Source of the DNA: Selenomonas sputigena
GTDB lineage: Bacteria; Bacillota; Negativicutes; Selenomonadales; Selenomonadaceae
DNA: 64,000 nucleotides
Direction: 5' to 3'
Assembly: GCF_026015965.1 (NCBI RefSeq)
Contig: NZ_CP110383.1
Location: 62,001-126,000 of the forward strand
Below are positions 1 through 64,000 of this stretch, one piece after another (the stretch's first letter is position 1; every line of letters begins with the position of its first letter). The notes under the pieces are model-generated. The model was given only the letters and a program-made list of their open reading frames with translations, ran no database searches and was not told the DNA's origin. Both the position numbers and the translations under genes were made by a program.

Positions 1-1
1 G

Positions 2-430
2 CGCCTTGTAGAGCTTTTGGAGCCTGCCTTGGGGCTAAAGCGCGGCGACGCGAAATTCGTCAAGACCGTCGGCAACACGCTCGTCGGCCCCTTCGACGGT
101 GTTGTGCGAAGCCTCATGGTTGCGACATACGAGCTCGGCATTGAGGAGATCTTCGTCGTCGGACACGACGAATGCGGCATGGCGAAGACGACGGCGAAGA
201 GCCTCATCGAGGCCATGCACGTGCGCGGCGTTGACGATGCGGCGATCGCGCCCCTGCGCGAGGAACTTGTGCATTGGGCGGACAGCTTCAGCCACCCGGC
301 GGAAAATGTCAAGGAAGTTGTCCGAAAACTGCGCGAGAATCCGCTGCTGCCGAAGGATCTCAAGATTCATGGATTGATGCTGCACCCGAGGACGGGCAAG
401 GTCGACCTGATTGAGAGCGGCGATGCGTGA
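2..430 (+). CDS. Beta-class carbonic anhydrase, 5'-truncated by window edge
   Basis: Beta-carbonic anhydrases interconvert CO2 and bicarbonate in the cytoplasm at a zinc site. The open frame runs in from the window edge: the first visible residues, RLVELLEPALGL, match the segment following the CxDxR zinc/Asp-Arg motif, so the first Cys ligand lies just outside. The GHDECGM motif supplies the H-x-x-C zinc ligands. Sequence between them (VGNTL, then a long helix) fits the short single-domain beta-CA type. The TTG at 17 is probably not a start, because homology continues upstream of it. The next gene follows 57 bases later with its own ribosome site. Confidence 0.85.
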   Translation, partial: RLVELLEPALGLKRGDAKFVKTVGNTLVGPFDGVVRSLMVATYELGIEEIFVVGHDECGMAKTTAKSLIEAMHVRGVDDAAIAPLREELVHWADSFSHPAENVKEVVRKLRENPLLPKDLKIHGLMLHPRTGKVDLIESGDA

Positions 431-487
431 GGGCGGCATCGGATATGAGGAGAAGTTTTTTGCTGCAGGTATGCCGAAGGAGAAGTC

Positions 488-1003
488 ATGATGGCCGCTC
501 AAAGAAAGAACCGTGAGTTTGCCGCGAAGGATCTTGTCTTGACGGCGCTGATGACGGCGATCGTCTTTCTCGCCACCTTCGTGCCTCACATCCCGATTCC
601 GCTCGGCTACGCGCATTTGGGCGATGCCGCAATCTTCCTCTTTGCGCTCTTGGCGCCGCGGCGCTCGGCGCTCTTTGCCGCGTGCTTCGGCTCGGCGCTT
701 GCCGACTTCATGAGCGGCTTCGCGCTTTGGATCGTGCCGACGCTCGTCATCAAGTTCGTCATGGCGGAAATCGTCTGCCGCATGGCACAGGAGCGAAGCG
801 GGCTCTGGCGGATCGCGGCGGCGCTGGCTCTCGCGAGCCTTTGGATGGCGGCGGCCTACACGCTCGCAGGTGCTGTCCTTTACGACAGCCTTGCGGCGGC
901 GCTGGCCTCCTTCCCCGGGCTTTTCGTGGAAGGCGTCGTCAACAGCGCCTTGGCGCTCGCCGCCCTGCCGTTTTTGCGCGGGCGTTTTTTGCGCAAGGAT
1001 TGA
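488..1003 (+). CDS. ECF transporter S component (membrane vitamin-binding subunit)
   Basis: This 171-residue protein is almost entirely hydrophobic, with five or six predicted membrane segments. The N-terminal AxxxALMTAIVFLAT helix and the VPHIPIPLGYAHLGD loop resemble the riboflavin-type ECF S components (PF07155 group), which bind a vitamin or cofactor precursor and pair with a shared EcfAAT energizing module. No ATPase or T component is nearby, so it would use a shared module. AAGGAG at 477-482 serves either ATG 488 or ATG 491. It ends 9 bases before mqnE, which hints at a substrate linked to quinone or cofactor metabolism, but specificity cannot be read from the sequence. Confidence 0.75.
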   Translation: MMAAQRKNREFAAKDLVLTALMTAIVFLATFVPHIPIPLGYAHLGDAAIFLFALLAPRRSALFAACFGSALADFMSGFALWIVPTLVIKFVMAEIVCRMAQERSGLWRIAAALALASLWMAAAYTLAGAVLYDSLAAALASFPGLFVEGVVNSALALAALPFLRGRFLRKD

Positions 1004-1012
1004 ATTTTATGG

Positions 1013-2134
1013 ATGAGGAAAGAAGTGACGGAATTGCTCGCTCCCAAGGGCTATGAAGATATTGAAGAAAAGGTGCTGGCGAAAGAGCGCCTGACGCGCG
1101 AGGACGGCGTCCGCCTCTTTGACTGCAGGAACATCGCTTGGCTCGGTGCACTCGCCGACCATGTGCGGCGCGAAAAGTGCGGCGACGTCGTCTACTACAA
1201 CGTGAACTGCCATGTGAACCTCACGAATATATGCTGCGCGCACTGCAAATTCTGCGCTTTCGGACGTGACGCCGAGGACAAGGGCGCCTATGAGATGGCG
1301 GCGGACGACGCCGTCGCCGTTGTCGAGGACGCGATGAAGGATCCGCACCTTGCGGGACTGCACGTCGTCTCAGGACTGCATCCCGCGTGGACGTTCGACG
1401 ACTACCTCGCGCGGCTTCGTGCGCTGCACGAAAGATTCCCCAAGCTCTACCTCAAGGGCTTCACGGGCGTCGAGATCACGCATTTCTCCAAGATTTCGGG
1501 GCTTTCCGTGCACGAGGTGCTGCAAAAGCTCAAGGCGGCAGGACTTGACGCCATCGCGGGCGGCGGTGCGGAGATCCTTTCCGACCGCATCCGCGAAGAG
1601 CTGTGTCCGAACAAGGCGACGGCGAAGGAGTGGCTCGACGCTGCGCGCACGGCGCATGAACTCGGCATCAAGTCGAACGCCTCGATGCTCTACGGGCATA
1701 TCGAGACGCTCGCCGAGCGCGTCGACCATCTGCTCGCGCTGCGCTCTCTGCAGGACGAGACGGGCGGCTTCCAGACCTTCATCTGCTTCCCGTTTCTGCC
1801 GAAGAACACGGCGCTCGCCGCGGAGAGCGGCATTTCTCAGACCTCGATGTGGGACGACCTCAGGACGATGGCGATCTCGCGCCTCATGCTCGACAATTTC
1901 ACGAACATCAAGGCATATTGGGTCATGCTGACCGTCCCTGTCGCCCAGGTAGCGCTCGCCTTCGGCGCGAACGACATCGACGGCACGGTGCACAAGGAGA
2001 CGATTCTGCACGATGCGGGCGCGAAGAGTCCGCGCGCGCTGACGGAGGACCGCATCGTTCGCATCGTCAAGGAAGCCGGCCGCATCCCCGCGGCATGTGA
2101 CTGCAACTTCAATATCCTTCATGTGTATGAATGA
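1013..2134 (+). CDS. mqnE: Aminofutalosine synthase (radical SAM, menaquinone futalosine pathway)
   Basis: MqnE joins 3-[(1-carboxyvinyl)oxy]benzoate and SAM to form aminofutalosine in the futalosine route to menaquinone. The 373-residue length is typical. Near residue 70 the protein carries CxxxCxxC (ICCAHCKFCAF) for the SAM-binding [4Fe-4S] cluster, after the NVNCHVNLTN segment typical of the MqnE/MqnC/CofH group. Other conserved blocks are GGGAEILSDRIREELCP and GHIETLAERVDHLLALR. The start has an AAGGA at 995-999, rather far upstream. No other mqn gene is in the window, so the pathway must be completed elsewhere. MqnC is the main alternative, but the Glu-rich N-terminus and central motifs fit MqnE better. 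Confidence 0.9.
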   Translation: MRKEVTELLAPKGYEDIEEKVLAKERLTREDGVRLFDCRNIAWLGALADHVRREKCGDVVYYNVNCHVNLTNICCAHCKFCAFGRDAEDKGAYEMAADDAVAVVEDAMKDPHLAGLHVVSGLHPAWTFDDYLARLRALHERFPKLYLKGFTGVEITHFSKISGLSVHEVLQKLKAAGLDAIAGGGAEILSDRIREELCPNKATAKEWLDAARTAHELGIKSNASMLYGHIETLAERVDHLLALRSLQDETGGFQTFICFPFLPKNTALAAESGISQTSMWDDLRTMAISRLMLDNFTNIKAYWVMLTVPVAQVALAFGANDIDGTVHKETILHDAGAKSPRALTEDRIVRIVKEAGRIPAACDCNFNILHVYE

Positions 2135-2143
2135 GGTGGAAAA

Positions 2144-2761
2144 ATGAAAAAACTTTTTCTAGCATCTTATTTGGCCGGAGTGAAGACGTTGGTTGGAACA
2201 TGGTTGGAGGAGAAAAGGCCGGAAGAGATTCTCTTCGTTCCAACGGCGGCGAATGTCGAAGAATATACCGACTATGTGGAGGAAGCGGCGGATACATTCG
2301 CCGCTCTTGGCTACCGTGTGAAACGTATGGATTTTAGCAAATTCGCACGGGAAGAATGTGAACGAGAATTGCAAATGTGCGATAGCCTTTATGTTTCAGG
2401 CGGTAATACCTTCTATTTGCTGCAGGAGCTGCGCCGCAAAAATCTTCTGGGGGCTTTGCATGAGAGAATTGAAGAGGGGATGCTTTATATCGGAGAGTCG
2501 GCAGGAGCAATGATCACGGCTAGGGATATTGCCTATGGTCAAATCATGGACGACAAAAAAGCCGCACCGGACCTAAAAGACATGAGCGGCTTATCTGTTG
2601 TGGATTTTTATATTTTGCCTCATCGAGGAGAAGAACCGTTTGTTGAAGCTGTGGAAGAAACGCTTCGTGTATACGATGGGAAACTGGAATTTTTGACAAT
2701 GGACAACAGTGAGGCAGTGATTGTTGATGGTGCGGAGCACAGAGTGGAGAGAGAAGCGTAG
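2144..2761 (+). CDS. Peptidase S51-family protein (dipeptidase E-like fold)
   Basis: A 205-residue member of the S51/class I glutamine amidotransferase-like fold, which includes aspartyl dipeptidases and cyanophycinases. The nucleophile elbow is seen as GESAGAM, preceded by the family SGGNTFYLLQ motif; the candidate catalytic His is in LPHRG. Length fits the Lmo0363-like branch, whose substrate is not well defined. A GGTGGA precedes the ATG. The gene is clearly AT-richer, with different codon choices (TTT, ATA, AAA), than mqnE before it or most of the window, so it may have been acquired separately, perhaps together with the toxin-antitoxin pair that converges on it. Confidence 0.8.
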   Translation: MKKLFLASYLAGVKTLVGTWLEEKRPEEILFVPTAANVEEYTDYVEEAADTFAALGYRVKRMDFSKFAREECERELQMCDSLYVSGGNTFYLLQELRRKNLLGALHERIEEGMLYIGESAGAMITARDIAYGQIMDDKKAAPDLKDMSGLSVVDFYILPHRGEEPFVEAVEETLRVYDGKLEFLTMDNSEAVIVDGAEHRVEREA

Positions 2762-2783
2762 GTGCGATCGGCTCCGCTTAGGC

Positions 2784-3125
2784 TTATAGGGACTCACTGT
2801 CGTCAAGTTTTGCAATTCTGCGTGCAGCGGTTTTATATACGGCAGAATCGCTGCGCAACCCGATGACGATGATAAGCATGTGATCGCGGTCTTGCACCAG
2901 TTTGTAGACGATACGGATGCCTGAGCGCTTCAGCTTGATTTTTAATAGACCGACGCGATTCGTGTCGGTGTGTGCGCCCAATGGCTTGCCGTAGCCGCCC
3001 TCGCTTGCAGGCAGGGGATTTTGAGAGACCTTGCAGATGGCTTTGACCGTTTCCCGTTTTTGACTGCCGTCAAGCCGCTCGAAATCTTTTTGTGCCGCGG
3101 CCAGGAACTGTACCTGCCACGTCAT
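2784..3125 (-). CDS. RelE/ParE-superfamily toxin of a type II toxin-antitoxin pair
   Basis: A 113-residue protein with the RelE-like layout: an N-terminal FLAAAQKDFERL helix, a KPLG turn, then the beta strands GLLKIKLKRSGIRIVYKL and a C-terminal VIGLRSDSAVYKTA segment. Toxins of this superfamily are mRNA endonucleases or gyrase poisons; which one applies is not evident. Its start overlaps the stop of the upstream antitoxin by four bases, the typical antitoxin-first arrangement that couples translation. It faces the S51 peptidase gene tail to tail. Confidence 0.75.
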   Translation of the reverse strand: MTWQVQFLAAAQKDFERLDGSQKRETVKAICKVSQNPLPASEGGYGKPLGAHTDTNRVGLLKIKLKRSGIRIVYKLVQDRDHMLIIVIGLRSDSAVYKTAARRIAKLDDSESL

Positions 3126-3445
3126 TCGATTTCGACGCTCTCAAAATCGAGAGAAGGAAGGTCGATGCCGTTTCGCTTGCAGACTTCCTCAAAGGGAATA
3201 GCCGCCTGCTCTTTGCTGTCGAAGTCTTTCAGCCTTTCGGAAGCGAGATGCAGAAGGTCAGCGTCTTCTAAGCGCTCGACAAGGGCGTTGTAATCGGCAG
3301 GCGACAGCAGAACGCACTCCGGTTCATTGTTCTTCATGACGACCGTCATGCCGATTTGTTTTACGTTGGAGAAAATTTTTCCGGCTTGGCCGCGATTGAA
3401 GGCTGTGATGGGAATCGTAGGGGGAAGCGGGCGTATTTGCGGCAT
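3122..3445 (-). CDS. Phd/YefM-like antitoxin
   Basis: This antitoxin has 107 residues from the preferred start. The N-terminal half (ITAFNRGQAGKIFSNVKQIG, then TVVMKNNEPECVLLSPADY) fits the Phd/YefM DNA-binding fold, in which a beta strand and the L-S-x-x-Y segment are diagnostic. The C-terminal part, rich in acidic residues, would wrap and neutralise the toxin. An ATG eight codons further upstream (3469) is possible, but GGAAAGGATGG sits at the right distance from 3445, so 3445 is chosen. Such antitoxins usually repress their own promoter; TGTCGA repeats near 3499 and 3523 lie over the promoter described here. Confidence 0.75.
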   Translation of the reverse strand: MPQIRPLPPTIPITAFNRGQAGKIFSNVKQIGMTVVMKNNEPECVLLSPADYNALVERLEDADLLHLASERLKDFDSKEQAAIPFEEVCKRNGIDLPSLDFESVEIE

Positions 3446-3486
3446 GATGAACCATCCTTTCCAGATCATGCAGGTACTCTGCGTTC

Positions 3487-3515
3487 AGTATAGCAAGATG
3501 TCGATAAAATGGCAA
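3487..3515 (-). promoter_or_regulatory. Sigma-A-type promoter of the toxin-antitoxin operon
   Basis: Reading the minus strand, TTGCCA (3510-3515) and TATACT (3487-3492) are separated by exactly 17 bases and lie about 40 bases upstream of the antitoxin start. A TGTCGA sequence lies in the spacer and a palindromic TGTCGACA lies just upstream, which could serve as the antitoxin operator. Confidence 0.6.
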
Positions 3516-3607
3516 CGAATTTGTCGACACCTCTGCTGCGGGGATCGGAGCAGAGTATCCAGTGGTATAACACATGATCGAGAAAAGAACTGTTTTATGC
3601 GTGTAGT

Positions 3608-3679
3608 TTACCATGAAGCCCCAAGAGGTCAAGCCGAAGGCGCAGACCGATTGGCTAGGCTTCTGTAAGGGCGGCGCAC
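3608..3679 (-). repeat. Dispersed repeat, copy B (72 bp)
   Basis: This stretch is a near match, in opposite orientation, to 47576-47650: about eight substitutions and three single-base gaps over 72-75 bases, with both ends preserved (TTACCATGAA at one end, GGGCGGCGCAC at the other). A third, partial copy lies at 28682-28732. Read on the minus strand it contains TTGACC and TAAACT spaced by 16 bases, a promoter-like arrangement facing the antitoxin gene. No transposase, flanking duplication or long reading frame accompanies it. Confidence 0.75.
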
Positions 3680-3706
3680 AATGTCCACAAAGTGGACGTT
3701 TGTGCG
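3675..3706. repeat. Inverted repeat upstream of the Spx-family gene
   Basis: CGCACAA and GTCCAC on the left pair with GTGGAC and TTGTGCG on the right around an AAA loop, with one internal mismatch (T82/G98 in the last two digits). The structure begins inside the end of repeat copy B and ends 30 bases before the Spx-family start. There is no T-run, so it is more likely an operator or leader hairpin than a terminator. Confidence 0.5.
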
Positions 3707-3735
3707 TGTAGCTTATGAACGAAAGGAGCATTTGC

Positions 3736-4095
3736 ATGAAGAAGGGGCTTTTCGTATGCTATCCGCGCTGCACGACATGCCAAAAGGCGCGGCGTTGGCT
3801 GGAAGAGCGCGGCGCTGCGGTCGAGGAGCGCGACATCAAGGAGGAGAGGCCGACGGCCGATGAACTGCGTGCCTGGCACGCGAAGAGCGGCCTGCCGCTG
3901 AAGCGCTTCTTCAATACGAGCGGCTTGAAGTATAAGGAACTTGGGCTCAAGGACAAACTGCCCACCCTGAGTGAGGCCGAGCAGTATGACTTGCTCGCTT
4001 CCGACGGCATGCTCGTCAAGCGTCCGCTTCTCGTCGCTGCTGACTTCGTCCTCGTCGGCTTCAAGGAAACGGAGTGGCAGGAGCACTTTGAATGA
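3736..4095 (+). CDS. Spx/ArsC-family thioredoxin-fold protein
   Basis: A 119-residue cytoplasmic protein of the ArsC/Spx/MgsR family. The N-terminal strand leads into CYPRCTTCQKARRWL, giving the CxxC of Spx-like members rather than the single Cys of many arsenate reductases. The C-terminal MLVKRPLLV strand and GFKETEWQE tail are family hallmarks. The chosen ATG has GAAAGGAG 8 bases upstream; an ATG at 3715 is less likely. It could be a redox-sensing RNA polymerase partner or a glutaredoxin-dependent reductase; no arsenic genes are nearby, so no function is assigned. Confidence 0.8.
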   Translation: MKKGLFVCYPRCTTCQKARRWLEERGAAVEERDIKEERPTADELRAWHAKSGLPLKRFFNTSGLKYKELGLKDKLPTLSEAEQYDLLASDGMLVKRPLLVAADFVLVGFKETEWQEHFE

Positions 4096-4252
4096 ATTTC
4101 CAGCGAGATGCGCCGGGATGAGTGACTTCGTTTTATCCGTGTTTTCGGGGCTGTGCCCGGGCTTTCTGCCTTGGGTGCAGTCTTTTTTTGCTTCTTGGAG
4201 AGAAGCGCTTGCCAGGCGGTGGGAAGCCATTGGAAAAATCCTCGGATCTTCC

Positions 4253-4280
4253 CTTAGGAATAGAGGCGTTCGCTACGATA
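4253..4280 (+). promoter_or_regulatory. Sigma-28-like promoter before the TIGR03826 flagellar gene
   Basis: CTTAGG, exactly 15 bases, then TACGATA. This is the weakest of five sites in the window with the same geometry (TAAA-N15-GCCGATA is the Bacillus sigma-D consensus). It lies 50 bases before the flagellar operon protein gene at 4331. Confidence 0.5.
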
Positions 4281-4330
4281 GATACATTGGACGCATATAT
4301 TTTGGCTACTTTTACGGAGAGAGGTACAAG

Positions 4331-4672
4331 ATGAACGGAGATTTGAAAAACTGCCCTTCGTGCGGCAAGCTCTTTATCGCACAGCCGAAGCAGAGACTGT
4401 GCATGGACTGCTTCGAGAAGCAGCGCGAGGAAGAAGAGCGTATCATCCGCTATGTGAATGCGCATCCGGAGGTGACGACACTCGATGAGATCGCCGCAGG
4501 GACGGGGGCTGAGCCAAAGGAGATCCTGCGCATGATCCATGACTCCCGCCTCTTGCAGGCAGACCGGGAGATCCGCTATCCATGCGAGAGCTGCGGCACG
4601 CTGATCTCGCGCGGGCGCTATTGCGCGGGCTGTATGCGCGATTTCAAGGCGGGGGCGAACCGCATCGGCTGA
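4331..4672 (+). CDS. Flagellar operon protein, TIGR03826/YvyF family
   Basis: A 113-residue protein with two zinc-ribbon-like cysteine pairs: CPSCGKLF with CMDC near the N-terminus and CESCGTL with CAGC near the C-terminus, flanking a short helix-turn-helix-like middle (TTLDEIAAGTGAEPKEIL). This composition and the position just before flgM match the TIGR03826 family, called YvyF in Bacillus. Its role is probably regulatory but not established. A GAGAGAGG ribosome site precedes ATG 4331. The open frame continues upstream to 3971 without a sensible start or homology, so the short version is preferred. Confidence 0.8.
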   Translation: MNGDLKNCPSCGKLFIAQPKQRLCMDCFEKQREEEERIIRYVNAHPEVTTLDEIAAGTGAEPKEILRMIHDSRLLQADREIRYPCESCGTLISRGRYCAGCMRDFKAGANRIG

Positions 4673-4775
4673 GGGCGGATGGCCGCTTCTTTCCGGCGGC
4701 GCACTTCCGTGCCCGTCGCCAAGGAACAGGATGCTTGAGAGCCGCTCTTTCGCAGAAACTTCTCATGGAGCGGCG

Positions 4776-4803
4776 CTTAAGCTGAAAGAATTTTTTTCCG
4801 ATA
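4776..4803 (+). promoter_or_regulatory. Sigma-28-like promoter of the flgM operon
   Basis: CTTAAG, exactly 15 bases, then TCCGATA, 73 bases before flgM. FlgM inhibits sigma-28, so a sigma-28 promoter on its own gene fits the known feedback loop. The spacer is T-rich. Confidence 0.7.
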
Positions 4804-4876
4804 CTACTCATGAAAGACGGGTATGTGAGTGAGGATGCTCCGTTTCCGTCTATAACAAGAAAGGTGGTGAGGTGCG

Positions 4877-5170
4877 ATGTCCATCCAGGTGCAGGGACGT
4901 GTGCAGACTCTTTATGGCGTCTATGCGGCGAATGAAGCTCTTTCCGCCGTGCAGACGCAGGACAGATACCGGACGGAAGCGCCGCGCAAGGACGCCGTTG
5001 TGCTTTCCGAGGAAGGCAGGACGTTCGGTGAGATTCTCAACCGCTTGAAAGCGGATAACGATAAGGTTCGAGAGGACAGAGTTGGCTTTTATGAAGAGCG
5101 CATCGCCGCAGGTGACTATTATGTTGCCGGGCGCGATATAGCTGCGAAAATGCTCGACCAGCGCATTTGA
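4877..5170 (+). CDS. flgM: Anti-sigma-28 factor FlgM
   Basis: FlgM binds sigma-28 (FliA/SigD) until the hook is complete and is then exported, releasing the sigma factor for late genes. The 97-residue length is standard. The C-terminal half, VVLSEEGRTFGEILNRLK followed by DRVGFYEERIAAGDYYV and DIAAKMLD, is the sigma-binding FlgM domain (VREERVxxIKxxIxxGxY-type). An AAAGGTGG lies just upstream of ATG 4877. It heads the cluster flgM-flgN-flgN-like-flgK-flgL and has its own sigma-28-like promoter. Confidence 0.9.
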   Translation: MSIQVQGRVQTLYGVYAANEALSAVQTQDRYRTEAPRKDAVVLSEEGRTFGEILNRLKADNDKVREDRVGFYEERIAAGDYYVAGRDIAAKMLDQRI

Positions 5171-5210
5171 GAAAACCTTGTTTTGACGTGCTGTCACGAG
5201 GAGGATGCTT

Positions 5211-5696
5211 ATGTGGCGTGAAATGAAGGAAGTCATGAAGGCACTTTCTTCGTGCTATGCGGAGCTTGCAAAAGTCAGCGGGGCAAAGCACAAGGCACTG
5301 GCCGCGATGGATCTCAAGGCGATCGAGCGCGTCGTGAAGGAAGAGGAACGGTTCGCGGCGGAGATCGAGCGGCTTGAGGCGCGCCGCAAGGAGGTTCTCC
5401 GAAGCCTTGCGGAAAAGGACGCGGGCATAGAGGCGACGATGAAACTGCGCGAGCTTCTGGCACGCTGTCCAGATCGGCAGATTGCCGGAGAACTTGAGTC
5501 GCTGCACGAGGAGCTTGATCGACGCATGAAGGAGGTCGAGCGCCTCGGCGAGCGGAATACGCTGCTTGCCGAAGGTGCACTCGCCGCAGTGACGGCGAAC
5601 CTCAACCGCATCGGCGGCACGGCGGCGGGCGCGTCCTACGGAGCGGGCGGCAAGGAAAGCGTGACGCGCGAGCGCCGCTTCGACTTCAAGGCGTGA
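5211..5696 (+). CDS. flgN: Flagellar export chaperone, FlgN family
   Basis: A 161-residue, highly charged, all-helical protein. FlgN-type chaperones bind the C-termini of FlgK and FlgL before export. The heptad-rich helices (KAIERVVKEEERFAAEIERLEARRKEVLRSL is split over positions 40-70) and the position between flgM and flgK identify it. GAGGAGG at 5198-5204 leaves six bases before ATG 5211; the ATG at 5205 would have no spacer, so 5211 is used. A second FlgN-like gene follows four bases after the stop. Confidence 0.8.
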   Translation: MWREMKEVMKALSSCYAELAKVSGAKHKALAAMDLKAIERVVKEEERFAAEIERLEARRKEVLRSLAEKDAGIEATMKLRELLARCPDRQIAGELESLHEELDRRMKEVERLGERNTLLAEGALAAVTANLNRIGGTAAGASYGAGGKESVTRERRFDFKA

Positions 5697-5700
5697 AGCT

Positions 5701-6174
5701 ATGGGAGAGATCATCAAGCTGCTCAGACAGCAGATCGACTTGTGCCAGAGACTTCTCCTCGCGGTGGAACGTCAGCGCCAGGCTCTTTGCGACGGTTCGG
5801 GCGATTCTATGAGCAAGGAGACGAAGGCAATCGAGGTTCTTCTCATCGAGCTGCGACGCATAGAGAAGCGCCAGGAACTACTCCTGAAGGGTACGGCAAC
5901 GCACGACCTCGCGGAGCTTCTCTCGCGCACGGCTCCGTCTGAAGAACGTGCTGTTGCGAGACGCCTGCTGGAGGAAACGAACGGGATCATGCGTGAGATG
6001 CAGGAAGCGGTCGCCATGAACGACGCCCTGCTCGAACGCCACATGCAGTTTATCCTCTTCAACATCAATGTGATGGCGGGGACGCCTGCAGAGGCGACGT
6101 ACACGGCGAAGGACGTGCGGAAAGGGAAGAAGCAGACGGGCGCGGGCACGAAGGTGTTTGATGCGAACGTTTGA
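5701..6174 (+). CDS. Second FlgN-like flagellar chaperone
   Basis: A 157-residue helical, coiled-coil protein with the same general build as the preceding gene: an N-terminal helix (IIKLLRQQIDLCQRLLLAVE), a central charged helix and a C-terminal helix ending NINVMAGTP, which resembles the FlgN tail seen as VTANLNRIGG in its neighbour. Starts four bases after the upstream stop with only a weak AAGGCG, so it may depend on translational coupling. Two tandem chaperones could serve FlgK and FlgL separately; that is inference. Confidence 0.65.
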   Translation: MGEIIKLLRQQIDLCQRLLLAVERQRQALCDGSGDSMSKETKAIEVLLIELRRIEKRQELLLKGTATHDLAELLSRTAPSEERAVARRLLEETNGIMREMQEAVAMNDALLERHMQFILFNINVMAGTPAEATYTAKDVRKGKKQTGAGTKVFDANV

Positions 6175-6242
6175 CGGGATAGATAGAGAAAGCGCAGATT
6201 TGCAGGAGCGAGGCGGCGCTTCCGAGGGAAAAGGGTGAAAGA

Positions 6243-7988
6243 ATGCGATCAACATTTTCCGGACTGAACACGATGGTTCGCGGCATTTACAACAATCAGC
6301 TGTCCCTTGATACGGTGGGACACAACATCACGAACGCGAATACAGAGGGTTATTCGCGCCAGCGCGTGAATCCTGCGACTACGCGGGCATTGGAGCACAG
6401 CAGTCTGTATGGCGGACTTTTCGTCGGTACCGGCGTCGATTCGGATTCGCTGACGAGAGCCCGCGATTTTTTCGCGGACAAGCAGTATTGGCAGGAGGAG
6501 GCGACGGAGTCCTACGCGAAGTACCGCCAGAAGAACTACGACAAGATCGAGGCGGTCTTCAATGATTCTAAGACCAAGGGCCTGCAGAACGAGATGCACA
6601 AGTTCTACAGTGCGTGGAACGACCTCAGCGTCTATGCGAGCGATCCCGCGAAGCGCGTCTCCGTCATTGAATCGGGCAAACAGTTTGCCGACCGCCTCGA
6701 AGAATCGGCGCAGAACGTGCAGAAGCAGCTTGATCTCGTCTATCGCGAGATGGACACGCAGGTCAAGGATGTCAACGAGATCACGCGGAAGATTGTCGAA
6801 CTCAATAAGAATATATCGCTCGCCGAGGCGAATGGTGCGATGGCGAACGATCTTCGCGACAAGCGAGATCTCCTTGTTGACAAACTTTCGGGCTACATGA
6901 GCCTGCACGTCTACGAGATGGATAACGGCATGTACCAGGTCGTCTCGGGCGGCGCGTCCATCGTCAACGGCGTTTCACGTCTCGAACTCAAGATGGACGG
7001 TCCCGTTGAGAATAAGCGTTACGGCGTCAATGACTACTCGTTGATTTTCAAGGATACGAACACACTCTTCGTGCCGGGAAATGGCTCGCTGCAAGCTGCC
7101 GTCGACTCCATCAAGGAGGACAAGGCGTACATGGATAAGCTCGCGAACATCGCAGCGACGTTCATGACGCAGTTCAATGACCAGCATCGCGCGGGTGCCG
7201 GAATTGACAAGGACAAGACCTCGAACCTCAACTTCTTTGGCAGAAATGACAAGTATTATATTTGGGACAAGGAACGTCAGTCGCTCCTCGCGGCGAAGGT
7301 GACGGGTACGGCGTCGACGACAACTGGCTCGCCTCCTGTGACGACGCATACGACGACGCTCTCTACGGCGGCCGGCGATACGGAGGAGCTTGAAGGCCTT
7401 GAAATCATCAAGGCGATGAAGGTCAGTGCCGAACTCGTCGCACAGAACGGCGAGCTCAAGCTTGCCGCACGCGGCTTCGGTGACAACAGCGATGCGAAAA
7501 ACTCCTACGTGCAGAATCTCGGCTACAACAATGCGACGATCCCGCCGAATCTTACGGGCGCGGGCACCGTCGTTCATACGACGAGCGACATGAACGGCAC
7601 GGCGGACGGCAGCAACGCCGTTCTCTTGACGAACATCTTCAACATGGAACAGAAGGACACGGGCCTCACGATATACAAGACCCCGACGGCGGGCAGCCCA
7701 ACAGAGCACCGTCCGACCGGCACGGTCTCGCTCAACAACTATTACAATTCGGTGACGAGTGCACTCGGCATCGATTCGAACGCCATGGATACGAAGGTCA
7801 AGTTCCAACAGGATGTCATGACGCAGATCGAGGCTTGGCGCACGTCGGTCTCAGGCGTCAACTGGAACGAGGAACTTTCCAACATGATCAAGTTCCAGCA
7901 GGGCTACAGCGCGTGCGCACGCTGCATGACGACAATGGACGAAATGCTCGACCGTCTCGTGAACAACACGGGAATGGTGGGAAGGTAA
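6243..7988 (+). CDS. flgK: Flagellar hook-associated protein 1
   Basis: FlgK is the first hook-filament junction protein, exported through the flagellar type III apparatus. The 581-residue product has the N-terminal rod/hook motif (SGLNTMVRGIYNNQLSLDTV and GHNITNANTEGYSRQRV) and the C-terminal D0 helix (ELSNMIKFQQGYSACARCM, then MDEMLDRLVNN). The middle is variable and threonine-rich around residues 350-380. GAGGGAAAAGGG precedes the start. Followed 10 bases later by flgL. Confidence 0.95.
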   Translation: MRSTFSGLNTMVRGIYNNQLSLDTVGHNITNANTEGYSRQRVNPATTRALEHSSLYGGLFVGTGVDSDSLTRARDFFADKQYWQEEATESYAKYRQKNYDKIEAVFNDSKTKGLQNEMHKFYSAWNDLSVYASDPAKRVSVIESGKQFADRLEESAQNVQKQLDLVYREMDTQVKDVNEITRKIVELNKNISLAEANGAMANDLRDKRDLLVDKLSGYMSLHVYEMDNGMYQVVSGGASIVNGVSRLELKMDGPVENKRYGVNDYSLIFKDTNTLFVPGNGSLQAAVDSIKEDKAYMDKLANIAATFMTQFNDQHRAGAGIDKDKTSNLNFFGRNDKYYIWDKERQSLLAAKVTGTASTTTGSPPVTTHTTTLSTAAGDTEELEGLEIIKAMKVSAELVAQNGELKLAARGFGDNSDAKNSYVQNLGYNNATIPPNLTGAGTVVHTTSDMNGTADGSNAVLLTNIFNMEQKDTGLTIYKTPTAGSPTEHRPTGTVSLNNYYNSVTSALGIDSNAMDTKVKFQQDVMTQIEAWRTSVSGVNWNEELSNMIKFQQGYSACARCMTTMDEMLDRLVNNTGMVGR

Positions 7989-7998
7989 GGTGAAATAG

Positions 7999-9339
7999 AT
8001 GAGAATCGGCAGCTTGCAGATGGTTTCGCGCTATCAGAAACAGCTGAACACCGCCGCGGAGGAGCAGGCGAAGCTCATGGAGCAGTCGGACGGACAGTCG
8101 CTGCACCGCCCGTCCGACGATCCCGTGCGCTACTCGAACTGGCTTCGCTACAGCACGGAGCAAAACGAGAATGAGCAGTATCAGAAGAACGTCGACGCCG
8201 GCAAATCGTGGATGCAGCGCACGGACGGCGCCGTCTCGGGCATGGCGGACATCTTCAAGACGTTGAAGGAAAAGACGATCCAAGCAGCACAGTCGCCGCA
8301 CCAGGATACGGATATGGCGGCGATTGCCAAGGAGATGACGGCGAAGCTGCATGAGATCGTCTCCCTCGGCAATTCGCAGCAGGGCGACCGCTACATCTTC
8401 TCGGGCCAGTCCGACCTCACGCAGCCGTTCCTCCTCACGGAGAAGAAGGTCGCGCGCGGCGTGCCCAAGACGCTCGACGATCAGCAGTCGAAGTTCTTCA
8501 ACAATACGAACGTGTCGGGCCGCATGAAGCAGATGATCACGCTCCAGGGCGACGACAATAATGAATATTATCTCGACACGAAGACGGGAGACATCTATTC
8601 CTACGACTTCATGAAGGACGGCTACAAGAAGAAGGTCGCGGCAGGGCAGACGGAAGTCAATCCGGCGGCTGACCGCGCGGGCACTCTCGGCGGCGCATTC
8701 AACGTGTCGGACAACTTCCTCAACACGGGGCAGATCAAGGACGCCTCGACGACGCCGCCGGCCGCTGCCGGCAAGGGTGCGAATTGGTCGCAGAGCATCA
8801 CGGTGAACGGTCAGACGGTCAACTTGAAGCTCAAGACCATCGACCAGCAGATCGTCAAGTACCAGGGCGATTTCAAGCAGATTTCCATGGTCAAGAAGAA
8901 TGGCGCCGTCGAACCGACGGCAGATACCGTCAACGCTACGGCGGGCGATATCTTCGGCACGGATATCTTCGACGATGAAAACTCGGGCAACACCCAGTCG
9001 GGCACGGCGGCGATCAACGATATGCTGACCGTGGCGGCGAAAGTCGATTCTTCCGACGTCAACTGGCTGATTTCCGACGGCGTGACGCTCGCCGACGAGT
9101 CGCACAACAACGTCGTCATATCGCAGGATCATATCGCGGCGCGCCACAACGTCTACAAGGGCATGGCAGATATCCTCGACGACTACGCCGTTTCCATCAA
9201 GCAGGATATTTCCGACACGAACAGCACGGATGTCGCGAAGCTCGCCGTCCAGCTCATGCAGGCGTCGGCAATCTACAACATGTCGCTCTCCGTCGGCTCG
9301 CGCATCCTGCCGCCGACTTTGACCGACTACTTGAGGTAA
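7999..9339 (+). CDS. flgL: Flagellar hook-associated protein 3
   Basis: FlgL is the second hook-filament junction protein. The 446-residue protein begins MRIGSLQMVSRYQKQLN and contains the family segment RPSDDPVRYSNWLRYST and GDRYIFSGQSD, and ends in a flagellin-like C-terminal helix (AKLAVQLMQASAIYNMSLSV). It is longer than Enterobacterial FlgL (about 317 residues) because of an enlarged central region between residues 150 and 340. Cotranscribed with flgK. Confidence 0.93.
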   Translation: MRIGSLQMVSRYQKQLNTAAEEQAKLMEQSDGQSLHRPSDDPVRYSNWLRYSTEQNENEQYQKNVDAGKSWMQRTDGAVSGMADIFKTLKEKTIQAAQSPHQDTDMAAIAKEMTAKLHEIVSLGNSQQGDRYIFSGQSDLTQPFLLTEKKVARGVPKTLDDQQSKFFNNTNVSGRMKQMITLQGDDNNEYYLDTKTGDIYSYDFMKDGYKKKVAAGQTEVNPAADRAGTLGGAFNVSDNFLNTGQIKDASTTPPAAAGKGANWSQSITVNGQTVNLKLKTIDQQIVKYQGDFKQISMVKKNGAVEPTADTVNATAGDIFGTDIFDDENSGNTQSGTAAINDMLTVAAKVDSSDVNWLISDGVTLADESHNNVVISQDHIAARHNVYKGMADILDDYAVSIKQDISDTNSTDVAKLAVQLMQASAIYNMSLSVGSRILPPTLTDYLR

Positions 9340-9367
9340 GAACAAGACAGAAGAAAGGAGGGACGCG

Positions 9368-9958
9368 ATGCTTTCCAATATGACGTATCTGAATGTGCGC
9401 CATACCCTGCCCATGCTCGGCTGGCAGACGCGCTCCTTCCAGCTTAAAACGAGCATGACGCCGACACAGATGCGAGGGGTGCGGCGCGAAGCGAGCGCAA
9501 ATCTCGGCGCGACGCAGGTGCGCATTGACATCGACAGCTACGAGAGCCGTAAGGCGTACGGTTTCCGCAAGGATGCCGATCTCTGCGCGGACTTCAAAAA
9601 CGCAGGCCTTTCAGGCGTGAAAAGTGGCACGAGCCGCCGCTCATCGGAGGCTTGGCAGGCGATTGACGGTGCGGCGAAGCCAAATGCGGACTTTTTCCAA
9701 AAGCAGGCGAAGGGCAAGATCGAAGCTGAGATCAAGGAACAGAAGGAAATCGAGCTCAAGCCCATCCCGCGTCCGAAGATCACAGTGCATCCGGCAGAGC
9801 TTAAAGGATCGCCCGATGTCGGCGAGCACTCGATCGACATACGCTCCGATCCGTTCGCCACGTACGACTATGAGCCGGGCAGTATCGACTATCATATGAA
9901 AGTGGAAGGTTCCATTCATATGTGGACATCCATCGGCCATTATGATGTATACGCATAG
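9368..9958 (+). CDS. YviE-like flagellar cluster protein (DUF6470 type)
   Basis: A 196-residue protein of unknown biochemical role sitting between flgL and fliW, exactly where Bacillus has yviE. The N-terminus (LNVRHTLPMLGWQTRSFQLK) and the C-terminal YEPGSIDYHMKVEGSIHMW segment resemble the DUF6470 family. A strong AAAGGAGGG precedes the ATG. No membrane segment or signal peptide. The middle (KGKIEAEIKEQKEIELKPIP) is charged and helical. Proposed only as a late flagellar accessory protein on context. Confidence 0.7.
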   Translation: MLSNMTYLNVRHTLPMLGWQTRSFQLKTSMTPTQMRGVRREASANLGATQVRIDIDSYESRKAYGFRKDADLCADFKNAGLSGVKSGTSRRSSEAWQAIDGAAKPNADFFQKQAKGKIEAEIKEQKEIELKPIPRPKITVHPAELKGSPDVGEHSIDIRSDPFATYDYEPGSIDYHMKVEGSIHMWTSIGHYDVYA

Positions 9959-9969
9959 GGGAGAAGAAC

Positions 9970-10440
9970 ATGAGAAAGATCACGACGACGCGCTTTGGAG
10001 AAATCGAGGAAGACGAGAGCAAAATTGTTCATTTTGCTGCAGGCCTTCCAGCCTTCGAAGACGAGCATGAGTTCATCATCATACCATACGACGAGGAAAG
10101 CCCCTACGTCTTTCTGCAGTCGGTGACAACGCCCGATCTCGCATTTCTGATGGCGATCCCGTTCATCTTCTTCCCTGACTACGAGTTCCGCTTGGAGGAC
10201 GATGTTCTCGAAAGCCTTGCCCTTGAACGACAGGAAGATCTTCTGCTCTACACGCTCTTGACAATCCCAGGCAGTGACATACGCGAGATGACGGCGAATC
10301 TTCTCGCACCGATTGTCATCAACAGCCGCACGAACGAGGGGCGGCAGATCGTCCTCGACAAGAGCGGCTATTGCACGAAGCACAAGTTGTTTTCCAAGAA
10401 GGCGGAGGACAAGGAAGCAAGCGAGCGGGAGGCGAACTGA
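9970..10440 (+). CDS. fliW: Flagellar assembly factor FliW
   Basis: FliW binds newly made flagellin and, when free, antagonises CsrA, tying flagellin translation to secretion. The 156-residue protein shows the family start TTRFGEIEEDESKIVHFAAG, then LPAFEDEHEFIIIPYDE and SPYVFLQSVTTPDLAFLM. The start has GGGGAGAAG upstream. Its stop abuts the csrA ATG directly, as in Bacillus and many Firmicutes. Confidence 0.95.
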   Translation: MRKITTTRFGEIEEDESKIVHFAAGLPAFEDEHEFIIIPYDEESPYVFLQSVTTPDLAFLMAIPFIFFPDYEFRLEDDVLESLALERQEDLLLYTLLTIPGSDIREMTANLLAPIVINSRTNEGRQIVLDKSGYCTKHKLFSKKAEDKEASEREAN

Positions 10441-10665
10441 ATGTTGGTATTGACGCGCAAGCCGCGCCAACAGATCATGATTGGCGACGACGTCGTCGTT
10501 CATGTCGTGGAAGTGCAGGGGGACAACGTCCGCATCGCCATCGAAGCGCCGCGCGAGGTCAAGATCTACCGCGGCGAAATATATCGCGCCATACAGGACG
10601 AGAACAAGCGGGCGGCAGCGCCTGCTGACATCGACCTCAGCGGCGCATTGCCCGGGACGGAGTGA
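10441..10665 (+). CDS. csrA: Translational regulator CsrA
   Basis: CsrA is a dimeric RNA-binding protein that recognises GGA in hairpin loops and blocks ribosome binding. The 74-residue product starts MLVLTRKPRQQIMIGDDVVV and has the RNA-contacting VRIAIEAPREVKIYRGEIY segment with the conserved Arg near position 44. It starts on the base after the fliW stop, so the two are coupled. The flagellin leader 3.5 kb downstream contains a near-ideal target, and a GGA-loop hairpin follows csrA itself. Confidence 0.95.
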   Translation: MLVLTRKPRQQIMIGDDVVVHVVEVQGDNVRIAIEAPREVKIYRGEIYRAIQDENKRAAAPADIDLSGALPGTE

Positions 10666-10706
10666 AGCGTCTCATCCGAGGCAAGACTTTGGCAAGTCGT
10701 TCCTTG

Positions 10707-10725
10707 CAGGAGCAGGAAGCTCCTG
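10707..10725 (+). promoter_or_regulatory. GGA-loop hairpin between csrA and flaG (possible CsrA site)
   Basis: CAGGAGC and GCTCCTG form a perfect 7-base-pair stem around the loop AGGAA. A GGA exposed in a small loop is the core CsrA recognition feature. It lies 42 bases after csrA and 70 bases before flaG, so it could mediate autoregulation or control flaG. There is no T-run, which argues against a terminator. Confidence 0.4.
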
Positions 10726-10794
10726 TATTGCCCCGCGCAGGAAGCGCTCGGCAAACAAGGGATTGCATATATTTTATCTATGGAGGGAGAAACT

Positions 10795-11322
10795 ATGATA
10801 AGCAAGATTCAGGACGCGCTCGGCGCGGCGGCCGTCATGCAGATGACCGATCTTGCCGTGGGGGGGAGTCCGGCACCCGCTCCTGCAGCACCCGCAAACA
10901 GCGGACAGCAGGCAGCGGCGACGGGCGTGGAAAACCCCGCGGCGAGCGGCCTTGCCGGCGAGGCTTCGCCCGCCGCCGTCGTCGACGAGCATCTGAGCAC
11001 GCAGCTGCAGGCGCGGGAGATCAGCGAAGCGGCGAAGACGAAGAGCGAGGCGGCAGAGCAAGAGCGCAAGGAAAAGGCCGGCAAGGACAAGCCGGTCGAC
11101 GAGTCGCAGATGACGTACCTCATGAAGGAGATCAACCGCATCATGAGCCGCATGAACTGCAACATCGCCTTCGAGTACCACAAGGAAGTCGACGTCATGA
11201 GCGTGCGCATGCTCGAAAAGAAGACGGGCAAGCTCATCAAGGAGATGCCGCCCGAGTACATGATCAAGGGCATGGAAAAGACGCGCGAATGGCTGGGCAC
11301 GTTCCTGGATCAGCCGGCCTAA
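10795..11322 (+). CDS. flaG: FlaG family protein
   Basis: FlaG proteins influence filament length and are usually encoded beside fliD. This 175-residue form has a long Ala/Pro-rich N-terminal extension (residues 20-70) and a standard C-terminal FlaG domain: MNCNIAFEYHKEVDVMSVRM followed by EKKTGKLIKEMPPEYM. GGAGGGAG places the start at ATG 10795 rather than 10780. Its stop overlaps the AAGGAGG ribosome site of fliD. Confidence 0.88.
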   Translation: MISKIQDALGAAAVMQMTDLAVGGSPAPAPAAPANSGQQAAATGVENPAASGLAGEASPAAVVDEHLSTQLQAREISEAAKTKSEAAEQERKEKAGKDKPVDESQMTYLMKEINRIMSRMNCNIAFEYHKEVDVMSVRMLEKKTGKLIKEMPPEYMIKGMEKTREWLGTFLDQPA

Positions 11323-11334
11323 GGAGGAAGAATT

Positions 11335-13047
11335 ATGGGTGTAAACGGAATTTACGGCCTTTCCGGCTCGGGTCTTGACGTAGAATCCCTCGTCAAGATG
11401 GGCATGAAGGGCAAGCAGAACCAATACGACAAGATGTACAAGCGCGAGATGACGAACGAGTACACGAAGACCGCGCTCAACGAGCTTTACAACAAGGTCA
11501 ATACATACAACCTCTCCGAGCTTACGAAATACAAGCAGCAGTCCGACATGGCGGCGAAGAGCGCGTCAAGCTCGGACGACAAGACGGTTACGGTCAATGC
11601 GAACGGTGCGGCGGCCGTCATGAGCCATACGGTCACGGTCGAGAGTCTCGCGTCGAACGCCTATTTCGTGTCAAATGCGCCGATCACGCGCTCCTCGGAT
11701 AATCCGAGTAAAGCACTGTCGACCGAGCTTGCCGACATCGCTTTCAAGCGCATCGATAAGCTGACGACGCCCGGCCCCGGCGGCGTGCAGCAGTATCACG
11801 TCTACTATGCGGACGGTACGGATGCCGTCGTCAATGAAGGCGACACGGCGATCGATATGGATCTCGCGGACAAGAGTTCGGCATCTGCCGACGATATCTA
11901 CCACGTCAAGTATACGTTCAAGGATCTCGTGGAAAACAAGAAGACGCTGAATGACCTCGCGAGCAGCATACAGAACGCCAAGCGTCCGCCGAAAGGGCCG
12001 AAGGATGTCGCGCACAAGGCTAATTTCAACGCGAGTTACGATGCGGCGACGGGTTCTTTCAGCATCTACAACAAGAACGGCGGCGCTAGCAATGTCATCA
12101 GCGTCAAGACGCTCGACAAAGGTTCGACACAGCTCGTGAACAACCTTCACCTCGCGAAATTCGATCAGTCTACGAACACCTTGACGAACCTGCCCTCTTT
12201 CGTGCAGGGCACAGAGCAGCAGTTCGGCGGCACAGCAGGCAAGGTCAAGGTCGACGGCAGAGAGTACATTGTCGATGAGAATCGCCTCGTCGCGGGGGGC
12301 GTCACCTACAACTTCCTCAACAAGACGCAGACGGGACAGACCGTCACGGTTTCCGTTTCGCAGAACGTCGACGCCGTCGTCGACAAGGTCAAGAAGTTCG
12401 TCGAGAGCTACAACAAGCTCCTGGACGAGCTGCAGAAAGAATACAACACGCAGCACGACAAGGATTACGACCCGCTGACGAAAGATCAGGAAAAGGGCAT
12501 GTCGGAAGAGCAGGTCAAGCGCTGGAACGAAAAGGCGAAGGGCGGGCTTCTCTACCACAACACCTACCTCGGCAGGCTCATCAGCAAGATGAGAGAAGCC
12601 GTCGCGACGCCCGTCGCGTCCGCCGAGTCGAAGTACAACTCCGCATCGACACTCGGCATCACGACGAAGGTCGGGAACAACCACGGTCATCTGTCGCTGG
12701 ACGAGGACAAGCTCAAGAAGGCGCTGGCGGAAGATCCCGACTCCGTCTACCGCGTCTTTGGTTCGCTGGACGAGAAGGACGACTTCAAGAACTCGGGCGT
12801 TTCGATGCGCCTGTCGAAAGTCGCTCTGGACAGCCTCAAGGAGATCAGCAAGGAAGCGGGCACGAAGTCCGATTGGGACGATGCGTCGACGCTCGGCAAC
12901 CTGATACGCTCGCAGAAAAAGAAGATGAAGGACTTCAAGAATCTCTTGGACGACTTCCAGTCACAGCTCTATAAGAAATACGACGCGATGGAATCGGCGT
13001 TGCAGCGCATGAACAGCACCTACAGCTCGATTTTCGGCGCGAAGTGA
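11335..13047 (+). CDS. fliD: Flagellar cap protein (hook-associated protein 2)
   Basis: FliD forms the filament cap that guides flagellin polymerisation. The 570-residue product begins IYGLSGSGLDVESLVKMGM, typical of the FliD N-terminus, and ends with the conserved C-terminal region (LDDFQSQLYKKYDAMESALQ, then MNSTYSSIFGAK). An AAGGAGGAAG lies 5 bases before the ATG. Cotranscribed with flaG, fliS and the small fliT-like gene. Confidence 0.93.
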   Translation: MGVNGIYGLSGSGLDVESLVKMGMKGKQNQYDKMYKREMTNEYTKTALNELYNKVNTYNLSELTKYKQQSDMAAKSASSSDDKTVTVNANGAAAVMSHTVTVESLASNAYFVSNAPITRSSDNPSKALSTELADIAFKRIDKLTTPGPGGVQQYHVYYADGTDAVVNEGDTAIDMDLADKSSASADDIYHVKYTFKDLVENKKTLNDLASSIQNAKRPPKGPKDVAHKANFNASYDAATGSFSIYNKNGGASNVISVKTLDKGSTQLVNNLHLAKFDQSTNTLTNLPSFVQGTEQQFGGTAGKVKVDGREYIVDENRLVAGGVTYNFLNKTQTGQTVTVSVSQNVDAVVDKVKKFVESYNKLLDELQKEYNTQHDKDYDPLTKDQEKGMSEEQVKRWNEKAKGGLLYHNTYLGRLISKMREAVATPVASAESKYNSASTLGITTKVGNNHGHLSLDEDKLKKALAEDPDSVYRVFGSLDEKDDFKNSGVSMRLSKVALDSLKEISKEAGTKSDWDDASTLGNLIRSQKKKMKDFKNLLDDFQSQLYKKYDAMESALQRMNSTYSSIFGAK

Positions 13048-13071
13048 TAGGGGAAGGCAGGGGGAAAACGA

Positions 13072-13521
13072 ATGGTAAATGCAGCAGCGGAAGCATATAA
13101 GAGACAGCAGATCATGACGGCGACGCCCGAAGCCCTGACGCTCATGCTCTACAACGGCGCCCTGCGCTTCATGTCGGAGGGCAAGGAGGCTCTGGAGAAG
13201 AAGGACTACGAGTCGGCGAACAACTCGATCATCAAGGCGGAGAAGATCATCACGGAATTTCGCGTGACGCTCGACTTCGACTATGAGATCTCGCATCAGC
13301 TACTGCCGCTGTACAACTACGTCTACGACTGCCTCGTGCAGGGTAATCTGGCGAGCGACACGGCGAAGATCGACGAGGCGGCGGGCATCATACGCGAACT
13401 GCGCGACGCTTGGGCACAGGCGATGAAGAAGGCGCGCGCCGAAAAATCGGGCGAGAGCTTGGAAAGCGCGGCGCCGCCCGTGCCCGAGATCTCGACGACG
13501 CCTCCGACCGAGGGCGCGTGA
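13072..13521 (+). CDS. fliS: Flagellin export chaperone FliS
   Basis: FliS binds the flagellin C-terminus and prevents premature polymerisation. The 149-residue protein has the family pattern AEAYKRQQIMTATPEALTLM, LYNGALRF and the four-helix bundle through LPLYNYVYDCLVQGN. The last 25 residues are an unusual Pro/Thr/Glu-rich tail. Its stop overlaps the next start (TGATG). Confidence 0.93.
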   Translation: MVNAAAEAYKRQQIMTATPEALTLMLYNGALRFMSEGKEALEKKDYESANNSIIKAEKIITEFRVTLDFDYEISHQLLPLYNYVYDCLVQGNLASDTAKIDEAAGIIRELRDAWAQAMKKARAEKSGESLESAAPPVPEISTTPPTEGA

Positions 13522-13856
13522 TGGAGATGCGCACGCCCGAAGCGCTTTGGCAGCTGTACCTGGAGCTTTCGCACGAGATGCTGAAGTTCATCAAGGAGGA
13601 CGATATCGATCGCTTCCTCGATCTTGAAGCGCAGAGGGCCAAGGTATTTGGACAGATGGAAGAGTGCAGCATCGAAGCCTTCAAGGTGACGCAGGAGGGG
13701 CGAGCTCTCGTCGAAGAGCTCAAGCCCATCGAGATGCAGATCATCTACAACACGAAGGTCTGGCTGAACAAGTCGCGCACGCAGCATGAAACCGTACGCG
13801 ACTATGAGGTCAGGGGTTTTGACCCCAGCGGTCATCTCGTGAATCGAGAAATGTGA
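13521..13856 (+). CDS. FliT-like small flagellar protein
   Basis: A 111-residue helical protein starting on the last base of the fliS stop. The placement directly after fliD-fliS and the predicted helical bundle (LYLELSHEMLKFIKEDDIDR, LDLEAQRAKVFGQM) fit a FliT-type chaperone, which in other bacteria binds FliD. Sequence similarity to FliT is weak, so this is mainly a context call. The open frame extends upstream inside fliS, but the coupled ATG at 13521 is the likely start. Confidence 0.65.
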   Translation: MEMRTPEALWQLYLELSHEMLKFIKEDDIDRFLDLEAQRAKVFGQMEECSIEAFKVTQEGRALVEELKPIEMQIIYNTKVWLNKSRTQHETVRDYEVRGFDPSGHLVNREM

Positions 13857-13925
13857 AGAAGCACGGGGTGGTGCAGCCTTCCGTAAAATAAATTTTCACC
13901 GGCGGGAAAAAAGTTTCAAAAAACG

Positions 13926-13953
13926 CTTAAGAAAATAGAGCGTCCCACCGATA
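13926..13953 (+). promoter_or_regulatory. Sigma-28-like promoter of flagellin
   Basis: CTTAAG, exactly 15 bases, then ACCGATA, with AA following. This matches the sigma-D/sigma-28 consensus closely and lies 233 bases before the flagellin start, leaving a leader of about 220 bases. The 330-base interval 13857-14186 contains this promoter and the leader structures and no gene. Confidence 0.78.
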
Positions 13954-14090
13954 AACTAATTGAGCAAAGGCAAGAAGCACTTGTCGCTCATCAGATGTCA
14001 GCAGTCAGGCGGGTCTCCGATCAACCCGCTGCATGAAGCTAGCTAGCGGCGGCATGCAGCAAAGACGGAAAACGCCTGTTTTGCTTATTT

Positions 14091-14178
14091 GCGCCGCAAG
14101 GCGCAGGGACGGCAAAGCCGTCTCGAACGCCGGACAAGGATGCCCGGCAGAAGAGAAAATAGGAACAACCAGGGAGGA
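14091..14178 (+). promoter_or_regulatory. Structured flagellin leader with CsrA-binding hairpin
   Basis: Three hairpins follow each other: GCGCC/GGCGC with a GCAA tetraloop (14091-14104), GACGGC/GCCGTC (14108-14122), and GCCGG/CCGGC (14129-14148) whose loop reads ACAAGGATGC, the CsrA consensus core in its preferred hairpin context. A second GGA pair lies in the Shine-Dalgarno AGGGAGGA (14171-14178). High-affinity upstream plus SD-overlapping sites is the arrangement used by Bacillus CsrA on hag mRNA. Another hairpin, GCGGGT/ACCCGC, lies at 14009-14029. Confidence 0.7.
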
Positions 14179-14186
14179 AAAGACAA

Positions 14187-15491
14187 ATGGCATTGGTAGT
14201 TAAGAACAACATGATGGCGGTCAACACGCTGAACACGTTGAACAAGAATCAGAGCGCGCTCTCGACGAGCCTCAAGCAGGTTTCGTCCGGCATGAAGATC
14301 AACGGCGCTGTCGATGACGCTTCGGGCTATGCGATTTCCGAGCGCATGCGCGTCCAGATCCGTTCGCTCGATCAGGACAACCAGAACACGCAGAACGGCA
14401 ACAGCATGATGAAGGTTGCTGAGGGCGCTGTTTCCAGCACGGTTGACATCCTCAAGACCCTCAAGGAGAAGGTCATCAACGCTGCGAACGATACGAACAC
14501 GGATGACGATCGCGCGACGATCCAGAAGGAGCTCAACCAGAGCATCGACCAGATCAACGACAACGCGAACATCACGTTCAACGGCAAGTACCTCGTCGAC
14601 GGCACGCACAACCAGAAGGTCACGGCTACGACGACGACGTTCACGAACCAGGCGATGAGCACGGCGACGGAGGGTGCTTCGGCTCTGACGGCGCTGCTTG
14701 ACCGCACGGGCCGCAACCTCAACATCCATTCGCAGGATACGATCACGGTTTCCTACGTCAACCAGGGCAAGACGGTCACGACGTCCTTCACGGTTGGTCA
14801 GTGCAAGTTCAGCGAGATCATCGCCAAGATTTCCGGCGCTGGCAAGATGGCTTCGACCGTTGGTGGAACGTCCATCATCGGCACGAACGTCGCCGGCGAT
14901 ACGGTCTACACGGCTTCCGGTGAGAGTGCAATTTCGATCTACGCTGGCGGCACGGGTGTCGGCAACTCGATCGGCGGCATCACGTTCAGCATCACGGACA
15001 CGCAGGGCAACATCAACAAGTCCGCGAATGCTGTCCTCGACGCTTTCACCGAGACGGTTCGTGCGCAGGATAACTCGCAGGACAACTCGATGAACTTCCA
15101 GATCGGCACGCGTGCCAACCAGGCGATCCGCGTCGGCATGACCGATATGCGCGCCCAGGCTCTCGGCCTCCAGGGTTCGGACGGCTCCACGCTGAACATC
15201 AGCACGCGCGACAAGGCGAATGCTGCCATCAACGTTCTTGACAACGCGATCAGCAAGGCACTCGACCAGCAGACGACGATCGGCGCTGTTCAGAGCCGCT
15301 TGAACTACACGAGCCAGAACTTGACGACGGCAAGCGAGAACGTCCAGGCTTCCGAGTCCACCATCCGCGACGCCGACATGGCAAAGGCGATGACGAACTA
15401 CACGAAGAACAACGTTCTCATGCAGGCTGCTCAGGCTATGCTCGCTCAGGCGAACCAGTCCAGCTCCGGCGTTCTCAGCCTGCTCCAGTAA
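14187..15491 (+). CDS. fliC: Flagellin
   Basis: Flagellin is the filament subunit, exported and polymerised under the FliD cap. The 434-residue protein has conserved ends: NTLNTLNKNQSALSTSLKQV and VSSGMKINGAVDDASGYAIS at the N-terminus, NVQASESTIRDADMAKAMT and AQAMLAQANQ at the C-terminus. The central domain (about residues 145-300) is rich in Ser and Thr, including a TTTTFTNQ run, suitable for O-glycosylation. Codon use is strongly biased, as for a highly expressed gene. The 20-kb glycan island follows directly after its terminator, and FliB at the far end could methylate its lysines. Confidence 0.95.
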   Translation: MALVVKNNMMAVNTLNTLNKNQSALSTSLKQVSSGMKINGAVDDASGYAISERMRVQIRSLDQDNQNTQNGNSMMKVAEGAVSSTVDILKTLKEKVINAANDTNTDDDRATIQKELNQSIDQINDNANITFNGKYLVDGTHNQKVTATTTTFTNQAMSTATEGASALTALLDRTGRNLNIHSQDTITVSYVNQGKTVTTSFTVGQCKFSEIIAKISGAGKMASTVGGTSIIGTNVAGDTVYTASGESAISIYAGGTGVGNSIGGITFSITDTQGNINKSANAVLDAFTETVRAQDNSQDNSMNFQIGTRANQAIRVGMTDMRAQALGLQGSDGSTLNISTRDKANAAINVLDNAISKALDQQTTIGAVQSRLNYTSQNLTTASENVQASESTIRDADMAKAMTNYTKNNVLMQAAQAMLAQANQSSSGVLSLLQ

Positions 15492-15507
15492 TTTCGTCAA
15501 AATTACA

Positions 15508-15559
15508 CAAAGAGCAAAAAAGAACCTCCCCAGAAGGGGAGGTTCTTTTTTGCTCTTTG
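15508..15559. terminator. Rho-independent terminator after flagellin (bidirectional symmetry)
   Basis: A perfect 24-base-pair inverted repeat with an AGAA loop; the core is AACCTCCCC/GGGGAGGTT flanked by A6 on the left and T6 on the right. It is strong on either strand and separates the flagellin transcript from the glycosyltransferase operon, whose promoter begins five bases later. Confidence 0.92.
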
Positions 15560-15563
15560 TCGT

Positions 15564-15591
15564 TTTAAGTTTCGTTCTGCTTATCACGATA
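15564..15591 (+). promoter_or_regulatory. Sigma-28-like promoter of the glycosyltransferase operon
   Basis: TTTAAG, exactly 15 bases, then CACGATA, followed by AC. Same spacing as the flagellin and flgM promoters. It starts just after the flagellin terminator and is 30 bases before the first glycosyltransferase gene. Confidence 0.62.
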
Positions 15592-15620
15592 ACAAGACAT
15601 GAGCTTATCGGGAGGGCATC

Positions 15621-17000
15621 ATGAAAATATCTGCCTGCTATATCACGAAAAATGAAGAGCGAAATATCGCCCGCTCCTTGCAGAGTCTGGCAGACGCTGT
15701 GGATGAAATCGTCGTGGTCGATACGGGATCGACGGATAAGACAAGAGAAATTGCTGAGGCGCTGGGAGCGCGCGTATTGGATTTTTCCTGGCAGGACGAT
15801 TTCTCCGCTCCGAGAAATTTCGCTGTTGAAGCAGCTTCAGGGGATTGGATTGTTTTTCTTGATGCAGATGAGTGGTTTGTCGAACCGCAAGGTGTGCGCA
15901 GTACGATTGAAGCGGAGATCGGCGCCGCTCCCAATCTGGAAGCGATGATGCTTCTGCGCCTGAATCTCGACGACCAAGGCAAAGAATTTTCACGCGACAG
16001 AAGTCTGCGCATATTTCGCAATGCACCATGGCTGCGCTATCATGGAAAGATTCATGAAAATGTATACAGCAGCAAAGGCCGTCTGCGAGTTTCCTATCCC
16101 GAAGGACTCGTACTCAATCATGACGGTTATCGCGGCGGCATGATTGAGGAAAAAATCGAACGCAACCTGTCCCTGATGCTCAAGGACATTGAGAAGAATG
16201 GTCATGCGGAGCGATTTTATCCCGGACTTACGGATTGTTTCTACCACCTTCGACAATACGAACGCTGTTTGGAGATGGCATTTTCGGGGTTGGAATTCCC
16301 TACGTATCCACGAGATACCCGCAGGGGCCTTTATCATGTTGCACTGGAAGCCATGCGATCCCTTAGCCTTCCCTTGGACTTGATGTGTGATCTTATGGAT
16401 TGTGCACAGGCGGAGTTTCCTCATCTTCCCGAATTCTATGCGGAAAAAGGCATTCTTCTTTCGTGTAGGGGAGAACTGGAGGAGGCAGTTTGTAATTTGG
16501 AGAAAGCAGCCGTCCTTTTTGAGGCTGCTCGGGAAGATGAGGTGTTTCCGTACTTTTATAAGGGCGGTGGGATTGCCTATGAACGTCTTGCACAGATCTA
16601 TCGCGTTCTGGGGCGTTATGATTTGGCAGCCTTGAATTTTCTGAAAAGCAGCTGCTTTCATGGAGGGATGCCTCCTTCTGCAAAGGAACTATTGGAAGAA
16701 ATGTGCCGCATTTGTGGGATTCAGATGAAGGAATTTGCAGGGAATGGGAGCACGATGATGCTTCCTGCCTTGCTGCAGAAGCGTTTGCTGCAGGGCAGGC
16801 GGTCGGCTTCACCTGCTATGGCACGGATGTGCCGCTGTGGTTTGCTTCTTGTGGCAGCGGCTCGTGTGCCGCGGGCAAAGGCAGAAATGCTCGCTTTTTT
16901 GCCAAAGACTTTGCAGGAAAAGTGGAACGGCTATGAGATTGTGAAGAAGAAAAAGGAGATCGATGATGCGCATATCGGCATGCTGGATTACACGAAATGA
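15621..17000 (+). CDS. GT2 glycosyltransferase with C-terminal helical-repeat region
   Basis: A 459-residue protein. Residues 1-230 form a GT-A fold domain of family 2: ISACYITKNEERNIARSLQS, the nucleotide-binding VVVDTGSTDKT, DDFSAPRN and the metal-binding FLDADE (DxD-like) motif. The rest contains TPR-like helices. Such enzymes transfer a sugar from a nucleotide donor in the cytoplasm. GGGAGG lies just upstream of ATG 15621. It is AT-richer than the flagellar genes and overlaps the next gene by about 35 bases. As the first gene behind a sigma-28-like promoter, it is a candidate for flagellin glycan assembly; substrate unknown. Confidence 0.85.
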   Translation: MKISACYITKNEERNIARSLQSLADAVDEIVVVDTGSTDKTREIAEALGARVLDFSWQDDFSAPRNFAVEAASGDWIVFLDADEWFVEPQGVRSTIEAEIGAAPNLEAMMLLRLNLDDQGKEFSRDRSLRIFRNAPWLRYHGKIHENVYSSKGRLRVSYPEGLVLNHDGYRGGMIEEKIERNLSLMLKDIEKNGHAERFYPGLTDCFYHLRQYERCLEMAFSGLEFPTYPRDTRRGLYHVALEAMRSLSLPLDLMCDLMDCAQAEFPHLPEFYAEKGILLSCRGELEEAVCNLEKAAVLFEAAREDEVFPYFYKGGGIAYERLAQIYRVLGRYDLAALNFLKSSCFHGGMPPSAKELLEEMCRICGIQMKEFAGNGSTMMLPALLQKRLLQGRRSASPAMARMCRCGLLLVAAARVPRAKAEMLAFLPKTLQEKWNGYEIVKKKKEIDDAHIGMLDYTK

Positions 17001-19794
17001 GGCGAAGAATATAAGCTCTTCCATCGCAAGTGTCGCAGCGAGTGTAGATGAGATTGTTGTCTACGATACAGGATCAGAGGATGATACGTGCCGCATCGTA
17101 GAGAAGATTCCCAAGGCAAAGCTCTTTCGAGGTTCTTGGCATGACGATTTTGCAGCAGCACGAAACGAGGCGCTTTCCCATGCGACAGGGGACTGGGTCG
17201 TCTTCCTCGATGCAGATGAGCGCTTTTCCGAAGAAACGCGGGGGAATCTGCGCGTCATCCTTGAAGAGGCAAAGGAATATGATGCGCTTGCCGTAAAGAT
17301 CGTGAATCTTGATATCGACGGCGAGAAGGAGCGACGAATCGATCACACCTACGTCGTGCGTGCTTTCCGGCGTTCACCTGAGATTCGCTATGTGGGGTGT
17401 ATCCACGAGCACATTGAGCGAAAGGGGGCGGAACTGCGGCTCGCATTCATCCCGGAGGCCATGTTGGTGTTGCTTCATACGGGCTATACGGAGAGCCGCT
17501 TGAAAGGAAAGGCGGAGCGCAACTTGAAACTCCTCCTGCGGGAATTGAAGCAGACGGAAAGCCCGCAGGATCTCTATCGCTATCTGGCTGAGGCGTATGA
17601 GGGGGTGGGTGATACGGAGCGCGCCCTGTACTACGCGCGGCTCGACATCGCAGACGGCCCTCGCCCCGTGCTTTTTGCGAGTCGCTGCTATCGCATGCTG
17701 CTCTACACGCTTCCTGAGGGTGAGGAGCGCACGCGTGTGCTGGAAAAGGCGCGGCGCGACTTCCCGAGCCTGCCGGAGTTCCATGCCGAATATGCTGAGC
17801 ATCTCGCACGCGATTTGAGATTTTCGGAGGCTGCAGAGGTGATGCAGCAGGCCTTTCGCGCCTATGCTGAGCATGAGGAAGATGGCGAAGCCATGGAGTT
17901 TGATGATGCGATGCTCGCCGTGGCGAAGGAGCGCACAGCCCTTTGGCAGAAGATCGCGGAAAGGGAGAAGACGCTCAAAATTTCAGCCTGCACCATCGCG
18001 CGCGATGAGGCGCATGATTTGCCACACTGGCTCGAAAATACGGCGGTTTATAGCGATGAGCGCATCGTCGTTGATACGGGATCCGAAGATGATACGAAGG
18101 CACTCGCGGAGGCGGCGGGGGCGCGTGTTTACGATCATCCATGGAGCGATGATTTTGCAGCAGCAAAGAATGCGGCTCTTGCTCATACAACGGGAGAATG
18201 GGTCGCTTTTCTCGACGCCGATGAGTATTTTGTTGCACCGCAGCAGGTGCGGCCGTATCTTGCATCGCTTTCCGTCGAGCAGCCGGAGATTGAGGCAGTC
18301 ATGCTGACGATCGTAAATCTCGACGAGGATGATCGACTCAGGGAGATCCAGCGTTTTCCAGCCATACGCCTCTTTCGACGCAGGAAGGATATTGTCTTTG
18401 CCGGCCGAATTCACGAAACCATTTGCAAGATGGATGGCAAACTTGAGATCAAAATGGAAAGAAGGCATCTAACCGTCCATCACCTCGGCTACTCATCGGG
18501 GCGCGTGATGAAGAAGATGGAGCGCAATTTTGCCCTGCTGCAGGACGATATCAAAGAAAACGGCGAACAGGACAGGCACTACCGTTATTTGGCAGACTGC
18601 TACATCGCTTTTGGCGATTGGAGGAAGGCGCTGTACTATGCTCTGGCGGCACTCGATTCTTCAGCGAATTCCATCGGCAGTGACAGCGATTTGTATCGAA
18701 CGGCGCTGCGCGCGATGCGCGAATGCCGAATGTCGGCTCAGGATATGCTTTCCCTGGCAGAAAAAGCGGCGGAGAAATTTCCAAGTCTGCCCGATTTTCA
18801 TGCGGAAAAAGGCAGGATTCTCTTTTCGTCAGGAAGACTCAGGGATGCTGCCGCTTGTCTTGAACAGGCACTCGATATTTTTACACATGAAGATGGCGCA
18901 GGACAGGCCACGCGCTTTGCTGCGGAGGCTCCCGTCGCCTGGCGCGAGCTGGCAGAGATTCGCCTCGCTCTCGGCGAGAAGGAAAAGGCGAGGGAGGCGA
19001 TCGCTTCCTCTCTGCACCTCAACCCATTCAGTGAGGAAGCGCTCGGACTCTGGCGGAGAATCTGGGGTGTTCCTTGCGGTGAGGAACTGTATAAGTTCTT
19101 CCCGCATACGCCTGAAGCGCTGCGCTTTCTGGCACGTTGGGCGATTTCTGCGGGAGAGGCGCAGCTCGCTGCTGATGCTGCTGCAGAGTTTACGGACCTT
19201 TCGGGTGAATATTTGCCCGAGGCGGCATGCCTCGCCGCTTGGCAGGTGCAAGATTGGGAAAAAATGGCGGATGTGGCGATGAAGAACGTTGCCGCTGTGA
19301 TGCAAGAACTCTTCCTCGTGCTGCTGCTGGCGCTGGCCAAAGGGGATTCCGTGCGTGTACATGCATCGGAGATGCAGCCGCTTCTGCCCGAGCTGCAGGA
19401 GATCCTGCGCAGCTTTGCTAAGAAGCAGCCGATCAGCGCAGAGCTTTGGGAAGAGTGCCGAGCGTTCCTTCCCGTGCTCGCACAAAGACTGCCGAACGAA
19501 GTCCTGTTGCAATACGTCAGTATCCTTTCTGCACTGACGCCGGAAAAGAAGTGCGAGGCGGCGACGCTCCTTTTGGCAGCGGAAAAGTGGCAAGCCGCTA
19601 TGGCTCTTTTGGCGGAGATTCCTGCAGATTCTCCAGCAGCAGATGATACCTTTTGGCATGACACAGGCGTCGCTTTTTATCAATTGGGAGATTTTCCTGC
19701 AGCGCGCGAGTGTTTTTCGCGTGCGCGGGCTTTGGGTTCAGCGGCGAAAGATATCGCCGCCTATGAAGCATGGATGAAGGGAGTCGGAGCATGA
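16966..19794 (+). CDS. Tandem two-domain GT2 glycosyltransferase with TPR region
   Basis: About 942 residues with two complete GT2 domains in one chain. Domain 1 (residues 1-230) has SACWITRNEAKNISSSI, VVYDTGSEDDT, DDFAAARNEAL and FLDADERF; domain 2 (from about 337 to 570) repeats the pattern with SACTIARDEAHDLPHW, VDTGSEDDT, DDFAAAKNAAL and FLDADEYF. TPR-like helices lie between and after them. AAGGAG at 16953-16958 suits ATG 16966 slightly better than 16963. Both domains keep the acidic motif, so both may be active. Its stop overlaps the next start as ATGA. Confidence 0.87.
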   Translation: MRISACWITRNEAKNISSSIASVAASVDEIVVYDTGSEDDTCRIVEKIPKAKLFRGSWHDDFAAARNEALSHATGDWVVFLDADERFSEETRGNLRVILEEAKEYDALAVKIVNLDIDGEKERRIDHTYVVRAFRRSPEIRYVGCIHEHIERKGAELRLAFIPEAMLVLLHTGYTESRLKGKAERNLKLLLRELKQTESPQDLYRYLAEAYEGVGDTERALYYARLDIADGPRPVLFASRCYRMLLYTLPEGEERTRVLEKARRDFPSLPEFHAEYAEHLARDLRFSEAAEVMQQAFRAYAEHEEDGEAMEFDDAMLAVAKERTALWQKIAEREKTLKISACTIARDEAHDLPHWLENTAVYSDERIVVDTGSEDDTKALAEAAGARVYDHPWSDDFAAAKNAALAHTTGEWVAFLDADEYFVAPQQVRPYLASLSVEQPEIEAVMLTIVNLDEDDRLREIQRFPAIRLFRRRKDIVFAGRIHETICKMDGKLEIKMERRHLTVHHLGYSSGRVMKKMERNFALLQDDIKENGEQDRHYRYLADCYIAFGDWRKALYYALAALDSSANSIGSDSDLYRTALRAMRECRMSAQDMLSLAEKAAEKFPSLPDFHAEKGRILFSSGRLRDAAACLEQALDIFTHEDGAGQATRFAAEAPVAWRELAEIRLALGEKEKAREAIASSLHLNPFSEEALGLWRRIWGVPCGEELYKFFPHTPEALRFLARWAISAGEAQLAADAAAEFTDLSGEYLPEAACLAAWQVQDWEKMADVAMKNVAAVMQELFLVLLLALAKGDSVRVHASEMQPLLPELQEILRSFAKKQPISAELWEECRAFLPVLAQRLPNEVLLQYVSILSALTPEKKCEAATLLLAAEKWQAAMALLAEIPADSPAADDTFWHDTGVAFYQLGDFPAARECFSRARALGSAAKDIAAYEAWMKGVGA

Positions 19795-22181
19795 AGCTTT
19801 CCGCCTGCGTGATCGTGAAGAATGAAGAAGAGAATATCGGCACGTGGCTCTCTTCAATGAAGAAGATTGCTGACGAGATGATTGTCGTCGATACTGGCTC
19901 GACCGACCGTACGGTCGAGATGGCGAAGGCGGCGGGCGCACGCGTCTTTCATCATGCGTGGCAGAACGATTTTGCCGCCGCGAAGAACTGTGCGCTGGAA
20001 AAGGCGAAGGGCGACTGGATCCTCTTCCTTGACGCTGACGAATATTTCAGTCCACAGACAATTGCCAAGGTGCGCCCGCTCCTCATGGAGGTGGAGAAGA
20101 GCACGAAGCCCATCGTCGGCGTAATCTGCCGGCTCGTCAACATTGACAAGGATCAGGGAAACCGCTTTACGGGAGCGATCTTCCAACTGCGCATTTTCCG
20201 CAATAGCCCCGACCTTCGCTACGAGGGCAAGATTCATGAGCATGTTGTAGATGCTCATAGGGCGGAGCATGAGATGTTCGCGACACCGGAACTTGTGATT
20301 TTCCATACGGGCTATTCACAGCATCTCGTACAAAAAAAGCTTGAGCGCAACCTCGAATTCCTTCGACAAAAGGAAGAAACGGAAGGCGAGTCGACGGATG
20401 ACGCTCTGCATTATATGGATTGCTACTATGGCTTGGGCGATTTTGCCAAGGCGGAAGAATATGCACGCAGAGCGATTGAAAGCAAGATCATCTATCTGGG
20501 GCGTGAAGGTGCTGAGTACTGGGGATTGACGCGCGCTTTACTTGCCCAGAAACGGCCGAAGGAAGAGATCGTAGCCGTCCTGGAAAAGGCGATGGAGAAG
20601 TACCCTGATCTCGCAGAGTTTCCCATGGAGTATGGACTCCTGGCGTGGGAGGAGCACGACTATCTGCTTGCAGAAAAGATGTTCCGCCTTGGCATGAAGC
20701 TCAAGGAGAAGGCGCCTGCGTCGCTTCGATCGGACAACTCGCTGCAGATGTTTCCCTTTGTCTGTGCATCTCTTGGAAAGATAGCGGCAATGCAGGGAAG
20801 AGCGGACGAGGCATTCGATCTTTTCCTGCGCGGTCTCCGGGAATATCCGTATGACGAGGGGCTTTTCCTCGCCCTTTACGATGCTCTCGCAGGCCAGGAA
20901 GCGGCGGACGTCATCGCACTCCTCGATACGCTCTACGACAAGGAGCACGATGCGCTGTTTCTTACGAAGGCTTTACGCGCACGGGAGGCGACGCCGATCG
21001 TGCTTTACTATGCGCGATTTTTGCCGCAGGATCAGAAGGATGAAGCATATCTCTACATGGCGGCGAATCGCATGGATGCCGCAGCGGTGGAATTTTCTGC
21101 ACGGCTCAAGAGCTTTTCTTCTGTGCTCGCCGAGGCGAAGGGCGAGATGCACATCTTGCCCGAGATGGATGGCGCCTCGCTCCTGCTTGCCGATGCTTAC
21201 CGAAAGCAGTGGCGCAGGAAGGCGCTGCCTCTCGTCAGCATCATGATCCCGACGTACAACCGCCCGAAGTTCTTTGAGCTTGCGCTCCAAAGCGCCCTGC
21301 GGCAGACGTATGAGAATCTTGAGATTATCGTTTGCGACAACAGCGCGGACGATGAGACGGAAGCTCTTGTCGAAAAGTATCTGAACGATTCAAGGCTGCA
21401 ATATCATAGAAACAAGGCGGCAAAGACGAAAGAGGAGAACTTCGTGCCGTTTGAGCAGCTTGCCAATGGTGAGTACCTGCAGTGGCTGATGGACGACGAC
21501 ATCCTGCTCGACGGCAAGGTCGAGAAGATGATGCAGGCGTTTCGCGAGAATCCTGCGGCGAGACTAGTGACTTCGAGGCGCGCTCAGATTGATGGGGAGG
21601 GCAGGGTGCAACCGAATCCTTGTACGGAGGGAGTGCCCGAAAGTGAAGCGGATTATTCCGTATTCGAGGGCGAGGCCGTCGGCAAGGAGACGCTGCTCGG
21701 CTGCAGAAACTTCCTTGGTGAGCCATCGGCTGTCCTCTTCCGGCGAGCTGATCTCAAGCACCACTATTGGCACGCCGAGAGCCGCGGCTACAAGACAATT
21801 TCTGACGTGGCGATGTGGCTGGAACTTTTGGAAGGAGGGGACTGCGTTTTCTTCCAGAAGCCCCTGAGCTGCTATCGGCGTCATGCGGCGCAGGAGGGGC
21901 AGCAGGAAGCCGTCATCCTCTTGAGCCGCTTGGAGTGGCTGCGACTCATCAAGGAGTATTTTGAGCGCCGCATATACATCACGACGGAAGAAGAGTATAT
22001 ACAGCCATTGGAGCTTCTTTACGGCGAGTATCTGACGGAGCGCGATCGTTTTGACCGTGCGGCGGCAGGCGATTATTGGCGTAAGTATGAAGATGCGATG
22101 CGCGGCGTGCGGCGCATCTTGGCGAAGCTGAAGGAAAAGGGGCGTGCGCATGGCAGGCAAAGAGGAAAAGGAAAAAAATAG
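19791..22181 (+). CDS. GT2-TPR-GT2 glycosyltransferase
   Basis: A 796-residue protein with two different GT2 domains. The N-terminal one (residues 1-230: SACVIVKNEEENIGTWLSS, VVDTGSTDRTVE, FLDADEYF) is the same subtype as its neighbours. A TPR region follows, then a classical GT2 domain from about residue 478 (LPLVSIMIPTYNRPKFFELA, CDNSADDETEAL, WLMDDDILLD, CYRRH near the end). ATG 19791 overlaps the upstream stop and GGAG precedes it. The DDD motif shows the second domain keeps its metal ligand. Overlaps the giant GT41 gene by 32 bases. Confidence 0.87.
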   Translation: MKLSACVIVKNEEENIGTWLSSMKKIADEMIVVDTGSTDRTVEMAKAAGARVFHHAWQNDFAAAKNCALEKAKGDWILFLDADEYFSPQTIAKVRPLLMEVEKSTKPIVGVICRLVNIDKDQGNRFTGAIFQLRIFRNSPDLRYEGKIHEHVVDAHRAEHEMFATPELVIFHTGYSQHLVQKKLERNLEFLRQKEETEGESTDDALHYMDCYYGLGDFAKAEEYARRAIESKIIYLGREGAEYWGLTRALLAQKRPKEEIVAVLEKAMEKYPDLAEFPMEYGLLAWEEHDYLLAEKMFRLGMKLKEKAPASLRSDNSLQMFPFVCASLGKIAAMQGRADEAFDLFLRGLREYPYDEGLFLALYDALAGQEAADVIALLDTLYDKEHDALFLTKALRAREATPIVLYYARFLPQDQKDEAYLYMAANRMDAAAVEFSARLKSFSSVLAEAKGEMHILPEMDGASLLLADAYRKQWRRKALPLVSIMIPTYNRPKFFELALQSALRQTYENLEIIVCDNSADDETEALVEKYLNDSRLQYHRNKAAKTKEENFVPFEQLANGEYLQWLMDDDILLDGKVEKMMQAFRENPAARLVTSRRAQIDGEGRVQPNPCTEGVPESEADYSVFEGEAVGKETLLGCRNFLGEPSAVLFRRADLKHHYWHAESRGYKTISDVAMWLELLEGGDCVFFQKPLSCYRRHAAQEGQQEAVILLSRLEWLRLIKEYFERRIYITTEEEYIQPLELLYGEYLTERDRFDRAAAGDYWRKYEDAMRGVRRILAKLKEKGRAHGRQRGKGKK

Positions 22182-25100
22182 GCTGCGCGAAAGAATCGGC
22201 GACTGCCTTGCCGTACGCGACTTCGATGGTGCGATGGACGCTGTGCGTGAACTGGCGGAGGATAAGTCGGCAGAGGCAGAAGCGCTCGGTGCCGCCGCGA
22301 GCATCCATATCGAGGCGGGCGACTTTGCGGGGGCAGCTCCTCTCGTTGCGGCGCTTCTGCAGAAGGAGCCGCAGTCCGTCTACGGCGCGTTCCTCCATGC
22401 GCGAATCCTCTTCGCTGAGGGGAAACTGATCTCGGCATATGACGCGCTGACGTCGCTCCTGAAGCGCGAGGAAGGACTCGCACCGGTATATGTCGAGAAG
22501 GTCTGCAACCTTCTAGGGCAGACGGCGCGTATCATGGGATTGGCAGAAGAGGCTGCTGCCGCTTACAAAAAGGCGGCGGCTGCGGCAGAGACTTCCGAGC
22601 TTCGCAGGATGGAGTGGAGCAATGTTCTCTTCGCGCTGCATTTTTTGCGCGTGCCGCAGCAAGAAGTGTATCGTGCACATTGCGCCTACGCGGAGTTTTT
22701 CCGCGATGTGACGCCGTTCCTCCACCGCCTTCGACAGAAGCGGCGCAAGATTCGCATCGGCTATATCTCGCCCGACTTGCGCCGTCATGTCGTGCTGCGC
22801 TTCGCCGAGGCGCTTTTCACGCATTACGATGCCGAGCGCTTCGAGGTCTACTGCTACCAGAACGGTCCTGAGGACGAGGAGAGCCGCCGCCTCATGCATC
22901 TCGTCGACAAATGGCACAACATCTCGCCGCTCTCGCCACAGGAGGCGGCGCGGCGCATCTACGAGGACGGCATCGACGTCCTCGTAGATCTCGCTGGTCA
23001 TACGCGCGGCACGGCGCTTCCTGTGCTCGCTCATCGCCCTGCGCCCGTGCAGATGTCAGGCATCGGCTACTTCGCGACGACGGGGCTTCCCACGGTCGAC
23101 TATATGATCGGCGATGTATGGCTCGACGGCGCACCGGCGGGTATCAAGGAAGCGCCGTTTTTTACGGAGAAACTGCTCGTGCTCGAGCATACACATCTCT
23201 GCTATACACCTGCAGCGGATGCGCCGCCTGCGGGTACTGCGCCGTGCATGGAGAAGGGATTCGTGACCTTCGGCAGTTTCAATGCTTTCGCCAAGGCTTC
23301 AGACGAAGTGCTCGCGGTGTGGGTGCAGATCCTTGCAGCCGTTCCGAGCTCGCGCCTGCTCTTGAAATCTGCCGCCTTTTCGAGTGAGGAGGGACGCACT
23401 GCCGCGCTCGAACGCTTGCGGACGGCTGGCTTCGATCTCGAGCACGTCGAGCTTCGCCCCGATACCCATGAATACCTGCATGAGTATCATGATGTCGACA
23501 TCGCTCTCGATCCGTTCCCCTATCCCGGCGGCGGCACGACGTTCGACGCGCTCTACATGGGTGTTCCCGTCGTCACGCTCAAGGGAGATTCGCACGGCGC
23601 GCGCTTCGGCTTCAGCATCCTCGCCAATCTCGGGTTGGAGGATCTGGCGGCAGCGGATGCGGCAAGCTATGTAGAGAAAGCTGTGGCGCTGGCGAAGGAG
23701 GCGGAGCTTCTTGCCGCCCTGCACGGGAATCTGCGTTCCATGATGGAAAATTCGCCTCTGATGGACGGCGCTTCTTACGTTGCCGCTCTCGAAGCCGGCT
23801 ATGAAACGGCACTTGCCGCGCACGATGCGACTGAGGCGCGGCCTTCGCCCGAAGGAGCGGCGAGGCTCGCCATTGCGCTCAAACGCTTTTTCGCGGCGGG
23901 GGACTTGCGTCAGGCGCTTGCCGCTGCCGACGCGCTCCTTGCTGCAGGCAGGGCATCGCGCGATGTATGGCGGCTTCTGGCAGGGCTTTACGTCGATGCC
24001 GAAGAGGGGGAGAATGCCGCGCGTGCGGCTGGACTGTACCTTGCAGACAAGGCGGATGGCTTTGGATTTCTCTTGCGTGCGCGCGCCGTATTTCTGCTCG
24101 GCCGTTGGCGTGATGCGCTCGAAGATGCACGCCGCGCACTCGCCCTCGGCACACTCTCACGGGGGGAGCAGGTGCTCGCGCACAACCTCGTCGCGCGCAT
24201 CTGCCGCAGTATGGGTGAGATTGAAGAAGCTCTGTGCGCGGAGAAAGCGGCGTTTGATGTCGCCGATACGCTCGAAGACAGGGCGGCATCATGGAGCAAC
24301 TACCTCTTCGCCCTGCACTATGTCGAGCGCGAGCCGCGCTTCCTGCTCGATGCGGCACGCCGCTACGGGGAGCTTTTCAAAGATGCGCCGCGATGGAAGG
24401 GAACGCCGAAGCGGCGCGAGAAGATTCGCGTCGGCTACATTTCGCCCGACTTCACGTTCCATATCGTCGCACTCTTCAGCTTCGCCTTTTTCACGCACTT
24501 CGACAAAGTCCGCTTCGAGGTTTTTGGCTACTCGCTTGCAGGTGAGAATGCGATGGCAGAGGAGCTTTCTTCTCATGCGTCGGCTTGGCGCTATGTGGGC
24601 GCCGAGACTCCCGCAAAGATTGCGGAGAGGATTCGCGCCGATGAGATCGACATCCTCTTTGACCTCGCGGGGCACAGCGCAAACAATGCGCTTCCCGTGC
24701 TCGCGCTGCGTCCTGCACCCGTGCAGATCTCGGGTATTGGCTACTTCGATACGACTGGGCTTTCCGCTGTTGACTACTTCCTGACGGACGTGCATACTGA
24801 TCCCGTTGGGGAAAACGACGCCTGTTTTACAGAGAAGCTTCTGCGCTTGCCCGAGAGCCACCTTTGCTACCGTGCGAGCCGCGCGGGGAAAGATTCACGG
24901 ATTGCGCCGCTGCCTGCGCGGGAGAAGGGCTATATTACGTTCGGCTGCTTCAACAACTTCGCGAAGGTCACAGACCGGGTGCTGCATCTTTGGGCGAAGA
25001 TTCTCCGCACCGTGCCGCGCTCGCGTCTCTTTCTCAAGACGGCAGCGTTCGATGCGGCGGACGGCAGGCAGGAGGCGCTCCGCCGCATCGAGGCGGCGGG

Positions 25101-27207
25101 CATCGACCTCGCACGCATCAAGATGGAAGGCCATACGGCAGAGTACCTCGCGGCATACGTCGAGGTCGATATCGCGCTCGATACATTTCCATACCCGGGC
25201 GGTGGTACGACGTGCGACGCACTCTACATGGGCGTGCCCGTTGTCACGCGGACGGGCGTGCGCCATGGCGCACGCTTCGGCGTGAGCATTTTGGCAAATC
25301 TTGGCCTTGTCGACGCCTGCTGTGCGCATACGGCGGACGAATATGTGGAGAAAGCATGTGCGCTTGCCGCTGATGTACAGGCGCTCGCTGACCTGCGGCG
25401 TACCTTGCGCATGCGCATGGAGGCGTCTCCCCTCATGGACGCCGCGCGCTACATGCTCCATCTCGAAGCGGCGTATGAAAAGATCTGGGCGCATCGGCTT
25501 GGAGAAGATGAGGGAGAGGTACGCAAGGCGCTTGTGCTCAAGATGGAAAAAGAGACGGATGCGGCCTTCAACGCACGCGATTGGCGGCGTTTTCTCCCTG
25601 TCGCCGCACGTCTTATGGCTCTCCATGCTGCCTCGGGGCGGCTCTTGATGAGCATGGGCTTTGCCGCCCTGCAGCTGCAGCAAGTGGCACGGGCACGCCT
25701 TTATCTTGAAATGGCGCTTGAGAAGACGCAGGAGGAAGAGCCGGAAATCCTGCAGCTTCTCGCCGAAGCGCAGAAGCTGTCGGGCGATCATAAGGCGGCG
25801 CTCGCGAGTTTGAAAGAGGCGGCTGCGCTGACGGAAAAGACGCACGAGACGCGCCCCTTCCGCTATCGTCTTGCGCTTGCACATGGTCATGCCGCATACA
25901 TGCTCGGCCATGCCGACGAGGCTGCTGCAGCCTATCGTGAGGCTGCCGACTTAACAGAGGATCTTCGCGCACGCACGGCAGCCTACAGCTCGCATCTGCT
26001 TGCTTTGCACAATACAGCGATTGGGCGGGAGGCGCTTTTTGCTGCGCATCGGGATTATGAGAGGATTCTCGAAGGGATCGAGCCGCTTGCCGCGCGTATT
26101 TTACAGACACGCAGCAAAATTCGCATCGGGTATGTGTCGCCCGATTTTCGCCGACACGTCATGTTCTCCTTCATCTACGGCCTTTTCGTACGCTATGACA
26201 GCACGCATTTTGAGGTCTATGCGTATTCGCTCGCAGAGGAGGAGGACGGCTTCACCGCTGCCCTAAAGGAGCACGCGACGGCATGGCGCGACGTCGCGGG
26301 ACTTTCCTATGCGGAGATCGCCGAAAGGATTCGTGCCGATGAGATCGATGTCCTCGTCGATCTTGCAGGGCACAGCGCGGGCGGCGCACTCCCCATATTC
26401 TGCTATCGTCCCGCTCCTGTGCAGGTTTCGGGTCTTGGCTATGTCAATACGACGGGGCTTTCCTCGGTCGATTACTTCCTCACGGACGATATCGTTGACC
26501 CGCCGGAAAGACACGACGCGTTCTTCACGGAAGAGCCTGTATGCCTGACGAGCCAGTTCCTCTACACGGCGAAGAGTGATGTGCCGAATCCTTCGAGTGC
26601 ACCATGCAGGGTGAAGGGATATATCGTTTTCGGTGTTTTCAACCACTGGTACAAGGTCACGGAAGAAATGCTCTTTTGCTGGCGCGAGATCTTGGAGCGC
26701 GTGCCGAAGAGTCGTCTGCTCATCAAGTGCCAGGAGTTTTTTGCGCCAGAGATGCGAGAAGAGGTGCTGCGCCGCATGGCAAAGGTGAAGATCGACATTG
26801 AGCGTGTCGACCTGGAGCCTGCGACGAGCGACTACATGGAGCGATACAGGACGGTCGACATCGCGCTCGACACCTACCCATACCCGGGCGGCGGCACGAC
26901 GTGTGACGCGCTCTACATGGGGGTGCCCGTCGTCACGCGCTATGGCAGGCGGCGCGGCTCGCGCTTCGGACTGTCACTGCTGAAGAACGTGGGCGTTTCG
27001 GAGCTTGCTGCTGCTGACGCGAGGTCATACATTGAGAAAGCCGCGGCGCTCGCTCATGATGCAGATCTTCTCGATCAGCTGCACCGGACGCTTCGGGCGC
27101 GTCTTGCTGCTTCGCCCGTCATGCAGGCTGCGAACTATATGGAGGAGTTGGAACGTTTCTATTGCACGGCAGTCGAACGAAAGAAGGAGGAGTCGGACGA
27201 AGGATGA
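22150..27207 (+). CDS. Triple-domain SPINDLY/OGT-like (GT41) glycosyltransferase with TPRs
   Basis: A 1685-residue protein built from three consecutive units, each a TPR stretch plus a GT41 catalytic domain. The domains begin near residues 200 (KIRIGYISPDLRRHV), 757 (KIRVGYISPDFTFHI) and 1322 (KIRIGYVSPDFRRHV). Each keeps the active-site His in this motif, an FNxFxK/FNHWYK block with the donor-binding Lys, VDLAGH/DLAGH, and PYPGGGTT(F/C)DALYMGVPVVT. GT41 enzymes modify Ser/Thr of proteins in the cytoplasm, with UDP-GlcNAc (OGT) or GDP-Fuc (plant SPY) as donors. Single catalytic domains are usual; three in one chain is exceptional. ATG 22150 is preferred over GTG 22144. Confidence 0.9.
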   Translation: MAGKEEKEKNRLRERIGDCLAVRDFDGAMDAVRELAEDKSAEAEALGAAASIHIEAGDFAGAAPLVAALLQKEPQSVYGAFLHARILFAEGKLISAYDALTSLLKREEGLAPVYVEKVCNLLGQTARIMGLAEEAAAAYKKAAAAAETSELRRMEWSNVLFALHFLRVPQQEVYRAHCAYAEFFRDVTPFLHRLRQKRRKIRIGYISPDLRRHVVLRFAEALFTHYDAERFEVYCYQNGPEDEESRRLMHLVDKWHNISPLSPQEAARRIYEDGIDVLVDLAGHTRGTALPVLAHRPAPVQMSGIGYFATTGLPTVDYMIGDVWLDGAPAGIKEAPFFTEKLLVLEHTHLCYTPAADAPPAGTAPCMEKGFVTFGSFNAFAKASDEVLAVWVQILAAVPSSRLLLKSAAFSSEEGRTAALERLRTAGFDLEHVELRPDTHEYLHEYHDVDIALDPFPYPGGGTTFDALYMGVPVVTLKGDSHGARFGFSILANLGLEDLAAADAASYVEKAVALAKEAELLAALHGNLRSMMENSPLMDGASYVAALEAGYETALAAHDATEARPSPEGAARLAIALKRFFAAGDLRQALAAADALLAAGRASRDVWRLLAGLYVDAEEGENAARAAGLYLADKADGFGFLLRARAVFLLGRWRDALEDARRALALGTLSRGEQVLAHNLVARICRSMGEIEEALCAEKAAFDVADTLEDRAASWSNYLFALHYVEREPRFLLDAARRYGELFKDAPRWKGTPKRREKIRVGYISPDFTFHIVALFSFAFFTHFDKVRFEVFGYSLAGENAMAEELSSHASAWRYVGAETPAKIAERIRADEIDILFDLAGHSANNALPVLALRPAPVQISGIGYFDTTGLSAVDYFLTDVHTDPVGENDACFTEKLLRLPESHLCYRASRAGKDSRIAPLPAREKGYITFGCFNNFAKVTDRVLHLWAKILRTVPRSRLFLKTAAFDAADGRQEALRRIEAAGIDLARIKMEGHTAEYLAAYVEVDIALDTFPYPGGGTTCDALYMGVPVVTRTGVRHGARFGVSILANLGLVDACCAHTADEYVEKACALAADVQALADLRRTLRMRMEASPLMDAARYMLHLEAAYEKIWAHRLGEDEGEVRKALVLKMEKETDAAFNARDWRRFLPVAARLMALHAASGRLLMSMGFAALQLQQVARARLYLEMALEKTQEEEPEILQLLAEAQKLSGDHKAALASLKEAAALTEKTHETRPFRYRLALAHGHAAYMLGHADEAAAAYREAADLTEDLRARTAAYSSHLLALHNTAIGREALFAAHRDYERILEGIEPLAARILQTRSKIRIGYVSPDFRRHVMFSFIYGLFVRYDSTHFEVYAYSLAEEEDGFTAALKEHATAWRDVAGLSYAEIAERIRADEIDVLVDLAGHSAGGALPIFCYRPAPVQVSGLGYVNTTGLSSVDYFLTDDIVDPPERHDAFFTEEPVCLTSQFLYTAKSDVPNPSSAPCRVKGYIVFGVFNHWYKVTEEMLFCWREILERVPKSRLLIKCQEFFAPEMREEVLRRMAKVKIDIERVDLEPATSDYMERYRTVDIALDTYPYPGGGTTCDALYMGVPVVTRYGRRRGSRFGLSLLKNVGVSELAAADARSYIEKAAALAHDADLLDQLHRTLRARLAASPVMQAANYMEELERFYCTAVERKKEESDEG

Positions 27208-28667
27208 AAGATTTTTCAAAAATCGCTGGAGAGCTTGCTGTTTTGCAGGACAAGGGGAGATGGGAGGCGGGAATCGAGCGCGTAGAATACCTGCTTAGAA
27301 GGCGTGCGTCAGAGCTTGAACGCGGCGAGAAGAGTTTCCTCTGCGGCAGGCTCGGCTACTTCCTGCATTTCGTTGGCCGCATTGAGAAGGCGGCTGCTGC
27401 TTATCAAGAGGCGGTCGCCCTTGCGCCGTACCTTGCACAGCAGAGAAAGCTCTACAGTGACTACCTCATGATTTGTCACTATCTGCCGCAGATCGGTGAC
27501 GAGGAGCTTGCCATACGCCATTTCACCTATAATCAGTTTTTCCGTTCGGAGGAGGAACTGCATCACGAGCGAGAGATTCACCGCCGCCACGAGAAGATCC
27601 GTGTAGGCTACCTCTCGTCGAACTTCAAGACGCACATCATGAGCTGCTTCATGATGCAGCTGCTCGCCATCGCTGACCGCAGTCGTTTCGAGGTCTATTG
27701 CTACGACTTTGGCAACGATTCCGATGCGGCGGCCGAGCAGATGAGATCCTTCGGTAACATTTGGCGCAGCATCGCCCTGCCTGAGGCGAAGGATCGCGCG
27801 CGGGCGATTGCTGCAGATGAGATCGACATTCTCTTCGATCTCAGTGGTCATACGGACGGCGGACATGGTTTGGCGACGCTTGGCTACAAGGCGGCGCCCG
27901 TGCAGCTCACGGGAATCGGCTACATGAGCACGTCGGGGCTCAAGGCGGTCGACTACTGCCTGTCGGATATTTTTCTAGATCCAGAGGGCAAGGGCGATGC
28001 GTATTTCTCCGAAAAACTTCTGCGCCTTCCACATTCACACTTCTGCTATACGCCGTTCGAAGCCGTGTTCAAAAGTACTATTGACTGGCAGCCGCATGAA
28101 CGACTGGTGTTCGGCTGCTTCAATAACTCCGCAAAAGTTTCCGACGATATGCTGCGCCTCTGGCACACGCTCCTTATGCGTGTGCCGGACTCCAAGCTCG
28201 TGCTGAAGGCGTGGAAGCCTAAGAACCTGCGCAAAAGGGCACTTTCTCTCGGCTATCGTCCCGATCAGATCGAGGTGCGCCCCATGACGCTTGACTATAT
28301 CCACGAGTATATGGACATGGATATAGCACTCGATACCTTTCCCTATACGGGCGGCGGCACGACGTGCGAGGCACTCTACATGGGAACGCCCGTCATCACG
28401 CTCGCGGGCACGCGCCATGGCACACGCTTCGGATTGTCGCTTCTGGAAAATGTCGGCCTTGGCGAACTGGCGGCACAGACTCCGACAGAATATATCGAAA
28501 AAGCTGCGGCGCTCGCTTCGGACAGAGAATTGCTGACAGCGCTGCACCGAAACTTGCGTCCCATGATGCAGCGATCCCCCGTGATGGACGGCAGAGGCTA
28601 TGTGCGTGAGGTCGAGGCGATGTATGAGAAGATTTGGAAGGAATGGCTCGATGGGGAGAATCGTTGA
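27204..28667 (+). CDS. SPINDLY/OGT-like (GT41) glycosyltransferase
   Basis: A 487-residue protein starting with an ATGA overlap on the triple-domain gene. An N-terminal TPR-like region (to about residue 125) precedes a single GT41 catalytic domain: KIRVGYLSSNFKTHI with the conserved His, DILFDLSGHTDGGHG, FGCFNNSAKVSDDML with the Lys, and PYTGGGTTCEALYMGTPVIT near residue 375. It differs from the triple domains at YTGGG and CEAL, so it has diverged and may use a different acceptor or donor. Last gene of the first glycan transcription unit. Confidence 0.88.
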   Translation: MKDFSKIAGELAVLQDKGRWEAGIERVEYLLRRRASELERGEKSFLCGRLGYFLHFVGRIEKAAAAYQEAVALAPYLAQQRKLYSDYLMICHYLPQIGDEELAIRHFTYNQFFRSEEELHHEREIHRRHEKIRVGYLSSNFKTHIMSCFMMQLLAIADRSRFEVYCYDFGNDSDAAAEQMRSFGNIWRSIALPEAKDRARAIAADEIDILFDLSGHTDGGHGLATLGYKAAPVQLTGIGYMSTSGLKAVDYCLSDIFLDPEGKGDAYFSEKLLRLPHSHFCYTPFEAVFKSTIDWQPHERLVFGCFNNSAKVSDDMLRLWHTLLMRVPDSKLVLKAWKPKNLRKRALSLGYRPDQIEVRPMTLDYIHEYMDMDIALDTFPYTGGGTTCEALYMGTPVITLAGTRHGTRFGLSLLENVGLGELAAQTPTEYIEKAAALASDRELLTALHRNLRPMMQRSPVMDGRGYVREVEAMYEKIWKEWLDGENR

Positions 28668-28681
28668 GGAAAATATTGGAG

Positions 28682-28732
28682 TTACTATGAAAGTCCAAGA
28701 AGTAAAGCCCGAAGGGCGCAGGCTGATTGGCT
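28682..28732 (-). repeat. Dispersed repeat, copy C (partial, 51 bp)
   Basis: Matches the first 50 bases of the copies at 3608-3679 (same orientation) and 47576-47650 (inverted), then diverges after GATTGGCT. Roughly 40 of 48 positions agree. In this copy the repeat forms the start of a 48-codon open frame (28687-28833) with a GGAG five bases upstream, beginning MKVQEVKPEGRRLIG; in copy A the equivalent frame stops right after LIG. Whether the peptide is made is unknown. The promoter-like minus-strand boxes are degraded here. Confidence 0.6.
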
Positions 28733-28767
28733 CTTTCATGTATGGCCTGAAAGTTTATTTGTACTTC

Positions 28768-28795
28768 CTTAAGCCTATATCGAGCTTTTTCGATA
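28768..28795 (+). promoter_or_regulatory. Sigma-28-like promoter inside the glycan island
   Basis: CTTAAG, exactly 15 bases, then TTCGATA, 50 bases before the TPR gene at 28846. It shares box sequence and spacing with the flgM and flagellin promoters and would give the second half of the glycan island its own late-flagellar control. Confidence 0.62.
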
Positions 28796-28845
28796 TAGAG
28801 ACATATGATATAATAGACGTAAAGGAAATCTAGGAGGAATATATC

Positions 28846-29715
28846 TTGTCAAATTGGAATACGAGAAATTCGCAGGGAACGGTGATCTCGGCAGATGAGA
28901 TGAAGCGCAAGCTTGCTGCGCAGATGGCAGATGAAGAGTATGCAGAGGCGCTTGGCACGGTTGCGGCGATGATTGAAAAGGGGATCAAGGATGCCGACGC
29001 CTTTTATGATGCAGCGTACAGCTACTTCATGAGCGGTGACTATGAACGCGCAACACAGTGGGTAGACAACACGCTGAGCCTTATGCCGCAGCACGTCAGG
29101 GCGCGCATCCTGCTCGCTCGCATCTGCCTCTTGGAAGAGCGCACGTCGGATGGCCTTGCCATTTTCGAATTCGTGCTGAAGAATTATGCGGCATCCCTTT
29201 CGACAGAAGATAAGGAAGACCTTTCCGAGGTGCTCGATTACTATGCTGCGACGAAGAAAGATGAGATCCGTGCAGGTTATCCCGCCATCGCGCATTTCCT
29301 GCAGCTCGATCATGCGGCATCGGAGAAGCAGACGGAGGCATTTCAGCCGTTGGCACAGCAGGTGCAGCGCATCGAAATGCCGTTGGCGCAGCAGAAGCAG
29401 TCTGTGCAGCAAAGTGCGGGGGATGATGAGAATGAGGCTATGCGCTTGACGCAGGAAATTCTTGGGAAGGATGTCGCGCTTTCGGAGAAGGTGCGTCTTT
29501 TGAATTCGTTCGCAGGGGGGTTCTTCCTCGCAGGTTCTTTCACTGCAGCGAAGCATCTCTTGAAGCAGGCGCTTGGTCTCGATGCGCACGATGAGATGAC
29601 GCTCAAAAACATGGGATATACACTCGCTGCCCTTGGAGAGCGCGATGCAGCGCTGGAACTTGCCGCTAAGATGAAAGTGCCCGACTTTGGCCTTCTGGTC
29701 GCTGTCCGTGGCTGA
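28846..29715 (+). CDS. TPR-repeat protein
   Basis: A 289-residue cytoplasmic protein, entirely helical, with TPR-like units at about residues 45-110 (DAFYDAAYSYFMSGDYERAT, then RARILLARICLLEERTSDGL) and 215-285 (AGGFFLAGSFTAAKHLLKQA). The middle (150-190) is Gln-rich (QVQRIEMPLAQQKQSVQQ) and probably a linker. The start is TTG 28846 with AGGAGG eight bases upstream. No catalytic domain is visible. Its gene overlaps the following GT41 gene, so it may act as an acceptor-presenting partner of that enzyme; this is inference. Confidence 0.72.
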   Translation: MSNWNTRNSQGTVISADEMKRKLAAQMADEEYAEALGTVAAMIEKGIKDADAFYDAAYSYFMSGDYERATQWVDNTLSLMPQHVRARILLARICLLEERTSDGLAIFEFVLKNYAASLSTEDKEDLSEVLDYYAATKKDEIRAGYPAIAHFLQLDHAASEKQTEAFQPLAQQVQRIEMPLAQQKQSVQQSAGDDENEAMRLTQEILGKDVALSEKVRLLNSFAGGFFLAGSFTAAKHLLKQALGLDAHDEMTLKNMGYTLAALGERDAALELAAKMKVPDFGLLVAVRG

Positions 29716-31174
29716 GGCGCACTCTTTTGCGGAGGCGATGATAAGCGTTCGTGCCCTCCTTGCTGAAGGCAGGGGAGGAGCCGCGCTTGAGGCGCTGCGC
29801 CGCTTGGCGCGAGCGCCTCTTTCGCCGCGTGCCGCCTTCGAACTGGCGGCGGCGCAGGCATCTGCCTACACAGCCTTGGGCGATGCGCACGGAGTCGTCG
29901 AGGCGTACCGTGCAGCATGCTCGTCGGGCGGTGCTCTGCCGGAAGAACATCGCATGGCGTACAGCAACTATCTCTTTGCGCTTCACTACTTGCCGGGCGT
30001 GGAAGATGCCCGGCTTTTTCGTGAACACTGCGGCTTTGCGGCGCTTTTTGAGGGCGTGAGGCAATATGCGCACGATGCGCTGCTTCACCGCCATGAGAGA
30101 TTGCGCATCGGATATATTTCGCCGGATTTCGCCATGCAGATCAATGCTTTCTTCATCATGCCGCTTCTTGTTCATCGGACGAAGGAGCGCTTTGAGGTCT
30201 ACTGCTATGACACGCGCGGCGCAGGCGACAGCGTGACGGAGCAGATGCGCTCTCTCGCGGATGTCTGGCGAGATGTGTCGTCTTTGCCTGCAGCGGAGCA
30301 GGCGGCATGCATCCACGCGGACGAGATCGACATCCTCGTCGATCTTTCCGGTCATGCAGCGGGCGGAGAAACTCTCGTCGCTCTCGCCCATCGCCCCGCT
30401 CCCGTGCAGGTGACGGCGATCGGCTGGTTCGATACGACGGGGCTGCCTGCGATCGACCATGTGCTTGCTGACCGCCTTTCGGCTACGGCAGACAACGAAG
30501 AGCTTTTCCTCGAAAAACCGCTGCGTCTGCACGATCACTCCCTGCTCTGTTACATGCCGCCGTCCTCGGTGCAGTATGTGACGAAGCAGCGCGAGCGACA
30601 CGCGGCGCCGGTGTTCGGCAGCTTCAATAATTTTTACAAGATTACGCACGAGCAGCTTCTTCTTTGGCGTGAGATTGTAGAGCGTGTGCCGGGCGCACGC
30701 CTCGTGCTCAAGAATACGGCAGACAGCGAGGTGCAGGAGCACCGCATGCGCCGCATGGCGAAGCGTGCGGGCTTCGCCGAGGGAGTGGTCGAATTTCGGC
30801 GTGCGTCGAGCGATTACCTCGCGCAGTATCTCGACATCGATATCGCACTCGATACTTACCCTTATCCGGGCGGCGGCACGACATGCGACGCGCTCTACAT
30901 GGGCGTGCCTGTCGTCACGCGCTATGGCAGGCGCTTTGGCTCGCGCTTTGGCCTGAGTCTTTTGTCGGCTGCAGGGTTTTCGGAGCTTGCGGCAGCGACG
31001 CCTGAGGAGTATGCGGCGAAGGCCGTGTCGCTCGCTCGTGATACGGAACTTCTGACTGCGCTGCACGAGACTTTGCGTGTGCGTATGGAAGAGTCGCCTT
31101 TGATGGATGGCGCTGGCTATGCGCGCGAGGTTGAGGCGCTCTATGAAGAAGCGTGGCGGGCATGGCTGCAATAG
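29708..31174 (+). CDS. SPINDLY/OGT-like (GT41) glycosyltransferase with altered His motif
   Basis: About 488 residues: short TPR-like N-terminus, then one GT41 domain (LRIGYISPDFAMQINAFFI near residue 132, DEIDILVDLSGHAAGG, FGSFNNFYKITHEQL, and PYPGGGTTCDALYMGVPVVT near 378). The Lys motif and the GGGTT donor loop are kept, but the position of the conserved His in ISPDF-x-x-H is Gln here. That may alter or abolish activity. The start is uncertain: GTG 29708 overlaps the upstream stop, ATG 29738 has GGAGG too close. Confidence 0.85.
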   Translation: MAEAHSFAEAMISVRALLAEGRGGAALEALRRLARAPLSPRAAFELAAAQASAYTALGDAHGVVEAYRAACSSGGALPEEHRMAYSNYLFALHYLPGVEDARLFREHCGFAALFEGVRQYAHDALLHRHERLRIGYISPDFAMQINAFFIMPLLVHRTKERFEVYCYDTRGAGDSVTEQMRSLADVWRDVSSLPAAEQAACIHADEIDILVDLSGHAAGGETLVALAHRPAPVQVTAIGWFDTTGLPAIDHVLADRLSATADNEELFLEKPLRLHDHSLLCYMPPSSVQYVTKQRERHAAPVFGSFNNFYKITHEQLLLWREIVERVPGARLVLKNTADSEVQEHRMRRMAKRAGFAEGVVEFRRASSDYLAQYLDIDIALDTYPYPGGGTTCDALYMGVPVVTRYGRRFGSRFGLSLLSAAGFSELAAATPEEYAAKAVSLARDTELLTALHETLRVRMEESPLMDGAGYAREVEALYEEAWRAWLQ

Positions 31175-31204
31175 GGAAAGCACCGTAGGAGGAGATGCGA
31201 GGGA

Positions 31205-32974
31205 ATGAACAAGATTATCGCTATATCCCTAGTCGCGGACTGTGCTGACATCATCGAAAGCTTCGTGCGTCACACGCTGACGTACGCGGATGAGATGCTC
31301 GTGGTCGACCATGCGGCGGCGGACGGCACGGGAGATGTCCTGCACGCACTTCAAGAGGAAGGACTGCCCCTTTGCATTGAGCGCTACGAGGCGGCGGAGC
31401 TTCGCCATGACGAGATTATGACGGCTGTGATGCACAGGGCGTTTGACGAGTATGATGCCGACATCGTTGTTCCTGTTGATGCCGATGAGTTTCTCGTAAC
31501 ACAGGACGCGGCGAAACCTTGCCGTGCTGTCCTTTCGCATTTGCGCACCGATGTGACATTCTGCGCATGGCATTGGATGTATGAATTGGAGAAGCCGGAA
31601 GAAGATGCAGGAAAGTTTCTGCTCTCGCGTCCGCTGCGACGAAAGAAGCGGCATGAGCCGGTACAGAAGGCGATCATTGGGCGCGAGGCTGCATGTTCGT
31701 ATCCGTTGTTGGCGCAGGGCACGCACTATCTCTACCGCATGGAAGGAGAGGAGCGCGTGCCGGCGCCTGCGCTCCCCATCAGCTTCCTGCACTTCGCGCA
31801 TTTTCAATGGCGCGGCACTCTGCATACGGCGGTCAAGGTCCTGAACGGTTGGATTGGCAATGCGGCGAAGTATTCCGTGCACACGGCGCGCTGCTATTAT
31901 TGGAAGGAGCACTTCGACACGGTATTCGAGGGCAGAGTGCCGCCCGTCGCGCTTTCGCCGGAGGAAAGCGAGGCAGTGCAGGGATTGGTCTTGCCGCAGG
32001 GACAGATTGAACTGCACTATACAAAAGGTGCGGCATTCTCTCCGCTGCAGAGTCTGATGCGTCTATCTGAGCAGCTCGCGCAGGATTTTGCCGAGGAGCG
32101 TGTGCTTGCGCGCCGGAGGCTCGTGAGCATTGTCGTGCCGTATCTTGGAGACTTTTCCTTATGGCAGCGTTCTTTGGAAAGCGCTGCAGCACAGACGTAT
32201 CCGCATATTGAAGTCGTTGCGCTTGATTTCGTGGGCGATGAAGCGCGCCTGCAGGAATCTCTGGAGGCCTTGGGAGCGCCGCATGGAATTGTTCCCGCCG
32301 TCTCTTCGGGATGGGGCGCACGGCTTTCCGGCACAGTGCGCGGAGCATACGTTCAATGGATCGTACCCGGCGACCGGCTTCTTGCCGAGAAGGTCGTGCG
32401 GATGGTGACGACTTTGGAACTTGACGATGAACTTGATTTCGTGATTGCCGATCCAGAAGAAGCGGCGAATGCGGAGAATGATGCGTTGGAGAGCTTCGCC
32501 TTTCGCATGAGGCAGTCGCACTGCATCGTCGCCTCTGGCGCATGGCATCGCAGTTTCGTACTCTCGGAAGGGCGTTCGCCCGCAGGAGGGCTGTCGGGTG
32601 CACTGCTGCGCCGCAGCGTGCTGGACGAGTGCGCGTGGTTGGAACCGGCGTTCTTCCAGGGGCGCTTTTTCCCTCTGGCAGCGTTTGTCCTGCTCTTCCA
32701 AACGCGGGCGGATTTCCGTGCCGGCGTCTTCGAGATTCCTCTGCTCGCCCGCGGAATGCAGGATGCAGGCGAGATTTTATGGCATCCGGCGGAATGGGCG
32801 GCATTGCTCCTTTCGTGCGACGGCGAGGTTGACATGACGGCACGAAAGAGAGCTAGGGAGGCTCTGGCGCAGCAAGCGTATGACATCTTTGCGCGCGAAG
32901 CTCTTTGCAGCAGAGCGGATTTTGCGTGTGCGCGCCGCGTGTTTGAGGAACTTTTTGCGTCTCTTCCCGAATGA
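31205..32974 (+). CDS. Two-part GT2-like glycosyltransferase
   Basis: A 589-residue protein. The N-terminal part resembles the Glyco_tranf_2_4 subtype: IIAISLVADCADIIESFVRH, VVDHAAADGTGDVL and the acidic VPVDADEFLV motif. From about residue 303 a second GT2-like domain begins (RLVSIVVPYLGDFSLWQRSL, AAAQTYPHIEVVALD), but its acidic motif is replaced by YVQWIVPGDRLL, so this half may be inactive or bind rather than transfer. GGAGGAG lies before ATG 31205. Sits between the GT41 gene and the phosphonate-like genes. Confidence 0.78.
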   Translation: MNKIIAISLVADCADIIESFVRHTLTYADEMLVVDHAAADGTGDVLHALQEEGLPLCIERYEAAELRHDEIMTAVMHRAFDEYDADIVVPVDADEFLVTQDAAKPCRAVLSHLRTDVTFCAWHWMYELEKPEEDAGKFLLSRPLRRKKRHEPVQKAIIGREAACSYPLLAQGTHYLYRMEGEERVPAPALPISFLHFAHFQWRGTLHTAVKVLNGWIGNAAKYSVHTARCYYWKEHFDTVFEGRVPPVALSPEESEAVQGLVLPQGQIELHYTKGAAFSPLQSLMRLSEQLAQDFAEERVLARRRLVSIVVPYLGDFSLWQRSLESAAAQTYPHIEVVALDFVGDEARLQESLEALGAPHGIVPAVSSGWGARLSGTVRGAYVQWIVPGDRLLAEKVVRMVTTLELDDELDFVIADPEEAANAENDALESFAFRMRQSHCIVASGAWHRSFVLSEGRSPAGGLSGALLRRSVLDECAWLEPAFFQGRFFPLAAFVLLFQTRADFRAGVFEIPLLARGMQDAGEILWHPAEWAALLLSCDGEVDMTARKRAREALAQQAYDIFAREALCSRADFACARRVFEELFASLPE

Positions 32975-33012
32975 GGCGCTGTTCCCGAAGGCAAAGGAGG
33001 ATGACTGAGATT

Positions 33013-33738
33013 ATGCAAAAAGCGCCGTACATCGCTGAGCGCGCCATTGTCCTTGCGGCGGGGCGCGGCGAGAGGATGCGTCCCTTGACCGATGAGACGC
33101 CGAAGCCCTTGGTGCGCGTCGGCGAGCGCCGCATCATCGACACTCTGCTCTCGGCGCTTGTGGCGGCGGATTACCCTGAGATCTGTGTTGTGCGCGGCTA
33201 CTTGAGCGAGAAGTTTGAGGCTCTCAAGGAGGAGTACCCGATGATCCGCTTCATCGATAACCCGCACTGGCATGAGGCGAACAACATCGCATCGTTGCTC
33301 GCCGTGGGAGAGCTTGTCGAGAATGCGATGATCGTCGAGGGAGATCTCTTTCTGCAAAATCCCGCGCTCCTTTGCCGTGAGCAGACAGGGACGAACTATC
33401 TGGCGATTCCTGTCGAAGAGACGGATGACTGGTGCTTCTTCCCCGATGAGGAGGGCGTCATCCGCCGCATGGCGGTTGGCGGTAAGGAGTGCTGGAAGAT
33501 GGTCGGCATATCCTATTGGACGCCGAAGGATGGCAGGAAACTCTCCGAGTCTTTGCAAAGGCTCTATGAGACGCCTGGCGGGTCTGAACGCTATTGGGAC
33601 GAGGCGGCTCTTTCGGCCGACATCGAGGATTTCTGCGTCCGTGTGCGTGCCTGCAGCGAGAAGGATGTGCAGGAAATCGATACGGTTGAGGAGTTGGAAA
33701 CGTTGAGGCGGAAGTACGGGGAAATGGAGGAGAAGTGA
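33013..33738 (+). CDS. LicC/PntC-like nucleotidyltransferase
   Basis: A 241-residue sugar-nucleotidyltransferase-fold enzyme. The signature RAIVLAAGRGERMRPLT and TPKPLV at the N-terminus binds CTP/NTP and Mg; the NNIASLLAVGEL and MIVEGDLFL segments resemble LicC, the CTP:phosphocholine cytidylyltransferase, and the related PntC, which activates 2-aminoethylphosphonate. GRGERM and the EGDLF acidic motif are intact. ATG 33013 is used because AAAGGAGG abuts the ATG at 33001. Two genes upstream of a PEP mutase, so activation of a phosphonate or phospho-amine for transfer to glycan is a reasonable hypothesis. Stop overlaps the next start. Confidence 0.75.
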   Translation: MQKAPYIAERAIVLAAGRGERMRPLTDETPKPLVRVGERRIIDTLLSALVAADYPEICVVRGYLSEKFEALKEEYPMIRFIDNPHWHEANNIASLLAVGELVENAMIVEGDLFLQNPALLCREQTGTNYLAIPVEETDDWCFFPDEEGVIRRMAVGGKECWKMVGISYWTPKDGRKLSESLQRLYETPGGSERYWDEAALSADIEDFCVRVRACSEKDVQEIDTVEELETLRRKYGEMEEK

Positions 33739-35037
33739 TGGCTACGCGCGCATTTCCGCCGGGAAACGCAAGGGGAGCGGAAGTTTTTCAGGTTCTGCTG
33801 CAGAAGAGTCGCGACGGTATGTACGATGAGACCTTTTTTGCTCTTGTTGAGCAGTATCGTCAAATGTATCCGTTATCTCAAAAGGGAAGGCTACAGGGCA
33901 GTGCCCAATCTCATGCGATTTTTCTCCTCGGGAATCATATTCGACAATCACTATGCTGCTGCAGAATATACATACCCGTCGTTGGCTGGAATGGAAACAG
34001 GACTTTACATGCATCGCCTGCAGGTGTTTGATAACTGTTTCGGCGGGGAGATCGATGGTGGGATCAAGACGCTTTCGGAAGGCGCGGCGGAGCTCGGGTA
34101 CTACTGCGTCAACGTCATGGGAGCCTCGGAGGGCGTTTACAACGGTGTCACGCGCGGCTTCCATCGGCTCATCGTCAACCTGAATCACCTGTCGTCTGCC
34201 GAGGCTGTGGAAAGGACGATCCGCCAGATCGAGGCATTTGATGAATACGATCAGTATGTATTCCTGCATTTTTCCGATACGCATACGCGCTCCATATTGA
34301 TGGATGCACTGCCTCTTGCGACGCAGACGCATCTGCCGTTGGAAGAGCGTTTACTGGGGGCGGAAGACGAAAAAACAAGCGTATTTCTCTCGGAACGCGC
34401 CATTTATTCCCATGCCAATCGAGAGGGGATACGTCGGGTGGATCGGATCCTAGGGGACTTTTTTTCGCATCTGGAGAGCCGCTTTGCGCCGGAGGAGTAT
34501 GTGGTTCATCTCTATTCCGACCACGGGGTTCCCGTTTACGAGAAGGAGCCTTATCCGACGAGCGAAAACCAGGCCTGCGCCGCATTGATGCTACGCGGCG
34601 CGGGAATTCCAAAGATTGGGCGTTGTGCGGAACTCGTGAGCGGACTCGATTTTTATCCGATTGCGGCGCACAGCCTGGGATTCTTGCCCAGCGCGTCCAT
34701 TGACGGCAATCTGCCGAAAGTCTTGGGCGGTAAGGAGCGTGAATATGTGGTTTCCAGCACGCAGTTTCCCGGGCAGCCGTATCGCGTAAGCATACGCACC
34801 CAATTGCATGAATGCCGCATGGAAAGTGTTTTTCCCGTGACGCAGGAAGGCACCGTCAATCTTGCGGGAGCATCTATCGAGATTTATACGCGCGAAGGCC
34901 ATGAGCAGGTGGAAGATGAGGCGCTTTACCGTTATTTTATTTCTCTGCTCGATGACCATACGCGCTCATTTAATACAGAGGGGCATGAATGGCTAGAGCA
35001 CTTCATGGAAAAGGTGAAGGAATCATGGCACGCATGA
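33738..35037 (+). CDS. Alkaline phosphatase/sulfatase-superfamily protein, apparently frameshifted near 33873
   Basis: The main part (frame of ATG 33826, 403 residues) has the superfamily core: VPNLMRFFSSGIIFDNHY, EYTYPSLAGMETG with Thr (codon 33970) where sulfatases have the formylglycine residue, and the metal-binding LYSDHG. Thr is the nucleophile in phosphotransferase members such as phosphoethanolamine transferases. The N-terminal metal motif is missing from this frame but appears as SRDGMYDETFF in the frame starting ATG 33738, which overlaps the upstream stop. Removing one T at 33873-33874 joins both into QMYPYLKREGYRAVPNL, so the gene carries a one-base insertion or the sequence an error. 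No membrane segments. Sulfatase remains an alternative. Confidence 0.65.
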
Positions 35038-35047
35038 GGAGGAATCT

Positions 35048-36346
35048 ATGGGAAATATTGCTTACGCCTGCTTCTGCACCGATGTGATTCACGAAGGGCA
35101 TCGAAACATTCTGCGCGAAGCCAAGAAGCACGGTACGGTCGTTGCCGGTGTCCTTTCTGACCGCGAGATGGTGCGTTACAATCGCTTTCCCTCCATATCG
35201 CTTGAAGAGCGCATCGCGCTTTTGGAGGCCGAGTCAGAGGTCGAACGCGTCATCGTGCAGGACGCCATCATGTACGATGCGGTCATTGCATCTCTGAGAC
35301 CTGATTTCGTCGTGCACGGAGACAACTGGCGCGGCGGTCCGATGTCTGCAATTCGCGAGAACGTGCTGGCCAATCTCAAGAAGACGGGCGGTACACTCAT
35401 CGAGGTGCCATACACATGGAATCCGGATGTCAAGAAGATTGACGAGCGCGTGAAAGAGCGGCTCGTTATGCCAGAGTTTCGGCGGCGGCGTCTGCGCCGT
35501 CTCTTGGAGATCGTACCGATTGTCAAGACGATCGAGGTGCACGACGGGCTTACGGGACTTCTCGCAGAAAAGACCGTCGTCGAGCATGAGGGCGGTCTCG
35601 ATCAGTTCGATGCGCTTTGGATTTCGAGCCTCTGCGACTCGACGGCGAAGGGCAAGCCCGACATCGAGCTTGTCGATATGTCGTCGCGTATCCGCACGAT
35701 CGATGATGTCATGGACGTCACGACGAAGCCCATCATCCTCGATGCCGATACGGGCGGTCTTATCGAGCATTTCGTCTACCATGTGCACACGTTGGAGCGC
35801 ATGGGCGTTTCCGCTGTCATACTGGAAGATAAGATCGGTCTCAAGAAGAACTCGCTCTTCGGCACGGAGGTCGAGCAGCAGCAGGATACGATCGAGCACT
35901 TCGCGGCGAAGATTCGGGCAGGCAAGGAGGCGCAGCGAACGGATGATTTCATGATCATCGCACGCATCGAGAGCCTGATTCTTGAAAAGGGACTGGCGGA
36001 TGCCTTGGAACGCGCTTCTGCCTATGTGGCAGCGGGTGCGGACGGCATCATGATCCACTCGCGCAAGAAGGAGCCGGACGAGGTATTCGCCTTTGCCGAC
36101 GTTTTCCGCAAGACGCATCCGGCTGTGCCGCTCGTCGCTGTTCCGACATCCTACAGCGCGGTGACAGAGGCGGAGCTTGCCGCGCATGGCGTGAATATCG
36201 TCATCTATGCGAACCAACTGACGCGCAGCGCCTTTCCCGCGATGGAGCACACGGCAATGTCCATCTTGAAGCACCATCGTGCTCTTGAGGCGGATGCGGA
36301 TCTTATGCCTTTCAAGGACATCATCCGCTTGATCGATGATGTCTAG
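35048..36346 (+). CDS. Cytidylyltransferase-phosphoenolpyruvate mutase fusion (phosphonate synthesis)
   Basis: PEP mutase rearranges phosphoenolpyruvate to phosphonopyruvate, the committed step that makes the C-P bond of natural phosphonates. The C-terminal domain has the diagnostic EDKIGLKKNS motif (residues 259-268), separating it from isocitrate-lyase relatives, plus LDADTGG and the MIHSRKKEPDEVF segment. The first 140 residues are a nucleotidyltransferase domain with the HEGH (HxGH-type) site and the LEERIALLEAE segment. GGAGGAA precedes the ATG. Phosphonopyruvate decarboxylase and the AEP transaminase, usual partners, are not in the window. With the LicC-like and phosphatase-fold neighbours it forms a candidate phosphonate-tailoring module. 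Confidence 0.88.
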   Translation: MGNIAYACFCTDVIHEGHRNILREAKKHGTVVAGVLSDREMVRYNRFPSISLEERIALLEAESEVERVIVQDAIMYDAVIASLRPDFVVHGDNWRGGPMSAIRENVLANLKKTGGTLIEVPYTWNPDVKKIDERVKERLVMPEFRRRRLRRLLEIVPIVKTIEVHDGLTGLLAEKTVVEHEGGLDQFDALWISSLCDSTAKGKPDIELVDMSSRIRTIDDVMDVTTKPIILDADTGGLIEHFVYHVHTLERMGVSAVILEDKIGLKKNSLFGTEVEQQQDTIEHFAAKIRAGKEAQRTDDFMIIARIESLILEKGLADALERASAYVAAGADGIMIHSRKKEPDEVFAFADVFRKTHPAVPLVAVPTSYSAVTEAELAAHGVNIVIYANQLTRSAFPAMEHTAMSILKHHRALEADADLMPFKDIIRLIDDV

Positions 36347-36432
36347 TTGTTTTGAATAGACGAAGACGCAGGCCCTAACGTACGAAAACAGACTGTGGGC
36401 GATGAATGGGTGAAAGGACGGAGCGTGCATGG

Positions 36433-37959
36433 ATGAATAAAGAAAAGAGGGAAGAGGCGATGAAGGATCAAGAAATCCAGCCTCAGAACGAAGTCGTGCA
36501 GGACGCGAAGAAGATCGCCGTCATTGTCGCACGCCAAGGAGAGGAACTTCCTCAGGATCTCCTGATGTCGATTCGACTTTTGGAGCAGCCGGCGGGCTTC
36601 ATGATGGAACTCGTCGAAGTCGAGGGCAAGGCCGGCATGGCGGCGGCATACGGACAGGCGATGGAAGCGAGCGACGCGAAGTACAAGGTCTATCTCGATG
36701 AGCGCGTGCGCATCCTGGACTCGCATCTCTTGGTGCGCCTCGTCCGCCTCTTTGAAAAGCACATCGATCTCGGCATACTCGGTGTTTCAGGCACGAAGCG
36801 CCTGCCGCCCGACGGCATCGCCTTTCATTCGACGCGGCGCATCGGCGCCCTCCGGCTTGCCGAGGGTGCGCGCACGGTGTCCTGGGGGCGGGTGCTCGGC
36901 GAGATGGAGAATGTGCTCGCCGTCGACGGCTTCCTCATGGCGACGCAGGTCGATCTGCCGTGGCGCGAGGATCTCTTTCATGGCGCGGCGTTCTTCGATG
37001 CGGCGCAGTGCCTGGAGTTCCGTCGTCAAGGGCTGCGCTCTGCCGTCGTGGGACAGGAGGAGCCGCTCGTGGAGTTCTTGGGTGAAAGCTTCCCCGCGGA
37101 CGAGAAAGGAAGGCAGGCGTTCCTTGCGGAGTACGCGACGGAGGCTCTGCCTTTGGTGAGCATCATCATCCCGACGCACGAGAGACCGGAACTTTTCAAG
37201 CAGGCGCTCGAAAGTGCGCTCGCGCAGACGTATCGCAATATCGAGGTCATCGTCAGCGACAACAGCGAGGATGCGCGGACGGAAGAGCTGATGAAGGCCT
37301 ATGCCGACGATGAGCGCATACACTATACGCATGATGCAGGACTCCCCGCCATGCAGAATTGGGTGAGGCCGCTCGAACGAATGCGCGGTGAGTATTTCGC
37401 CTATCTTTTCGATGACGACCTCTATGCGCCCGAGAAGATCGAGCGCATGGCGGACGCTTTGAGCATGGAGGACGGCATTGCCTTCGTGACCTCGCATCGC
37501 TGCGCCATTGACGAGGCGGGAAACATCGTCCCCGATCCGGCGATCGACCCCTTGCCCGTCGAGGAAACCGCACGCATCCCGGGCGATTTGGCGATCTGCG
37601 GGCTTCTCGAAAAGCAGGCGAACTTCATCGGAGAGTATACGACTGTTCTGTTGCCGCGCTCGGCGAAGGAAACGGTGCGCGAGGTTCTGACGGAGGAGCC
37701 TCGAAGTGCGCTGGTCGATGTCGAGTGCTGGATTCGCCTGCTGGAGAAGGGCGATCTTCTCTACATCGTCGATACGCTCAGCTACTTCCGCAAGCATGAG
37801 GGGCAGTCGAGCAATGATCCTGCCATCCACGCTGCATGCGCGCGCGCTTGGGCGAAGCTCTTGCGCGAGCGTGCGGCGCAGGAGAGCGGCATGAGACGCA
37901 AGAAGATGTTCGAACAGGCGGAACTCATCGAGATGTTTTTGCGTGCGAGAGGGAGATGA
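36433..37959 (+). CDS. Two-domain glycosyltransferase (degenerate Glyco_tranf_2_5 plus GT2)
   Basis: About 508 residues. The first 230 (KIAVIVARQGEELPQDLLMS, KYKVYLDERVRI, VDGFLMATQVDLPWREDLF) are clearly related to the stand-alone protein at 41550-42233 but less conserved. From residue 240 a classical GT2 domain follows: LPLVSIIIPTHERPELFKQA, VSDNSEDARTEELM, YLFDDDLYAPEKI with the DDD metal site, and LSYFRKHEGQSS. ATG 36433 has GAAAGGACGGAG nine bases upstream; 36460 is an alternative. Close similarity of its GT2 half to that at 21225-21950 suggests duplication within the island. Confidence 0.8.
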   Translation: MNKEKREEAMKDQEIQPQNEVVQDAKKIAVIVARQGEELPQDLLMSIRLLEQPAGFMMELVEVEGKAGMAAAYGQAMEASDAKYKVYLDERVRILDSHLLVRLVRLFEKHIDLGILGVSGTKRLPPDGIAFHSTRRIGALRLAEGARTVSWGRVLGEMENVLAVDGFLMATQVDLPWREDLFHGAAFFDAAQCLEFRRQGLRSAVVGQEEPLVEFLGESFPADEKGRQAFLAEYATEALPLVSIIIPTHERPELFKQALESALAQTYRNIEVIVSDNSEDARTEELMKAYADDERIHYTHDAGLPAMQNWVRPLERMRGEYFAYLFDDDLYAPEKIERMADALSMEDGIAFVTSHRCAIDEAGNIVPDPAIDPLPVEETARIPGDLAICGLLEKQANFIGEYTTVLLPRSAKETVREVLTEEPRSALVDVECWIRLLEKGDLLYIVDTLSYFRKHEGQSSNDPAIHAACARAWAKLLRERAAQESGMRRKKMFEQAELIEMFLRARGR

Positions 37960-37963
37960 CGTT

Positions 37964-39304
37964 ATGAAAGAAAGAGAAGAGAAGCGTCAGGAACTTCATG
38001 ACAAGATCCTCGCGCTCGTGCGCGAGTACGCCGACGAATACCACAAGCCTGAGCCATGGACGAAGGGCGCACGCATTCCCTACGCGGGGCGCGTCTACGA
38101 TCACGAGGAGATGGAAGCCCTCGTCGACAGCTCTTTGGAATTCTGGCTGACGGCGGGACGCTATGCCGTACAGTTTGAAAAGGGGCTGGCCGCATTTCTC
38201 GGCACGCGTCACGCGCTTGCCGTCAATTCGGGTTCTGCGGCGAACTTGCTGGCGTTCATGGCGCTGACTTCACCGCTCCTCGGCGAGCGCGCCGTGCGCC
38301 CGGGCGATGAGGTCATCACGGTCGCGGCGGGCTTCCCGACGACGGTCGCGCCGATCATCCAGTACGGCGCCGTGCCCGTCTTCGTCGACGTGACGATCCC
38401 GCAGTACAACATCGACGTCACGCGGTTGGAAGAGGCGCTGTCGCCCAAGACGCGTGCCGTCATGCTCGCGCACACGCTCGGCAACCCGTTCGACCTTCGG
38501 GCGGTCAAGGCATTTTGCGAAAAGCATGGGCTTTGGCTCGTCGAGGACAATTGCGACGCGCTCGGTTCGCGCTATGAGATTGACGGCAAGCAGTGCTATA
38601 CGGGCACGGTCGGCGACATCGGCACGTCGAGCTTCTACCCGCCGCACCACATGACGATGGGCGAGGGCGGTGCCGTCTATACGAAGGACGCGCTGCTCTT
38701 CCGCATCCTGCGTTCTTTGCGCGACTGGGGGCGCGACTGCATCTGCCCGCCGGGCGAGGACGGCTTCTGCGGCCACCGCTTCGACGGGCAGTACGGCAAA
38801 CTGCCGAAGGGCTATGATCACAAGTATGTCTATTCGCACTTCGGCTACAATCTCAAGGTCACGGATATGCAGGCGGCGGTCGGCTGCGCGCAGCTCAAGA
38901 AGCTGCCCTCCTTCGTCGAAAAGCGCAGGCAAAACTTTGCACGCCTCAAGGCGGCGCTTCAAGGTATCGAAGAAAAGCTCATCTTGCCCGAGCCGTGTCC
39001 GCACAGTGAGCCTAGCTGGTTCGGCTTCCTCCTGACCTGCCGCGAGGGCGTCGAAAGAGAGCCAATCGTCCGTGCCCTCGAAGCGCACGGCATACAGACG
39101 CGCATGCTCTTCGCGGGCAACCTCGTCAAGCATCCGTGCTTTGACCGCCTACGTGAAGCGAAAAGTGGCTACCGCGTCGTCGGCGAGCTTTCGGCGACCG
39201 ACCGCATCATGCGCGATACCTTCTGGCTCGGCGTCTACCCGGGCATGGCGGCGGAGCAGATTGACTATATGGCGGAGGTCCTGCACAGCGTCCTCAAGGG
39301 GTAG
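37964..39304 (+). CDS. rfbH: CDP-4-keto-6-deoxy-D-glucose 3-dehydratase-like enzyme (RfbH/E1)
   Basis: RfbH is a PMP- and iron-sulfur-dependent dehydratase that removes the C3 hydroxyl of CDP-4-keto-6-deoxyglucose on the route to CDP-3,6-dideoxyhexoses. The 446-residue protein has the DegT/DnrJ fold (VNSGSAANLLAF, AHTLGNPFDL, VEDNCDALGS) and the hallmark replacement of the PLP-lysine by His in FYPPHHMTMGEGGAV. Cysteines in DCICPPGEDGFCGHRF fit the E1 cluster-binding region. ATG 37964 is preferred. Together with the rfbG homologue at 42248 it would make CDP-4-keto-3,6-dideoxyglucose, given an electron donor reductase from elsewhere. Confidence 0.88.
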   Translation: MKEREEKRQELHDKILALVREYADEYHKPEPWTKGARIPYAGRVYDHEEMEALVDSSLEFWLTAGRYAVQFEKGLAAFLGTRHALAVNSGSAANLLAFMALTSPLLGERAVRPGDEVITVAAGFPTTVAPIIQYGAVPVFVDVTIPQYNIDVTRLEEALSPKTRAVMLAHTLGNPFDLRAVKAFCEKHGLWLVEDNCDALGSRYEIDGKQCYTGTVGDIGTSSFYPPHHMTMGEGGAVYTKDALLFRILRSLRDWGRDCICPPGEDGFCGHRFDGQYGKLPKGYDHKYVYSHFGYNLKVTDMQAAVGCAQLKKLPSFVEKRRQNFARLKAALQGIEEKLILPEPCPHSEPSWFGFLLTCREGVEREPIVRALEAHGIQTRMLFAGNLVKHPCFDRLREAKSGYRVVGELSATDRIMRDTFWLGVYPGMAAEQIDYMAEVLHSVLKG

Positions 39305-39373
39305 AGAAAATTGCGGCGCGGCAGGGAAGCGGATTCGTCAGCGGCTTTGCACCTTGCTAGTACAGGAGGATTT

Positions 39374-40675
39374 ATGAAAACGATACTTGAGTCATTCGAG
39401 GCCTTTGGCGAGCGCCTTTCGCCCGGTGCGCCATTTCCCGCGCAGGATTTCGTGCGCGTCATGGAGCCTGTCTTTGCGGCGGAAGGGTACCGCACACCGC
39501 GCACCGCAGGCGAGAAGATGCAGATGCTCGTCATCATGGATGCGGGCGTCGGCGACTTCCTGTGCTTTTCGGGCGCTCTGCGCGAGCTTCGCCGCCTCTA
39601 TCCTGCGGCGGCGATTACGCTCATGATCTTTCCGCCGGGATTCAAGCTTGCCGAGCAATGTCCGTACATCGACTTCCTGCTCGGCAATGAGCAGCTTCCC
39701 GTGCTGCGTCATGTGTCGGAGCTTTTTGCAGCGCACGCCGGGTATGCGGCGGAGCATCTTTTGGGGCAGCGCTTCGATCTCGCCTTCGTATTCGGGCACT
39801 ATGCGAGCGCCTACCTTCTCGCCTACATGGCAGGCGCGAAGGAGCGCATCGGTCATATAGGCGATTTTTCGGCAGGCGGACTTTCACGCGAGAACTGCGC
39901 GGCGCTTTTGACGCGCCCTTTGGAAAAGCCCGTGCATCCCTTGCACATGGCTGATCTTTGCTTCGATGTGCTCGATCAGATGCTTGCCGCACCCGTGGCC
40001 GATCGTTCGCTGGAGCTTTGGCTGACGAAGGAGGACATCGCGGGCGTGCGCGAAAAGCTCTCATATCTCGGAGCACCTTCGGCAGGGCGAAAGCTCTTCG
40101 CCATCGGTCTGGGCGGCAGCACGCGGCGCAAGCATTGGCCGCCCGCCGCTTACGCTGCATTCTTGCGCCTGCTTTTGACAGAGGAGAGCGAGGCGTTCTT
40201 CCTGCTCCTGGGCGGCAGGGACGATGCGACGGAAGCGGCGGAAGTAGCCCGTGCGCTCGGCGAGGAGCGGGCGCTTTCCCTCGCGGGCGCGCTCGACTTT
40301 CGCGAGACGGCTTCTGCCGTCACGCTCTGTTCGACGTACATCGGCAACGATACGAGCCTCCTGCATATAGCGGCGGTCATTGGTCTGCCCGTGCTGGAGA
40401 TCTGTTGCTACGGCGCCGATCTGCCGCTCGATGAAAAGGCGATTCCCATGCACCATTATCCGTACCGCACGGCTGCCGTCGTCGTGCAGCCCGCAAGGGC
40501 TCTGGCGGATTGCGCCGAGGAGCCGCGCGATGCTTACGGCTGCAAGCACACGGGGGAAGCGCACTGCATCGCCTCGATTGCGCCTGCGACGGTGCTCGAA
40601 GCGTATCATCTGCTGCTGCAGCAGGCGGCGACGGGGAAGCGGCAGCCGCTTTTCGTCTGTGAAGAAGAGGCGTGA
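39374..40675 (+). CDS. Glycosyltransferase family 9 (heptosyltransferase-like)
   Basis: A 433-residue GT-B enzyme of family 9, which includes LPS heptosyltransferases. The N-terminal Rossmann region has MLVIMDAGVGDFLCFSGALR and LRRLYPAAAITLM; the C-terminal nucleotide-binding region has FAIGLGGSTRRKHWPPAAY, FFLLLGGRDDATEA and the strongly conserved TYIGNDTSLLHIAAV. ACAGGAGG precedes the ATG. A Cys-rich tail segment near GCKHTGEAHCIASI resembles that of other GT9 proteins. Substrate is unknown; placement argues for the island's glycan rather than LPS core. Confidence 0.85.
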   Translation: MKTILESFEAFGERLSPGAPFPAQDFVRVMEPVFAAEGYRTPRTAGEKMQMLVIMDAGVGDFLCFSGALRELRRLYPAAAITLMIFPPGFKLAEQCPYIDFLLGNEQLPVLRHVSELFAAHAGYAAEHLLGQRFDLAFVFGHYASAYLLAYMAGAKERIGHIGDFSAGGLSRENCAALLTRPLEKPVHPLHMADLCFDVLDQMLAAPVADRSLELWLTKEDIAGVREKLSYLGAPSAGRKLFAIGLGGSTRRKHWPPAAYAAFLRLLLTEESEAFFLLLGGRDDATEAAEVARALGEERALSLAGALDFRETASAVTLCSTYIGNDTSLLHIAAVIGLPVLEICCYGADLPLDEKAIPMHHYPYRTAAVVVQPARALADCAEEPRDAYGCKHTGEAHCIASIAPATVLEAYHLLLQQAATGKRQPLFVCEEEA

Positions 40676-40743
40676 CGGCGTGCACGCTGCCGGACGTGGT
40701 AGCGCATGGAGATAAAGTGCTGACGCAATGAGGAGACGATACG

Positions 40744-41553
40744 ATGCTCGATATGCCCTTCAATGAAGCCGTTTATGGGGAAATGGCGGCATTTTTCTCG
40801 GAGAAGGATGCCGGAGATATCTTGCTTTTCGGCATGGCGAGCGCTTGGGAGGAGCGCTTCCGGCAGGATTTTCCGAGCGATGTGTTTCAGACGGCTTCGC
40901 TGCATACGGAGGTGCCGGAGACCTGGCACGGCAGCTTTTCTCTGATCGTCGCGGCGCCCGGCATTGAGGAAGTGGCTGCCGTGGAGAGCCTGCTCGAATA
41001 TCTGCATGTGCTTCTCACGCCCGGCGGCGCTCTGATCGTGCCCTTTCGCAACGTCTGCCACTGGAGCGTCTTTCAATCGTGGTGCGACGGTGAGATGCGT
41101 TACAGTACGAATCCTCTGCTCAGGGGGCAGGGCAGGCTCTTTTCTTTTCCTGAAATCATACGGCTCGCGAAGCTCTCGCACTACGAAGCTTTGAGCGTGA
41201 GAAGAATCGCGGAGGCCGGGGAGCCGCAGCTGCTTCGGCTGCTTCGCGAATGCGGTGCAGAAGATGAGGGGAAAAATCCCGAGATCGCCTGGTGGATCAT
41301 CCACATGACGGCAATCCCGATGGGCATCGTGCGGCTCAAGGCGCGCTATACAGCAGAGGTGCGTCATCTGCTGGCGCGTCTTCTGCACCGCCTCGAAAAC
41401 GGCGTGGAGGAAGAGGCATCGCTCGTATCGCTGCGGCAGCTGCTTGTTGAAAACGGCATCGAGGCCGGCTATCTGGAAGAATTCGTCAAGAGTGTTGCGG
41501 CGGACGCTGCGAGGCTGATTGACATCCTGCGCAAGGAGGGACTGTTCGGATGA
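40744..41553 (+). CDS. Possible SAM-dependent methyltransferase-like protein
   Basis: A 269-residue protein with a Rossmann-like central part: DILLFGMASAWEERF, then SFSLIVAAPGIEEVAAVESL, LEYLHVLLTPGGALIVPF, which resembles motifs I, IV and the post-IV strand of class I methyltransferases (LxPGGxLI is typical). The glycine-rich motif I is degenerate, so it may have lost SAM binding. The C-terminal 90 residues are helical. Overlaps the next gene by ATGA. A role in capping or methylating the glycan is possible but unproven. Confidence 0.5.
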   Translation: MLDMPFNEAVYGEMAAFFSEKDAGDILLFGMASAWEERFRQDFPSDVFQTASLHTEVPETWHGSFSLIVAAPGIEEVAAVESLLEYLHVLLTPGGALIVPFRNVCHWSVFQSWCDGEMRYSTNPLLRGQGRLFSFPEIIRLAKLSHYEALSVRRIAEAGEPQLLRLLRECGAEDEGKNPEIAWWIIHMTAIPMGIVRLKARYTAEVRHLLARLLHRLENGVEEEASLVSLRQLLVENGIEAGYLEEFVKSVAADAARLIDILRKEGLFG

Positions 41554-42233
41554 ACGGGGACGCGAAGAAGATCGCCTTCATTGCCTGCGTGAACGATGAA
41601 GAAATGTATGAGGAAAGTGTGCGCTATCTGCGCCATCTGGAAGTGCCGCAGGGCTTTTCCGTCGAGCTCGTACCCGTGTACGGCGCCTCGTCGATGACGG
41701 CGGGCTATGAGGCGGCGCGGCGCGCGACCACGGCGCGCTTCAAGGTTTACATGCATCAGGATATTCTGCTGACGGAGAAGAGGCTCATCCCCCGTATGCT
41801 GGAAATCTTCCGCCTGCGCCCCGAAGTCGGACTCATCGGCTTTGCGGGCTGCCGTCATATCCCGGACAGCGGCGTCTGGTGGGATTCGAAGGAGTGCTAT
41901 GGCTCGGTCTGGCATGTTCGTGAGCCGGAGTCCATGGAATTGGTCAGCCGCCTTGCTGTGCCGGACGAAGGCATCGAGGTGGCGGCGCTCGACGGTATCT
42001 TCCTGGCGACGCGGACGGATGTGCCGTGGCGCGAAGATATTTTCATGGGCTGGCACTTTTATGACATTTCGGCTTCCATGGAGTATCGGCGGCGCGGCAT
42101 GCGCCTCATGATTCCGCGTTTTGAAAAGCCGCCGTGCATCCATGAGACGGGGCGCAAGCGCCTTGATGACGCATGGGAGACGGCGCGGCAGGTCTTTCTT
42201 GCCGAATACGGAAAAGAATTGCAGCATGGCTGA
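41550..42233 (+). CDS. Glyco_tranf_2_5-type glycosyltransferase
   Basis: A 227-residue single-domain protein of the short GT2-like group (PF13712 type). Seen are KIAFIACVNDEEMYEESVRY, FKVYMHQDILLTEKRLIPRM with an HQD acidic motif, GLIGFAGCRHIPDSGVWWDS, and VAALDGIFLATRTDVPWRED followed by GWHFYDISASMEYRRRGM. The retained Trp, His and Asp residues make it more complete than its relative at the N-terminus of the 36433 gene. Coupled to the upstream gene by ATGA. Confidence 0.77.
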   Translation: MNGDAKKIAFIACVNDEEMYEESVRYLRHLEVPQGFSVELVPVYGASSMTAGYEAARRATTARFKVYMHQDILLTEKRLIPRMLEIFRLRPEVGLIGFAGCRHIPDSGVWWDSKECYGSVWHVREPESMELVSRLAVPDEGIEVAALDGIFLATRTDVPWREDIFMGWHFYDISASMEYRRRGMRLMIPRFEKPPCIHETGRKRLDDAWETARQVFLAEYGKELQHG

Positions 42234-42247
42234 GAGGGGGAGCGCAG

Positions 42248-43336
42248 ATGAAGAAAATGACGCGGCAGGATGACCTTGCCTTTTATCGCGGCAAACGCGT
42301 GCTTTTGACGGGGCATACGGGCTTCAAGGGGATATGGCTCTCGAAACTGCTGCTCGGCGCAGGAGCGCAGCTTACAGGATTTTCGCTCGCTTCGCCGACG
42401 GCGGACGGCGCACGGCTCTTTGAGAAGTTGAAGCTAGCGGAATCCATGCGCTCGATCGAGGGCGATGTGCGCGATCTCGCATCTCTTCGCGCGGCCTTTC
42501 GCGAGGCTCGTCCCGAGATCGTCGTGCATCTTGCGGCGCAACCGCTCGTGCGCGAGAGCTACCGCACGCCCGTCGAGACGTATGCCGTGAACGTCATGGG
42601 AACGGCACACGTCCTCGAATGTGTGCGGGAAAGCGATACGGTCAGATCCTTTCTCAATGTGACGACGGACAAGGTTTACGAAAACAAGGAATGGGAGTGG
42701 GGCTACCGCGAGGACGAGCGTCTCATGGGCTTCGACCCGTACTCAAACAGCAAGAGCTGCTCAGAGCTCGTAACGGCGAGCTATCGTCAGAGCTTCTTCG
42801 CGGACGGCGGCGTGCGCATCTCGACGGCGCGCGCGGGCAATGTCATCGGCGGCGGAGACTTCTCGCCCGAGCGCATTGTGCCCGACTGCATCCGCGCGGC
42901 GAGCGAAGGGCGCGCCGTTGTCCTCAGAAATCCCGCATCGACGCGGCCCTATCAGCATGTCTTGGAGCCTCTCTCTGCGTATTTACGCATCGCGCATGCG
43001 CAGGCATGCGATGCGTCGCTCGCCGGAAGCTACAACGTCGGGCCTGCGGACTCCGACTGCGTGATGACGGGCGAGCTGGCCGAGCTCTTCTGCCGCGCTT
43101 GGGGCGAGGGTGCTTCGTGGCGTGCTGAGGAGGAGTGTGCCGCGCCGCACGAGGCGGGATTTCTGAAGCTCGACTCCTCGCGCATCAAGGCGCATCTCGG
43201 CTGGCAGCCGCGCTGGCACATCGAGGAAGCGATCGCGCATACCGTCGATTGGGCGAAGGCATGGCGGGCAGGCGAGGACGTCGGTGACGTCATGGAGGCG
43301 CAGATTGCCGCCTACTTCGAGGAGGCGGAGGCGTGA
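42248..43336 (+). CDS. rfbG: CDP-glucose 4,6-dehydratase
   Basis: RfbG oxidises and dehydrates CDP-glucose to CDP-4-keto-6-deoxyglucose. This 362-residue short-chain dehydrogenase has the NAD-binding LLTGHTGFKGIWLSKLL motif specific to the family, VVHLAAQPLVRESYRTPVET, the TTDKVYENKEW active-site loop, and Tyr/Lys in DPYSNSKSCSE (YxxxK). GAGGGGGAG precedes ATG 42248. It supplies the substrate of RfbH at 37964. The glucose-1-phosphate cytidylyltransferase RfbF is not present in the window. Confidence 0.92.
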   Translation: MKKMTRQDDLAFYRGKRVLLTGHTGFKGIWLSKLLLGAGAQLTGFSLASPTADGARLFEKLKLAESMRSIEGDVRDLASLRAAFREARPEIVVHLAAQPLVRESYRTPVETYAVNVMGTAHVLECVRESDTVRSFLNVTTDKVYENKEWEWGYREDERLMGFDPYSNSKSCSELVTASYRQSFFADGGVRISTARAGNVIGGGDFSPERIVPDCIRAASEGRAVVLRNPASTRPYQHVLEPLSAYLRIAHAQACDASLAGSYNVGPADSDCVMTGELAELFCRAWGEGASWRAEEECAAPHEAGFLKLDSSRIKAHLGWQPRWHIEEAIAHTVDWAKAWRAGEDVGDVMEAQIAAYFEEAEA

Positions 43337-44757
43337 ATCGACAGGATGAGTGCTTGAAAAAGGTTGCGGCACGGGGGCTGGAGAGCGATGAAGGCGACGG
43401 GAAGGGCGCTGCGTCCATCTTCGCGCCTGCCGCCGCGTCGCGACTGTGCCTGCAGCCCGTTTACATGCGCCGCTTCGTCTGCGACGGCAGCCGATGCGGC
43501 TCGCTCTGCTGCTGCGCGAAGTGGGGCGTCGCGCTCGATGCGGCGACATTGGCGCGCTATGAGGGGCGGCCGGAGCTTCTGCACGAATTGAAAAAAGGCT
43601 TGGAACGCAGCGAGGCGACGGGCGGCTGGATCATGCGCCACGAGAACGGACGCTGCGTTTTTTTGCGCGCTGACGGACTTTGCTCGCTGCAGCGACGCTT
43701 CGGCATCGGCGCGATCTCCGACGTCTGCGCTGAGTATCCACGCAAGATGCACGAGGTTGGCGATACGCTTGACCGCGCCCTGTGCCTGAGCTGTCCTGTG
43801 GCGGCAGAGGAAGTCTTGTTCACCGAAGAGCCGCTGGCGTTCGAGTGGATGGAATTTGCCGCACCGCGCCCCGATTATGTTGACCGCACGCCGCTTGGCG
43901 CACCACTGTCGGCGGCGGCCTTCCGCAGCCTGCAGCTTGCCGGAATCGCGCTCTTGACCGAGCGCCGTCTCTCGCTCGACGCGCGTCTCGCGGCGCTCGG
44001 ACTCCTGCTCGCGCGCGCCGAAGCGTATGTCGAGCAGGGGGCGGCGGAAGATCTGACAAGGGACGTCGCCGCCATCGCCGATGCCGCCGCAGGGGAGGCA
44101 AAGGCTCTCCTCGCGGCGAATCCCTTCGACGCGGCGCTGTATCTGCGCTTCTTCCAACGGCTCTTTCCTGCTCTGGCAAAGGCGACGAAAGATGATTTGC
44201 CCGAAACAGCGGCATATTTGGCGAGGATTCGCAGACTCTTCGGCGAAGGGGACGGCGATGTGCCGGGAGAACGGGCAGATGCGGCGCATACGGGCGCGGC
44301 GCAGTCTCGGCAAAGCGGCATCGCCGCTTTTTTGGAACGGCGCAGACAATATGCGAAGAGCATCCATTCAAAGTACGGCAATGCTTTGGAGAACTGGCTC
44401 GTCAACGAATTTATGCTCGGACGCTACCCTCTGACAGGAGGCACGAGCTTTCTGGCAAACTATGAGGTCTTCGTCGTGCTTTACAAGCTGCTGGAGTTCC
44501 TGCTTCTTGTGGATGCCTCGCTCGATGGGGGCGGTGTGTCTGCGCCGCACAGCGTGGTGCGGACGGCTTTTGCTGGCGTGGAGAGTGCAGAAGACGAGGA
44601 TGATCGTACAAAGAAGTGCATCCTTGCCGCTGTCGAATGGCTTGCCGTGCGCACGAATCACTTTTACGGTTATATCGATGCGTTGGCGGAAGAGATCGCC
44701 CGCCTGTTGCCCGGCGGGCGTTTGCTTAGTTTGCTTGATGGCGAGCACATTGTTTAA
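43333..44757 (+). CDS. fliB: Flagellin lysine-N-methylase FliB
   Basis: FliB methylates surface lysines of flagellin. This 474-residue protein has the N-terminal signature PVYMRRFVCDGSRCGSLCC (Cys at about 48, 53 and 57-59) of the YkgJ/FliB CxxCxxCC group, then CSLQRRFGIGAISDVCAEYP and LCLSCPVAAEEVL, all typical of FliB. These cysteines probably bind an Fe-S cluster. The start is GTG overlapping the rfbG stop (GTGA). It closes the glycan island, so flagellin may be both glycosylated and methylated. The long C-terminal half includes an 80-residue low-similarity stretch. Confidence 0.88.
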   Translation: MNRQDECLKKVAARGLESDEGDGKGAASIFAPAAASRLCLQPVYMRRFVCDGSRCGSLCCCAKWGVALDAATLARYEGRPELLHELKKGLERSEATGGWIMRHENGRCVFLRADGLCSLQRRFGIGAISDVCAEYPRKMHEVGDTLDRALCLSCPVAAEEVLFTEEPLAFEWMEFAAPRPDYVDRTPLGAPLSAAAFRSLQLAGIALLTERRLSLDARLAALGLLLARAEAYVEQGAAEDLTRDVAAIADAAAGEAKALLAANPFDAALYLRFFQRLFPALAKATKDDLPETAAYLARIRRLFGEGDGDVPGERADAAHTGAAQSRQSGIAAFLERRRQYAKSIHSKYGNALENWLVNEFMLGRYPLTGGTSFLANYEVFVVLYKLLEFLLLVDASLDGGGVSAPHSVVRTAFAGVESAEDEDDRTKKCILAAVEWLAVRTNHFYGYIDALAEEIARLLPGGRLLSLLDGEHIV

Positions 44758-44878
44758 TCAACGCAGCAGGGTGCGGGAAATTGGCAGCTAAGCCGCAGAA
44801 AAAAGAGGAATTTTTCCCTTCGTTGGCGAAATAAGAAAATACTTATGGGAGTTTGGGAAATTCCGGGAGGTAAGCAAG

Positions 44879-45325
44879 ATGATGGATTTTAAGGACAGCG
44901 AGATTCGGCGGATTCTCGTGCCTTATGATGGTTCGGAGCAGGCGCAGCAGGCCGTGCGGCAGGCGGCGCACATCGCGCGGCTGCAGGGGGCGACACTCAT
45001 GCTGCTCTCGGTCGTCGATCTCAATGCCGAGGTCGCGGCCTTCGAGCGCGTGAGCATGGACGGCTATGATCCTGCGGCTCTGAAGGAGGGCGCTTACAAG
45101 GAGCTGGCGAAGATCCTGCGGGAGGTGCCCGCAGACATCCGCACGAACAGCGTGGTGGAACTTGGCTCGCCCGCCGAGGTCATCGTGGAGACGGCGGACG
45201 ATGAAGGCTACGACCTCGTCGTCATGGGCAGCCGCGGTCTCGGCCGTCTGACGGGATTCTTGATGGGCAGCGTCAGCCAGTATGTGCTGCAGCACGTCCA
45301 CTGCCCTGTCATGGTGGTTCGCTGA
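44879..45325 (+). CDS. Universal stress protein, UspA family
   Basis: A 148-residue protein of the ATP-binding Usp type. The N-terminal strand [17 protein letters not shown] carries the conserved Asp, and the C-terminal nucleotide loop reads [17 protein letters not shown], giving G-x2-G-x9-G-S. These proteins are stress modulators of varied function. GGGAGG precedes the start. It is the first gene of a short operon with the chemoreceptor that starts two bases after its stop. Confidence 0.9.
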
Positions 45326-45326
45326 T

Positions 45327-47084
45327 ATGCAGAACGACAAGAAAAAAAGCTTCCTTTCCCGATTCTTTCAGAGCAAGGATGACGCAGCGCGACTGAGGCG
45401 CGGCGTCGTCCTTTTTGCGGTCTTTTTCCTCGCAGCGTTCCTCGCGCTCGGCTATCGCGCCTACGACAGCGCACGCACGTCGAACGCGACGATCTGGAAG
45501 GAGAAGGTCGACGCTGACATGCGCGGCATTCTCTTGCTGATCGACTCGACGCATCCCGGCGATTGGACGGTGCAGGACGGACGCATCTACAAGGGAGGCA
45601 GACTGCTCAACGATAATGGCAGTTTCGTCGATCACTTGAAAGAGGTTACGGGATCGGACGTCGCTCTCTTCGTCGGCGAGCAGTGCGCATCCTCGACGTA
45701 CGAGACGAGCGGTAAGAGGCTCGTCGGACAGAAGGCGGATGCCGCCGTCACGAGGATCGTGCTCACGGGCTGTACGCCGTATCTCGGTCGCTCCGATTTC
45801 GGCGGCGGGCGACCCATCGGTTCGTATCGTACGCTCTTCGATGCGGACGGCGAGGCGGTCGGCATGATTTTCGTCGGCGTGCCCGAGGCGGAGGAGGAAC
45901 GCTCGCTCGGCGCACTGACGAACTCCATGACTCTGGCGGGGTTGCTGCTGCTCTTGCTCGTGCTCACGGGATTGGGGCTTCTGCTCGCTTATGCCGGGCG
46001 CATCGCACTCCCGCTGCAGGGGCAGAAAGAAGAGGAACAGGTTCCTTTGCCAGAGGTCTCGGATGTTCCTGCAGGTGAAGTGCTTGCCGCGCAGGAATTG
46101 GGGACGCCTCAAAGAGATGCAGCGTTCGAGGCCGTGCCATCGGAGACGCTTTCGCGCATGGGCGCCTTTTGCACGAAACTTCTCGCGGGGGCGCGGGAGC
46201 AGGCGCAGGCGATGGAGTCGGCTCTCGCACAAGCGGGGACATTGAAAGAGCGGGCGGAGAAAGCGGCTTCGGTGCTCGCCGAAGCCGCGGACGGCATGGA
46301 CGAAGACGCGTCGGACGAAGCGCAGAAAGAAGCCGAAGAAGTGCGCCGTCAATTTGGCGAGAGCCGGAGGGCGGCGCACGATGCGGCAGAGCGCACGAAC
46401 GCGCTCGCGAAGGAGTTGAAGGCGGCGGACGAGATGGCGCGCGATCTGGGAAAACGTGCAGCGGCGATCGGCGATACGCTCGCCGAAGTCGCGGAGCTTG
46501 CGAGCCAGACGAACCTCCTCGCGTTTAACGCGGCGGTCGAGGCGGCGCGTGCGGGTGATGCGGGCAGGCGCTTCGCCGCTGTCGCCGACGAGGTGCGCCG
46601 CCTGTCGGAGGATGCGGGTAAGCTTTCCACAAATGCGGCAGAGCTTCTGACGGCGCTCGCCGGCGACGTCTCCAAGGCAGCCGAGGCCATCGAGGCGGGC
46701 GGCCGAGGCGCACGGGAAAACCGCACGGCGCTTCGTGCGCTCGCCGATACGGCGGCGCGCCTGGAGGAGGCGGCAAGGCGCACGGCAAGACGCGGAAGTG
46801 GGACGGCAAGATCCCTGCCGGCGCTCGTCGAGGCGCGTGCGCTGCACGAGAAGATGGCGCAGGATGCGGGGAAACTCCTCGCAATCAAGGAGGGCGAGGA
46901 AGCGAAGATCGCCGAACTGCACGCCGCTGCCGACGGCCTGCGCGCCCTTCTGGGCACGGTTCTGCCGACGCTTGGAGCGGCGGGCGGCACGGATGAAACG
47001 TCTGAAGCGGGGGAAGCGAGCGACGCGGATGCCGCAGACAGCGCGACGGAATCGTCTGAGATGCGAGGGGAGGAAAAGCCATGA
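45327..47084 (+). CDS. Methyl-accepting chemotaxis protein with single-Cache-like sensor
   Basis: A 585-residue chemoreceptor. TM1 is near residues 26-44 ([17 protein letters not shown]), an extracytoplasmic domain of about 150 residues follows (with [16 protein letters not shown] and [13 protein letters not shown], the single-Cache pattern), and TM2 lies near 197-218. The signalling tip is [20 protein letters not shown] followed by [16 protein letters not shown], the CheA/CheW contact hairpin. No recognisable HAMP domain follows TM2; instead there is a Pro/Glu linker. The coiled coil is short and Ala-rich, ending in an acidic tail. The ligand is unknown. Confidence 0.88.
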
Positions 47085-47572
47085 TCATATCGTGGGATGA
47101 ATACTTCATGGGCATCGCCCTTTTTTCCAAGTACCGCAGCAAGGATCCGCACACGCAGGTTGGCGCCTGCATTGTCAACGAGGACAAGCACATCGTCGGC
47201 GTCGGTTACAACGGTATGCCCAACGGCTGCTCCGATGCGGAGTTCCCGTGGGGCAGCACGGGCGAGTTCGGCGACAAGAAGTATGCCTATGTCGTGCATG
47301 CTGAGCTGAACGCCATATTGAACGCGAGCACCTCCTTGAAGGGCTGCCGCATCTACACGTCGCTCTTTCCCTGCAACGAGTGCTGCAAGGCGATCATCCA
47401 AAGTGGCATCAAGGAGGTCATCTACCTGTCGGACAAGTACGCGGCGACCGACAGCACGCGCGCCTCGAAACGCATGTTCGCTGCTGCCGGCGTTCACTAT
47501 CGGCGGCTGGAAACGGACATCGAAGAGCTGCCCGTGAATTTTGCGCTGCCAAAAGGCGAGCAGGAAGGATGA
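47081..47572 (+). CDS. dCMP deaminase (ComEB-like)
   Basis: Converts dCMP to dUMP for thymidylate synthesis. The 163-residue protein has the zinc-deaminase motifs HAELNAIL (near residue 73, His ligand and catalytic Glu) and PCNECCKAI (Cys ligands, near 97-101). The N-terminal [20 protein letters not shown] and NGCSD segments fit dCMP rather than cytidine or guanine deaminases. Its start overlaps the chemoreceptor stop (ATGA), an unusual partner, so coupling is probably incidental. Confidence 0.92.
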
Positions 47573-47575
47573 ATA

Positions 47576-47650
47576 GTGCGCCGCCCTTACCAGAAACCTA
47601 GCCAATCAGTCTGCACCCTTCGGGTTTGACTTCTTGGGGTTTCATGGTAC
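47576..47650 (+). repeat. Dispersed repeat, copy A (75 bp), upstream of lpxC
   Basis: Inverted near-copy of 3608-3679, with a shorter relative at 28682-28732. It begins four bases after the dCMP deaminase stop and includes TTGACT plus the start of TACAAT, so transcription would read outwards into lpxC. On the opposite strand it could encode only a 15-residue peptide beginning MKPQEVKPEG. It includes an internal hairpin-forming CCCTTCGGG. Confidence 0.75.
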
Positions 47651-47653
47651 AAT
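47626..47653 (+). promoter_or_regulatory. Sigma-A-type promoter within repeat copy A, driving lpxC
   Basis: TTGACT (47626-47631) and TACAAT (47648-47653) are spaced by 16 bases and lie about 160 bases before the lpxC start. Copy B has the equivalent boxes TTGACC and TAAACT with the same 16-base gap. This is the best promoter candidate for the LPS operon. Confidence 0.6.
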
Positions 47654-47745
47654 AATAAAATGTTGAAACGGATTCTACTGAAAAGCCGCCTAATAACTAT
47701 TATGCGTCCTTATTTCATGGTACAATAATAGAACGTTGAAACGGA
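47640..47745 (+). repeat. Pair of 33-bp direct repeats upstream of lpxC
   Basis: Bases 47640-47672 and 47713-47745 are identical at 31 of 33 positions. Each holds CATGGTACAATAATA followed by GTTGAAACGGA. The first includes the -10 box of the copy A promoter; the second repeats the -10-like TACAAT at 47721 but has no good -35. The 40 bases between them are AT-rich with no gene. Confidence 0.8.
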
Positions 47746-47813
47746 GGGCTGCATTTGGCAGCTGCGACTTTATATTGCCGGCTTTTGCATTTTCCAGCGG
47801 AGGAGGATTTCTA

Positions 47814-48641
47814 TTGCCCTTTCAGACGACGATCGCCCGGCGCGTTGATTACGACGGCGTGGGGCTTCATTCCGGCGTCCTCGTGCATCTCTCGCTCCTG
47901 CCGGCGCCTGTCGATGCGGGAATCGTCTTCGTGCGCAAGGATGTTGCGGGCGAGCCGAAGATTCGCGCGACCGCGCCGCATGTGACGTCGACGGTGCGCG
48001 CGACGACGCTCTCTGAGGGCGGCGTGCGCGTCTTCACGGTCGAGCATCTGATGAGTGCGCTCGCGGCGTTCGGCATCGACAACTGCTTTGTCGAACTCGA
48101 TGCCGAGGAGCCTCCCGTCGCGGATGGCTCCTCGCTCGTCTTTTTCTCTCTTTTGAAAGAAGCGGGGAAGGTGCAGCAGGAAAAGGAGCGGCAGGAGATC
48201 GTCATCGACCGCGTCTACCGCATCGACGACGGCGAACGCTTCCTCGTTGCCGTTCCCTATGGCGGCGGCCTGCGTGTGAGCTTTACGTCGCTCAATGAGC
48301 ATGCGCTCGTCGGCACGCAGTACCGGGATTTCCTCGTGCGAGAGGACGCTTACGAGAAGGAAATCGCCCCTGCGCGTACGATTGCTTATGAAGGCGAGGT
48401 CGAGGCGCTGAAGAAAGCGGGACTCGGACTCGGCGGCACGCTTGAAAACGTCATCGTCTACAACGATGAGCGCTGGCTCAACGAGCTGCGCTTCCCCGAC
48501 GAGCTTGTGCGCCACAAGATCCTCGACCTCATCGGCGATCTGCGTCTCGCGGGCTTCGTGCGCGGGCATATTCTCGCCGTGAAGTCGGGTCATGCGCTGA
48601 ACGCGCAGCTCGCGAAGGCGCTCTGCGCCTCGCTGGTGTGA
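47814..48641 (+). CDS. lpxC: UDP-3-O-acyl-N-acetylglucosamine deacetylase
   Basis: LpxC is the zinc deacetylase that commits UDP-GlcNAc to lipid A. The 275-residue protein starts FQTTIARRVDYDGVGLHSG. Zinc ligands are His in VEHLMSAL (about residue 78) and HKILDLIGDL (His 234, Asp 238), with the catalytic His in VKSGHALN near 259. The start is TTG 47814, seven bases after GGAGGAGG, and matches the family N-terminus; upstream in-frame codons add nothing homologous. First gene of the LPS cluster. Confidence 0.93.
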   Translation: MPFQTTIARRVDYDGVGLHSGVLVHLSLLPAPVDAGIVFVRKDVAGEPKIRATAPHVTSTVRATTLSEGGVRVFTVEHLMSALAAFGIDNCFVELDAEEPPVADGSSLVFFSLLKEAGKVQQEKERQEIVIDRVYRIDDGERFLVAVPYGGGLRVSFTSLNEHALVGTQYRDFLVREDAYEKEIAPARTIAYEGEVEALKKAGLGLGGTLENVIVYNDERWLNELRFPDELVRHKILDLIGDLRLAGFVRGHILAVKSGHALNAQLAKALCASLV

Positions 48642-48724
48642 AAGCGCAGAAAGGTGTTTCTGCTTACGGTGAAATCCGGTGCATTTCGTGTCGGTTCCAA
48701 TTAAGAAAGAAGGAGCGAAACTAT

Positions 48725-49168
48725 ATGATTTTGGACATCAATGAAATTCAGAAGATCCTGCCGCATCGCCCGCCGATGCTTCTCGTCGACCGCATCATCG
48801 AACTCGTGCCGTTCGAGTCGGCGACGGGCATCAAGTGCGTGACGATGATGGAGGACTTCTTCCGCGGTCATTTCCCCGGCTCGCCGATCATGCCCGGCGT
48901 GCTCCTTCTGGAGGCCATGGCACAGGTCGGCGGCATCACGATGCTCTATCCCGAGGAGAACCGCGGCAAGCTCGCACTCTTCGGCGGCATGGAGGGCGTG
49001 AAGTTCAAGAAGCCCGTCGTGCCTGGCGATCAGCTCGTGACGAAGGCGAAGATCACGAAGGTGCACGGCGACTTTGGCAAGCTTCATGCCGACGGCTACG
49101 TCGACGGTGTGCTCGTCGCCAAAGCGGACTTCACCTTTGCCCTGCAAAGAGCTGAAAATCTCTCTTAA
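48725..49168 (+). CDS. fabZ: 3-hydroxyacyl-[acyl carrier protein] dehydratase
   Basis: FabZ dehydrates 3-hydroxyacyl-ACP in fatty acid elongation and competes with the lipid A acyltransferases for the same substrates, which explains its place beside lpxC and lpxA. The 147-residue hot-dog protein contains IQKILPHRPPMLLVDRI and the active-site block FFRGHFPGSPIMPGVLLLEA with catalytic His and Glu. GAAGGAG precedes ATG 48725. Confidence 0.94.
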   Translation: MILDINEIQKILPHRPPMLLVDRIIELVPFESATGIKCVTMMEDFFRGHFPGSPIMPGVLLLEAMAQVGGITMLYPEENRGKLALFGGMEGVKFKKPVVPGDQLVTKAKITKVHGDFGKLHADGYVDGVLVAKADFTFALQRAENLS

Positions 49169-49389
49169 GGGGCAGATTTGCCGGGAAAATGAGTGCCAGT
49201 CTTTTATCAACCCCCGAAAATTGCCGATTTTGCCTGAATATCACAGGCAAAAAACGACAGGATTTGCAGGATTATAACAATATGGCGCTTTATCCGCACA
49301 GGAATCGCGGATAGTTTCAGCGATTTCTATAGAAAGCATAGATTGAAAATCCTGTCAGCTCTTTTCGAGTGGAATAAGGGGTGGAAAAA

Positions 49390-50253
49390 ATGATGGACAG
49401 CAAAGTAGTGGCATATATCCACGAAACAGCGGTCGTAAGCCCTCGTGCCCATGTGGCGAAGGGCGTGGAGATCGGTCCGTATGCTGTGATTGAAGAGAAT
49501 GTGACGCTCGCTGAGAACGTCAAGGTCGGTGCGCACGCCGTCATCGGTGCGAACGTTTCGATCGGCGAGGGCACGCGCATCGAGCCGCATGCCGTCATCA
49601 ACAGTTGGACGAGCATCGGCAAAGACAGCCATATCTTTCAGTTCGCTTCGGTCGGCGCGGAGCCGCAGGACTTGAAATTCAAGGGCGAGAAGAGCTATAC
49701 GATCATCGGCGACCGCACGACGATCCGCGAGTATTCGAGCATCCACCGTGCGACGGGCGAGGGCGAGGAGACGCGCATCGGCAGCGACAGCCTGCTCATG
49801 GCTTGCACGCATGTCGCGCACAACTGCGTCGTTGGCAATCATGTCATCATGTCGAACGCGGCGATGATCGCAGGCCACGCCATTGTCGAAGATCGCGCGG
49901 TTCTGGGCGGCATGTGCGGCATTCACCAGTTCGTGAAGATCGGCCGCAACGTCATGATCGGCGGCATGTCGAAGATCGTGCAGGACTGCGTGCCCTACAC
50001 GATCGTCGACGGTCATCCGGCGCGCGTCGTCGGACTCAACAGCGTCGGAATCGCGCGTGCGGGCATCGCGGTCGAGGCGCGGCGAAATATCAAGCGCGCC
50101 TACAAGATCCTCTTCCGCTCGGGCTTGAGCCTCGCACAGGCGATCGCCGTCATCGAGCAGGAGGTCGAGACGTCCGAAGAGGTCGAGCATTTCCTGCGCT
50201 TTTTGCGCAACGTGGACCGCGGCATCTGCCGCGAGCGCCGCGAGAACGAATAG
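49390..50253 (+). CDS. lpxA: UDP-N-acetylglucosamine O-acyltransferase
   Basis: LpxA attaches the first 3-hydroxyacyl chain to UDP-GlcNAc. The 287-residue protein shows the left-handed beta-helix hexapeptide pattern (IGPYAVIEENVTLAENVKVG, for example), the SVGAEPQDLKFKGE loop, catalytic His in CTHVAHNC (about residue 144), and the C-terminal helical domain (IKRAYKILFRSGLSLAQAI). It is about 25 residues longer than the E. coli enzyme, mainly at both ends. ATG 49390 follows AAGGGG. The 220-base gap before it holds one AT-rich hairpin (49228-49252) and nothing else clear. Confidence 0.93.
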   Translation: MMDSKVVAYIHETAVVSPRAHVAKGVEIGPYAVIEENVTLAENVKVGAHAVIGANVSIGEGTRIEPHAVINSWTSIGKDSHIFQFASVGAEPQDLKFKGEKSYTIIGDRTTIREYSSIHRATGEGEETRIGSDSLLMACTHVAHNCVVGNHVIMSNAAMIAGHAIVEDRAVLGGMCGIHQFVKIGRNVMIGGMSKIVQDCVPYTIVDGHPARVVGLNSVGIARAGIAVEARRNIKRAYKILFRSGLSLAQAIAVIEQEVETSEEVEHFLRFLRNVDRGICRERRENE

Positions 50254-50271
50254 AAATCGGAGGGAAAATCT

Positions 50272-51078
50272 TTGGAAAAGATCGGTCTTTTGGCCGGCGT
50301 GGGGCGATTGCCCGTCGTCTGCGCACAGGCGGCGAAGGCGCTCGGCATCGAGGTAAGCGCCGTTTCGCTTCTCGCGGGCACGGATAAAGAACTTGCGGAA
50401 GTCGCTTCCGATCATCGCGCGATTAACGTCGCACAGCTCGGCGCGATCATCGACTACCTCAAGGAGCGCGGCGTGACGAAGGTGACGCTTCTCGGCAAGG
50501 TTACGAAGGAGCTTCTCTTTGCGGGCAGCCACGAGCAGCCCGACATGCGCATGATGCAGCTCCTGATGTCGCTGCCCGACAAGAAGGACGACACGATCAT
50601 GCTCGCCTTCGTCAGGGAGCTTGCGAAGGAAGGCTTGGAAGCCTTCGATCAGACGGCTCTCTTAAAGACGCTGATGCCGCCCGCGGGCACGCTGACGAAG
50701 CGTGAACCTACCGCAGAGGAACGCGCCGATATGGAAATGGCGCTCGCCATGGCAAAGGAGATCGGCCGGCTCGACATCGGGCAAACCGCCGTCGTCAAGG
50801 CGAAGGCGGTCATGGCGCTCGAAGCGATCGAGGGGACGGACGCCTGCATAAGGCGCGGCGGGGAGCTTTCGGGCGGCGGCGCTGCCGTCGGCAAGGCGGC
50901 GAAGCCCCAGCAGGACATGCGCTTCGATGTGCCGGCGATCGGCACGGCGACGATCGAGTCGATGATCGCCGCCGGGGCGAAAGCCCTCGCCATCGAGGCG
51001 GGCAAGGTACTCGTCGTCGATCAAGCGAAGGTCACGGCGCTCGCTGACGAAAACGGCATAGCGATCGCGGCGATTTGA
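50272..51078 (+). CDS. lpxI: UDP-2,3-diacylglucosamine pyrophosphatase, LpxI type
   Basis: LpxI hydrolyses UDP-2,3-diacylglucosamine to lipid X; it replaces the unrelated LpxH in many non-gammaproteobacteria. The 268-residue DUF1009 protein has the conserved start IGLLAGVGRLPVVCAQAAK and the C-terminal catalytic domain (DIGQTAVVKAKAVMALEAIE, GTDACIRRGG, DMRFDVPAIG). The start is TTG 50272 after GGAGGG. A terminator follows directly. Confidence 0.93.
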   Translation: MEKIGLLAGVGRLPVVCAQAAKALGIEVSAVSLLAGTDKELAEVASDHRAINVAQLGAIIDYLKERGVTKVTLLGKVTKELLFAGSHEQPDMRMMQLLMSLPDKKDDTIMLAFVRELAKEGLEAFDQTALLKTLMPPAGTLTKREPTAEERADMEMALAMAKEIGRLDIGQTAVVKAKAVMALEAIEGTDACIRRGGELSGGGAAVGKAAKPQQDMRFDVPAIGTATIESMIAAGAKALAIEAGKVLVVDQAKVTALADENGIAIAAI

Positions 51079-51084
51079 CGATTT

Positions 51085-51121
51085 GCGCGGTGGATGCAAG
51101 ATCTGCATCCTCGCGCTTTTT
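51085..51121 (+). terminator. Rho-independent terminator between lpxI and lpxB
   Basis: GCGCG, GT, GGATGCA, loop AGATC, TGCATCC, T, CGCGC, then TTTTT. The interrupted 12-base-pair stem with a T-run starts seven bases after the lpxI stop, splitting the LPS cluster into two transcription units or attenuating the downstream part. Confidence 0.8.
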
Positions 51122-51227
51122 CGGCTTAAAGAAGCGCTGGCGAAATTGAGTCCCTGGATTTGCGCAGATGGCAGATGCGTGAAGACTGGGCGGTGTTTGT
51201 CCGTGCTTTTCGAAGAGGAGGGGCAAG

Positions 51228-52379
51228 ATGAAGATCATGATGTCGGCGGGCGAGGCGTCAGGCGATTTGCACGGCGCACGCCTCGCGAAAGAAATGCTGG
51301 AGATGGAGCCGGACGTGGAGCTTTTCGGCTTCGGCGGAGCCAAGATGGCGGAGGCGGGCGTGCGCCTCGTGCGCGACTGTCGCGACTACAGCATCATGGG
51401 CGTGTGGGAGGTTGTCCTGGGACTCGGTCGCCTATTGCAGTTGGAAAAGACGCTCGTCGAGTCCATGCGCGAGGAAAAGCCCGATCTCCTTCTCATCATC
51501 GACTATCCCGACTTCAACTGGCGGCTTGCGGCGAAGGCGAAGGCACTCGGCGTCCCCGTCTTTTCCTACATCCCGCCGTCGGCTTGGGCATGGCGCAAGG
51601 GGCGTGCGAAGAAGTGCGCGGCGATCGCCAAGGAGATCGTCACGATCTTCCATCACGAGATCGGCCCCTACGTCACGGCGGGCGCGAACGTCTCCTTCCT
51701 CGGCAACCCGCTCGTCGACACCGTACGCGCTGATATGGAACCGGAGGCGGCGCGCGCCTTTTTCGGACTCAAGGACGGCGAGCGTGCCGTGCTGCTCCTG
51801 CCCGGCAGCCGACGGCAGGAGATCTCGTTTCTTCTGCCCGACATGCTCAAGGCGGTGCAAATCTTGAAGGAGAAGCGCCCCGAGACGCGCTTTTTCCTGC
51901 CCGTCGCGCCGGGACTCGAGCGCCAAGAGCTCGAACGCCATATCGAAAAGTCGGGCGCTCCCGTCGAACTGACGGAGGAGCACGTCTACGACCTCATGGG
52001 CGTCGCCGACTTCGCCATAGCGACATCGGGAACGGTCGTCATGGAAGCGGCGCTTATGGATCTGCCCGCCGTTGTCTGCTACCGCATGGGCAGGCTCAAC
52101 TACGCCATCGGCAGGATGCTCGTGAAGATCGACCATTTCAGCCTGCCGAACATCATCCTCGGAGAGGAGGCGGAGCCGGAACTGCTGCAGGACGAGGTGA
52201 CGCCGGAGCGCATCGCCGAGGAAGCTGCGAAGCTCTATAAGGGCGAGCCGCAGCGCGACTCCGTCATGGCGCGTCTCAAGGTCGCCGTGCTGCAGCTCGG
52301 ACCTCCGGGCGCTTCCGTGCGCGTCGCGGCGCATGTGCTCGCGGCGGCCGCAGGAAGGGAAAACGAGAGGGAAGCATGA
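51228..52379 (+). CDS. lpxB: Lipid A disaccharide synthase
   Basis: LpxB (GT19) condenses lipid X with UDP-diacylglucosamine. The 383-residue protein has MSAGEASGDLHGARLAKEM at the N-terminus, IDYPDFNWRLAAKAK, IPPSAWAWRKGRAK, LLPGSRRQEISFLLP and the C-terminal SGTVVMEAALMDLPAVVCYR. AGAGGAGGGG precedes the ATG. ATGA overlap with msbA. Confidence 0.95.
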   Translation: MKIMMSAGEASGDLHGARLAKEMLEMEPDVELFGFGGAKMAEAGVRLVRDCRDYSIMGVWEVVLGLGRLLQLEKTLVESMREEKPDLLLIIDYPDFNWRLAAKAKALGVPVFSYIPPSAWAWRKGRAKKCAAIAKEIVTIFHHEIGPYVTAGANVSFLGNPLVDTVRADMEPEAARAFFGLKDGERAVLLLPGSRRQEISFLLPDMLKAVQILKEKRPETRFFLPVAPGLERQELERHIEKSGAPVELTEEHVYDLMGVADFAIATSGTVVMEAALMDLPAVVCYRMGRLNYAIGRMLVKIDHFSLPNIILGEEAEPELLQDEVTPERIAEEAAKLYKGEPQRDSVMARLKVAVLQLGPPGASVRVAAHVLAAAAGRENEREA

Positions 52380-54145
52380 AGAACTACATCCGTTTGATGA
52401 ACTACATACGGCCCTATGTGAAGCATCTGGCGTTTGCCATCGTCTGCATCGTGCTTGCGGCGGCAGCGAACCTTTATGTGCCGTGGATCATCAAGGACAT
52501 GATCGACAAGGTGCTCATGGAGCGCGACATGGCGATGCTCAACCTCATCGCGGGTGGCATCATCGTCGTCTTTTTCTTCCGCGGCATATTCTACTATGGG
52601 CAGAGCTACCTCGTTTCCTTCGTTGGGCAGCGCGTCGTCATCGACATCCGCGAGGCGCTCTTCGAGAAGTTCCAGCGCATGCCGCTCGCCTATTTCGACC
52701 GCCATCAGACGGGGGAGATCATGAGCTTCGTGACGAACGACGTGCAGGCGCTGCAGAACGCGCTCGTCGATAAGCTCATCGAGCTTGTGACAGAAAGCTC
52801 CGTGCTTGTTGGTTCCATCGTGCTCATGTTTTATCTCGACTGGAAGCTCACGTTCATCACGCTCATCACCGTGCCGCTCGTCGGACAAGCGATGAATATT
52901 TTTGGCAAAAAGCTCAAGCAGTCGGGCATCGTCATACAGGAAAGGCTTGCCGACATCAATTCGCTTCTGCAGGAAAGCATCTCTGCCGTGCGCGTCGTCA
53001 AGTCCTTCGTGCGCGAGCGCTACGAGATTGAACGCTTTCATCGGCAGAACGAGTTGAATTTCCAGGCTGAGATGAAGAACGTGCAGCTTACGAGTCTCCT
53101 GACCCCGACCGTGGAGTTCCTAGCGGCGATCACGGTCACCTTTATCTTGTGGATCGGTGGCTACGAGGTTGTGCAAGGCGATCTGACGGCAGGCGCTCTC
53201 GTTGCGTTTCTGACGTATGCCGTGAATCTCGCGAACCCGGTCAAGCGCATCAGCCGCATCTACGGCACCGTGCAGCGTGCGATGGCGGCGGCCGATCGCG
53301 TCTTTGACGTGATTGATATGGAAGAGACGATTCATGACAAGGAAGGTGCCGTTCCGCTGCCCGAAATCGAAGGGCGCGTCGCTGTCAAGGACGTGTCCTT
53401 TTCCTACAAGGAGGGCGCTCCCGCGCTCTCTCATGTGTCGCTTGAGGCGAGTCCCGGCCAGCTCGTCGCCTTCGTCGGTCCTTCGGGCGCGGGCAAGTCG
53501 ACGATCGCGAACCTCATCCCGCGTTTCTACGAGGTGAACGAAGGTGTGATCGAGATCGACGGTCACGACGTGCGCGACGTGACGCTCGACTCCTTGCGCG
53601 AGCAGATCGGCATCGTGCCGCAGGAAACGATGCTTTTTTCGAGCAGCGTGCGCGAAAACATCCGCTATGGCAGGCTCGACGCGACGGATGAGGAGATCGA
53701 GGAGGCGGCGCGTGCGGCGAACGCCGAGGAATTCATCTTGCAGCTTCCCCAAGGATATGAGACGAAGATTGGCGAACGCGGCTTGAATCTTTCGGGCGGC
53801 CAGCGTCAGCGCATCGCGATCGCACGCGCCATCCTGAAGAATCCGCGCATCCTGATCCTCGACGAGGCGACGTCGGCGCTCGATACGGAGAGCGAAAAGA
53901 TCGTGCAGGCGGCGCTCGACAAGCTCATGGTGGGCAGGACGTCCTTTGCCATCGCGCACCGGCTGTCGACGATCTTCAACGCCGACTGCATCTACGTCAT
54001 CGACGGAGGATGCATCGTCGAGCAGGGAACGCATGCGGAACTTCTGGCGGCGGGCGGGCTTTACAGCACGCTCTACAATATCCAGTTCCGAGGCGAGGGA
54101 GAAGGCGAGAAGAAGGGCGAAGGAGCTTTGCAGCCCGCTACATGA
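52376..54145 (+). CDS. msbA: Lipid A export ABC transporter MsbA-like
   Basis: MsbA flips core-lipid A across the inner membrane. The 589-residue half-transporter has six membrane helices in residues 1-310 and an ATPase domain with Walker A GPSGAGKST (about 367), Q-loop PQETMLF, signature LSGGQRQRIAIARAIL (about 472) and Walker B LILDEATSALD. The amphipathic HQTGEIMSFVTNDVQALQNA coupling region fits MsbA. Assigned by position between lpxB and waaA; other exporters share the fold. Confidence 0.92.
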   Translation: MKNYIRLMNYIRPYVKHLAFAIVCIVLAAAANLYVPWIIKDMIDKVLMERDMAMLNLIAGGIIVVFFFRGIFYYGQSYLVSFVGQRVVIDIREALFEKFQRMPLAYFDRHQTGEIMSFVTNDVQALQNALVDKLIELVTESSVLVGSIVLMFYLDWKLTFITLITVPLVGQAMNIFGKKLKQSGIVIQERLADINSLLQESISAVRVVKSFVRERYEIERFHRQNELNFQAEMKNVQLTSLLTPTVEFLAAITVTFILWIGGYEVVQGDLTAGALVAFLTYAVNLANPVKRISRIYGTVQRAMAAADRVFDVIDMEETIHDKEGAVPLPEIEGRVAVKDVSFSYKEGAPALSHVSLEASPGQLVAFVGPSGAGKSTIANLIPRFYEVNEGVIEIDGHDVRDVTLDSLREQIGIVPQETMLFSSSVRENIRYGRLDATDEEIEEAARAANAEEFILQLPQGYETKIGERGLNLSGGQRQRIAIARAILKNPRILILDEATSALDTESEKIVQAALDKLMVGRTSFAIAHRLSTIFNADCIYVIDGGCIVEQGTHAELLAAGGLYSTLYNIQFRGEGEGEKKGEGALQPAT

Positions 54146-54157
54146 AGGAGAGGAAAT

Positions 54158-56665
54158 ATGCGGTTACTCTATAATCTCGCGGCGATCCTCGCCGTCGTCC
54201 TCATCATACCCGTGTTCCTCGTTCGCGCGGTGCGTGAGCGCGGCTTCGTCGAGCGCGTGCGCCAGAGCCTCGGCTTCTTTCCTGAGCACGCGCTCGACAA
54301 GGTGGCGAAGAAGAACTGTATATGGGTTCATGCGGCGTCCGTTGGCGAGATCGTCGCCGCCAGCCCACTGATCCGCGAGTTCCACAAGGAATTCCCGAAG
54401 AGCCCGATCCTCGTATCCGTTGTCACGACGGCGGGGTACGAGATGGCGAATCGCATCATCAAGGATGCGGACAGCATCATCTACTTCCCGCTCGATCTTC
54501 CGTGGCGCGCCGGCAGCATCCTGCGCCGCATCCATCCGCGCGTCTTCATGCCCGTCGAGACGGAGCTTTGGCCGAACTTCCTGCGGACGGCGAAGAAGCT
54601 CAAGATTCCCGTCATGATGGTCAACGGGCGCATCAGCGACAAGAGCGTCAAGCGCTATAAGCATCTGCACAGCGTCCTTGATGACATGATCGGCACGGTT
54701 CGGAAGTTCGCCATGCAGTCGCCCATCGACGCCGAGTACATCATGCGCCTCGGCGCACCACCCGAGCTTGTGACCGTCACGGGGAATACGAAATTCGATC
54801 AGACGTACACGGACGTGAGCCTTGCGGAGAAGGAAAAGCTCCTGCGTGAGATGGGGCTTTGCAAGGGCGGCGGCATCTTCCTCGCGGGCAGCACGCATCG
54901 GGGCGAGGAGACGCCCGTCCTCGAGGCATTTGCCGCGCTTCGGGAAAAGTTCCCCGAGGCCAAGCTCATCATTGCGCCGAGAGAGCTTCTGCGCACGACG
55001 GAAGTCGCTGCGCTCTGCAGGCACAAGGGATTTTCCGTCGCGCGCCGTACAGAACTTCTGAAAGAGCCGAGCGAAGGCCACGACATCGTGATCCTCGATA
55101 CGATCGGCGAACTCGGCAGGGTCTACAGCATCGGCGACGTCATCTACGTCGGCGGCAGCCTCATCGCGCACGGCGGTCACAACATCCTGGAACCTGCGGC
55201 GCACGGCAAGGCGATCGTCGTCGGGCACAACATGTTCAACTTCAAGGATACGCATGTACTCTTTACAAAGAGGAATGCCTGCATCACGGTGCACGATGGA
55301 GAGGAGCTTTCTGCAGCTGTCTGCAGACTCTTCGAGGACGAAGGGGAAAGGCGGCGCATGGAGCGCGAGACGCTCGCCATCATCGGCGAGAACAAGGGCG
55401 CATCCCGAAAGACGGCTGTGCTCCTGCATGACTTCCTGGAGGACTTCGAACAGGGCGAGAGCGCGGGCAAGGTGCGCACGACGGAGCGCGTCGAGAACTT
55501 CCGCACCTACGTCACCGACCTCATGCGCCGCCGTCATGCCGATGGCTTTTGTCTGCGCGTCGTCATGGGGACGCTCTACAGTTTTTCCCTCATCTACCGC
55601 CAACTCGTGAACTTGAAACTCTGGGGCTACAAGGCGAGACTTTTCAAGCGCAAGCATCTCTCCTGCTACGTCATCAGCCTCGGCAACATCACGGTCGGCG
55701 GCACGGGCAAGACGCCGACCGCACAGTACCTGGCGGCGGCGATCCGCGACATGGGATATCGCGTCGTCATCTTGAATCGCGGCTACCGTGCGAAGTGGCG
55801 CGGCGACGTCGGCATTGTCTCCGACGGGCAGAAGCTCTACATGGACGCGACCGAGGCGGGCGACGAAGCCTTCATGCTCGCCAAGCATCTGCCTGAAGTG
55901 CCCGTGCTCATCGGCGCCGAACGATCGCTTACGGGGCAGTACGCGATCGAGCACTTCGGCGCGGAGGTCGCGATCTTGGACGATGGATACCAGCACTGGC
56001 AGCTCGCGCGCGACATGGACATCCTGCTCGTCGACGCGGTCAATGTCTTTGGCAACGGCTACATGCTGCCGCGCGGCACGCTCCGAGAGCCTGTTTCGCA
56101 CATCGAGCGCGCCGACGTGTGCCTTTTGACGAAGGTCGATCAGGCGGTCGGCGTCTCGCGCGAGCACATCAAGAACACGATACGCAAGTACAACGAAAAG
56201 GCGCTGATCATGGAGAGCATCCATCAGCCGCGCCGCTTCGTCAACCTCAAGGACTGGCATCGCGACATCGCAGGCGAGGGCGTCGACATCAAGACGCTCG
56301 AAGGCAAACGCGTCATGGCGGTCTCCGCCATCGGCAATCCGATGTCGTTCGAGCAGACGCTCTTCGATATTGGCGCGAAGATTGTCGAGAGCCTGCGCTT
56401 CCCCGACCATCATGAGTACACGACGAAGGAACTGCAGGACGTCCTCGATCAGGCGATCTCCCTCGGGGCGGAAGCCATCGTCATCACGGAGAAGGATGCC
56501 GTGAAGATCCCGCTGACGATCATCGAGGCGAAGGTGCCGATCCCTGTATTCGTCATCTGCGTCGAGGTCACGTTCCAGGAGGGGGCAGAGGAGTTTCAGG
56601 ATATGCTCGCCGCACATCTGCAGGAAAGGATCGCTGCCTTGCGAAAGGGAGGAGAAGAAACATGA
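54158..56665 (+). CDS. waaA-lpxK: Fused Kdo transferase (WaaA) and lipid A 4'-kinase (LpxK)
   Basis: An 835-residue bifunctional protein. Residues 1-430 are a GT30 Kdo transferase: N-terminal membrane helix, WVHAASVGEIVAASPLIREF, PVETELWPNFLRTAKK, GNTKFDQTY, AGSTHRGEETPVLEAF, YVGGSLIAHGGHNILEPAA. Residues 470-835 are LpxK, with the membrane-proximal N-terminus, Walker A TVGGTGKTPTAQYLA (about 513) and ILDDGYQHWQLARDMDIL. In E. coli these are separate proteins acting in the order LpxK then WaaA on the membrane's inner face. Both halves look intact. ATGA overlap with kdsB. Confidence 0.94.
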   Translation: MRLLYNLAAILAVVLIIPVFLVRAVRERGFVERVRQSLGFFPEHALDKVAKKNCIWVHAASVGEIVAASPLIREFHKEFPKSPILVSVVTTAGYEMANRIIKDADSIIYFPLDLPWRAGSILRRIHPRVFMPVETELWPNFLRTAKKLKIPVMMVNGRISDKSVKRYKHLHSVLDDMIGTVRKFAMQSPIDAEYIMRLGAPPELVTVTGNTKFDQTYTDVSLAEKEKLLREMGLCKGGGIFLAGSTHRGEETPVLEAFAALREKFPEAKLIIAPRELLRTTEVAALCRHKGFSVARRTELLKEPSEGHDIVILDTIGELGRVYSIGDVIYVGGSLIAHGGHNILEPAAHGKAIVVGHNMFNFKDTHVLFTKRNACITVHDGEELSAAVCRLFEDEGERRRMERETLAIIGENKGASRKTAVLLHDFLEDFEQGESAGKVRTTERVENFRTYVTDLMRRRHADGFCLRVVMGTLYSFSLIYRQLVNLKLWGYKARLFKRKHLSCYVISLGNITVGGTGKTPTAQYLAAAIRDMGYRVVILNRGYRAKWRGDVGIVSDGQKLYMDATEAGDEAFMLAKHLPEVPVLIGAERSLTGQYAIEHFGAEVAILDDGYQHWQLARDMDILLVDAVNVFGNGYMLPRGTLREPVSHIERADVCLLTKVDQAVGVSREHIKNTIRKYNEKALIMESIHQPRRFVNLKDWHRDIAGEGVDIKTLEGKRVMAVSAIGNPMSFEQTLFDIGAKIVESLRFPDHHEYTTKELQDVLDQAISLGAEAIVITEKDAVKIPLTIIEAKVPIPVFVICVEVTFQEGAEEFQDMLAAHLQERIAALRKGGEET

Positions 56666-57396
56666 GGACACTTTGCGTGATTCCGGCGCGCTATGCGTCG
56701 ACGCGCTTGCCAGGCAAGCCACTCGCCGACGTCTGCGGCAAACCCATGATCTGCCGCGTCCTGGAGCGTGCGAACCGCGCGCAAAAGCCCGAGAAGGTGA
56801 TCGTGGCGACGGACGACCAGCGCATCTACGATGTCGTGCGAGCGGAAGGCGGCGAGGCGCTCCTGACGCGTGCCGACCATCCGACGGGCACGGATCGGCT
56901 CGCTGAGGTGGCAGAGGCGTACCCTGAGGTCGACCTCATCGTCAACGTGCAGGGAGACGAGCCTCTGATCGAGCCGGCCGTGATCGACGATCTCATCGCG
57001 CCTTTCGAGATGGATGAGAACCTGCCGATGGCGACTGTCATGACGCGCATGGAAGACGCGGCGGAACAGCTCAATCCGAACAACGTCAAGGTCGTTGTGG
57101 ACAAGCTTGGCTACGCACTCTACTTCTCGCGCTCGCTCGTGCCCTATCCGCGTGCAGCGGCTGGCCCCGTGTACAAGCATATCGGCATCTACGCCTATCG
57201 ACGCGACTTTTTGCTGCGCTACGCGCGCCTTGAACCGACGCCCTTGGAGAGGGCGGAGTCGCTGGAGCAGCTTCGGGCGCTGGAAAACGGCTATGGCATC
57301 CGCGTGCTGGAAACGGACTGCCGCTTCGTCGGCGTTGATACGCCGGAAGACCTTGCGCTCGTGAACAAGATCTATCGTGAGCAGGGGCTGGCGTAA
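56662..57396 (+). CDS. kdsB: CMP-Kdo synthetase (3-deoxy-manno-octulosonate cytidylyltransferase)
   Basis: KdsB activates Kdo with CTP for WaaA. The 244-residue enzyme has CVIPARYASTRLPGKPLADV, VIVATDDQRIYD, LTRADHPTGTDRLAEVAE, IVNVQGDEPLIEP and KHIGIYAYRRDFL, all diagnostic. Start overlaps the upstream stop. About 157 bases separate it from kdsA. Confidence 0.96.
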   Translation: MRTLCVIPARYASTRLPGKPLADVCGKPMICRVLERANRAQKPEKVIVATDDQRIYDVVRAEGGEALLTRADHPTGTDRLAEVAEAYPEVDLIVNVQGDEPLIEPAVIDDLIAPFEMDENLPMATVMTRMEDAAEQLNPNNVKVVVDKLGYALYFSRSLVPYPRAAAGPVYKHIGIYAYRRDFLLRYARLEPTPLERAESLEQLRALENGYGIRVLETDCRFVGVDTPEDLALVNKIYREQGLA

Positions 57397-57553
57397 GAGA
57401 TAAATGTGTTTCGGGCAAACGCGGTGCGGTGCAAAGAATCTATCAGCGAATCTTTAAGCATTTTTAAAGAAACCCTGATAAAATGAAGTCGCTCGGATGT
57501 GTGAGGCTGGGCGACTGAATTTATCCGTGACTCCCTAAGAGAAAGGCGGTACT

Positions 57554-58387
57554 ATGATGATGAACAAGGTGAAGGTCAGAGATTTCACGATCGGCGGGGG
57601 AAGCCCGCTCGTGCTCATGGCGGGGCCGTGCGTCCTTGAGGAGATGGAGCGCTGCCTTTTGATCGGACGCACGATCAAGGAAATCACATCGAGGCTCGGC
57701 ATCCCCTACATCTTCAAGGCCTCGTTCGACAAGGCGAACCGCTCGTCTTTCAACAGCTTCCGCGGCCCGGGGCTCAAGAAGGGACTCGAAATGCTGCAGG
57801 CGATCAAGGAAGAGCTCGATGTGCCCGTCGTGACCGACGTCCACAAGGAGTCGCAGATCGCGCCTGCGGCGAAGGTTGTCGACGTGCTGCAGATCCCTGC
57901 GTTTCTGTGCCGCCAGACAGACCTCATCTACGCGGCGGCAAAGTCCGGCTGCGTCGTCAACGTCAAGAAGGGGCAGTTCCTCGCGCCGCGCGACATGGGA
58001 AACGTCGTCGACAAGCTGCACGAAGGCGGCTGCTCTGACATCCTTCTGACGGAGCGCGGCGCCTCGTTCGGCTACAATAACCTCGTCGTCGACATGCGCA
58101 GTTTTCCCATCATGCGCACGTTTGGTGCTCCCGTCATCTTCGATGCGACACACAGCGTGCAGCTGCCGGGCGGCGCGGGCACGTCGTCGGGCGGCAACCG
58201 CGAATTCGTTGAGCCTCTGGCACGCGCCGCCGTCGCCGCTGGCGTCGACGGACTTTTCATGGAAGTGCACGACAATCCTGAGGAGGCGCTCTGCGATGGC
58301 CCGAATAGCCTCTACCTCGACAAGCTCGAAGAGCTCTTGAAGGAAGTGCTGGCAATCTACGACGTGGTGAAAGGGAAGCTGGTCTAA
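57554..58387 (+). CDS. kdsA: Kdo-8-phosphate synthase
   Basis: KdsA condenses arabinose-5-phosphate with PEP. The 277-residue TIM-barrel protein has [53 protein letters not shown] and [11 protein letters not shown]. Cys in AGPCV and His/Asp positions suggest a metal-dependent type. AAAGGCGG precedes ATG 57554. The 157-base upstream interval contains an AGTCGC/GCGACT hairpin and a near-match to the sigma-28 pattern. kdsD, the A5P isomerase often found between kdsA and kdsC, is absent. Confidence 0.95.
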
Positions 58388-58948
58388 ATGATTCTTTCTG
58401 CAGATGCGATGGAGCGTGCGCGTCGCGTGCGCTTCCTCATCTTCGATGTCGACGGTGTCCTGACGGATGGCGGCATTTATACGGGTGAGATGGGCGAACT
58501 GATGAAGCCGTTCCATGTGCGCGACGGTCTCGGCATATGCCAGTGGCAGAACGAAGGTTTCGGTACGGCGATTATCACAGGGCGCGACTCTGCCATTGTA
58601 TCCCGACGTGCCGCCGAGTTGAAGATCGGGGATGTCTACCTCGGGCACGCCGACAAGCGTAGCGCCTATGCTGAGATCAAGGAGCGCCATGGTCTTCAAG
58701 ATGATGAGGTCGCTTATGTCGGCGATGACCTCATCGACCTCGCTGTTATGGCGCAGGTCGGCTTTCCTGCCGCGCCCGCTGATGCGGTGGCCGAGGTGCA
58801 GAGACTCGCATGCCTTGTGTCCGGAAAGCCGGGAGGCAAGGGAGCTGTGCGCGAGATCATCGAGTTCCTTCTGAAGGCGCAGAGGCGCTGGGAAAACGTC
58901 GTCGCACGCTTCACCGCGTCGGCGAAGGTCGCAAACGTCTCGCAGTGA
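58388..58948 (+). CDS. kdsC: Kdo-8-phosphate phosphatase
   Basis: KdsC removes the phosphate from Kdo-8-P. The 186-residue HAD phosphatase has FLIFDVDGVLTDGGIYTG with the nucleophile Asp near residue 19, ITGRDSAIVSRRAAEL and YVGDDLIDLAVM. The short cap-less form oligomerises as a tetramer in known homologues. It begins on the base after the kdsA stop. A C-terminal extension of about 15 residues is variable. Confidence 0.95.
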   Translation: MILSADAMERARRVRFLIFDVDGVLTDGGIYTGEMGELMKPFHVRDGLGICQWQNEGFGTAIITGRDSAIVSRRAAELKIGDVYLGHADKRSAYAEIKERHGLQDDEVAYVGDDLIDLAVMAQVGFPAAPADAVAEVQRLACLVSGKPGGKGAVREIIEFLLKAQRRWENVVARFTASAKVANVSQ

Positions 58949-59036
58949 CAGCTTTGACAAGGGCACGCAGCACTCTATGAGGTGGGCGCGCGTGCGCCCG
59001 AGATCTCACATATCTGAAGACAGCAGGTGAATGTTC

Positions 59037-59954
59037 ATGCTCTACAACTCGTTAATGGCGCTGAGCCGTGCGCTGCGCTTCCTGCCGCACGGAGCGTTGC
59101 TCTTACTCGGCGCGCTGCTCGGCAGGCTCTATTATATGATCATCAAGAAGCAGCGCGAGCGTGCCGTGCGCCAGATGATGCAGGGGCTTTCCATTTCGGA
59201 GAAGGAAGCACGGAAAATCGTGCGCGCCTCCTTCGTGAACCTCGCGCAAAACATGCTGGAGATTCTCTACATGCCGAAGCTCAACCGAGAGAACCTGCAT
59301 GAATACATCGAGATCGAGCACCTGGAGCGCCTTAAAGACGCGCTAGCCGAAGGGCACGGCGTCGTCGTCCTCACGGGTCACATCGGCACGTGGGAGTGGC
59401 TGTCCGCCGCTTTCTCACTGTCGGGCCTGCCCGTCACGGCAATCGCTAAGACGCAGCCGAATGCCGAGTATTCGCGCGTCCTCGATGATCTTCGTGCGAC
59501 GATCGGTGCGGAGATCTTTTCGCGCGGCACGAGCGAACTTTTGGCGGCGGGGCGCGCCTTGAAGAATGGCAAGATCCTCGGCTTCCTCGCTGATCAGGAT
59601 GCAGGTCCCGGCGGCGCTTTCATCGAGTTTCTCGGCAAGACGGCTGCGACGCCCTTGGGACCTGCCGTCTTTTCGCGCAAGTTTCGCGCGCCCGTCGTTC
59701 CCGCGTTCATCCTGCGCCGCCCCGACGGCAAGCATACGGTGCGCGTCTATGAGCGCATGGAGTACGTCGACACGGGCGATACGGAAAAGGATCTCTACGA
59801 CCTGACCGTGCGCATGACGCGCCTTATGGAGGAGGTCATCCGCGAAAATCCGACGCAGTGGCTGTGGTTTCAGAAACGCTGGAATACGCCGCCTGAGATG
59901 AAGAAGGAGAAGCGCCACGGCGCGATGCTGCAAGGAGGGAAAGATGAAGCATAG
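59037..59954 (+). CDS. Lipid A late acyltransferase (LpxL/HtrB family)
   Basis: A 305-residue membrane-anchored acyltransferase with an N-terminal hydrophobic segment (LPHGALLLLGALLGRLYYM) and the active-site LTGHIGTWEWL, giving His-x4-Glu near residue 115, then FLADQDAGPGGAFIEFLGK and NPTQWLWFQKRWNTPP, typical of LpxL/LpxM. It adds a secondary acyl chain to Kdo2-lipid A, but which one is not decidable. ATG 59037 has AGGTGA at proper spacing; ATG 59031 would have none. Overlaps lptC by 11 bases. Confidence 0.88.
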   Translation: MLYNSLMALSRALRFLPHGALLLLGALLGRLYYMIIKKQRERAVRQMMQGLSISEKEARKIVRASFVNLAQNMLEILYMPKLNRENLHEYIEIEHLERLKDALAEGHGVVVLTGHIGTWEWLSAAFSLSGLPVTAIAKTQPNAEYSRVLDDLRATIGAEIFSRGTSELLAAGRALKNGKILGFLADQDAGPGGAFIEFLGKTAATPLGPAVFSRKFRAPVVPAFILRRPDGKHTVRVYERMEYVDTGDTEKDLYDLTVRMTRLMEEVIRENPTQWLWFQKRWNTPPEMKKEKRHGAMLQGGKDEA

Positions 59955-60504
59955 GAAGACTCTTCTCGCAGTCCTCGCCGCAGCCCTCTTCGCCGCTGCA
60001 CTCGCATGGGCAGTGCTCTCCGTTCCCGAGGTTCCGGCCTTGAACGATCCTGCGCGCACGTTGCGTTATGAGGGAAATACGCTGAGCTTGGAGAAGGACG
60101 GGCGTACCGTCTGGCAGCTGACGGCGGAATCGATCGAGGCGGATGCTGATGGCAAGGCGGCAGAGGCGAGAAACATCGAAGGCGTTTTTCATGAGGAAGG
60201 CGGGCGCGAACTGAAGTTCACTGCGCCTCGTGCTCATTATGATCTGACGTCTAAGGATCTTACCGTCGACGGCGGCGTGAGGATCGAGACATCGGACGGC
60301 ATACACCTGACGAGCCGAGAGGTCATCTGGTCGTCAGAAAAGGAGACGCTCGCCGCCGTCGGCGACGTCCTGCTCACGCAGGATAAAGAGAAGCTTCGCG
60401 TGAGCGCGGAGCGCATCGAAAGCTCAGACGGCTTCGCGAAGTTCACGGCGAGTGGCAAGGAAGGCAAGAAGGCGCGGATTGAAAAGGGGAGTGGAGCGAA
60501 TTGA
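59944..60504 (+). CDS. lptC: LPS export system protein LptC
   Basis: A 186-residue single-pass protein: N-terminal membrane helix (LLAVLAAALFAAALAWAVL) followed by a periplasmic beta-jellyroll domain seen in VWQLTAESIEADADGKAAEA, KFTAPRAHYDLTSKDLTVDG and LTSREVIWSSEKETL. LptC passes LPS from LptB2FG to LptA. Overlaps both neighbours, as expected for the lptC-lptA-lptB unit. Confidence 0.88.
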   Translation: MKHRKTLLAVLAAALFAAALAWAVLSVPEVPALNDPARTLRYEGNTLSLEKDGRTVWQLTAESIEADADGKAAEARNIEGVFHEEGGRELKFTAPRAHYDLTSKDLTVDGGVRIETSDGIHLTSREVIWSSEKETLAAVGDVLLTQDKEKLRVSAERIESSDGFAKFTASGKEGKKARIEKGSGAN

Positions 60505-61277
60505 GGAAGAGAAAAGGGAAGGCTGCACTCGTAGCTGCCGCCTTGGCTGCAGCTCTGAACATGGGGACGCTGCAGGCGGCGGATGAGCCATCGTCCTTGG
60601 AGGGAGAGAGCGTCAGCTACGACATGGCGACGGGCGAGATCACGGCGGAGGGCGGCATTACATTGAAGCGAGGCACGGCGACCATCACAGGGGCGAGAGC
60701 CAGCTACAACACGAAGACACAGCAGGGCGAGATCACGGGCGGCGTCATCGCTGTGCGCGATGCGATGCGTCTGACGGCACAGACCGTGACGCTCGAATCT
60801 GCCGACGCCATCCATGCGACGGGCGGTGCAGAGATCACGAAGGATGATCTTTGTCTGACTGCTGCAAGCCTCTCTGTATTTGATAAGGATCGCTACGTCG
60901 CGGAAGGTGACGTTCGTGCCGTGAAGGCGGATAAGACGTTTACAGGCGCGCGCGCCGAATTTACGCAGTCGGCGAACTACATGCTCGTTCCGGCGGGCGG
61001 CACGATGACGACGGCGGACGGCACCTTCACGGCAGATCGCATGGAAGGCTGGCTGACAGAAGAGCATTACCGCGGCACGGGCAACGTGCATGTCGTCAGT
61101 CCGCCGAGAAGCTTCGAGGGCGGCGGCGATACGGTCGACTACTTTGCCAAAGCTGAGGACGGCAAGGGCAAGTGCGTGCTCGATGGCAACGCCTGGGCAT
61201 ATCAGGGAAATAACATGCTCAAGAGCAAGCATCTGACGGTTTATCTTGCCAACACGGGCAATCTTGCGGTAGAATGA
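60501..61277 (+). CDS. lptA: LPS transport bridge protein LptA-like (OstA domain)
   Basis: A 258-residue secreted protein with a signal peptide (AALVAAALAAALNMGTLQAA, cleavage likely after QAA) and repeated OstA-type beta-jellyroll motifs: VSYDMATGEITAEGGITLKR, ASYNTKTQQGEITGGVIAVR. It is longer than E. coli LptA (about 185 residues), consistent with Negativicutes forms that must span a wider periplasm; that explanation is inference. The start is TTG 60501 overlapping the lptC stop, with GGGGAG upstream. Confidence 0.86.
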   Translation: MRKRKGKAALVAAALAAALNMGTLQAADEPSSLEGESVSYDMATGEITAEGGITLKRGTATITGARASYNTKTQQGEITGGVIAVRDAMRLTAQTVTLESADAIHATGGAEITKDDLCLTAASLSVFDKDRYVAEGDVRAVKADKTFTGARAEFTQSANYMLVPAGGTMTTADGTFTADRMEGWLTEEHYRGTGNVHVVSPPRSFEGGGDTVDYFAKAEDGKGKCVLDGNAWAYQGNNMLKSKHLTVYLANTGNLAVE

Positions 61278-61311
61278 GAAGGATTCAATATAAGAAGAGA
61301 GGTGGAGGGTA

Positions 61312-62031
61312 TTGCATCTGGAAGCGAAAGATCTGGTCAAGACGTTCAAGCGGCGCAGTGTCGTCGATCATGTGTCCCTGCGCGTCGACAAGGGCGAGAT
61401 CGTCGGGCTTCTAGGGCCCAACGGCGCGGGCAAGACGACGACGTTCTACATGATTACGGGGCTTGAGCGGCCGACCTCGGGCGATGTCTTCGTTTCCGAT
61501 GTGCGCATCACGAGCATGCCCATGTATGCGCGTGCGCGTCTCGGCATCAGCTACCTCGCGCAGGAAGCCTCGATCTTCCGCAAGATGACCGTCGAGGAAA
61601 ATCTCCTCTCGATCCTGGAGATGACGAAGCTCTCCGCGCAGGAACGCAGGGAGAAGATGGAGAATCTGCTCGCGGAGTTCCGCATCGGCCATGTACGTAA
61701 CCGTCTCGGCACGGAGCTTTCGGGCGGTGAGCGCCGCCGCGTTGAGATCGCGCGCTGCCTCGCCATCGAGCCGCAGTTCATCCTGCTCGACGAGCCGTTT
61801 GCAGGCGTCGATCCCATCGCCGTCGCCGACATACAGGAGATCATCGCGTATCTGCGCAAGCGAGGTATCGGCATCCTCATCACCGATCACAACGTGCGCG
61901 AGACGCTGCACATCGTCGATCGCGCCTATATCCTGAACGACGGCAAGATCCTCCTCGAAGGGGACAGTGCGACCATCGCTGCGAGCGATCTCGCACGCAA
62001 GTTCTACCTTGGCGACAACTTCACGTTATAG
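61312..62031 (+). CDS. lptB: LPS export ABC transporter ATPase LptB
   Basis: A 239-residue ATPase driving LPS extraction with LptF/LptG. Walker A is [14 protein letters not shown]-loop [19 protein letters not shown], signature [16 protein letters not shown], Walker [14 protein letters not shown], and the LptB-specific [16 protein letters not shown] switch region. Start TTG 61312 with GGTGGAGGG upstream. Confidence 0.95.
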
Positions 62032-62041
62032 GAGCGTCCTT

Positions 62042-63133
62042 ATGCAGATACGACTTTTGGACAAATACATCTTTCGTGAGGTCTGCCTCGCCTTCTTCTT
62101 CGGTATATGCGGCACGTCTGCCGTATTCGTTGGCTCAGGCACACTCTTTCGCATCGCACAGTACATTACGGAATACGGCGCATCGTTTGGCTCTGTCGTA
62201 AAGATGTTCATCTTTAGCCTGCCCGCTATCGCCATCTATACATTTCCCATGTCGATGCTCTTGGCGGCACTCTTGACGTTCGGCAGGCTGTCGAGTTCGA
62301 GCGAGATCACGGCGATGAAGTCGTGCGGCGTGAGCTTCTACCGCATCGCTGCGCCCGTCATTGTGCTCGGCGTCGTCGTCAGCATCTTTTCCATCCTCTT
62401 CACGGAGCATGTCGTACCGCGAGCGAACAACGCCTATGAGAATGTCATCGCCTACGAGATTCAGGGAAACGCCGCACCCAAGTCGCAGGATCACATCGTT
62501 ATCAAGGAGATCAAGGACGGCGAGATGCAGCGCCTCATGTATGCGCGTCGCTACGATGCTGCAACGGAAACGCTCGAAGGCGTGACGCTGCAGTCGTTCG
62601 AGCAGGGTGAGACGAAGTACGTGCAGGATGCCGCTTATGCGAAGTGGGAGGGCACGCAGTGGACGATGTATAGGGGAGCGATCTACGAGGTTTCCGGCGG
62701 CAAGTCGGAGCATACGATGCGCTTCGACAAGCAGGTGCTGCCCATCAACGCTGGTCCCGGGCGCATCGTGCGTGAGCAGAAGAAGCCGGAGGAGCTGACG
62801 ATGAAGGAGCTGCGTCAGCAGATCGAACTCATGCGCACGCAGTTCGTCGATACGAAGAAATTGGAGACGGAGCTTTATCAGCGCATCACGATTCCGATGG
62901 CGAGCCTCGTCTTCGCCATCATCGGCGTGCCGCTCGGCATCCAGCCGACGCGCAGCAGCTCCTCGCGCGGCATCGGCTTGAGCCTCTTGATCTTCTTTTG
63001 CTACTATGTTCTCATGACGCTCGCGGGGGCGCTCGGGCAGTCGGGCGCGCTGAACCCCGCCTATGCCGTCTGGCTGCCGAATGTCGCGGGTCTTCTCATC
63101 GGAGCGTACCTGATGCGCGAGGCGGCGCACTGA
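62042..63133 (+). CDS. LPS export permease, LptF/LptG (YjgP/YjgQ) family
   Basis: A 363-residue inner-membrane protein with the usual three N-terminal and three C-terminal membrane helices around a periplasmic jellyroll domain (residues 130-260). Seen are LLDKYIFREVCLAFFFGICG, PMSMLLAALLTFGRLSSSSE with the conserved coupling helix, and C-terminal IPMASLVFAIIGVPLGIQPT. Only one permease gene is present, so the partner must be elsewhere or the protein acts as a homodimer. GGAG precedes ATG 62042. Confidence 0.92.
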   Translation: MQIRLLDKYIFREVCLAFFFGICGTSAVFVGSGTLFRIAQYITEYGASFGSVVKMFIFSLPAIAIYTFPMSMLLAALLTFGRLSSSSEITAMKSCGVSFYRIAAPVIVLGVVVSIFSILFTEHVVPRANNAYENVIAYEIQGNAAPKSQDHIVIKEIKDGEMQRLMYARRYDAATETLEGVTLQSFEQGETKYVQDAAYAKWEGTQWTMYRGAIYEVSGGKSEHTMRFDKQVLPINAGPGRIVREQKKPEELTMKELRQQIELMRTQFVDTKKLETELYQRITIPMASLVFAIIGVPLGIQPTRSSSSRGIGLSLLIFFCYYVLMTLAGALGQSGALNPAYAVWLPNVAGLLIGAYLMREAAH

Positions 63134-63199
63134 CAAGAAAGAGGCGGATTTTCCCGCCATAAAGGGGAAAACTCTCGGGAGAGAAAGGAGCATGTCTTG

Positions 63200-64000
63200 A
63201 TGTACGGGATCGTCTTGATACTCGTGCTGATCATCACGGGCGGCGCCATCGCCGTCATCGGCGACCGCGTGGGCACGAAGGTCGGCAAGAAGCGTCTGTC
63301 ACTCTTCGGCCTCAGGCCGCGTCATACGTCGACTATCGTCACCATCGTCACGGGCTTCGTCATCACGACGCTGACGTTCATCATCCTTGCCGCCGCTTCA
63401 GAAAACGTGCGCACGGCGCTCTTCGGCATGGAGCAGCTCAACCGCTCGATGCGGGAAACGGAGGAAAAGCTCAAGGATGCGTCGGCCGAACTTACGGCGG
63501 CGCGCGCCGAGCAGGCGGCGGCGGACAAGGCGCTTGCCGATCTCAAGGGCAGTGTACGCTCACTAGAAGAGGAAGCCGAAAAGCTTTCTGCGGGCAACCG
63601 TGCGCTCGCAGCGAAGAACGATGAGCTCGCAAAGGAAAACACTGCGCTCGATGGGGTGAACCGTACACTGGCGGCAGAAAACGATGCGCTCGGTGCGGCG
63701 AACGAAACGCTTGGCACGGAGAATGCGGCGCTTGCGACGAGCAACGCGCAGCTTGCCGGCGATAAGAAGGCGCTGGAAACGCGCACGCAGGAGCTGCGCC
63801 GCGGGCTTGAGATCATCCGCGAGGGCGACATCGTCTATCGCGCGGGCGAGGTCATCGCGGCGGGCGTCATCAAGGGCGGACGGCCCGAGGACGATGTGCG
63901 CGCCGATGTCGCTGCACTCGCACAGCTCGCGAGCCGCAACGTCTCAGCACACCTCGGCAAAGATCTGCCCGACGGCGAGATCTGGGTCTACTCGCCCGAG
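63200..64000 (+). CDS. DUF3084-type membrane coiled-coil protein, truncated by window edge
   Basis: The open frame runs through the window end (at least 267 residues). Two N-terminal membrane helices (residues 2-20 and 47-66) flank GDRVGTKVGKKRLSLFGLRP, a motif of DUF3084 proteins. Next comes a long heptad-repeat coiled coil (about 80-195) rich in KNDELAKENTALDGV-type repeats, then a conserved beta-rich region (GLEIIREGDIVYRAGEVIAA). Members follow the lpt genes in many Negativicutes and may act in the envelope, but the function is unknown. AAAGGAG precedes ATG 63200. Confidence 0.85.
   Translation, partial: MYGIVLILVLIITGGAIAVIGDRVGTKVGKKRLSLFGLRPRHTSTIVTIVTGFVITTLTFIILAAASENVRTALFGMEQLNRSMRETEEKLKDASAELTAARAEQAAADKALADLKGSVRSLEEEAEKLSAGNRALAAKNDELAKENTALDGVNRTLAAENDALGAANETLGTENAALATSNAQLAGDKKALETRTQELRRGLEIIREGDIVYRAGEVIAAGVIKGGRPEDDVRADVAALAQLASRNVSAHLGKDLPDGEIWVYSPE

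Follow-up and report, generated by a model that had tools for sequence, protein, structure and literature searches.

Cytoplasmic modification of flagellin by a TPR-bearing glycosyltransferase is known from Caulobacter crescentus, in which FlmG uses its N-terminal TPR domain for flagellin and its C-terminal GT-B domain for transfer (PMC7591256). FlmG has one head and needs pseudaminic acid. In enterobacteria, SPINDLY-like enzymes of family GT41 are encoded beside flagellin genes in glycosylation islands, often with methyltransferase domains; each island is described as having one glycosyltransferase family, and tandem GT41 arrays are not mentioned in the available part of that study (PMC4875605). 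Arabidopsis SPINDLY, a GT41 protein O-fucosyltransferase (8dti, 7y4i), human OGT, XcOGT and T. terrenum OGT each have a single catalytic domain. More than one glycosyltransferase domain in a chain is found in Streptococcus dGT1, which adds successive sugars to a surface protein, but its two heads have unrelated folds, GT-D and GT-A (PMC5063993).

The window analyzed here, a stretch of 64,000 nucleotides of Selenomonas sputigena, encodes three TPR-GT41 modules in one chain. Like FlmG, this protein combines TPR-like and glycosyltransferase domains and is linked to flagellin, its cytoplasmic action on which is putative; unlike FlmG, it has three heads, and its donors are predicted only. The surrounding island differs from those of enterobacteria in mixing GT2, GT9 and GT41. 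In the open-access literature nothing relevant was found on tandem or multi-headed GT41 enzymes, which agrees with the view of the first-pass annotation that no triple-GT41 flagellin system has been described. Membership in GT41 is ordinary, and single-headed GT41 and FlmG-like flagellin enzymes were already known; the tandem arrangement, the depth of its conservation and the module fusions are new.

The triple GT41 protein and its gene neighborhood

The triple protein is encoded by an uninterrupted ORF that lies 6.7 kb downstream of the flagellin gene (Table 1). Pfam PF13844 (Glyco_transf_41) matches its product with 416 bits in six stretches, that is, the N- and C-terminal halves three times over, and scores above the curated 25-bit cut-off in every unit. 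The motifs KIR[IV]GY[IV]SPD (aa 200/758/1323), FNxxxK (aa 377/934/1497), GGGTT (aa 460/1017/1580) and the HGARFG-like R-F-G motif (aa 482/1039/1602) each occur three times. AlphaFold models of D1-D2 (mean pLDDT 90.4, pTM 0.74) and D2-D3 (mean pLDDT 89.4, pTM 0.83) predict that each unit consists of a helical TPR-like solenoid and, after it, a GT-B domain; the TPR call comes from these models, Pfam TPR profiles being below cut-off in this protein. D2 matched the XcOGT structure with Z 42.5 (520 residues), D3 matched SPINDLY with GDP-fucose with Z 42.7 over 539 residues and T. terrenum OGT with Z 42.2, and the D1-D2 model also fits these enzymes; human OGT matched the units as well. Mixed alignments of D1-D2 with D2-D3 were set aside, as they align D2 with itself. 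In the models a long helix closes each GT-B domain and enters the next solenoid after only a few residues, so the chain resembles tightly packed beads rather than heads on extended linkers.

Table 1. Features of the flagellin-linked glycosyltransferase island in the window.
Feature	Position	Strand	Details
Flagellin, presumed acceptor	14187..15491	+	434 aa; Flagellin_N and Flagellin_C Pfam
Strong terminator-like hairpin	15512..15555
GT2 glycosyltransferase	15621..17000	+	PF00535; matches in sister genome G001 only 38-39% identical, no close counterpart in its island
Two GT2 stretches with TPR repeats	16963..19794	+	PF00535 twice, TPR; 73% identical in G001
Two GT2 stretches	19770..22181	+	PF00535 twice; 85% identical in G001
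Triple GT41 ORF	GTG 22144 or ATG 22150 to stop 27207	+	1685 aa counted from ATG
Unit D1 (aa 1-573)	22150..23868	+	TPR-like helices aa 2-184; GT41 from aa 200; His213, Lys382, GGGTT 460-464
Unit D2 (aa 574-1120)	23869..25509	+	TPR-like helices about aa 570-742; GT41 from aa 758; His771, Lys939, GGGTT 1017-1021
Unit D3 (aa 1121-1685)	25510..27204	+	TPR-like helices about aa 1122-1306; GT41 from aa 1323; His1336, Lys1502, GGGTT 1580-1584
D4, single GT41 protein	27204..28667	+	PF13844
TPR protein	28846..29715	+	TPR profile match
D5, single GT41 protein	29687..31174	+	PF13844; Gln at the position of the catalytic His; G001 island has no equivalent
GT2-like glycosyltransferase	31205..32974	+	Profile match
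PEP mutase and cytidylyltransferase-like fusion	35048..36346, with 32971..35037		TIGR02320, 399 bits; preceded by nucleotidyltransferase and sulfatase/phosphodiesterase-like protein
RfbH	37943..39304		713 bits
CDP-glucose 4,6-dehydratase	42173..43336		428 bits

The first-pass annotation had read a single protein of 1685 residues with three TPR-like plus GT41 units, all keeping the His, Lys and GGGTT motifs. The ORF, the profile halves, the motifs and the predicted folds agree with this reading, each motif was located in D1, D2 and D3, and structure prediction, which the annotation had proposed, modeled all three units confidently as GT41 enzymes. Its count of three GT41 domains holds for the triple protein and needs correction for the island, which has five, as two single-GT41 ORFs come after the array. 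Since the pairwise identity of D1, D2 and D3 is only 45-47%, they are regarded as old paralogues. A recent tandem internal duplication is ruled out by this identity and by the separate clades, older than the genera, that the units form (see below). A sequencing fusion or assembly artefact is likewise ruled out, by an orthologue in the independent sister genome and by triple-GT41 proteins of 1522-1998 aa in other genera.

Upstream of the glycosyltransferase run are genes for FlgK, an FlgL-like protein, FlaG, FliD, FliS and flagellin, and the hairpin stands between flagellin and the run. The run then follows in the order GT2, GT2x2-TPR, GT2x2, GT41x3, GT41, with successive overlaps of 38, 25, 32 and 4 bases. 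Several relatives likewise have a single GT41 gene after the array. From its features in Table 1, D5 may be a recently gained copy that is inactive or has changed. Further downstream come the PEP mutase-cytidylyltransferase-like fusion, RfbH, CDP-glucose 4,6-dehydratase, GT9 and more GT2. The PEP mutase fusion and the genes before it, the mutase conserved to 94% in the sister island, suggest CMP-activated phosphonate decoration of the flagellin glycan; RfbH and the dehydratase, 97% conserved there, would provide synthesis of the CDP-3,6-dideoxyhexose type. Thus, phosphonate and CDP-deoxysugar chemistry is indicated within the flagellin island.

Catalytic residues and predicted donors

The units were compared with SPINDLY and XcOGT by sequence alignment. 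The catalytic His (OGT H498/SPY H495) and Lys (OGT K842/SPY K665) are present in D1, D2, D3 and also D4. The positions of the base-binding Lys (SPY K689, which binds guanosine), the fucose-binding Tyr744 and acidic residue 752 are retained in D1, D2 and D3, while the SPY N662 position is Ala in D1. The annotation had named a single intact donor pocket as the outcome that would speak against it; at the residue level the pockets of D1-D3 all appear intact, and pseudoenzyme heads are rejected for this genome at that level.

SPINDLY is the best match of the array in both sequence and structure, but the positions of its T747/T748 are Gly in the Selenomonas units. SPINDLY-like members of the family are recognized by K689/A731/Y744 and OGT/SEC-like members by L866, R904 and C917, some bacterial members being called mixed (PMC10027727). 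K and Y are found in all three units, whereas human OGT has Leu at the K689-type position; position 731 is E in D1, A in D2 and R in D3, a mixed pattern. Of the OGT/SEC-like residues only R904 is kept, in D3 alone, where it is this Arg at the 731 position. In OGT, R904 is the Arg that reads uridine. Across relatives, position 731 is mostly Glu in first units, often Ala in middle units and always Arg in third units.

Conservation among relatives separates the units further. In first units, conservation at the donor-contact columns far exceeds that of the remaining catalytic domain (0.95 vs. 0.67, permutation P 1e-4), and the same holds for third units (0.92 vs. 0.68, P 3e-4). At 80% conservation, only four columns set third units apart from the intact first and middle ones, and two of the four correspond to SPY V497 and I592 (V to M and I to L in third units; hypergeometric P 0.008), residues that line the fucose methyl-group pocket (PMC10027727). 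Units 1 and 2 thus look SPINDLY-like and unit 3 mixed. Because unit 3 has sugar-contact residues different from those of units 1 and 2, at least two donor types are likely read, and we prefer this to a single activity present in triplicate. Our best guess, leaning on distant homologues, is a 6-deoxyhexose (activated rhamnose or fucose) for units 1 and 2 and a UDP-sugar for unit 3, the sugars themselves being guesses. Elsewhere in the genome there are the dTDP-rhamnose gene RmlA and the GDP-fucose genes Gmd (546 bits) and Fcl-like (472 bits, slightly below the cut-off of 500).

The middle unit behaves differently. By the same column test its donor-contact columns have no special conservation (0.70 vs. 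0.64, P 0.23). In genus g7 (L084, L085, L086), RRR or similar replaces GGG and the Tyr and base-binding Lys are lost, so that the middle unit would be a pseudoenzyme within a working array; in g29 its Lys is changed to Arg. The outer units are intact in both. An array thus does not need three active heads, the middle pocket having no special conservation and being ruined in one genus, and the middle head may be dispensable. This could be taken further, with units 1 and 3 as the catalysts and unit 2 mainly a spacer or binding platform, given that the middle unit is also nearly lost in g10, again beside intact outer units, and that two-unit arrays are common among relatives. However, unit 2 of the window's genome retains every tested residue, and its catalytic domain has the lowest dN/dS between G000 and G001 (0.10, compared with 0.16 for D1 and 0.14 for D3, all indicating purifying selection), and we regard only two working heads as unlikely here.

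Arrays in the Selenomonadaceae and their relatives

GT41 is found in 144 of the 151 sampled genomes of the family Selenomonadaceae and in 82 of 250 sampled from the class; in a broad sample of the phylum it occurred only in the two Negativicutes genomes included. Among the regions fetched, 19 of 30 sampled Selenomonadaceae genera have at least two GT41 units in one ORF, some with one degraded unit, and such ORFs also occur in two other Negativicutes families. Triples are found in at least seven genera (g1, g7, g16, g17, g18, g24 and g29), in addition to g10 with its reduced middle unit. The triple had been presented as exceptional within GT41; with multi-unit arrays family-wide, that part of the annotation does not stand. 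That it is unique to this strain is also rejected, owing to the sister orthologue and the triples of other genera. Outside the Negativicutes, tandem GT41 was absent from what the comparison covered, namely the broad phylum sample and three Azospirillum plasmid stretches, the latter with one GT41 per ORF.

Maximum-likelihood analysis of 76 catalytic domains places first units (support 96/96), middle units (100/98) and third units (93/88, within 100/95) in separate clades, and the single GT41 following the array in another (100/99). These clades are specific to position across genera; therefore, the triple and the following single unit predate the genera. Two-unit forms look like losses, leaving D1-D2 in L021 and D2-D3 in L022. 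Arrays have also been fused with other modules, as GT2 with three GT41 units in one relative (1998 aa) and GT2 with two in Schwartzia succinivorans (1458 aa). The locus L074 (6912-13352, minus strand) encodes a 2147-aa chain of three GT2 stretches, TPRs and two GT41 units. In another Negativicutes family, L087 (9902-14674, minus strand) encodes 1591 aa in the order GT41-GT41-GT2-methyltransferase; the end of a flagellin gene lies about 4 kb upstream. L092 (3130-14441, plus strand) has four two-unit GT41 genes in succession; in each of them the first unit is degraded, whereas the second is largely intact.

The flagellin link is conserved in several genera: eight other genomes have a flagellin gene 4.0-5.7 kb upstream of the array on the same strand, and two more have one on the opposite strand at no more than about 0.5 kb. 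Some relatives' arrays are without a nearby flagellin gene within the stretch examined.

Flagellin as presumed acceptor and the order of transfer

G001, the second genome sampled from the genus, has a triple orthologue of 1689 aa, 84% identical. Its flagellin (437 aa) is 92.9% identical to that of the window, which matches the 92.5% published for flagellin SELSP_0329 of S. sputigena ATCC 35185 against the orthologue from ATCC 33150, a strain for which the name S. lamontii has been proposed (PMC13339959); from these matching identities, G001 is probably ATCC 35185, and the genome of the window probably ATCC 33150 or a strain close to it. S. sputigena flagellin is described as heavily O-glycosylated (PMC13339959) and modified at several sites (PMC7142665). 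Judged from its linkage, the glycosyltransferase island would be the natural source of this glycosylation. The modified residues are reportedly T149, S182, T199, T259 and S334, and the glycans are said to be mono- to hexasaccharides linked through Rha or GlcNAc. These five positions, which we take to be the modified sites, fall on T, S, T, T and S in the sister flagellin (chance about 2e-5). All five are S/T and conserved in the flagellin of the window.

The true substrate might instead be another secreted or cytoplasmic protein, as the genome has more single GT41 genes, one of them beside Sir2-family and ABC-transporter genes. However, linkage to flagellin is maintained in several genera and the matching flagellin is the one published as heavily glycosylated, which makes a different substrate very improbable. 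Another of these single GT41 genes is near a second, short flagellin-like gene (L095 of the same genome, 7114-9000, minus strand, and 10776-11612, plus strand).

On balance, we think it probable that the protein acts in the cytoplasm as an O-glycosyltransferase of flagellin with several heads, in which three TPR-GT41 modules in one chain apply at least two donors to the same flagellin. We infer the flagellin substrate, catalysis by each head, the donor identities and the order of action as follows. Until export, the TPR-like segments would hold flagellin monomers in the cytoplasm, and the captured flagellin would receive a sugar from every one of the three catalytic domains, unit 3 using a donor type different from that of units 1 and 2. 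The fusion would keep successive or neighboring transfers on one captured flagellin. The first-pass annotation had suggested that such a chain could add several sugars in sequence or glycosylate multiple sites processively; processivity gained no support here, and serial extension and multi-site action are both putative.

The three heads could also carry out one kind of reaction, O-glycosylation of the peptide, each at its own sites on flagellin; this would increase throughput and cover more sites, with neighboring GT2 proteins elongating the products. Known GT41 enzymes (OGT, SPINDLY) chiefly modify peptide side chains, the flagellin carries the several sites given above, five of them as reported, and the several GT2 domains of the same gene run could elongate. 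In addition, the TPR-like parts evolve faster than the catalytic domains (69-82% vs. 86-91% identity between G000 and G001), as expected if each meets a different peptide. However, a different pocket in unit 3, fixed across genera, would be needless for identical reactions, and such parallel use is in our view somewhat unlikely.

Serial building is favored over it because the pockets differ between unit 3 and units 1-2 and because GT2 and methyltransferase modules are fused to arrays in relatives. In a stricter form of the preferred explanation, the initial sugar would come from unit 1 and be extended by units 2 and 3; the glycans of up to six sugars reported for the sister flagellin would fit this order. 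Precedents are the GT41 enzyme HMW1C, which can make di-hexoses (PMC3012730), and the successive transfers of dGT1 (PMC5063993). Yet most GT41 enzymes take peptide and not sugar acceptors, and the order of action has no direct support, so that this strict sequence is a reasonable possibility with less than an even chance. A bolder extension, which we offer as speculative and rather improbable, is a collinear cytoplasmic assembly line, in which the order of glycosyltransferase and methyltransferase modules along the chain sets the order of sugars on flagellin, and swap, loss or fusion of modules rewrites the glycan. The module orders in relatives are GT2-GT41-GT41-GT41, GT2x3-GT41x2 and GT41x2-GT2-methyltransferase.

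Oral Selenomonas flagellins are among the most heavily O-glycosylated described, and no glycosyltransferase assigned to them was found in the open-access literature. The triple GT41 gene is a concrete candidate for which head-by-head predictions can be given, and it is the leading candidate for building the unusually heavy flagellar sugar coat of the Selenomonadaceae. The arrays of this family, with two or three GT41 heads and up to five glycosyltransferase stretches per chain where GT2 is fused, would be rare cases of multi-headed cytoplasmic protein glycosylation, and would serve cell-free or E. coli glycoengineering of multi-sugar proteins.
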